From contig NZ_CAMLFY010000053.1 of the NCBI RefSeq assembly GCF_946479415.1, positions 1 through 27,766 of the forward strand: a stretch of 27,766 nt of DNA, in the 5' to 3' direction. Source of the DNA: an uncultured Shinella sp. (lineage in GTDB: Bacteria > Pseudomonadota > Alphaproteobacteria > Rhizobiales > Rhizobiaceae). The translations under genes were made by a program, and so were the position numbers. Below, piece after piece: positions 1-27,766 of the stretch. Under the pieces are notes generated by a model that saw only the letters and a program-made list of their open reading frames with translations, did not search any database and was not told the origin of the DNA. Every line of letters begins with the position of its first letter. Within the stretch, counting starts at the first letter, position 1.

Positions 1-317
<317 letters not shown>

Positions 318-436
318 GGACGGGTCCAGGATAGCTTGCAGATTTCAATCCAGTCATCGCGCCGCCCGCTTCGACAGTCCGGCGGCGCCTTCGATCAGCC
401 GGGCATAATGCGCCGGCCATGAAGGAGGAGAAGCCC

Positions 437-1009
437 ATGCCAAGCATTGCGATACATCCATCCGTCGATTCTGGGTTCAAGGCGACGGATGCCGCCTTCT
501 CCGGCGGCACGCTCGTCTGCAACTGCACGAGCAATCCCGTGAAGGTTCGCATCAAGGGCGACATCGCCCACAACCATGCCTGCGGCTGCACCAAGTGCTG
601 GAAGCCCGACGGTGCGGTCTTCTCGGTCGTTGCCGTTGCGCCGACCGACAGTGTCGAGGTGCTCGAAAACGGCGACAAGCTTGCCGTCGTGGATCCCGCC
701 GCTCTGATCCAGCGCCATGCCTGCAAGGATTGCGGCGTGCATCTCTACGGCCCCGTCGATCGTGATCATCCGTTCAAGGGCCTGTCCTTCGTGCATCCGG
801 AACGGTTCCAGGAACAGGGTTGGGCCAAGCCGGGCTTTGCGGCCTTCGTCTCCTCTATCATCGAGAGCGGCTATGATCCGGCCAAGATGGACGGTGTGCG
901 CGGGCGCCTGAAGGAACTCGGCCTGGAACCGTACGACTGCCTCAATCCCGGCCTGATGGATTACATCGCAACCTGGACCGCGAAGAAGAGCGGCGCCTTA
1001 TCGGCGTGA
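437..1009 (+). CDS. gfa: S-(hydroxymethyl)glutathione synthase (glutathione-dependent formaldehyde-activating enzyme)
   Basis: A 190-aa protein of the Gfa family, which promotes condensation of formaldehyde with glutathione before class III alcohol dehydrogenase oxidises the adduct. Zinc ligands match the family layout: C28 and C30, a CGCTKC cluster (C49, C51, C54), and C96/C99 in HACKDCG. The proposed Paracoccus Gfa pattern has one structural and one catalytic zinc with the same spacing. The start was set at ATG 437, not the upstream ATG at 419, because AAGGAGG at 422-428 is an excellent ribosome binding site 8 nt before 437 and would otherwise lie inside the coding region. It follows the alcohol dehydrogenase gene by ~120 nt. 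Confidence 0.93.
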
Positions 1010-1013
1010 TAGA

Positions 1014-1044
1014 CAGGGCGGCCCGAGACGATCGGGCCACCCTG
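1014..1044. terminator. Hairpin between convergent gfa and MFS genes
   Basis: An inverted repeat with arms 1014-1026 and 1032-1044 (CAGGG-C-GGCCCGA and TCGGGCC-A-CCCTG, one C/A mismatch, 5-nt loop) lies between the ends of two convergent genes. There is no clear T-run on either side, so it may be a weak bidirectional terminator or an mRNA 3'-end stabiliser. Confidence 0.5.
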
Positions 1045-1055
1045 CTGGTTCGGGT

Positions 1056-2243
1056 TTAATCCCGAGAGTTGAATTTTCGCAACAAGCCCGCCGTTGCGGA
1101 GAAAAGCACGATAAGCGCGCCGTAACCCAAGGTCGTCGACGTCAACCCGAAGACGCCGATGGCCAGGCCGGCGAGCAACGTGGGCAGGCCGAAGGCGAGA
1201 TAGCTCAGCGTGAAGAGTGCGGCGAACAGTTCGCCGCGCTCGTCAGGGCGGACGGCCGGGACGACGGAGCGCAGCACGCCGTAGAAGCACGTCCCGAAGC
1301 CCGTTCCGGCAATGGCAAGCGCCAGGAGGTAAGCGGGCAGGGACTGCCAGACGATGGCAATGAGGGTCAACGCCGTTCCGATCGACAGCGCAGAGGTTCC
1401 ATATAGGGTCACGCGCCGGGAAGAATGGCGGCGCGCGATGTAACAGGCGACGGCACCGGCGGCGCAGAGCAGCACGATGACGATCGCCTGCGTTGCATGA
1501 TCCTCGGCACCGAAGACGTGGCGGACGATCGGCGCGCCCAGCGAAAGATACAAGCCGCCCGTCGCCCATCCCGCGATAACGGCCGGCGAGCTGCGCCAGA
1601 ACGCTTTCGCCGCCGTTGCCGGCACACCGATGCGTGGGCGAAGCGAGGCCCAGACACCTTCGTGGCGCGGTGCGGTCTCCGGGACGAACCAGATGGCAAC
1701 GGCAAACAGTGCATAGGCCGCGACCAGCGTGCCAAAAACGTCGGCCTCCGCGGTGTCGGTCACGTCCATCAACAATCCGGCCGCGAGCGCACCGACGGCG
1801 AGCCCGCCCAGGGGAATGACCGAGTTCCACACCGAGGCGCTTCCGGGCCTGTCTTTCGGCTCGAAATCGACGACTGCGGCAGAAAGGGCGGAGAGCAGAA
1901 GACCGGCCGCGATGCCCTGCAGAACCCGCGCCACCATCAGCCCGGCCACATTGCCGGCCTGCCAGAACAGCAGCAGGCTGAGCGCCATCAGGGCGAAGCC
2001 CCCCGATATCACGGGGCGCCGGCCAACATGATCCGACAGCGACCCCATAACGAGCAGCGATGCGAGAAGAGCAACGGTATAAACGGCAAAAATGCCGGTC
2101 AGCGTTACGGCTGAAAACCCGATTTCCTGCTGAAGCATGGGATAGAAAGGCGAGGGCGCGCTGGCGCCGGCCATCATCAAGGCCATTCCTGCAAGCGTTA
2201 TGCGGAAGCCAGCGGAACCGCGTAGCGGCATGGACTGCGACAT
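1056..2243 (-). CDS. MFS family transporter (probable drug/metabolite exporter)
   Basis: A protein of 395 aa, close to the usual length of 12-helix major facilitator exporters, with hydrophobic segments throughout. The MFS motif A between helices 2 and 3 is present as GSLSDHVGRRPVI, and RVLQGIAAGLLLSAL resembles the helix-4 motif B region. It is expected to sit in the inner membrane and use the proton gradient; the substrate cannot be told. The start is placed at ATG 2243 (MSQSMPLRG). An in-frame start at 2315 would run through the operator-like dyads, and its 24 extra residues do not look like MFS sequence. No strong ribosome binding site decides this. It is divergent from an ArsR-type regulator gene, which most likely controls it. 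Confidence 0.85.
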   Translation of the reverse strand: MSQSMPLRGSAGFRITLAGMALMMAGASAPSPFYPMLQQEIGFSAVTLTGIFAVYTVALLASLLVMGSLSDHVGRRPVISGGFALMALSLLLFWQAGNVAGLMVARVLQGIAAGLLLSALSAAVVDFEPKDRPGSASVWNSVIPLGGLAVGALAAGLLMDVTDTAEADVFGTLVAAYALFAVAIWFVPETAPRHEGVWASLRPRIGVPATAAKAFWRSSPAVIAGWATGGLYLSLGAPIVRHVFGAEDHATQAIVIVLLCAAGAVACYIARRHSSRRVTLYGTSALSIGTALTLIAIVWQSLPAYLLALAIAGTGFGTCFYGVLRSVVPAVRPDERGELFAALFTLSYLAFGLPTLLAGLAIGVFGLTSTTLGYGALIVLFSATAGLLRKFNSRD

Positions 2244-2264
2244 ATCGGTCACGCGATATCCTAT

Positions 2265-2284
2265 GGTTCGAATAATTTCGAACC
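2265..2284. promoter_or_regulatory. Operator-like perfect dyad 1
   Basis: Perfect inverted repeat GGTTCGAA-TAAT-TTCGAACC in the divergent MFS/regulator intergenic region, 21 nt before the chosen MFS start. A second related dyad lies 44 nt further on. Probably bound by the adjacent ArsR-type protein; this is inferred from position. Confidence 0.7.
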
Positions 2285-2308
2285 AATATCTACTATCATT
2301 CCAGCGAT

Positions 2309-2328
2309 GGTTCAATTAAATTCGAACC
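2309..2328. promoter_or_regulatory. Operator-like dyad 2, abutting the regulator start codon
   Basis: GGTTC-N10-GAACC, the same outer half-sites as dyad 1 with two inner mismatches. It ends at the base directly before the ATG of the regulator gene, so binding would block its transcription or translation start (autoregulation). No Shine-Dalgarno sequence fits between the dyad and the ATG; a leaderless message is possible. Confidence 0.65.
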
Positions 2329-2673
2329 ATGCTGCAAGAAAACACCGAGCTTTCCCATCCCGCCCGCGACGACCTGCGGCTTACTGACGTGCTTTTCGCA
2401 CTCAGTGATCCCGAGCGCCTGGCGATCGTGCGGCAAATCGCCGACGGCCCGCTCGAAATGGCACAATGCCATTTGTCCGATCCCCTGATGCCGAAATCGA
2501 CCAAGTCACACCTCATGAAGGTGCTGCGCGAGGCCGGCATTATCCGCAACGAGCCCTTGGGACGTGGCCGGCGTCTCAGCCTGCGACGCGAGGACCTCGA
2601 CGCGCGGTTTCCCGGATTGATCGGCTCCATTCTGGAGGCATGCGTTGGTGCCCCAGCCGGCCCGGCATCCTGA
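2329..2673 (+). CDS. ArsR-type winged helix-turn-helix regulator
   Basis: A protein of 114 aa with an ArsR-like winged helix fold: an N-terminal helix with FALSDPERLAIVRQI (typical of the family), a recognition region around PKSTKSHLMKVLREAGII, and a basic wing (GRGRRLSLRREDL). The metal-binding ELCVCDL motif of arsenic/cadmium sensors is replaced by MAQCHLSDP, leaving only scattered cysteines, so it is unlikely to be a classical metal sensor. It is divergent from an MFS exporter gene and shares an operator-like region with it, the usual arrangement for a local repressor of an efflux pump. The start is the ATG directly after dyad 2; no good ribosome binding site precedes it. Confidence 0.8.
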   Translation: MLQENTELSHPARDDLRLTDVLFALSDPERLAIVRQIADGPLEMAQCHLSDPLMPKSTKSHLMKVLREAGIIRNEPLGRGRRLSLRREDLDARFPGLIGSILEACVGAPAGPAS

Positions 2674-2739
2674 TCGGTTCTCATCTCGATAATGGATGGA
2701 TGCCGAAGGCGGGTGACGGCCATCCCGAATTGACAACGA

Positions 2740-2763
2740 TTTTCCGCATTCCATCGCGGAAAA
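2740..2763. terminator. AT-edged hairpin upstream of the organosulfur operon
   Basis: Perfect 8-bp stem TTTTCCGC / GCGGAAAA with an 8-nt loop. It is symmetrical and can act in either direction; it lies after the regulator gene and before the AT-rich element that heads the next operon. An overlapping alternative pairing GCATTC (2746-2751) / GAATGC (2765-2770) is also possible. It could be a terminator for the regulator gene or an operator; there is no long T-run. Confidence 0.4.
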
Positions 2764-2779
2764 AGAATGCCGTTTCTTA

Positions 2780-2807
2780 ATAATCCATAAAATCTATAGA
2801 TTATTTA
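2780..2807 (+). promoter_or_regulatory. Shared AT-rich operon-head element, copy A
   Basis: A 28-bp AT-rich block containing the perfect palindrome AATCTATAGATT (2791-2802). It matches the block at 13965-13992 at 21 of 28 positions, including an exact ATAAAATC and ATAGA core. It ends 27 nt before the ATG of the first LLM gene, the position expected for a promoter with an overlapping activator or repressor site. The binding protein is unknown; a LysR-type sulfur regulator of CysB/Cbl type is one possibility. Confidence 0.55.
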
Positions 2808-2834
2808 GGCATCGATCCAATTGACGGTGCCTTC

Positions 2835-3827
2835 ATGACCTATCATCTCAGTCTTCTCGACAAAAGTCCGGTTGAAGCCGGCCAAAGCACCACGGACGCG
2901 TTGCACACGTCGGTGAAACTGGCTTTGAGGGCCGAAGCGCTGGGTTTTCACCGCTACTGGGTCGCCGAGCACCACAATATGGCCGGTCTTGCAAGCTCCG
3001 CGCCCGAAGCATTGATCGCCTACCTCCTGGCGAAGACGTCGCGGATTCGCGTCGGATCCGGCGGGGTCATGCTTCAGCACTACAGTGCCTACAAGGTCGC
3101 CGAAACCTTCAACCTGTTGTCTTCGCTGGCGCCGGGCAGGGTGGATCTCGGTGTCGGAAAGGCGCCGGGCGGGTTTCCGGTTTCGACCAGGGCACTTCAA
3201 GCGGCCATCGATCCCGAGCGAAAGCCGAAATTCGAAGATCAGCTCTCCGAACTCAATCAGTATCTTTCAACCGCGCCTGATAAGGCCGAGCTCGCCGCCA
3301 CCCCATTCCCCAGCGCGCCGCCCGAGCGTTTCCTGCTCGGCGCCAGCGTCGAAAGCGCGCGGCTTGCGGCGCAGAAGGGCTGGCATCTGGTCTTCGCCGG
3401 CCATCTCAATGGCGATCCCGAAAACCTGCGCCGGACGCTCGAAGCCTATCAGGCCGCAAGCGGCGGAAAATCCGCCATTCTGGCGCTCGCCGCCTTCGTG
3501 GCGGAAGACGGAGCGGTGGCCCGCGAGCGGGTCGCGGGGATGCGGATTTTCAAGGTCTTCCTGCCGAACGGGCAGAGCGTCAATGTCAGCACCGAAGAGC
3601 AGGCGGCCGAGTTTGCACGCCAGGCCGGCATCACGGACTACCGGGTCGAGGAGAAGGTGCCAAGCATCCTTCATGGCACCGCGGCCGAGGTGCGTCGTGA
3701 ACTCGACGGGCTGCACCGGCTCTACGGCATTTCCGAATTCATTCTCGAAACGCCGGCGCTGACCGCCGCCGAACGCCTCCAGTCCATCGAATTGCTCGCC
3801 AAGGGACGGCTGCCGCTTGCGGCCTGA
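2835..3827 (+). CDS. LLM class flavin-dependent oxidoreductase (MsnO8/YtmO-CmoO-like)
   Basis: A protein of 330 aa in the bacterial luciferase-like superfamily, the length of B. subtilis YtmO (CmoO). Visible family features are the N-terminal barrel strand MTYHLSLLDKSPV, RYWVAEHHNMAGLASSAPE (residues ~45-64), the VGSGGVMLQHYSAYKVAETFN segment split across ~75-95, and LAPGRVDLGVGKAPGG. These enzymes use reduced FMN and O2, so they need an FMN reductase in the cytoplasm; one is encoded at 14016. It is the first gene of the long operon, and the next gene starts 21 nt after its stop. Its partner LLM gene next door and the amidohydrolase and acetyltransferase after it suggest a role in oxidising an N-acylated S-substituted cysteine. 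The ribosome binding site is weak. Confidence 0.85.
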   Translation: MTYHLSLLDKSPVEAGQSTTDALHTSVKLALRAEALGFHRYWVAEHHNMAGLASSAPEALIAYLLAKTSRIRVGSGGVMLQHYSAYKVAETFNLLSSLAPGRVDLGVGKAPGGFPVSTRALQAAIDPERKPKFEDQLSELNQYLSTAPDKAELAATPFPSAPPERFLLGASVESARLAAQKGWHLVFAGHLNGDPENLRRTLEAYQAASGGKSAILALAAFVAEDGAVARERVAGMRIFKVFLPNGQSVNVSTEEQAAEFARQAGITDYRVEEKVPSILHGTAAEVRRELDGLHRLYGISEFILETPALTAAERLQSIELLAKGRLPLAA

Positions 3828-3848
3828 CCCAATTGGAAGGATAGCACC

Positions 3849-5198
3849 ATGACCCAGAACAAAATCACTTTCGGCATCATGCTCCAAGGCCCCGGCGGCC
3901 ACATGAATGCCTGGAAGCATCCAAGCGGACCGGCCGATGCGAGCGTCAATTTCCCGTTTTTCGTGGATGTGGCGCGCAAGGCTGAGCGCGCCGGTGTCGC
4001 CTTCGCCTTCGTCGCCGATGGTCTCTACATCAACGAGCAGTCGATTCCGCATTTCCTCAACCGCTTCGAGCCGATTTCCGTCCTTTCGGCGCTGGCGGCC
4101 TCGACCGCGAAGATCGGGCTCGTCGGTACGGTTTCGACCTCCTACAGCGATCCGTTCACCGTCGCGCGCCAGTTTGCCACGATCGACCTGATCAGCGGTG
4201 GAAGGGCGGGGTGGAACGCGGTGACGACCCCGCTTGAAGGATCTGGCCGCAACTACAGCCGCGAACACCCCGAGCACGAACTGCGCTACGAAATCGCCGA
4301 CGAATATCTCGATGTCGTCAAGGGTCTCTGGGATTCCTGGGATGACGATGCTTTCCTCCGTGATCGCGAAACCGGCGTCTTCGTGGACAAGGGCAAACTC
4401 CACCGGCTCAATCACAAGGGCCGCTTTTTCCGTGTGGAAGGGCCGCTGAACATCAGCCGCTCGCAGCAGGGACAACCGGTCGTCTTCCAGGCCGGCGCAT
4501 CGGACTCCGGCGTGAAGCTGGCCGGAAAACATGCCGATGCCGTGTTCACGAATGGCGGGCTGTTCGAAGATGCCGTGCCTTTCTACAGGCAGGTCAAGCA
4601 GAGCGCGGTCGCCCAGGGCCGCCGTGCGGCGGACGTGCGCATCTTTCCCGGCATCGCGCCCATCGTCGGCGCGACCGCCGAGGAGGCCGAGCGCAAATAC
4701 CAGGCCATCCGCAGTCTCGTGACGATCGAGGAAGCGCTGCTTTATCTTGGCCGGTTCTTCGATCACCACGATTTTAGCGCCTATCCGCTCGATGAAGCCT
4801 TTCCCGATATCGGCGATGTCGGCAAGAACAGTTTCCGCGCCACCACCGACCGCATCAAGAAGACGGCGCGCGAACAGAACCTCACCCTGCGGGAAATCGC
4901 GCTCGATGTCGCCACGCCGCGCACGGCCTTCATCGGAACGGCCGGCCAGATTGCCGACGAGATCATCCGTTGGGTCGATGGCGGTGCGGCCGATGGGTTC
5001 ATTCTCGGCTTCCAGGTGATCGCCGAAGGGTTCGACGACTTCGCGACCCATGTCCTGCCCATCCTTGAAGCTCGCGGTTATTTCAACCCGTCGCTCGACG
5101 GGGCGACATTGCGCGATCATCTGGGGCTGTCCTACCGCGAAAGCCGCTACACGGCGCCCGCCGACACGATCGAACCCGGAAAGGCGGTCGGCGCGTAA
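3849..5198 (+). CDS. NtaA/SnaA/SoxA (DszA) family FMNH2-dependent monooxygenase, YtnJ/CmoJ-like
   Basis: A protein of 449 aa, the usual size of the nitrilotriacetate / dibenzothiophene-sulfone monooxygenase branch of LLM enzymes. It shows the branch hallmarks [15 protein letters not shown] near the N terminus, [32 protein letters not shown], a long insertion loop ([18 protein letters not shown]), and [17 protein letters not shown]. These enzymes cleave C-N or C-S bonds oxidatively with FMNH2. A good ribosome binding site (GGAAGG, 3835-3840) precedes the ATG. B. subtilis YtnJ (CmoJ) belongs to this branch and works with an acetyltransferase and a deacetylase on N-acetyl S-alkyl- or S-succino-cysteine; the same companions follow here. 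Substrate assignment is inference. Confidence 0.87.
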
Positions 5199-5215
5199 AG
5201 CGTCGGTATAGAGCC

Positions 5216-6403
5216 ATGAACGCCATCGTCCATCCACCCCGTCTTGACGACCCCGTTGATCAGGGCATTGCTGCCTATATCGACGAAATCATCGCGCTTC
5301 GCCGTGATCTTCACCGCTATCCTGAGCTGGCCTTTCAGGAGCGCCGCACCAGCAAGCTCATAGCAGGCCAGCTTTCGTCCTGGGGCTACGACGTGACCTC
5401 AGGCATTGCCGGCACGGGTCTTGTCGCGACGCTTTCCAACGGAACCGGGACGCGGCGGCTGGGCATCCGGGCCGATATGGATGCCCTGCCGATCGAGGAA
5501 GCGACGGGGCTCGTTTATTCCAGCAGCAATCCGGGCGTGATGCATGCCTGCGGGCACGATGGCCACACCGCGATCCTTCTTGCCGCCGCGCGGTATCTCG
5601 CGCAAACCCGCGCCTTCAACGGCACGCTGCACCTCATCTTCCAACCGGCGGAAGAAATCGGCGCCGGTGCGCGAAAAATGCTGTCGGAAGGGCTTTTCGA
5701 GCGCTTTCCCGTGGATGCGGTGTTCGGGCTGCACAATTGGCCGGGCGTGGCGGCCGGACAGTTCGGTTTTGTTGCCGGACCGGCCATGGCCTCGGTCGAC
5801 CAGGCCGATATCCGCATCGTCGGCCGGGGCGGACATGGCGCCGAGCCGCAAAATGCCGTCGATCCCGTAGTCGCTACGGCCTCGCTGATCACGGCGCTGC
5901 AAAGCATCGTGTCGCGCAATGTCGATCCGCAGGATACGGCCGTCGTGACGGTCGGCTCCATTCACGCGGGCTCGGCATCCAATGTCATTCCCGAAAGCGT
6001 CGAGCTGAAGCTCACCATGCGGGCCTTCACCGAGGGCGTTCGCGAACAGTTGCGTGCCCGTATTCCGGCCCTTGCACGGGCGCAGGCGGAAAGTTTCGGC
6101 GCAGTGGCCGAGGTGGATTACCGGCTCGGCTTTCCCGCCCTCGTCAACGATCACGGGTCGACGGCACTCGCGCGAGACGTGGCACGGAAGACATTCGGGC
6201 CGGAGAAGGTCGAGGAGGGATTCCGGCCGCGCACGGCGAGCGAGGATTTCGCTTTCATGCTCCAGGCCCAGGCGGGCAGCTACCTTTTCGTCGGCAATGG
6301 CGAAAGCGCGCCGCTTCACAGCGCCCGCTACGATTTCAACGACGCGATCATCGCGCCGGCCGCCCGTTACTGGGTGCGCCTCACCGAAACCTTTCTCAAT
6401 TGA
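5216..6403 (+). CDS. M20 family amidohydrolase (N-acyl-amino-acid deacylase / hippurate hydrolase type)
   Basis: A protein of 395 aa, typical for M20D peptidases. The di-metal site motifs are visible: GIRADMDALPIEEATG, H110-A-C112-G-H114-D-G-H117, FQPAEEIGAGARKM with the acidic pair, GLHNWPG, and GGHGAEPQNAVDPV at the start of the dimerisation domain; the last ligand region is HSARYDFND. The family removes acyl groups from amino acids in the cytoplasm. In this operon it is the counterpart of B. subtilis YtnL (ScmL), which deacetylates the product after oxidative sulfur release. It begins 17 nt after the monooxygenase gene, and its start codon has only a weak ribosome binding site. Confidence 0.88.
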   Translation: MNAIVHPPRLDDPVDQGIAAYIDEIIALRRDLHRYPELAFQERRTSKLIAGQLSSWGYDVTSGIAGTGLVATLSNGTGTRRLGIRADMDALPIEEATGLVYSSSNPGVMHACGHDGHTAILLAAARYLAQTRAFNGTLHLIFQPAEEIGAGARKMLSEGLFERFPVDAVFGLHNWPGVAAGQFGFVAGPAMASVDQADIRIVGRGGHGAEPQNAVDPVVATASLITALQSIVSRNVDPQDTAVVTVGSIHAGSASNVIPESVELKLTMRAFTEGVREQLRARIPALARAQAESFGAVAEVDYRLGFPALVNDHGSTALARDVARKTFGPEKVEEGFRPRTASEDFAFMLQAQAGSYLFVGNGESAPLHSARYDFNDAIIAPAARYWVRLTETFLN

Positions 6404-6425
6404 TGTCAGCAACAGGACCGGCGAA

Positions 6426-6968
6426 ATGAGCGATACGTTCCTCTACACCACGCCTCTCGATCCACGCGCAAAGCCGCTGATCGACGAACTGACCCAAGAA
6501 TACGACCAGCGTTACGGCTCCTATTTCAGCGAGGCCGGCGCCGTCGAGGAGATGAACCGCTATCCGGCCGAAGCCTTCGCGCCGCCCTCGGGGAATTTCC
6601 TGCTGCTGCTGCGCAATGGCGAGGCGATCAGCGGCGGGGCCTTCAAGCACTATGACGAAGATACGGCAGAGTTCAAACGCATCTGGACACGCTCCGACCT
6701 GCGGCGGCAGGGTCTGGCGGTCAAGGTTCTGGTCGAGCTTGAGCATCAGGCCGTGCGGCAGGGCTATTCGCGCGTCTATCTCACGACGGGCTTCCGCCAG
6801 CCGGAGGCCGTCGGGCTTTACCTGAAGTATGGCTACACTGCGCTCTTCGACATCGATGCCGATCCGGAAATCTACAAGTCGCTGCCTTTCGAAAAGCGGA
6901 TCGGCCATCTCGCGACGCCCATAGCGGCGGTGCGGCCGCCGCTTCAGCTTGCAGTCCAGCACCGTTGA
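6426..6968 (+). CDS. GNAT family N-acetyltransferase (SnaA-like by context)
   Basis: A protein of 180 aa with the GNAT acetyl-CoA binding loop RSDLRRQGLAVKVLVELE and the C-terminal YLTTGFRQPEAVGLYLKYGY stretch, usual for acetyltransferases acting on small amines or amino acids. The start was set at ATG 6426 (MSDTFLYTT); the open frame extends back into the M20 gene but that part is not GNAT-like, and AGGACCGGCGA precedes 6426. In the B. subtilis ytmI operon the acetyltransferase SnaA caps the S-modified cysteine before oxidation; here it lies between the deacylase and the transporter, so the same acylate-oxidise-deacylate scheme is plausible. The acceptor is not shown by sequence. Confidence 0.85.
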   Translation: MSDTFLYTTPLDPRAKPLIDELTQEYDQRYGSYFSEAGAVEEMNRYPAEAFAPPSGNFLLLLRNGEAISGGAFKHYDEDTAEFKRIWTRSDLRRQGLAVKVLVELEHQAVRQGYSRVYLTTGFRQPEAVGLYLKYGYTALFDIDADPEIYKSLPFEKRIGHLATPIAAVRPPLQLAVQHR

Positions 6969-7000
6969 CCGGCCCGCGGCAATTCCAAAGGGGAAACACG

Positions 7001-8779
7001 ATGGCACTTACGACTGATTTTTCGGGCATCGACGTCGATCGCCGACCGGCCGAACAGCACAGACAGGATTATTCGCGCTACAGGATCGTTCCAGCGCGCC
7101 ACCCCGGGCGTCTGGTCGGGACGGTTTTTGCCGCTGTCGTCATTGCGGCCGTGGTCTATTCCACCTCCACCAATCCGCGCTGGGGCTGGAGCGTCTTCGG
7201 CGAGTGGTTCTTTTCCGAGCCGGTTCTGGCAGGGCTCGGCAGGACGCTTCTCCTGACGGTGCTGGCGACGATCTCGGGCTCCGTTCTCGGCACGGCACTG
7301 GCTCTCGCCCGCGTATCCGGGTCTCCGCTGCTTTCCAGCCTGTCCTGGGCCTATATCTGGCTGCTTCGGTCGATCCCGCTCATCGTTCTGCTCCTGGTGC
7401 TGAACAATCTCGGCTATCTCTACGAATCGGTGCGGATTGGGCTGCCATTCAGCGATACGCTCCTCATCGACTACCCGATGGTGCAACTCCTGACGCCGTT
7501 CGGCGCCGCATTCCTGGGGCTCACGCTCAACCAGTCCGCCTTCTTCGCAGAGATCGTGCGTGGCGGCATTCTCTCCGTCGATCAGGGACAACATGAGGCG
7601 GCTGCGGCGCTTGGCTTGCCGCGCCGCCGGCAGGCCTTCCGTATCGTCCTGCCGCAGGCCATGCGCTCCATTCTGCCGACGGGCTTCAACGAGATCATCG
7701 GTCTCGCGAAGAGCACGTCCATGGTCTATGTCCTGGCCCTCCCGGAATTGTTCTATACCGTCCAGGTCATTTACCGGCGCAATCTCGAGGTCATACCGCT
7801 GCTGATGGTGGCGACGGCCTGGTATCTGGTGATCATGACGGTCCTGTCGATCGCCCAGCACTATATCGAGCGCCATTTCTCCAGGGGCGCCGTGCGCAAT
7901 CCCGTGCCGCTGCCGTTCCAGTCCTTCCTTGCGCGTTTCCGCCGCCCGGTTTCGTCCCGGACGACGGTTGTGCCGGCCGTACGCCAGTCCGGCTTCAAGG
8001 ATGCGGCACAGCTGCGCACCGGCGGCACCGTCCGCATCCAGAAGATCTCGAAAAGCTTCGAATCCCTGAAGGTACTCGACGACGTCGATCTCGTTCTGCC
8101 GGCCGGAAGCGTCACGGCCATTCTCGGTCCGTCCGGTTCCGGCAAGTCGACCCTGTTGCGCACGATCAATCATCTCGAGCGTGCAGACAGCGGCTTCATC
8201 GCCATCGATGGCGAACTCGTCGGCTACAGCCAGAAGGGCGACACGCTCTATGAGCTCAAGGAGAAGGAGATACTGAAGCGCCGCGCCGACATCGGCATGG
8301 TGTTCCAGAACTTCAATCTCTTCCCGCATCTGACGGTTCTTGAAAACCTGATCGAAGCGCCGATCGAGGTGCGCGGGACGAGCCGTGACGAGGCGATCCG
8401 GTTTGCAAGCGAACTGCTTGCCCGCGTCGGCCTCGGCGACAAGATCAACGCCTATCCGCGCCAGCTTTCCGGTGGTCAGCAACAGCGCGTCGCGATCGCC
8501 CGCGCGCTTGCATTGAAGCCGAAGGTGCTGCTCTTCGACGAGCCGACCTCGGCGCTCGATCCGGAACTCGTCGGCGAAGTGCTCGACGTGATCAAGGAAC
8601 TTGCCAGCACCGGCACCACGCTCGTCATCGTCACCCATGAGACCGGTTTTGCCCGCGAGGTCGCAGACACCGTGGTCTTCATGGAGGGTGGGCGCATTCT
8701 GGAGGCGGGTCCACCCGCACGCATCTTCGCCAACGCGGACCACCCGCGCACGCGCGAATTCCTCGCAAAGGTTCTCTAG
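7001..8779 (+). CDS. Polar amino acid ABC transporter, fused permease and ATP-binding protein
   Basis: A 592-aa fusion. Residues ~35-300 form a His/Glu-Gln type permease: GLGRTLLLTVLATISGSVLG opens the inner membrane domain, and the EAA loop reads QHEAAAALGLPRRRQAFRIV. From ~345 an ATPase follows with Walker A GPSGSGKS at 376, signature LSGGQQQR at 489, Walker B LLFDEP with D513-E514, and the switch histidine in IVTHETGFA. Fusions of this type exist in the polar amino acid uptake family but are less common than separate genes. The start is ATG 7001 after AAAGGGGAAACACG; an upstream in-frame start at 6965 overlaps the acetyltransferase gene. It should work with one or both binding proteins downstream to import an amino acid-like compound. 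Confidence 0.92.
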   Translation: MALTTDFSGIDVDRRPAEQHRQDYSRYRIVPARHPGRLVGTVFAAVVIAAVVYSTSTNPRWGWSVFGEWFFSEPVLAGLGRTLLLTVLATISGSVLGTALALARVSGSPLLSSLSWAYIWLLRSIPLIVLLLVLNNLGYLYESVRIGLPFSDTLLIDYPMVQLLTPFGAAFLGLTLNQSAFFAEIVRGGILSVDQGQHEAAAALGLPRRRQAFRIVLPQAMRSILPTGFNEIIGLAKSTSMVYVLALPELFYTVQVIYRRNLEVIPLLMVATAWYLVIMTVLSIAQHYIERHFSRGAVRNPVPLPFQSFLARFRRPVSSRTTVVPAVRQSGFKDAAQLRTGGTVRIQKISKSFESLKVLDDVDLVLPAGSVTAILGPSGSGKSTLLRTINHLERADSGFIAIDGELVGYSQKGDTLYELKEKEILKRRADIGMVFQNFNLFPHLTVLENLIEAPIEVRGTSRDEAIRFASELLARVGLGDKINAYPRQLSGGQQQRVAIARALALKPKVLLFDEPTSALDPELVGEVLDVIKELASTGTTLVIVTHETGFAREVADTVVFMEGGRILEAGPPARIFANADHPRTREFLAKVL

Positions 8780-8859
8780 CAAATTTTCCGCCCACAGCCA
8801 TGGACGGAAGACGACCGACAATATCTACAACCCTGAGATGAAGAAAAGGATACGGGACC

Positions 8860-9798
8860 ATGGCATTTCTCGACAAGGCAAAACTTCTGATGGCAGGTGC
8901 TGCGCTGGCCCTGGGCCTCGGCGGCGCGCAGGCGGCTGAAAAATTCGATCTCAGCCCCGACACGTCCAACCGCATTCGCGCTGAAAAGAACGAAGAGGCG
9001 ATCAAGGCAATCTCCCCGGACTTCAAATTCGTCGCGCCGGGCAAGTTCACGGTGGCGATTGCCGCCTGGGATCCACCGGTCGCCACCTTCGCGTCCGATG
9101 CCAAGACGATCGTCGGCACGGACCCCGACCTTGCGCAGCTCCTGGCGGATTCGCTCGGGCTGGAGCTGGACATCGTATCGGTCGCCTGGGCCGATTGGCC
9201 GCTCGGCGTTTCCTCCGGCAAATATGATGCCGTGATCAGCAACGTCACGGTCACGGAGGAGCGCAAGGAGAAATTCGATTTCTCCACGTATCGCAAGGAT
9301 GTGCTCGGCTTTTACGTGAAGGCCGACAGCCCGATCAAGGAGATCAAGGAAGCCAAGGATGTTGCAGGCCTCAAGGTGATCACTGGCGCCGGCACAAACC
9401 AGGAAAAGGTCCTGCTGGAATGGGACCGCCAGAACGTCGCGGCCGGTCTGAAGCCGGTGGAAGTGCAGTATTACGACGACCGTGCGGCAAGCGAGCTGGC
9501 CCTGTCGTCCGGCCGTGCCGACGCTGAATTCAATCCGAACGCGACACTGGCCTATGGCTCGGCCATCAAGGGCCAGACCAAGCTTGTCGGCATCGTCAGC
9601 GGCGGCTGGCCGCTGACGGCCGAGATCGCGGTCACGACCCGCAAGGGCGCCGGTCTGGCCGATGCTCTGACTGTCGCCATCAACGGCCTTATCAAAAGCG
9701 GCGAATACGGCGAGGTGCTGAAGCGCTGGAACCTGGAAGCCGAAGGCATCGACGAGGCCTTCACCAACCCGGCAGGCCTGCCGAAGAGCGGCTCCTGA
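8860..9798 (+). CDS. Periplasmic amino acid-type ABC substrate-binding protein, copy 1
   Basis: A protein of 312 aa with a signal peptide (hydrophobic core LLMAGAALALGLGG, likely cleavage after AQA) followed by a family 3 solute-binding fold. Typical signs are the GTDPDLAQLLADSLGLELDIV segment, YDAVISNVTVTEERKEKFDFS, and the hinge-side GLKVITGAGTNQEK. It is placed 80 nt after the fused permease-ATPase and is clearly its exported partner. A paralogue with more than half identical residues follows directly. The ligand-contact region differs between the two: this copy has RADAEFNPNATLAYGSA where copy 2 has RADVIVQPHAQLVYIAA, so they may bind different compounds. Confidence 0.9.
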   Translation: MAFLDKAKLLMAGAALALGLGGAQAAEKFDLSPDTSNRIRAEKNEEAIKAISPDFKFVAPGKFTVAIAAWDPPVATFASDAKTIVGTDPDLAQLLADSLGLELDIVSVAWADWPLGVSSGKYDAVISNVTVTEERKEKFDFSTYRKDVLGFYVKADSPIKEIKEAKDVAGLKVITGAGTNQEKVLLEWDRQNVAAGLKPVEVQYYDDRAASELALSSGRADAEFNPNATLAYGSAIKGQTKLVGIVSGGWPLTAEIAVTTRKGAGLADALTVAINGLIKSGEYGEVLKRWNLEAEGIDEAFTNPAGLPKSGS

Positions 9799-9812
9799 TC
9801 CCCAAGTCCCTG

Positions 9813-9844
9813 AGAATCGGCGCTCTCGGGCGCCGGTTCTTTCA
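9813..9844 (+). terminator. Terminator/attenuator-like hairpin between the two binding-protein genes
   Basis: Arms AGAATCGGCGC (9813-9823) and GCGCCGGTTCT (9830-9840) pair over 11 bp with one T-G wobble and a 6-nt loop, followed by TTTC. The downstream T-run is short, so it probably gives partial termination or protects the 3' end of the upstream message. That would raise binding protein 1 over the genes that follow. Confidence 0.65.
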
Positions 9845-9869
9845 AATCAAAAAGCATGGAGACGATGTC

Positions 9870-10808
9870 ATGATCCGCAGCCCAGCCTTCCGAACCTTCG
9901 TTCTCGGCACGCTTGTATCGACTTTTTCCCTGATCGGCGTGGCGATGGCCGATGAGGTCTTCGATCTCAGCCCGCAACAGGCTGGACGCCTTCATACCGA
10001 ACGGAACGAGAAGGCAGTCGCCGCGATCGCGAAGGACTTCACCTTCGTCACGCCGGGCAAGTTCACCGTCGCCGTCAGCCCTGGCGGACCACCGCTTGCC
10101 ACCTATGCGACCGATGCAAGCACGGTCGTCGGGGCCGATCCGGACTACGCCTCCGCGATCGCCGAAAGTCTGGGCCTGGAACTCGAACTCGTTCCGGTTG
10201 CCTGGATCGATTGGCCGCTCGGCCTGACGTCGGGCAAATACGATGCCGTCATCTCCAATGTCGGCGTTACCGAGCAGCGCAAGGAAAAATTCGATTTCTC
10301 GACCTATCGGCAGGGTCTGCACGGCTTCTTCGTGAAATCCGACAGCGCCATCACCGCGATCGCCGTGCCGAAGGATGCGGCAGGTCTCAGGATCATCGTG
10401 GGCGCAGGCACCAACCAGGAGCGCATCCTGCTGCGCTGGAACGACGAGAACGTCGCCGCCGGCCTGAAACCGCTTGAGCTGCAATATTACGACGACGAGG
10501 CTGCAAGCCTCCTCGCGCTTTCCTCCGGTCGTGCGGATGTCATCGTCCAGCCGCATGCCCAGCTCGTTTATATCGCCGCCCGGGATCACAACATCAAACG
10601 CGTCGGCACGTTGAGCGCCGGCTGGCCCGACCGTTCCGACGTGGCGATTACCACGCGCAAGGGCAGCGGATTGGCCGAAGCGCTGACCGTCGCAACCAAC
10701 GGTCTCATCGACAGCGGTCTCTACGCGAAAATCCTTGAGCGCTGGCATCTGAGCGAGGAAGCGCTTCCGAAATCGGAAACCAATCCGCGCGGCCTGCCGA
10801 AGTCCTGA
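9870..10808 (+). CDS. Periplasmic amino acid-type ABC substrate-binding protein, copy 2
   Basis: A protein of 312 aa, paralogous to the product of the preceding gene over its whole length, including KFTVAV, GKYDAVISN, KEKFDFSTYR, GAGTNQE, NVAAGLKP, YYDD and the C-terminal NPxGLPKS ending. The signal peptide has the core FVLGTLVSTFSLIGVAMA. The start is ATG 9870 with GGAGACG upstream. No second permease is encoded nearby, so both binding proteins probably dock on the same fused permease-ATPase and widen its substrate range. The next gene, a third LLM oxidoreductase, starts 14 nt after its stop, suggesting that this copy is linked to that enzyme. Confidence 0.9.
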   Translation: MIRSPAFRTFVLGTLVSTFSLIGVAMADEVFDLSPQQAGRLHTERNEKAVAAIAKDFTFVTPGKFTVAVSPGGPPLATYATDASTVVGADPDYASAIAESLGLELELVPVAWIDWPLGLTSGKYDAVISNVGVTEQRKEKFDFSTYRQGLHGFFVKSDSAITAIAVPKDAAGLRIIVGAGTNQERILLRWNDENVAAGLKPLELQYYDDEAASLLALSSGRADVIVQPHAQLVYIAARDHNIKRVGTLSAGWPDRSDVAITTRKGSGLAEALTVATNGLIDSGLYAKILERWHLSEEALPKSETNPRGLPKS

Positions 10809-10822
10809 GCCGGAACGAGACG

Positions 10823-11905
10823 ATGAGCGATCGAAAGATATCGATAAGCCATATCGGCTTCCTTTCCCCCGGCAACTACCCCGCCGCCGACCCGCTTGCC
10901 GGACTGGAGAAGACGTTGGGGCTTTTGGAGTTCGGCGAGGCGCTGGGGTTCGGAAGTGCCTGGGTTCGCCAGCGGCACCTTGAGCCGGGCATTTCCTCTG
11001 CGGCTGCTTTTCTGGCGGCCGCAAGCCAGCGGACGAAACGTATCCAGCTGGGCACTGCCGTCATTCCGATCGGATATGAAAGCCCCTATCGCCTGGCCGA
11101 AGATCTTTCGACGGTCGATGTGCTCGCGCGCGGGCGGCTCAACATTGGTCTCAGCGCCGGCCGGCCGCTGCATGCCGATCTCATCGGCAAGCTCGTCTTC
11201 GACGACGATTGGGAGCGGCTCGACTTTTCCCATGAACGGGTGCTGCGTTTCGTCGAAAACCTGCGCAGCCGTCCGATCGGTGACGACACGACCTTCATCA
11301 AGACGCCGTTCGGCCCGCAGCGGCCGCGCCTACAGCCCTATGCGGAGGGCCTGACGGAGCGCGTCTGGTACGGCGGCGGTTCGCTGCGGTCAGCCGCATG
11401 GGCCGGTCGGAACGGCTTCAATCTTCTCATCGGCAACGTGACGACGGGGGAGGAGACGGACGACTTCTTCGTCGCGCAGGCGCGCCAGCTCGAAACCTAT
11501 CGGGCAGCGGGAGGCGAGAGGCGTCGGGTCGCGCTTGGCCGCGTGATCGTGCCGCTGGATGGAGCGGACGCCAAGACACGCCGGCGTTATCTCGACTACG
11601 CCGCAAGCCGGACCGAGCGGACGCTGACACCGCAAGGTGAGCGTCGAACTCTCTATGCCCAGGATATCGTCGGAACCGCCGAGCAAATCCTCGAGCGCCT
11701 TCATGCCGATCCTATCCTGCCCCATGTCAGCGAGCTGCGGCTTGAGCTTCCCTACGAGTTCGAAGACGAGGAATATCGCCAGATCGTCCACGATTTCGTA
11801 ACCCGGATCGCACCGGAACTCGGCTGGCACAGGCCATCTTCCGCAAATGGTTTGAACAACAATATTCCACCGGCGGCCGTGCCGTCGCTTTCCGGGAGCC
11901 TCTAA
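10823..11905 (+). CDS. LLM class flavin-dependent oxidoreductase (third LLM of the operon)
   Basis: A protein of 360 aa with luciferase-like barrel features: ISHIGFLSPGNYP at the N terminus, LLEFGEALGFGSAWVRQRHL, IQLGTAVIPIGYESPYRLAEDLSTVD, ARGRLNIGLSAGRPL, and a late RVWYGGGSLRSAAWAGRNGFN. It should use FMNH2 and O2, needing the FMN reductase. It is neither SfnG-like nor DszA-like; the exact subfamily was not recognised. It is preceded by GGAACGAGACG and ends with TAA directly followed by the GTG start of the next gene, so the two are tightly coupled. The C-terminal ~20 residues (SSANGLNNNIPP onward) look like a disordered tail. Confidence 0.85.
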   Translation: MSDRKISISHIGFLSPGNYPAADPLAGLEKTLGLLEFGEALGFGSAWVRQRHLEPGISSAAAFLAAASQRTKRIQLGTAVIPIGYESPYRLAEDLSTVDVLARGRLNIGLSAGRPLHADLIGKLVFDDDWERLDFSHERVLRFVENLRSRPIGDDTTFIKTPFGPQRPRLQPYAEGLTERVWYGGGSLRSAAWAGRNGFNLLIGNVTTGEETDDFFVAQARQLETYRAAGGERRRVALGRVIVPLDGADAKTRRRYLDYAASRTERTLTPQGERRTLYAQDIVGTAEQILERLHADPILPHVSELRLELPYEFEDEEYRQIVHDFVTRIAPELGWHRPSSANGLNNNIPPAAVPSLSGSL

Positions 11906-12502
11906 GTGACGAAAACAATCGACTATTTCTTCTCCATCGGCTCCCCCTGGTCCTATCTCGGCTTCGACACTTTCGTTGGTATCGCCGCACGCCATGGCGC
12001 CGAGATCAGGCCCTATCTGACGACGGTCATCGAAGAGAACGGCGGCATCTTTTCGCGAAACCGGCCGGATATTCGCCGTGCCTACGGGACACGCGACCTG
12101 CAACGATGGGCGAGGGCGCGGGAAAAGGATCTGCGCCTCGACGACAGGCAAGGGCTGAGCGACCCGACACCGGCATCCTTACTCGTCATCGCGGCCTTTC
12201 TGGACGGCCAGGATTGGGGCGGCCTGACGCGGGTTTTGCAACAGGCTTTCTGGGCCGAGGCGAGGGATATCGGCAATCCGCATGTGCGCGAGGCGATTGC
12301 CAGTGCCGCCGGTTTTGACGGTGCAGCGCTTGGGCGGCGCGAAACCGATGAAGACGTCAGGACGAAGTGGGCGGCCGACCGCAGCCATGCCGTCGCGGCA
12401 GGCGTTTTCGGATTCCCGACCTATGTCTATGACGAGGAGCTTTATTGGGGGCAGGACAACCTGGCCTTTCTGGAGCGTCATCTCAACGGCGAGCGCCCCT
12501 GA
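11906..12502 (+). CDS. DsbA-family / 2-hydroxychromene-2-carboxylate isomerase-like protein (kappa-class GST fold)
   Basis: A protein of 198 aa starting at GTG, directly after the stop of the LLM gene with no gap. The N terminus FSIGSPWSYLG places Ser13 where kappa GSTs and HCCA isomerases have their glutathione-contacting serine; there is no CXXC, so it is not a thiol oxidase. The cis-proline loop GVFGFPTYV has P171, and WGQDNLAFLERHL closes the protein as in the family. These enzymes bind glutathione as cofactor for isomerisation or conjugation. Next to an oxygenase and a C-S lyase-like enzyme, it may handle a glutathione- or cysteine-linked intermediate; the real reaction is unknown. Confidence 0.85.
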   Translation: MTKTIDYFFSIGSPWSYLGFDTFVGIAARHGAEIRPYLTTVIEENGGIFSRNRPDIRRAYGTRDLQRWARAREKDLRLDDRQGLSDPTPASLLVIAAFLDGQDWGGLTRVLQQAFWAEARDIGNPHVREAIASAAGFDGAALGRRETDEDVRTKWAADRSHAVAAGVFGFPTYVYDEELYWGQDNLAFLERHLNGERP

Positions 12503-12543
12503 TAGAGGTGGACAGCACCAAGTTGCCTCTGGAGCAAGCGATC

Positions 12544-13734
12544 ATGAACGACAAGACAGACACGCCCCCGCAACACGGCCCGCAGACACGGCTGGTCAAG
12601 GCGGGGCATGATCCGGCCAGCCAGCGCGGCTTTATCAATCCACCCGTCGTGCATGGATCGACGGTTTTGTTTCCCGACGCGCACACGATGGCGACGCACG
12701 GGCAGAAATACACCTACGGAACGCGCGGCACGCCAACCACGGATGCCCTGTGCGATGCGATCAACGAGCTGGAAAGTGCAGCCGGCACGATTCTCGTTCC
12801 CTCCGGCCTCGCCGCCGTCACGGTTCCTCTCCTGGCCTATCTGTCCGCTGGAGACCACGCGCTGATCGTCGACAGCGTTTACGGCAATGTGCGCGAGTTC
12901 TGCGATAGCATGCTGGGACGGCTCGGCATCGCGGTCGATTATTACGATCCTTCGCTCGGTGCGGATATCGAGCGCCTCTTCAAGCCCAATACGCGCCTCG
13001 TGCACACCGAGGCGCCGGGGTCCAATACATTCGAGATACAGGACATCCCGGCGATCGTCGCGGTCGCCCGTCGTCACGGTGCAATCGTGATGATGGACAA
13101 CACCTGGGCGACGCCGCTCTATTTCAAACCGCTCGATTTCGGTGTGGATGTTTCCATCCAGGCCTCGACGAAGTATCCCGCCGGCCACGCGGATATCCTG
13201 TTTGGAACGGTGTCGGCCAATGCAAAACACTGGCCGCGGCTGAAAGAGGCAAACGGTCTGCTCGGCCTTTGCGCGGCGCCCGATGATGCCTATCAGGTCC
13301 TGAGGGGGCTGCGCACGCTCGGCGTGCGGCTCGATCGCCACCAGGCAAGCGCGCTCGAGATTGCGACATGGCTGGAAACACGCGACGATGTCGCCCGCGT
13401 CCTGCATCCGGCGCTGCCCAGCTTTCCGGGCCACACCATCTGGAAGCGGGATTTCAAAGGCGCGAGCGGCGTCTTTTCCTTCATTCTGCGTGTTGAGCGG
13501 CCGGATCAGTTTACGGCCAAAGCCCGGGCGTTCCTCAATGCACTCTCGATCTTTGGGCTGGGTTATTCCTGGGGCGGTTTTGCTTCATTGGCCCTGCAAG
13601 TATCGCTTCGCGATCGCAAGGCGACGCGCGTTCCAACCGACGGACCTGTTCTTCGGCTGCAGATCGGGTTGGAAGACGTCACTGATCTTAAAGCCGACCT
13701 CGACCGCGCCTTTGCTGCGGCACGGGCTGCCTAG
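12544..13734 (+). CDS. Cystathionine beta-lyase-like PLP enzyme (Cys/Met metabolism family)
   Basis: A protein of 396 aa, the standard length of trans-sulfuration enzymes. The PLP lysine is K210 in QASTKYPAGHADILFG; YGTRGTPTTDAL supplies the phosphate-contacting region from the neighbouring subunit, MMDNTWATPLYFKPL holds the aspartate that contacts the PLP ring nitrogen, and SWGGFASL near the C terminus is the carboxylate-binding region. The best match in character is cystathionine beta-lyase (often metC), which splits cystathionine or S-alkylcysteines into a thiol, pyruvate and ammonia. The start is ATG 12544 after TGGAGC; the open frame runs upstream into the previous gene. It starts 41 nt after that gene, so it probably ends the same operon and could release the sulfur of an imported conjugate. 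Confidence 0.9.
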   Translation: MNDKTDTPPQHGPQTRLVKAGHDPASQRGFINPPVVHGSTVLFPDAHTMATHGQKYTYGTRGTPTTDALCDAINELESAAGTILVPSGLAAVTVPLLAYLSAGDHALIVDSVYGNVREFCDSMLGRLGIAVDYYDPSLGADIERLFKPNTRLVHTEAPGSNTFEIQDIPAIVAVARRHGAIVMMDNTWATPLYFKPLDFGVDVSIQASTKYPAGHADILFGTVSANAKHWPRLKEANGLLGLCAAPDDAYQVLRGLRTLGVRLDRHQASALEIATWLETRDDVARVLHPALPSFPGHTIWKRDFKGASGVFSFILRVERPDQFTAKARAFLNALSIFGLGYSWGGFASLALQVSLRDRKATRVPTDGPVLRLQIGLEDVTDLKADLDRAFAAARAA

Positions 13735-13964
13735 ACCGCCGTCGCACGAGATTTCCCGTTTTGATCGCAACGTCGGACGTAGCGAACGTTCAGCCGTTGT
13801 GCCGATCTTGAAGGCCCGAAATCCGATTCTGCATCGGAGACGGATTGGCGGCATTTAAGCGGTCATTCCCGCTTTCAGCGATCGCATGGATGTTTGCCCG
13901 CATCCGACGCTGCCGACGCCAAGGCTTTTCACGAAAGATGCACATATTGGAATAAGCGTCTTTG
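13735..13964. other. Intergenic spacer between the two organosulfur operons
   Basis: No gene is supported here. The first part contains short inverted repeats, e.g. CCGAT-N5-ATCGG nested inside AATCCG...CGGATT near 13820-13845, which looks like decayed or repeat-derived noncoding sequence. The last ~60 bases become AT-rich and lead into the promoter element of the next operon. No convincing intrinsic terminator for the upstream operon was found. Confidence 0.4.
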
Positions 13965-13992
13965 ATAATATATAAAATCCATAGAAAATATG
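13965..13992 (+). promoter_or_regulatory. Shared AT-rich operon-head element, copy B
   Basis: It is 28 bp long, identical to copy A (2780-2807) at 21 positions, with the common core ATAAAATC-N-ATAGA. It ends 23 nt before the FMN reductase start codon, almost the same spacing as copy A to its gene. Similarity is confined to this element, which argues for a functional site rather than a duplicated upstream region. Confidence 0.55.
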
Positions 13993-14015
13993 TTCCAAGA
14001 CAGAAGGGGATCGCC

Positions 14016-14606
14016 ATGAAAGTCCTGGGAATTTCCGGCAGCGTCAAGCGGCCGTCGAGAACCGCACATATCGTCGAGCGCATCGTCGGCGCGATCGGGC
14101 AGGCGGCCGATGTTGAAATCGATCATCTCGATCTCGCCGACGCCGCACCGGTGCTCTTCCGCGCGTTGCGGGCAGACCAGCTTGACGAGGCCGGGCGCGC
14201 GATCGTCGATGCGGTCGAGGCCGCCGACGTGCTCGTCGTCGGCTCCCCGGTCTATCGCGCCTCTTATACAGGGGCTCTCAAGCATCTTTTCGATCTGGTC
14301 GATTTCCGCGCCTTGCAGGGCCATCGGGTGATCCTGGCCGCAACCGGCGGTACGCCGTTGCATGGCTTGATGCTGGAGCATCAGTTCCGTCCGCTTTTCG
14401 GCTTCTTCGGCGCCGTTACCGTGCCGACGACCGTCTATGCCGTCGAGGCGGATTTCACCGAATACACGCTTTCGAACCCGGCCGTCGAAGCACGCATCGA
14501 GCGTGCCGTCGCCGAATTGTTCGACCTTCTGCCCGCCGCGACGCTTGCCGCCGGCAGCACCCATCCGGCCCTTCGCGTCGTTTCGCGCGAAACGGCCGCC
14601 AATTGA
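14016..14606 (+). CDS. NAD(P)H-dependent FMN reductase (MsuE/SsuE-like)
   Basis: A protein of 196 aa with the flavodoxin-like fold of sulfur-starvation FMN reductases. The FMN-phosphate loop is ISGSVKRPSRTAHIVERI near the N terminus, and VVGSPVYRASYTGALKHLFD (residues ~73-92) is the signature of the SsuE/MsuE group. It supplies FMNH2 to two-component monooxygenases, here most directly SfnG encoded next door, and possibly the three LLM enzymes of the upstream operon, which has no reductase of its own. The start is ATG 14016, with AGAAGGGGATC as ribosome binding site; an upstream in-frame ATG lies inside the AT-rich element. It is first in its operon. Confidence 0.9.
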   Translation: MKVLGISGSVKRPSRTAHIVERIVGAIGQAADVEIDHLDLADAAPVLFRALRADQLDEAGRAIVDAVEAADVLVVGSPVYRASYTGALKHLFDLVDFRALQGHRVILAATGGTPLHGLMLEHQFRPLFGFFGAVTVPTTVYAVEADFTEYTLSNPAVEARIERAVAELFDLLPAATLAAGSTHPALRVVSRETAAN

Positions 14607-14630
14607 CATCAGGAAGAGAGGAGTACCCCC

Positions 14631-15734
14631 ATGACTGAACAGAGCAGGGACGCCGTGAAATTCGCCTATTGGGTGCCGAATGTTTCCGGTGGCCTCGTCA
14701 TCTCCAATATCGATCAGCGCACCAGCTGGACGATCGAATACAACCGCAAGCTTGCCCAGATCGCCGAAGCAAGCGGCTTCGACTATGCGCTGAGCCAGAT
14801 CCGCTTCACGGCCGGCTACGGCGCGGAGTTCCAGCACGAATCCGTCTCCTTCAGCCATGCCTTGCTGGAGTCGACGACGACGCTGAAGGTTATCGCCGCC
14901 ATCCTGCCCGGTCCGTGGAACCCGGCGCTTGCCGCCAAGCAGATCGCGACTATCAACCATCTCACGAATGGCCGTGTCGCCGTCAATGTCGTCAGCGGCT
15001 GGTTCCGCGGCGAGTTTCAGGCGATCGGCGAACCCTGGCTCGATCATGATGAACGGTATCGCCGCTCGGAAGAGTTCATCCGCGCACTGCGCGGCATCTG
15101 GACGGAAGAAAACTTCACTTTCCGCGGCGATTTCTATCGTTTCAACAACTATTCCCTGAAGCCGAAGCCGATCGATCCGCAGCCGGAAATCTTCCAGGGC
15201 GGTTCCTCGCGCGCGGCACGCGACATGGCCTCGCGCGTGTCCGACTGGTACTTCACCAATGGCAACACGCCCGAGGAGATCGCCAAGCAGGTCGACGACA
15301 TCAGGGCGAAGGCCAGGGAGAACGACCATTCGGTCAAGGTCGGCGTCAACGCCTTCGCCATCGTGCGTGAGACCGAGGAAGAGGCGAGGGCCGTGCTCGC
15401 CGAGATCATCGAGAAGGCCAATCCGGAAGCGGTCAACGCCTTCGGCCATGAGGTGAAGAATGCCGGCAAATCTTCGCCGGAGGGTGAGGGCAACTGGGCG
15501 AAATCGAGCTTCGAGGACCTCGTTCAGTACAATGACGGCTTCCGTTCCAATCTGATCGGTACGCCGAAACAGGTGGCCGAGCGCATCGTGCGCCTGAAGC
15601 GCGCCGGCGCCGACCTCATCCTGCTCGGTTTCCTGCATTTCCAGGAAGAGGTCGAGTATTTCGGCAAGCACGTCATCCCGCTGGTGCGTGCGCTGGAAGA
15701 GGCCGAGGAAAACGCCGCCATCGCGGCAGAATAA
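14631..15734 (+). CDS. sfnG: FMNH2-dependent dimethylsulfone monooxygenase
   Basis: A protein of 367 aa, very close to SfnG of pseudomonads: FAYWVPNVSGGLV at the N terminus, RKLAQIAEASGFDYALSQI, FTAGYGAEFQHESVSFSHAL, AAILPGPWNPALAAKQIAT, VNVVSGWFRGEFQAIGEPW, LDHDERYRRSEEFIRALRG, and LLGFLHFQEEVEYFGKHVIP near the end. SfnG converts dimethylsulfone, with FMNH2 and O2, to methanesulfinate and formaldehyde. The FMN reductase gene is 24 nt upstream, and a good ribosome binding site (GAGAGGAG) precedes the ATG. The further enzymes that release sulfite from methanesulfinate (MsuC/MsuD type) are not in this window. Confidence 0.92.
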   Translation: MTEQSRDAVKFAYWVPNVSGGLVISNIDQRTSWTIEYNRKLAQIAEASGFDYALSQIRFTAGYGAEFQHESVSFSHALLESTTTLKVIAAILPGPWNPALAAKQIATINHLTNGRVAVNVVSGWFRGEFQAIGEPWLDHDERYRRSEEFIRALRGIWTEENFTFRGDFYRFNNYSLKPKPIDPQPEIFQGGSSRAARDMASRVSDWYFTNGNTPEEIAKQVDDIRAKARENDHSVKVGVNAFAIVRETEEEARAVLAEIIEKANPEAVNAFGHEVKNAGKSSPEGEGNWAKSSFEDLVQYNDGFRSNLIGTPKQVAERIVRLKRAGADLILLGFLHFQEEVEYFGKHVIPLVRALEEAEENAAIAAE

Positions 15735-15751
15735 GGCAAGACGAACCAAGC

Positions 15752-15776
15752 GGAGCGGCGGCCCGGCTGCCGCTCC
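15752..15776 (+). other. Strong GC hairpin between sfnG and the ABC transporter genes
   Basis: GGAGCGGC / GCCGCTCC pair perfectly and the stem can extend inward with one G-T wobble. There is no T-run afterwards. Placed 18 nt after the sfnG stop and 70 nt before the transporter, it more likely stabilises or separates message segments than ends transcription. Confidence 0.5.
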
Positions 15777-15845
15777 CTGCAACGCGGATGCGATCGTGCC
15801 CGCGAAGGAAAGCCTGTGCCCGCTGGGCAATGGACGGAATGAACC

Positions 15846-16757
15846 ATGTCGGCATCGAATTATCTGCTCGTGGGGCTTGGCAGCGAGGTGGCCGTTCCAC
15901 CCGATATCGCGGAGCATCTTGCGCTGCGCAACGCCTCTGCCGAGCCGCTCGCGCCACAACCGGACAAGACGCTCGCGCTGGAACTCAACGGCATCGACCT
16001 GTCCTTCGGCGGTGTGGTCGCGCTCAAGGACGTGGACTTGGCGGTGCGTCATGGTGAGATCCGCGCGATCATCGGTCCCAACGGCGCCGGCAAGAGTTCG
16101 CTGATCAATGTCATTTCCGGCGTCTATCGGCCGGATCGCGGCCATGTCGCGATCCATGGCTTCGCCTACCAGCCGGTCCCGACGCAGAAGCTGGCCAAGC
16201 TTGGTGTCGCCCGCACCTTTCAGAACCTTGCGCTCTTCAAGGGTCTCAGCGTGCTCGACAACGTCGCCGCCGGCCGCGCCTATGCCGGTCGGTCGAATTT
16301 TCTCAGCCAGATCATCGGCCTCCCCAACGCGCGCCGCGAACAGGCGGATGCCCGCGAACGGGCGGGCCGGATCATCGATTTCCTGAACCTCAAACCCTAT
16401 GCCGACCGGCTGGCCGGCACGCTGCCCTATGGCCTGCAGAAGCGCGTGGAGCTGGCGCGGGCGCTGGCCGCAGAGCCGCGCATCCTGCTGCTCGACGAGC
16501 CCATGGCAGGCATGACGGCGACGGAGAAGAACGAACTCGCGGACTATGTCCGCCTCGCACGCGACGAATACGCCATCACCGTCGTGCTGATCGAGCACGA
16601 TATCGGCGTGGTCATGGGTCTCTCCGACCGCATCGCCGTGCTCGATTATGGCCGCAAGATCGCCGACGGCACGCCAAAGGAGATCGCAAGTGATCAGCGC
16701 GTCATCGACGCCTATCTCGGCGTGCCGCCGGAAAACGAAGACGGGGAGGGCATCTGA
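15846..16757 (+). CDS. Branched-chain-type ABC transporter ATP-binding protein (LivG family)
   Basis: A protein of 303 aa: an N-terminal extension of ~45 residues not usual in LivG, then a full ATPase. Walker A is GPNGAGKSS, the Q-loop is ARTFQNLALFKGLSVLDNV, the signature is degenerate (LPYGLQKRVELARAL) as in many LivG proteins, Walker B is ILLLDEPMAGM, and the switch is IEHDIGVVM. It energises uptake together with the LivF-type subunit at 20196. It ends with TGA overlapping the ATG of the permease gene (A of ATG at 16757), so they are translationally coupled. Its ribosome binding site is weak. The neighbourhood (SfnG, SfnB) suggests a sulfur compound rather than a branched-chain amino acid as substrate. 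Confidence 0.88.
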   Translation: MSASNYLLVGLGSEVAVPPDIAEHLALRNASAEPLAPQPDKTLALELNGIDLSFGGVVALKDVDLAVRHGEIRAIIGPNGAGKSSLINVISGVYRPDRGHVAIHGFAYQPVPTQKLAKLGVARTFQNLALFKGLSVLDNVAAGRAYAGRSNFLSQIIGLPNARREQADARERAGRIIDFLNLKPYADRLAGTLPYGLQKRVELARALAAEPRILLLDEPMAGMTATEKNELADYVRLARDEYAITVVLIEHDIGVVMGLSDRIAVLDYGRKIADGTPKEIASDQRVIDAYLGVPPENEDGEGI

Positions 16758-17653
16758 TGGCCGAATTCGATTGGCTTTTCTTCACCGAGGTGCTGATCGG
16801 CGGGCTGCTCTCCGGCGTGATGTATTCCCTCGTCGCCATCGGCTTCGTGCTGATCTACAAGACCTCGGGCGTGCTGAATTTTTCGCAAGGTGCGCTGCTC
16901 CTCTTTGCTGCTCTCACCTTCGTCAGTCTGACGGAACGAGGCGTTCCGTTCCCGGCGGCCTTCGCGATCACCTTCGCGGCGATGGTGGTCATCGGCATCG
17001 CCATCGAGCGCACGGTGCTGCGCCCGCTCACCAACAAGCCGCCGATCACGCTCTTCATGGCGACGCTCGGCCTTTCCTATATCATCGAGGGTGCAGCGCA
17101 GCTCATCTGGGGCACGCAGGTTCACGGTCTCGATCTTGGCATCGAGGATATTCCGTTCGACGTCGGCGGGGTTTTCATCAGCCAGTTCGATATCTTTGCT
17201 GCCGTCGTTGCGGCCGGCATGGTGGCGGTGCTCTCGGCCTTCTTCCGCTATACCCGCATCGGGCTCGGTTTCCGCGCCGTGGCGGACGATCAGTTCGCGG
17301 CCCTTGCCGTCGGCCTCAAGCTGCCCTGGATCTGGGCAAGCGTCTGGGCGGCGGCCGGCCTCGTTGCGCTGGTTGCCGGCCTGCTCTGGGGTGCGCGTCT
17401 CGGCGTGCAATTCTCGCTGTCGCTGGTCGTGCTGAAGGCGCTGCCGGTGCTGGTGCTTGGCGGCTTCGATTCCATTCTCGGCGCCATCGTCGGTGGCCTC
17501 CTGGTCGGCGCGTCGGAAAAGCTCGCCGAGGTCTATATCGGCGATTATTTCGGCGGCGGCATCGAGGGCTGGTTCGCCTACGTCGTGGCGCTCGCCTTCC
17601 TGCTCATCCGCCCCTCCGGTCTGTTCGGCCAGAAGCTCGTGGAAAGGGTCTGA
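16757..17653 (+). CDS. Branched-chain-type ABC transporter permease (LivH family)
   Basis: A protein of 298 aa, mostly hydrophobic with about eight predicted membrane segments. Family signs are GGLLSGVMYSLVAIGFVLIYKTSGVLNFSQGAL split across the N terminus and FRAVADDQFAALAVGLKLPW, the cytoplasmic EAA-like loop contacting the ATPase. It forms the inner membrane channel with the LivM-type permease encoded next. Its start codon overlaps the stop of the ATPase gene, and it ends 1 nt before the LivM start. Confidence 0.9.
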   Translation: MAEFDWLFFTEVLIGGLLSGVMYSLVAIGFVLIYKTSGVLNFSQGALLLFAALTFVSLTERGVPFPAAFAITFAAMVVIGIAIERTVLRPLTNKPPITLFMATLGLSYIIEGAAQLIWGTQVHGLDLGIEDIPFDVGGVFISQFDIFAAVVAAGMVAVLSAFFRYTRIGLGFRAVADDQFAALAVGLKLPWIWASVWAAAGLVALVAGLLWGARLGVQFSLSLVVLKALPVLVLGGFDSILGAIVGGLLVGASEKLAEVYIGDYFGGGIEGWFAYVVALAFLLIRPSGLFGQKLVERV

Positions 17654-17654
17654 T

Positions 17655-18695
17655 ATGTCCGTCGTCACCGCCGATCTTTCTCCGCCCCTCTCGCTGCCGT
17701 TCCGCGCAGGAACGCTCGCCGTGCTCGCCGTCGCCTATCTGGTCGTGCCCTTCATCGGCTCGAGCTATCTCTTCGAGGCGATCCTGCTGCCTTTCCTGGC
17801 GCTAAGCCTCGCCGGCGTCGGGCTCAACATCCTGACGGGTTATGCCGGTCAGGTCTCGCTCGGTTCGGCCGCCTTCATGGCCGTCGGCGCCTTCGCGGCC
17901 TATAATTTCAACCTGCGGGTCGAGGCGCTGCCGCTCGTCGCCTCGATCGTACTCGCCGGCCTGTCGGCGGCGGCGATCGGCATCGTCTTCGGCCTGCCGA
18001 GCCTGCGGCTGCGCGGTTTCTACCTCGCCGTCTCGACACTCGCCGCGCAGTTCTTCGTGCAATGGGCGCTGACGAAGTTCAGCTGGTTCTCCAACAATTC
18101 CGCCTCCGGTGTCATCGACGCGCCGCCGCTGTCGCTTGCCGGGCTTTCCTTCGAGGGGCCGGTCGGCCGCTATCTCTTCGCGCTGACGGTCGTGGCTATC
18201 CTGACCTTTCTGGCTTACCGCCTCGTCTCTTCGCAGACCGGTCGCAACTTCATCGCGGTGCGCGACAACGAGATCGCCGCGCGCATCATCGGCGTGCCGG
18301 TGCTGCGCACGAAGCTGCTCGCCTTCGGTATTTCGTCTTTCATCATCGGGGTGGCCGGTGTGCTCTGGGCCTTCGCCTATCTGCGCACGGTGGAGCCGGC
18401 GGGCTTCAATCTCGACCGCTCGTTCCAGATCCTCTTCATCGTCATCATCGGTGGGCTCGCCTCCATCCGCGGCGCTTTCTTCGGCGCGGCGCTGATCGTC
18501 GTCTTCCCGCTGGTGCTCTCCCGCCTCGGCGCCTTCCTGCTGGGCGATATCTTCGATTCCGGCGTGCTCGACATGACGCAGCGCATCGTCATCGGTGCCC
18601 TTATCATCCTGTTCCTGATCCTTGAGCCTGATGGTCTCGTTTCGCTCTGGGATCGCCTGAAATCACGCATAACGGCCGCCTTCCGGCGGGCGTGA
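17655..18695 (+). CDS. Branched-chain-type ABC transporter permease (LivM family)
   Basis: A protein of 346 aa with about nine to ten hydrophobic segments. LNILTGYAGQVSLGSAAFMA is the LivM hallmark, and GRNFIAVRDNEIAARIIGVP is the coupling loop towards the ATP-binding subunits. The start is ATG 17655, 1 nt after the LivH stop; the longer open frame upstream is a shadow of LivH. Partner of the LivH-type permease. Confidence 0.9.
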   Translation: MSVVTADLSPPLSLPFRAGTLAVLAVAYLVVPFIGSSYLFEAILLPFLALSLAGVGLNILTGYAGQVSLGSAAFMAVGAFAAYNFNLRVEALPLVASIVLAGLSAAAIGIVFGLPSLRLRGFYLAVSTLAAQFFVQWALTKFSWFSNNSASGVIDAPPLSLAGLSFEGPVGRYLFALTVVAILTFLAYRLVSSQTGRNFIAVRDNEIAARIIGVPVLRTKLLAFGISSFIIGVAGVLWAFAYLRTVEPAGFNLDRSFQILFIVIIGGLASIRGAFFGAALIVVFPLVLSRLGAFLLGDIFDSGVLDMTQRIVIGALIILFLILEPDGLVSLWDRLKSRITAAFRRA

Positions 18696-18786
18696 GATCC
18701 GAAGCTCCCGCTTCCAACAACAAAAACCCCGAATCCCTGAAACAACGGACGGCCGAGCGCCGCCGACAGACGGAGTGTGCCTAGAC

Positions 18787-20121
18787 ATGACCCTTTACAC
18801 CAAGATCAGAGCCGCCGCTTTTGCCGCCGGCATCGGCCTTGCGGCCATCGCCGCTCCCGCCCTTGCCGACGAGCAGCATTTCCCGTTGCAGAGCTACCGC
18901 GTCGGTCCCTATGCGGCCGGCGGCACAGGCTTCTTCGGCGGCTTCATCGACTATCTCAACCTCATCAACATCAGGGACGGCGGCGTCAACGGCGTGAAGC
19001 TCACCTGGTCTGAGGCCGAAACCCAGTACGAGGTCGAGCGCGGCGTCGAGGCTTACGAGCGGCTGAAAAGCAACCAGGGCATCGCCGCCTGGAACCCGCT
19101 GTCGGTCGGCATCGCCTATGCGATGATCGATCGCATCACGCAGGACAAGGTGCCGCTGATCACCATCAACCACGGCCGCACGGATTCGACCGACGGCCGC
19201 GTCTTCCCCTATGTCTTCCCGCTGCTGCTCAATCCCTACAGCGAGACGTCGGGCATCGTGAACTACATCGCCTCCAAGGAAGGCGGCCTCGAAAGCCTGA
19301 AGGGCAAGAAGATCGTCGTGCTCTATCACGGCTCGCCCTATGGCAAGGAGACGATCCCGATCTACGAACTGCTCGCGGAAAAATACGGCTTCGAGCTGCA
19401 ACAGATCGAAGTGCCGCATCCAGGCAACGAACAGCAGTCGCAATGGCTGACGATCCGTCGCGCCAAGCCTGATTATGTCGTGTTGCGCGGCTGGGGCGTG
19501 ATGAACCCGGTGGCGCTGAAGACGGCCGTCAAGACCGGCTTCCCGGTCGATCACATCATCGGCAATGTCTGGTCGAATTCGGAAGAGGACGTCATTCCGG
19601 CCGGCGATGCGGCAAAGGGCTATACGGCCATCACCACGCAGGCCTCGGGCGCCGAATACCCTGTCGTCAAGGAGATCGTGAAGACGGTCTATGACGCCGG
19701 CAAGGGCAATCTCGAGGACAAGAACCGCATCGGTTCCGTCTACCACAATCTCGGTATCGTCAACGGCATTCTGAATGTCGAGGCTGTGCGCATCGCGCAG
19801 GAAAAGTTCGGCAAGCGCACGCTGACCGGCGACGAGGTTCGCTGGGGCTTCGAGCATCTGCAACTCGATCCGGCTCGCGTCGAGGCGCTGGGTGCCAAGG
19901 ACCTGTTCCATTCGATCAATGTCACCTGGGACAATCACGAGGGCAATGGCTACGTGACCTTCCAGCAATGGGACGGCAAGAAGTGGAACGTCGTTTCCGA
20001 TTGGATCGCGCCGGACTGGGCGTTGCTGCGGCCGATCATCGAGAAGTCGGCTGAAGCCTACGCTGCCGAAAAGGGCATCACGCTTCGCACGGCCGAAGAT
20101 GCGGGTGCCGTGACGAACTGA
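18787..20121 (+). CDS. Periplasmic ABC substrate-binding protein (Peripla_BP_6 type)
   Basis: A protein of 444 aa, longer than typical LivJ/K proteins, with a clear signal peptide (FAAGIGLAAIAAPALA, cleavage before DEQ). The mature part starts FPLQSYRVGPYAAGGTGFF and contains the two-lobe binding-protein pattern around NQGIAAWNPLS, VPLITINHGRTDSTDG and GKKIVVLYHGSPYGKETIP. The start is ATG 18787; a GTG four codons earlier is possible but worse placed relative to CGGAG. It lies inside the transporter operon between the permeases and the LivF gene. The binding-protein class covers amides, urea and aromatic acids as well as amino acids, so a small organosulfur ligand is conceivable; the sequence does not decide. 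Confidence 0.88.
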   Translation: MTLYTKIRAAAFAAGIGLAAIAAPALADEQHFPLQSYRVGPYAAGGTGFFGGFIDYLNLINIRDGGVNGVKLTWSEAETQYEVERGVEAYERLKSNQGIAAWNPLSVGIAYAMIDRITQDKVPLITINHGRTDSTDGRVFPYVFPLLLNPYSETSGIVNYIASKEGGLESLKGKKIVVLYHGSPYGKETIPIYELLAEKYGFELQQIEVPHPGNEQQSQWLTIRRAKPDYVVLRGWGVMNPVALKTAVKTGFPVDHIIGNVWSNSEEDVIPAGDAAKGYTAITTQASGAEYPVVKEIVKTVYDAGKGNLEDKNRIGSVYHNLGIVNGILNVEAVRIAQEKFGKRTLTGDEVRWGFEHLQLDPARVEALGAKDLFHSINVTWDNHEGNGYVTFQQWDGKKWNVVSDWIAPDWALLRPIIEKSAEAYAAEKGITLRTAEDAGAVTN

Positions 20122-20127
20122 TGCTTC

Positions 20128-20164
20128 CGGCCGGGCACCGGAAGGTTCTCTCCGTGCCCGGCCG
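20128..20164 (+). other. Long hairpin between binding-protein and LivF genes
   Basis: Perfect 11-bp arms CGGCCGGGCAC (20128-20138) and GTGCCCGGCCG (20154-20164); the 15-nt loop can pair further with a bulge. There is no T-run. Such hairpins after binding-protein genes commonly protect the upstream message and give the binding protein higher expression than the other subunits; here that is inferred. Confidence 0.6.
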
Positions 20165-20195
20165 TAACAACCGAGATCCGCGAGGAAAATTCGAC

Positions 20196-20972
20196 ATGAC
20201 AGAAGAGGGCAGGCTGCTCGCCATCGAGAGCCTTCATGCGACCTACAATCACTCCATCACCGCTCTGCACGGCGTAACGCTCTCTTTGGCGCGCGGCGAA
20301 ATTCTCGCTCTCCTCGGGGCGAACGGCGCCGGCAAGACGACGACGCTGAAGGCGATTTCCAACCTGCTGCCGGCCGAGCGCGGGCAGATTTTGGCCGGGC
20401 GCGTGCAGTTCGAGGGGCACGACGTGGCACGCGAAACGCCTGCCAGCCTCGTCAGGCGCGGCCTTGTTCAGGTGCTGGAAGGGCGGCACTGCTTCAAATC
20501 GCTGACGGTCGAGGAAAATCTCGTTTCCGGCGGGCTTGGACGCAGCGGCTCGCGCGCCGAAATCGCCAGCGATCTCGAAAAGGTCTACGCGCATTTCCCC
20601 CGGCTCAAGGAGAAACGCCGGGTGCTTTCCGGCCTCACCTCCGGCGGCGAGCAGCAGATGACGGCGATCGGCCGGGCGCTGATGTCGCGGCCGCGGCTGC
20701 TGGTGCTCGACGAGCCCTCCATGGGACTTGCCCCCCTCGTCGTGCAGGACATTTTCCGCACCCTGAAACGCCTCAACCGCGAGGAGGGTCTGTCGATCCT
20801 CGTTGCCGAGCAGAACTCCGCAGTCGCGCTCACCTATGCCGACCGGGCGGTCATTCTCGAAAACGGCGTCAGCGTGCTCTCGGGCCGTGCTGCCGAATTG
20901 AAGGCGCGCGATGACGTCAAAGCCTTCTATCTCGGCCAGAAGCCGGCGGCTGCGCCCGCCTTTGCCCATTGA
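20196..20972 (+). CDS. Branched-chain-type ABC transporter ATP-binding protein (LivF family)
   Basis: A protein of 258 aa. Walker A is LLGANGAGKTTTLKAISNLL, the Q-loop is VQVLEGRHCFKSLTVEENL, the signature is GGEQQMTAIGRALM, Walker B is LLVLDEPSMGLAPL, and AEQNSAVAL is the switch. The start is ATG 20196 after GCGAGGAAAA; the open frame begins earlier but covers the intergenic hairpin. Second ATPase of the heterodimeric Liv-type pump. The next gene (SfnB type) follows 25 nt later in the same transcript. Confidence 0.9.
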   Translation: MTEEGRLLAIESLHATYNHSITALHGVTLSLARGEILALLGANGAGKTTTLKAISNLLPAERGQILAGRVQFEGHDVARETPASLVRRGLVQVLEGRHCFKSLTVEENLVSGGLGRSGSRAEIASDLEKVYAHFPRLKEKRRVLSGLTSGGEQQMTAIGRALMSRPRLLVLDEPSMGLAPLVVQDIFRTLKRLNREEGLSILVAEQNSAVALTYADRAVILENGVSVLSGRAAELKARDDVKAFYLGQKPAAAPAFAH

Positions 20973-20997
20973 ACCCAACCTGAAGAGGAGACTTGCC

Positions 20998-22245
20998 ATG
21001 ACCATTTCCAACGTCAACACGAAGGACGCCGTCGAGGGTGTTCCGGCCGTGCCGCGCCCGAGCGAGCCGGCTCATATCATCAAGAGCGATGCCGAGGCGA
21101 TTTCGGTCGCGAAGACGCTTGCGGCCGAAATCGCGCCGGGGGCGGCGATCCGCGACCGCGACCGTATCTGGCCGGTCAAGGAACTGGATGCCTTCTCGCA
21201 AAGCGGCCTCTGGTCGATCAACGTACCGAAGAAATTCGGCGGCCCGGAAGTCTCCTATGCGACGCTCGCCAAGGTGATCGAGATCGTCTCGGCGGGGGAT
21301 TCCTCCATCGGCCAGATCGCGCAGAACCATCTCGGTGTCATCGCCGCCATCCGCACGGTTTCGGATGAGGCGCAGCAGACGCTGCTTTTCGCGGAAGCGC
21401 TGCGCGGCACGCGCTTCGGCAATGCCTTCTCCGAATTCGGCTCCAAGCGTGCGGCAGATTTTGAGACGAAATTCACCGATGCCGGCGACCATGTCGTCGT
21501 CAACGGCCAGAAATTCTATTCTTCCGGCGCGTTGCTTGCGCATCTCGTGCCCATCGTCGCGCTCGATGAGGAGGGCCGTGCCTGGTATGCGATTGCCGAG
21601 CGGGATGCACCGGGCCTCACCGTCATCGACGACTGGTCGTCCTTCGGCCAGCGCACGACGCTGTCTGGCACCGTCATTCTCAACAATGTGAAAGTGCCGA
21701 AGACCCATCTTGTGCCCGGTTACAAGGGCTATGAAGTTCCGACCGCGGATGGCGCGATCTTCCAGATCATCCAGGTTGCCGTCGATACGGGTATCGCGCA
21801 GGCGGCCATCGACGAGACCGTCGATTTCGTGCGCACCAAGAGCCGCGCCTGGGTGGATAGCGGCCTCGAACGCGCCACCGACGACCCCTACACGATCCAG
21901 GCCGTCGGTGATCTGACGCTTCGGCTCCATGCGGCGCAGGCACTGTTGGAAAAGGCCGGCTACGCAATCGACCGGGCGATTGCAAATCCCAATGCCGAGA
22001 CGGTCGCCGAGGCCCAGATCGTCACCGCCGAAGCGAAAATCCTTTCGACGGAAATCGCGATTGCCGCAACCAACAAGCTGTTCGAACTTGCCGGTACGCG
22101 TTCCACGCTCGCCGAACACCATCTCGACCGGCACTGGCGCAACGCCCGAACCCATACGCTGCACGACCCGGTGCGCTGGAAGTACGCGATCCTTGGCAAG
22201 TATTTCCTCAACGGTGAGAAACCGCCGCTCCACGCCTGGAGCTAG
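20998..22245 (+). CDS. sfnB: SfnB-family sulfur acquisition oxidoreductase (acyl-CoA dehydrogenase / DszC-like)
   Basis: A protein of 415 aa with the acyl-CoA dehydrogenase fold: an N-terminal helical part (VAKTLAAEIAPGAAIRDRDR), SGLWSINVPKKFGGPEVSYA, the beta-domain segment RFGNAFSEFGSKRA...VVNGQKFYSSGALLAH, and a C-terminal LAEHHLDRHWRNARTHTLHD. The group without an acyl-CoA base but with HDPVRWK at the end contains SfnB and the DszC flavin monooxygenases. SfnB is known from dimethylsulfone-growth clusters of pseudomonads, but its reaction is not firmly established. The start is ATG 20998 after AAGAGGAG. It is the last gene before an intrinsic terminator, and its linkage with sfnG supports the sulfur assignment. 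Confidence 0.87.
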   Translation: MTISNVNTKDAVEGVPAVPRPSEPAHIIKSDAEAISVAKTLAAEIAPGAAIRDRDRIWPVKELDAFSQSGLWSINVPKKFGGPEVSYATLAKVIEIVSAGDSSIGQIAQNHLGVIAAIRTVSDEAQQTLLFAEALRGTRFGNAFSEFGSKRAADFETKFTDAGDHVVVNGQKFYSSGALLAHLVPIVALDEEGRAWYAIAERDAPGLTVIDDWSSFGQRTTLSGTVILNNVKVPKTHLVPGYKGYEVPTADGAIFQIIQVAVDTGIAQAAIDETVDFVRTKSRAWVDSGLERATDDPYTIQAVGDLTLRLHAAQALLEKAGYAIDRAIANPNAETVAEAQIVTAEAKILSTEIAIAATNKLFELAGTRSTLAEHHLDRHWRNARTHTLHDPVRWKYAILGKYFLNGEKPPLHAWS

Positions 22246-22252
22246 GGTCGCA

Positions 22253-22285
22253 AGGCCCGGCGGCCAAATCGGTCGCCGGGCTTTC
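22253..22285 (+). terminator. Intrinsic terminator after the sfnG-transporter-sfnB operon
   Basis: Perfect arms GCCCGGCG (22255-22262) and CGCCGGGC (22274-22281) followed by TTTCCC, 8 nt after the stop codon. It marks the end of the operon that starts at 14016. Confidence 0.75.
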
Positions 22286-22551
22286 CCGATCGCGAGCGTG
22301 ATGGCTACCGCCAAAACCGTTGCCGATGAAATGGGCGTCCGGCCGGAAGAGAGGAGGGGAGTAGCCCCGGAATCCTGACGGCGATCGCATCTTTGAAAAG
22401 CCGGTATTCCGCCGCCGTGAGAATTATAGGTAGCATAGGGCTTGATTTTGCGATTAATATTCTATTGTTTTAGTAGAAAATACCGTGTCATGCTCGCCCG
22501 ATAGGACGAGTTTTGGAAGCCGCCTCACGCTGTGCAGGAAGGAACCTAACG
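22286..22551. promoter_or_regulatory. Spacer with AT-rich promoter region and inverted repeat, possible third regulatory element
   Basis: The first ~140 bases show nothing recognisable. From ~22428 the sequence turns AT-rich and holds TTCTA-N9-TAGAA (22460-22478). It shares TAGAAAATA (22474-22482) exactly with copy B, and on the reverse strand has TAAAA-N2-ATAGAA, close to the TAAAA-N3-ATAGA of copies A and B. It lies 70 nt before the FAD-protein start. This is a weaker, tentative third member of the shared element. Confidence 0.35.
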
Positions 22552-23934
22552 ATGACGCTCGTGCCCGCCCACTTGCTCCCGCCATCGCGGGATGCCGATT
22601 CCCTCGCGCGGATTGCCATTATCGGCCGTGGTTTTACCGGCCTGATGACGGCTATCGCGCTGTTGAAGACCTTCCAGCGTCCTTTTCATCTCGTGATGTT
22701 CGATCCGTTTCCGAAGATCGATGGCGGCGAGAGTATCGGTCGCCCGGCTTCGCCGCTGCTCAACAGCCGCGTGCGTGATCTCTCGGTCGATCCGCTGGCC
22801 CGGGACGATTTTCGACGGTGGCTGGAGGAGGGCGGCGATTGGCGCGGCGTTGATCCGCCGGCATCCGGCAATGTCGATCATGCTTTCGTGCCCGGCGAAG
22901 TCTTCAGTGCCTATGCCTATCAGCGCTTTTCGGAAGCGCTGCGCAAGCGGGCCGATGTCCTGGTTCAGGTGCGCGCCGAGAGTGTCGCAACGATCAATCG
23001 GGATACGGCCGGTGGGCTAAGCCTGTTGTCCGGCGACGGAGATCAGGCGCGGTTCGACGCCGTATTCCTGGCGACTGGTTATGGCCTGCGTGAAGGTGCC
23101 GAGGGCAATGCGGGTCTCATCGCTGCGAAGGAGGTGCAGGTCATCGGCGGCGGCGTACATGCCGTCGACCGTGCCTTGCGTCTGCTCGCCGCTGGAGAAG
23201 CGTCTCACGTGACGCTGATTTCCGCATCCGGCTTCCTGCCGCAGCCGCATGCGCCGTCGGCCGTCGGTGTCGTCCCGTCGGATCGCCCGTTCCCCAACAC
23301 GCTTCGTGGCGCCTTCCGGCATCTGCGCGAGGCGGCCAACAGGGCCGCACGCGAAGGAACCGGCTGGCAGGGCATCATGAACGATTTCCGCCTTCGTGCC
23401 CGGGAACTCTGGCAGGGATTGACGCCGGAGGAACGGCGCCGGTTCAAGCGCCATGTCAAGCCGATCTACGACAGCCATCGCAATCGCCTTCCGCTTGCTC
23501 ATTTCGAACGTTTGCGCCAGGCCATAACCAGCGGCGTCATCACGGTGCGCAAGGGCAAGGTCGAGCGCATCGCCACGAATGGCGTGCTGCTGTCGGGTGC
23601 CGCAGGGCTGCAAGTCTTACCCGCAGACCGGACGATCGATTGCCGCGTTCGTCCGACGGATCTCGATTCACCGCTGTTCCGCTCCTTGCTGGCGGCGCAG
23701 CTCGTAAGACGCGACGAGCTTGACCTCGGCATTACCGTCGATCGCGATGGCCGAGCGCTTACTGCCGCAGGCGTTTTCGAAGGCTTGTTTGCCATGGGGC
23801 CGGTCGGACTGGGAAGCCTGCCGGATATCGACCTTGTACCGGAGATCGTGGTCCAGGCTCACGCGGCAGCCAGTGCGCTCGATATCTGGCTCGCAGAAAC
23901 CCGCAGCCAAGCTACGGATATGAACAAGCGCTAG
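22552..23934 (+). CDS. FAD/NAD(P)-binding protein (NAD_binding_9-like)
   Basis: A protein of 460 aa. It opens with a dinucleotide-binding motif, IAIIGRGFTGLMTAIALL (residues ~18-35), then has FDPFPKIDGGESIGRPASP, the ATG motif VFLATGYGLREG, and a second Rossmann start VIGGGVHAVDRALRLL. It resembles the FAD/NAD(P)-binding proteins of Pfam NAD_binding_9, soluble flavoproteins of mostly unknown substrate. The start is ATG 22552 after GCAGGAAGGAAC; an upstream TTG is less likely. It is a single-gene unit beyond the terminator of the sfn operon. A role in sulfur metabolism is suggested only by its neighbours and by the tentative element upstream. Confidence 0.78.
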   Translation: MTLVPAHLLPPSRDADSLARIAIIGRGFTGLMTAIALLKTFQRPFHLVMFDPFPKIDGGESIGRPASPLLNSRVRDLSVDPLARDDFRRWLEEGGDWRGVDPPASGNVDHAFVPGEVFSAYAYQRFSEALRKRADVLVQVRAESVATINRDTAGGLSLLSGDGDQARFDAVFLATGYGLREGAEGNAGLIAAKEVQVIGGGVHAVDRALRLLAAGEASHVTLISASGFLPQPHAPSAVGVVPSDRPFPNTLRGAFRHLREAANRAAREGTGWQGIMNDFRLRARELWQGLTPEERRRFKRHVKPIYDSHRNRLPLAHFERLRQAITSGVITVRKGKVERIATNGVLLSGAAGLQVLPADRTIDCRVRPTDLDSPLFRSLLAAQLVRRDELDLGITVDRDGRALTAAGVFEGLFAMGPVGLGSLPDIDLVPEIVVQAHAAASALDIWLAETRSQATDMNKR

Positions 23935-24144
23935 GGAGACTCAAATGCCGTATAATGGTTCCAAAGAGTGCGGTTTCGGCAATGAAGCTGGGTGAGTGAG
24001 TAATCGCAATCCGTTTAGTACCAGGAGGTTTCCGCGCTAGCTGCGCATAACGTTGTTGCAATCGGGTTTTCGCAGCGTTTGTTGCTTTCTATTTTCACTG
24101 GATAGCAACAGGGTTGCACCGTGTTGCAAGCAATGTTGGAGAGC
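23935..24144. repeat. Noncoding stretch rich in GTTGC/GCAAC motifs (left edge of accessory patch)
   Basis: No gene is seen. Five GTTGC (24055, 24081, 24113, 24123, 24148 starts) and one GCAAC (24105) fall within ~100 bases, far more than expected by chance; GCAAC-AGG-GTTGC (24105-24117) is a perfect dyad. Likely protein-binding or recombination sites of the element that carries the integrase-like gene. Confidence 0.5.
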
Positions 24145-24154
24145 GGTGTTGCTT
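24145..24154 (+). repeat. Inner left inverted repeat GGTGTTGCTT
   Basis: A perfect inverted copy, AAGCAACACC, lies at 25116-25125; the two enclose the integrase-like gene and the small membrane protein gene exactly. A second, outer pair (TGTTGCTTT at 24080-24088, AAAGCAACA at 25183-25191) sits 67-68 nt further out on each side. Confidence 0.5.
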
Positions 24155-24341
24155 ACTTACACGCTTGATCGCGAAGTTGGGGATCGGTGATATACGCCGG
24201 AGACGTATCGTCCATACAGCGGTCGATCTGATCGTTGATTTCGAACGCCGCCACCACGATCTGGACGGCTAAGTAAACGCAAGCGGCGAACATCAGCCAA
24301 CCCGTCAGCTTCAGTACTCTCAACGCTCCGACGCGAGTCAT
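24153..24341 (-). CDS. Small single-span membrane protein, unknown function
   Basis: A protein of 62 aa: MTRVGALRVLKLTGW, then one hydrophobic helix (~residues 13-32, LMFAACVYLAVQIVVAAFEI), then a charged tail with two cysteines (DRCMDD... and RDQACK). The start is well supported: GGAGAAG lies 5 nt before an ATG that overlaps the stop codon of the upstream gene as ATGA (24338-24341), so the two are translationally coupled. A longer open frame reaching to 24503 is rejected because it runs through the upstream gene. No family was recognised. Confidence 0.6.
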   Translation of the reverse strand: MTRVGALRVLKLTGWLMFAACVYLAVQIVVAAFEINDQIDRCMDDTSPAYITDPQLRDQACK

Positions 24342-25063
24342 TGATACTTCTCCGGATTGGCTTTGCAATGATCTAGGATTGTTTCGAACCAGCGCTCGTA
24401 CCACACCCATGAGTTCTTGTAGTCTCCTGGGCAGCCATAGCCCTTCGCAGGATTCTTTGCATCCAGACGCAGCAGCAGCATGAAGATGACGAGGTTGCGC
24501 CACCGGAGCGCCTCGGTCTTGAAGGGATTGCGCGAAGAGTCCGGTCGGAAGATTTCGTAGAGGTCCTGAACCACTGTGGAAGGCAGCGCACGGATCACTG
24601 GTGCGGTCGTTTCTCGGTTTGGTACGAGCTGGCGGTAAAGCACGTCGATCCTGAGAAGCTTGGCCTCCATTTCTGCTGACCGAACGCCCGTCGTATTGCC
24701 TGCGTAACGGAGCATGTCGGTCACAAAGCTCACGACCGACGTCCAGGTCGAGGTCTTGTCGATGCCCGCTACGGTGGCTTCGTTGCGCAGTTGGGAGAAA
24801 AAGCCGAGAAGGACGTCCTCAAGTGCGTCGGCGTCGGCATCAGCTATCAGGCGATCTAGGCAGTCGTAGCCACGTTGCCGCTCAGTCGCGTCGTAAAACC
24901 GGTCCAAAGCAGCCAGATGCTTGCGCCGGGTCGACGGCTCCAATGAGGCTTTCAGGACATCGCTCCAGATCGTCGCCCAGAACCGTGGAGCGCCGGAGGA
25001 GCCGACGCTGACAACGCCGGACAACGTATGCGGCAGCGATGGAGAGGCTAGGTTGACCGGCAT
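24338..25063 (-). pseudogene. Truncated tyrosine-recombinase-like protein with replaced C terminus
   Basis: Length is 241 aa. Residues ~30-200 look like the N-terminal core-binding domain of a phage-integrase family protein: SLEPSTRRKHLAALDRFYD, a long helical stretch (DALEDVLLGFFSQLRNEATV), a linker ending in ALPSTVVQDLYEIFRPDS and EALRWRNLVIFMLLLRL. In intact family members this last phrase is followed by the box I arginine (LRLGLRRGE type). Here it is replaced from residue 201 by an unrelated 41-residue tail, DAKNPAKGYGCPGDYKNS onward, and the catalytic domain with R-H-R-Y residues is missing. The join is near 24464. It may be a dead integrase, or a small fusion protein still expressed, as the coupled downstream gene hints. 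Homology is judged by eye only. Confidence 0.55.
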
Positions 25064-25335
25064 GATGCCCCGCGCTGATTGACCAACGCAGAGAGCCTTT
25101 CATGACCAGTCAGAAAAGCAACACCCAAAACCGCTTCTTATCGCGGTAATCCACAGCAGCGTTACCAGCGGTTTAGCACCCAAAAGCAACAGCCGTGAAA
25201 CCACCCGGTCGTTCCATAATCTATCTTATGTGATCTTTGTATTGCTGTGAAATTGCGTGACACTCGCCTGTCGACTATGGCCGTAAAACCATAGTAGCTA
25301 CGGCGTCCCGACGCATCCCAAACAGCGACACCGAT
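25064..25335. other. Noncoding right edge of accessory patch and leader of the acetyltransferase gene
   Basis: No gene is seen. It holds two AAAAGCAACA direct repeats (25114-25123, 25182-25191) with a nested dyad region between them (AAACCGC/GCGGTTT, GGTAA/TTACC). Beyond that come two mutually exclusive hairpins: ACTATGG/CCATAGT (25274-25280, 25289-25295) and GCCGTA/TACGGC (25280-25285, 25299-25304), 30-60 nt before the next start codon. Confidence 0.5.
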
Positions 25336-25863
25336 ATGACCGACATTCCCGTGCTCGAAACCAGCCGCCTCATCCTGCGTGGCTTTCAACCGGGCGATCT
25401 CGACGCCATGACCACGATGTGGGCTTTGCCCGAGGTTGTGCGCTACATCAGCGGCGTGCCGTTGACACGTGAACAGTCCTGGACGCGGCTGCTGCGCCAT
25501 GTCGGCATGTGGCATGTCATGGGCTTCGGCTTCTGGGTCATCACCGACAAGGCCACGGGCCGTCTTATTGGCGAAGCCGGGTTTCATGAGATGCGTCGGG
25601 CGATTGTGCCGGCTATCGAGAATACGCTGGAAGCCGGCTGGGGCCTGCTGCCGGAAATGCATGGCCAAGGTCTTGCCAGTGAAGCGCTGGAGGCCATGTG
25701 GACCTGGGCTGCGGAAAACCATCCGGGCATGCCGATCATCTGCATCATCGACCCGCAGAATACTGCGTCGCTGACCCTTGCAGCCCGACACGGTTTTGAG
25801 GAAACCGCGCGCGCGACCTACCAGGACTCGGAAGTTGTGATCCTGCGAAAGGTCGCAGGCTGA
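25336..25863 (+). CDS. GNAT family N-acetyltransferase (RimJ/RimL-like)
   Basis: A protein of 175 aa, typical for the RimJ/RimL-type GNAT branch: LETSRLILRGFQPGDLDAM at the N terminus, FWVITDKATGRLIGEAGFHE, the acetyl-CoA loop GWGLLPEMHGQGLASEALEA, and IICIIDPQNTASLTLAARHG FEE near the C terminus. It acetylates an unknown amine or N-terminus in the cytoplasm. It is not like the GNAT at 6426. The ATG at 25336 has no strong ribosome binding site. It stands alone between the accessory patch and the DUF4864 gene. Confidence 0.87.
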   Translation: MTDIPVLETSRLILRGFQPGDLDAMTTMWALPEVVRYISGVPLTREQSWTRLLRHVGMWHVMGFGFWVITDKATGRLIGEAGFHEMRRAIVPAIENTLEAGWGLLPEMHGQGLASEALEAMWTWAAENHPGMPIICIIDPQNTASLTLAARHGFEETARATYQDSEVVILRKVAG

Positions 25864-26031
25864 CAGGCGATGCGCGCCATACTCCGCTAACTCGCTTTAA
25901 TTAATCAACGCATCATACTGTTTATAAATAATTTTCTTTTCAAGAAATCACTTTAAGATCTTCGCGCCACATCAGAAGCGCTTTGCATCTTTCTGTGTTA
26001 TTCTGCTTTCATCGAAACGGGAGTGAGCGTC
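25864..26031 (+). promoter_or_regulatory. AT-rich upstream region of the DUF4864 gene
   Basis: Bases ~25897-25965 are strongly AT-rich compared with the surroundings (TTAATTAATC, TTTATAAATAATTTT), fitting a promoter. No exact -35/-10 pair is assigned. GGGAG (26019-26023) is the ribosome binding site for the ATG at 26032. Confidence 0.4.
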
Positions 26032-26442
26032 ATGAGATTGCCTGTCGCCGTGTTTCTTTGCGTTTCCGTGCCCCTGTTTGCGCATGCGGAAGAGCCCGTC
26101 GATACCGCGCAGGGCATCATCCAGAACCAGATCGCCGCCTTCCTGAATGACGATGCGAAGACGGCTTATTCCTTCGCGTCCCCCACCATCCGCGGAAAAT
26201 TCCCGAACGAGACCGCGTTTTTCGACATGGTCAAAAAGGGCTATGCGCCGGTCTACCGTCCCGGCAATTTTGCCTTCGGCCGGTCCAAGGTGGAGGGTGA
26301 CATGGTGGTACAGGAGGTGCTGATTTCAGGGCCTGACGGCAAGGACTGGACGGCGCTCTACCAGCTCCTGAAGCAGCCGGATGGCAGCTACAAGATCAAC
26401 GGCGTGCATATGGTACACGCCGCGCCCGGCCCGGAAATCTGA
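26032..26442 (+). CDS. DUF4864 family exported protein
   Basis: A protein of 136 aa with a signal peptide (MRLPVAVFLCVSVPLFAHA, cleavage before EEP). The mature part, with IIQNQIAAFLNDDAKTAYSFA, FFDMVKKGYAPVYRP and WTALYQLLKQPDGSYKINGV, matches the DUF4864 family, a small periplasmic NTF2-like domain of unknown role found next to tgt in rhizobia. ATG 26032 is preferred over GTG 26023 because the latter overlaps the GGGAG ribosome binding site. It converges with tgt, with only 3 nt between the stop codons. Confidence 0.83.
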   Translation: MRLPVAVFLCVSVPLFAHAEEPVDTAQGIIQNQIAAFLNDDAKTAYSFASPTIRGKFPNETAFFDMVKKGYAPVYRPGNFAFGRSKVEGDMVVQEVLISGPDGKDWTALYQLLKQPDGSYKINGVHMVHAAPGPEI

Positions 26443-26445
26443 TCC

Positions 26446-27576
26446 TCAGAGAGGGGCGAGATCGCCCCTCGCCCATTCTTCCTGCGTCTGCGCCATGAAA
26501 TCGGCGAAGCGGCCTTCCTCGATCGCCTTGCGGATGCCGGCCATCAGGTCCTGGTAGTAGGACAGGTTGTTCCAGGTCAAAAGCATGCCGCCGAGGGATT
26601 CGTTGGCGCGGATGAGGTGGTGCAGGTAGGCGCGCGAATAGTCGCGGGCGGCCGGGCAGCTCGATTGCTCGTCGAGCGGGCGCATGTCTTCCGCATGGCG
26701 GGCGTTGCGCAGGTTGATGCGGCCGCGGCGGGTGAAGGCCAGGCCGTGACGGCCGGAGCGGGTCGGCATCACGCAATCGAACATGTCGATGCCGCGTGCG
26801 ACGGATTTCAGCATGTCATCAGGCGTGCCGACGCCCATCAGGTAGCGCGGCTTTTCGAACGGCATATGCGGGATGGTCGTGTCGATCATGTCGAGCATGA
26901 CTTCCTGCGGCTCACCCACGGCAAGGCCGCCGATGGCATAGCCCTTGAGGTTCAGCTCGGCGAGCGCCTGTGCGGACCGCACGCGCAGATGCGGGATGTC
27001 GCCGCCTTGCACGATGCCGAACATCGCCTTGCCCGGCTGATCGCCGAAGGCCACCTTGCAGCGTTCGGCCCAGCGCAGCGACATTTCCATGGCGCGCTCG
27101 ATTTCCTTGGGCGATGCAGGCAGTGCGACGCATTCGTCGAGCTGCATCTGAATATCGCTGTCGAGCAGGCCCTGAATCTCGATAGAGCGCTCCGGCGACA
27201 TGTGGTGCAGCGCGCCGTCGACATGGCTCTTGAAGGTCACGCCCTGCTCGTCGAGCTTGCGCAGGCCGGAGAGCGACATGACCTGGAAGCCGCCCGAGTC
27301 GGTAAGGATCGGGTGTGGCCAGCGGATGAGTTCGTGCAGGCCGCCGAGGCGGGCGACACGCTCCGGGCCGGGGCGCAGCATCAGGTGATAGGTGTTGCCG
27401 AGAATGATATCGGCGCCGAGCTCGCGCACCTGGTCGAGATACATCGCCTTCACCGTGCCCACCGTACCGACGGGCATAAAGGCCGGCGTACGGATGGTGC
27501 CGCGCGGCATGGAGACCTCGCCGCGGCGGGCCTTGCCATCGGTGGCGAGAAGCTTGAACTCAAAAGTGTCGGTCAT
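26446..27576 (-). CDS. tgt: Queuine/preQ1 tRNA-ribosyltransferase (tRNA-guanine transglycosylase)
   Basis: A protein of 376 aa that swaps guanine-34 for the queuosine precursor preQ1 in tRNAs with GUN anticodons. The acid/base aspartate is D93 in [12 protein letters not shown], the nucleophile is D267 in [16 protein letters not shown], and VQGG and GGLAVGEP form the substrate loops. The zinc motif CxCxxC of the E. coli and Zymomonas enzymes reads SSCPAA here (S305, C307, A310), so only one of three cysteine ligands remains, while RAYLHHL with the histidine is intact. Its ATG overlaps the queA stop as ATGA, so the two queuosine genes are coupled. Confidence 0.95.
26451..26470. terminator. Hairpin at the convergent ends of tgt and the DUF4864 gene
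   Basis: Perfect 9-bp stem GAGGGGCGA / TCGCCCCTC within the last codons of tgt and 9 nt after the DUF4864 stop. No T-run follows. It may serve as 3' end structure for the DUF4864 message. Confidence 0.4.
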
Positions 27577-27766
27577 CGGTGGTCCCGGAAAAGCAGGCTG
27601 GAGTCGCCGTAGGAATAGAAGCGGTAGCCGGTCGCGATGGCATGGGCATAGGCGCCGCGCATGGTCTCGAGGCCGGAAAAGGCCGAGACGAGCATGAAGA
27701 GCGTCGATTTCGGCAGGTGGAAGTTGGTCATCAGGATATCGGCCGTGCGGAAGCGGTAGCCGGGCG
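27573..27766 (-). CDS. queA: S-adenosylmethionine:tRNA ribosyltransferase-isomerase, C-terminal part
   Basis: This is the last ~64 codons of queA, cut by the window edge. The read-out contains [20 protein letters not shown], then [20 protein letters not shown] and [19 protein letters not shown] before the stop, the conserved C terminus of QueA. The enzyme transfers and isomerises the ribosyl of SAM onto preQ1-modified tRNA to form epoxyqueuosine, the step after Tgt. The stop codon overlaps the tgt start as ATGA. Confidence 0.95.

Follow-up and report, generated by a model that had tools for sequence, protein, structure and literature searches.

Gene content and boundaries of the block

The window, by which we mean the whole stretch of 27,766 nucleotides analysed here from an uncultured Shinella sp., carries at positions 2835-13734 a block of ten genes on a single strand. 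The block encodes two luciferase-like monooxygenases (LLMs), one CmoO-like and one CmoJ-like, together with an M20 deacylase, a GNAT acetyltransferase and an amino-acid ABC importer, and the families named here in the first-pass annotation (LLM, NtaA/DszA-branch enzyme, M20, GNAT, importer) are all intact plus-strand open reading frames (Table 1). We add three genes to that earlier list: a third LLM (LLM3), a DSBA-fold protein and a cystathionine beta-lyase. No Rfam family and no tRNA turned up when the window was scanned, and a search of it for promoter and terminator consensus sequences gave no excess over its shuffles.

Table 1. Features of the window, with the model, structure or score that identifies each.
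Feature	Position	Strand	Basis
Dyad copy 1, putative operator, 32 nt before cmoO ATG	2781..2802	-	PWM 31.6 bits
CmoO-like LLM monooxygenase, MsnO8 family, predicted S-oxidation of N-acetyl-S-alkylcysteine	2835..3827	+	TIGR03558, 329 bits (cut-off 167)
CmoJ-like C-S monooxygenase, NtaA/DmoA family	3849..5198	+	TIGR03860, 508 bits (cut-off 280)
M20 amidohydrolase, predicted N-acetylcysteine deacetylase	5216..6403	+	TIGR01891, 352 bits (cut-off 154)
GNAT, predicted S-alkylcysteine N-acetyltransferase	6426..6968	+	Pfam GNAT
Permease-ATPase fusion of an amino-acid ABC importer, likely start ATG 7001	6965..8779	+	BPD_transp_1 + ABC_tran
Family-3 solute-binding protein 1 (SBP1)	8860..9798	+	SBP_bac_3
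Family-3 solute-binding protein 2 (SBP2)	9870..10808	+	profile search
LLM3, third luciferase-like monooxygenase	10823..11905	+	AF2 pLDDT 86.2; best PDB 8k74, 22% identity
DSBA-fold / 2-hydroxychromene-2-carboxylate isomerase-like protein	11906..12502	+	PF01323; PDB 2imd, 3fz5
Cystathionine beta-lyase, ATG 12544	12538..13734	+	PRK05967, 711 bits (cut-off 649)
Dyad copy 2, putative operator, 28 nt before msuE ATG 14016	13966..13987	-	PWM 30.8 bits
MsuE FMN reductase, likely FMNH2 source for monooxygenases	14016..14606	+	TIGR03566, 236 bits (cut-off 212.5)
Second, separable module (SfnG to SfnB)	14631..22245	+	TIGR04021, 612 bits; TIGR04022, 600 bits
SfnG (second module)	14631..15734	+	
LivG/H/M-type ABC (second module)	within 14631..22245	+	
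Liv-type binding protein (second module)	18775..20121	+	
LivF-type ATPase (second module)	20121..20972	+	
SfnB (second module)	about 20998..22245	+	
Dyad copy 3, putative operator, upstream of FAD/NAD gene	22459..22480	+	PWM 21.9 bits
FAD/NAD(P)-binding protein, probable ATG 22552	22513..23934	+	PF13454

The right edge of the block is a genuine module boundary, because the best megablast matches to Sinorhizobium RAC02 and Ensifer PDNC004 stop at window positions 13715 and 13738, and those to Shinella H4-D48 and Agrobacterium records begin at about 14005-14223 and stop near 22243. Directly beyond this edge lie MsuE, SfnG and SfnB, as in the Pseudomonas msu/sfn system, with the dyad described below in front of the first gene; unlike that system, the window's sfn module is separate and has its own Liv-type importer. 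Membership of the sfn genes in one conserved cluster with the cysteine block was considered and rejected: none of 80 related loci has SfnG, LivG or the Liv binding protein (at least 50% identity), an SfnB-like gene (at least 40% identity) occurs at three, and the conservation of the module elsewhere is separate from that of the cysteine block.

These 80 loci are the best of 578 cmoJ-bearing loci found, with 68-88% CmoJ identity, so that the counts cover the closest part of the family only. Genes were called present at identity thresholds of 45-60% depending on the gene, and one locus, L077, spans just 4 kb. Among these best 80 of 578, the gene arrangement is far above chance: cmoO is present at 80, the GNAT and the fused permease/ATPase at 79 each, SBP1 and SBP2 at 78 each (they are paralogues, and cross-matching is possible in their counts), the M20 gene at 64, LLM3 at 63, the DsbA-like gene at 21 and the cystathionine beta-lyase at 8. 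One of the 16 loci that lack M20 is only 4 kb, and all eight genomes with such a locus that were searched carry M20 homologues elsewhere. A formaldehyde-related GFA gene at 419-1009 was rejected as a member of the system, as neither GFA nor the MFS gene passes the thresholds applied at any of the 80 loci. The set is not confined to Alphaproteobacteria: it is also found in Variovorax, Paraburkholderia, Aquitalea and Stenotrophomonas, and with changed order in Pantoea. In three annotated relatives, glutathione-turnover or C-S lyase genes adjoin it, which speaks for the salvage route proposed below. That luciferase-like genes gathered here by chance next to a transporter, with no link between the neighbours, might be entertained given the many LLM genes per genome (5 and 15 TIGR03860 matches over the cut-off in two genomes searched); it is already contradicted by retention of the gene set over three proteobacterial classes, and we give it almost no credence.

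Two orthologous flavoenzymes and their differing partners

The B. subtilis ytmI (ytm/cmo) operon salvages S-alkylcysteine with CmoO, CmoJ, an acetyltransferase, an M20 deacylase and an amino-acid ABC importer. In our comparisons, Firmicute surrogates stood in for B. subtilis YtmO, SnaA, YtnL, YhaA, YxeK and YxeL. The window CmoJ falls in a 29-row clade with B. subtilis YtnJ (support 94/94), nested within a 30-row clade at 100/99, and in a PDB search it matches YtnJ at 538 bits, the best chain other than YtnJ and 3sdo reaching 292 bits. CmoO is 41-44% identical to its counterparts in Listeria, Paenibacillus and Niallia and 53% to those in Pantoea and Ewingella; in a quick tree in which the operon enzymes of Listeria, Niallia and Paenibacillus stand in for YtmO, it belongs to a 26-row clade that includes the Firmicute operon enzymes (SH-aLRT 98). 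On these phylogenies we assign the window CmoJ as an orthologue of YtnJ and the window CmoO as an orthologue of Firmicute ytm CmoO.

The partner enzymes belong to different subfamilies. The window GNAT matches the Listeria operon GNAT at 26% over only 100 aa, whereas the Listeria enzyme is 35% identical to the Niallia scm GNAT over 168 aa and 38% to the Ewingella GNAT over 171 aa, and these three share 30-38% among themselves over 166-171 aa. Judged by these alignments, the window GNAT is not of the SnaA/YxeL type. No NCBIfam model scores above its cut-off for it, its AF2 model (pLDDT 90.7) has an ordinary GNAT fold, and PDB and Foldseek searches returned general GNATs alone, so that the fold gives no function. 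The operon M20 enzymes form a clade of their own apart from the YxeP clade, in a tree with a strict branch cut and a small hand-picked set of 19 paralogues; a single clade uniting them with YxeP and the Firmicute operon M20s (N-acetylcysteine deacetylases) is rejected (p-AU 0.006, for groups defined after an earlier tree was inspected).

The importer also differs. Permease and ATPase are fused, and the nearest model to the ATPase is TcyN, below its cut-off; the ATPase is 49% identical to that of Listeria, and the two binding proteins are distant from the Listeria operon binding protein (SBP1 25% over 151 aa, SBP2 24% over 232 aa). A different transporter layout had been noted in the first pass and is borne out, as is the absence of a riboflavin kinase-like gene: no RibR-type family is present among the window genes scanned, and none is listed beside the Listeria operon either. 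In a further difference from B. subtilis, no glutaredoxin gene (CmoI) lies between cmoO and cmoJ, which are only 21 nt apart. The window block adds LLM3, a cystathionine beta-lyase and a DSBA-fold protein with zero cysteines, the sole thioredoxin-like protein that Pfam found in the block. LLM3 is without counterpart in the Bacillus scheme, has no NCBIfam subfamily above cut-off and recovers general luciferase-like relatives alone from the PDB and Foldseek, so that its fold too gives no function. The ytm-like operon of Listeria (L115) follows the same logic, with FMN reductase, GNAT, ABC importer, CmoO and CmoJ, but its GNAT is SnaA-type, its permeases and ATPase are separate, a glutaredoxin lies between its CmoO and CmoJ, and no M20 is listed in the stretch examined.

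The earlier reading of the locus as a functional equivalent of the B. subtilis operon with added enzymes thus stands for the added genes and for the clades of CmoO and CmoJ; the other two of the four proteins it proposed to place by phylogeny, GNAT and M20, fall in unrelated subfamilies. On these comparisons the window system is a mosaic version of the Bacillus pathway logic. Its occurrence beyond Bacillus is not in itself new, because PMC10863075 already calls the CmoO/CmoJ pathway widely distributed in soil bacteria. Among the papers listed by searches of open-access literature, we found no described proteobacterial counterpart.

A 22-bp dyad shared with sulfur-scavenging genes

Copies of a 22-bp dyad mark three transcription units in the window, those of cmoO, of msuE-sfnG...sfnB and of the FAD/NAD gene. 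The position weight matrix (PWM) was trained on cmoO-upstream sites from 35 other loci with the window excluded, and the top score over 30 simulated windows was 13.3 bits; the cut-offs (15 bits, 350-nt reach) were set after the window scan was inspected. Across nine rhizobial genomes, the dyad lies upstream of MsuE in 8 of 12 cases and of SsuD in 4 of 10, compared with 0 of 30 for control SDR genes (4 of these 30 loci are cut by contig ends, and their 350-nt slices may be misplaced). These counts score matches with a returned locus, 30 each for MsuE, SsuD and SDR. The dyad is seldom found upstream of SfnB (2/17; 17 matches above and 12 below the cut-off, with L352, above it, excluded as a fragment). 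For TauD-like genes the script alone finds it at one of three and pattern search and script combined at two of three, the second being L362, which the script had misplaced and which has a pattern match at G301:C4:808-827, 156 nt before the gene. Fisher tests give 4e-6 for MsuE versus SDR and 9e-5 for the pooled 15/42 versus 0/30, values that are not independent because the nine genomes are related and most of their cmoO sites are in the training set. No copy is present in the Microvirga genome, and none was seen by eye in most cmoO promoters beyond Rhizobiaceae.

The distribution of the dyad points to a sulfur-scavenging regulon, and suggests that the S-alkylcysteine set may be induced together with sulfone, sulfonate and taurine genes under sulfur shortage. 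Among the papers listed by searches of open-access literature, we also found no description of a similar operator. We therefore offer, with more doubt than assurance, the following as new: an undescribed Rhizobiaceae sulfur-scavenging regulon with a TCTAY-N7-RTAGA-type operator would couple the salvage of S-alkylcysteine to the use of sulfones, sulfonates and taurine, and the salvage module would be a convergent build that shares only two flavoenzymes with Bacillus, its acetylase, deacetylase and importer having been recruited independently and LLM3 adding a further step.

A proposed route for S-alkylcysteine salvage

We consider it probable that the block encodes a route by which sulfur is salvaged from S-alkylated cysteine (mercapturate-type chemistry), Bacillus CmoO/CmoJ-like in its working and different in the assembly of its other parts. 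The ABC importer and its two binding proteins would import S-alkylcysteine or a derivative, which the GNAT would N-acetylate; CmoO would form the sulfoxide, and oxidative C-S cleavage by CmoJ would yield an aldehyde and N-acetylcysteine sulfenate, with MsuE supplying FMNH2. The two oxidative steps follow from orthology to enzymes whose biochemistry is described in PMC10863075; N-acetylcysteine deacetylases are treated in PMC12757645; and PMC13352529 describes one MsuE supplying several monooxygenases. The sulfenate might then be reduced by low-molecular thiols, perhaps with the cysteine-free, glutathione-transferase-like product of 11906-12502, after which the M20 enzyme would release cysteine, a possible substrate for further cleavage by the cystathionine beta-lyase. 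Acetylation and deacetylation are placed by operon position, since neither the GNAT nor the M20 enzyme is an orthologue of its Firmicute counterpart.

Two other substrates would leave much of this enzyme logic in place. Salvage of S-(2-succino)cysteine, a product of succination damage, proceeds in Bacillus scm/yxe by acetylation, oxygenation with a YxeK-type enzyme and deacetylation, and its three enzyme classes are identical to those of the window. According to PMC12757645, however, this compound is the substrate of that separate cluster and ScmL is the cluster's acetyltransferase, which corrects the first-pass attribution of both to ytm, with ScmL as a deacetylase; cleavage there is by YxeK or 2SL without a sulfoxidase, whereas a separate sulfoxidase, CmoO, is present at all 80 of the best 80 of 578 loci. 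The scm enzyme also belongs to a different TIGR03860 branch, judged by a Niallia surrogate: the YxeK-like protein of a Niallia scm-type cluster (Lyase_1, GNAT, binding protein, permease, M20) falls outside the CmoJ/YtnJ clade, on whose YtnJ side the window enzyme lies, and none of the window proteins covered by the Pfam scan is a Lyase_1 protein. We regard this substrate as improbable, and S-alkylcysteine salvage is favoured over it because CmoJ groups with YtnJ away from the YxeK-like enzyme and CmoO with the Firmicute operon enzymes.

Some other amino-acid-like organosulfur or xenobiotic compound (herbicide S-conjugates, plant thioethers, peptides) is a less remote alternative, which we nevertheless think unlikely. 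The binding proteins share just 24-25% identity with that of the Listeria operon, an additional LLM3 is present at 63 of the best 80 of 578 loci, and Ewingella has a peptide-type importer layout beside the same enzymes; on the other hand, CmoO and CmoJ are orthologous to the Bacillus-type pair, and the known pathway already tolerates varied caps, since PMC10863075 demonstrates it with S-benzyl and other S-alkyl groups.

On the S-alkylcysteine reading, a Rhizobium-related soil bacterium most likely takes up sulfur-capped cysteine and frees its sulfur for growth. If this is true, S-alkylated cysteine, with which glutathione conjugation in soil and plants ends, could sustain a large plant-associated bacterial group, and its use would be under common sulfur-shortage control. 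The locus would also provide a clean case in which an acetylate-oxidise-cleave-deacetylate logic is retained round a pair of orthologous flavoenzymes with the enzymes beside them swapped, and would open both the regulator and LLM3 to direct tests.

Extent and distribution of the block

The window's proteins have their nearest named relatives in Shinella, Pararhizobium, Rhizobium and Ensifer, which identifies the window as rhizobial; its features are collected in the table. Gaps between the ten genes of the cysteine block measure 0-41 nt, apart from two next to the binding-protein genes, of 71 and 80 nt, and a 281-nt gap follows the block before plus-strand genes resume.

Features of the window and of two comparison loci
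Feature	Positions	Strand	Remarks
GFA, S-(hydroxymethyl)glutathione synthase	419-1009		near formaldehyde-releasing monooxygenases
Dyad, cmoO	2781-2802		matrix 31.6 bits
Cysteine block	2835-13734	+	ten genes: CmoO-like luciferase-like monooxygenase (LLM), CmoJ-like LLM, M20, GNAT, permease/ATPase fusion, two binding proteins, third LLM (LLM3), DSBA-fold protein, cystathionine beta-lyase
Dyad, msuE	13966-13987		matrix 30.8 bits
sfn module	14016-22245	+	complete: MsuE, SfnG, branched-chain (Liv)-type ABC importer, SfnB; dimethylsulfone-type sulfur use
Dyad, FAD/NAD gene	22459-22480		matrix 21.9 bits
FAD/NAD(P)-binding protein	22513-23934	+	dyad upstream
241-aa ORF	24338-25063	-	no Pfam match
L116, Ewingella	1682-6797		between MsnO8/GNAT and CmoJ, a peptide-type layout of two permeases, long binding protein and double-domain ATPase
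L176, Niallia scm-type cluster	7474-14188		Lyase_1 (2SL-like) gene and YxeK-like monooxygenase together, a pairing described as rare

Plasmid records divide this region into two parts. The best matching places in Sinorhizobium sp. RAC02 and Ensifer sp. PDNC004 cover only the cysteine block (up to 13715 and 13738), and those in Shinella H4-D48 and the listed Agrobacterium records only about 14005-22243. Among the best 80 of 578 loci found with the window's CmoJ, each taken with up to 10 kb on either side, none has SfnG, LivG or the Liv binding protein (at least 50% identity), and none has the GFA or MFS gene, GFA thus not being conserved beside the block; an MsuE-like protein (at least 35% identity) occurs in 8/80. 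The plasmid split and the missing flanking genes together bear out the limits drawn in the first-pass annotation, and therefore mark the block as the true unit and the sfn module as its neighbor here. The sfn module is a conserved block of its own in Shinella and Agrobacterium plasmids; to our knowledge, no substrate has been described for SfnG paired with a branched-chain-type importer.

In the same best 80 loci, cmoO is present in 80, the GNAT and permease/ATPase genes in 79 each, both binding proteins in 78 each, M20 in 64, LLM3 in 63, the DsbA-like gene in 21 and cystathionine beta-lyase in eight. Hosts include Rhizobiaceae, Phyllobacterium, Brucella-named species (former Ochrobactrum), Bosea, Methylobacterium, Roseomonas, Variovorax, Acidovorax, Paraburkholderia, Aquitalea and Stenotrophomonas. 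CmoJ is patchy in distribution, since of 289 genomes drawn evenly from the class of genome G001 only three, G001 among them, encode it at 62% identity or more. In a record titled Mycobacterium sp. KBS0706, whose organism name is doubtful, the block is of the proteobacterial type, and its GNAT, binding-protein and transporter genes are inverted.

Shared and replaced enzymes

The first-pass annotation had placed four of the block's proteins with Bacillus counterparts. For CmoJ, a 68-row tree of TIGR03860 members and other LLMs yields a clade of 29 (SH-aLRT 90, rising to 100 once one Paraburkholderia paralogue is added) that unites the window protein, YtnJ and the enzymes of the proteobacterial blocks with operon enzymes of Listeria, Niallia, Paenibacillus, Pantoea and Ewingella and a further enzyme of Niallia. 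Once 11 rows that are long or fragmentary are dropped, the 57-row tree supports this clade at 94/94, or at 100/99 with that paralogue. Outside the clade lies a Niallia YxeK-like protein, whose cluster encodes Lyase_1, GNAT, binding protein, permease and M20. Against the PDB, the window's CmoJ scores 643 bits with 3sdo, 538 with B. subtilis YtnJ and 292 with the next chain; the nitrilotriacetate monooxygenase label of 3sdo, which outscores YtnJ, looks wrong. CmoO likewise falls in a clade of 26 that includes the Firmicute operon enzymes (SH-aLRT 98, 37-row quick tree) and leaves six other MsnO8-family paralogues outside.

The GNAT and M20 proteins part from this pattern. Window, rhizobial, burkholderial and Pantoea GNATs form one family (50-83% identity to the window), and those of Listeria, the Niallia scm cluster and Ewingella another (30-38% mutual identity over 166-171 aa), to which the window protein shows at best 26% over 100 aa. 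Among the M20s, 12 from operons group together (100/100), as do YxeP and five Firmicute/Pantoea enzymes (100/99). A single clade of both groups, which were defined once an earlier tree had been seen, is rejected in a test against 19 paralogues (p-AU 0.006). These trees and identities indicate that CmoO and CmoJ share descent with their Bacillus counterparts and that GNAT and M20 are replacements, so that the earlier placement holds for the first pair only. In a search of ten genomes, all eight that lack an M20 in the cluster encode homologues elsewhere, the best match being 47-60% identical; such deacetylases are known to be redundant in B. subtilis (PMC12757645).

The window's binding proteins share 24-25% identity with that of the Listeria operon, and no near relative of the first has a solved structure (best PDB match 64 bits). 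Permease and ATPase are fused in the window and in five annotated relatives, whereas in Pantoea they are separate; for Neorhizobium the ATPase alone is listed. The Ewingella layout suggests peptide-bound S-conjugates as substrates, and similar double-domain ATPases lie 3' of CmoJ in L113 and L114. LLM3 has a confident luciferase-like predicted model and no close kin. The DSBA-fold protein shows weak similarity to 2-hydroxychromene-2-carboxylate isomerases. Because its translation contains zero cysteines, it cannot serve as a dithiol reductase, unlike the glutaredoxin of Firmicute operons; a glutathione-dependent role is a guess.

A dyad at sulfur-scavenging promoters

The 140 nt 5' of cmoO share a 22-bp dyad, a putative operator with consensus TGTCTACTGATTTTATAGACTA, located 21-49 nt upstream of the start codon in 35 training loci and, by eye, reversed in several Agrobacterium and Neorhizobium loci. 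A matrix built from the 22 distinct sites of these loci, to which neither the window nor L001 contributed, finds the three window sites, against a best score of 13.3 bits among 30 simulated windows. A 63% homologue of the FAD/NAD(P)-binding protein lies near a dyad-bearing TauD-like gene in locus L263. Burkholderiales cmoO promoters lack the dyad; what they have in common, by eye, is another element, ATATCGATA ... AGCGCAA (L050, L056, L059, L063, L064, L068, L074, L076, L079, L080), so another regulator likely acts there.

Across genomes, the strict pattern (up to three mismatches) gives seven matches in six genomes versus none for the backwards pattern. Allowing at most one mismatch, the degenerate pattern yields 52 strand matches in ten genomes, a total that takes in cmoO sites as well as positions matched on both strands, versus four backwards; Microvirga, one of the ten, has none. 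In 18 regions of three genomes (L262 without a site, L265 being a cmoO site), neighbors include genes for a TauD-like dioxygenase, MsuE, SsuD, an SsuD-like LLM, a DszC/SfnB-like enzyme, SfnB and two TIGR03860 enzymes, one 87 nt from its site and the other 357 nt from a site that is flanked on its other side by a peptide-binding protein gene. Other sites lie near genes for an SDR, a GGDEF protein, an AraC/sugar-binding pair, a second sugar-binding protein and a GlnII-like protein, or inside or behind genes; we take these as chance.

Counting sites scoring at least 15 within 350 nt upstream in nine genomes, we found the dyad before 8/12 MsuE genes (0/18 flavin reductases below the cut-off), 4/10 SsuD (4/20 below), 2/17 SfnB (2/12 below) and 1/3 TauD-like genes (2/3 with a degenerate-pattern match added), versus 0/30 SDR controls and none in downstream slices of any gene set. 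These counts place the dyad at some, but far from all, sulfur-scavenging promoters.

A predicted route for S-alkylcysteine

In the known route, as described in PMC10863075, S-alkylcysteine is acetylated, oxidized by CmoO and cleaved by CmoJ to an aldehyde and N-acetylcysteine sulfenate, with reduction and deacetylation following. One MsuE supplies several monooxygenases in Acinetobacter, as reported in PMC13352529. Relatives' neighboring genes encode gamma-glutamylcyclotransferase, gamma-glutamyltransferase, or both cysteine synthase and a MalY/PatB protein, which anecdotally fits glutathione-conjugate turnover. Since it combines orthologous CmoO and CmoJ with acetyltransferase and deacylase genes and an importer for amino acids, and has MsuE next to it, the block is best read as an S-alkylcysteine route of the known CmoO/CmoJ kind, with substrate, activity and regulation predicted from sequence, in which S-alkylcysteine would be acetylated, oxidized, cleaved, reduced and deacetylated in the same way.
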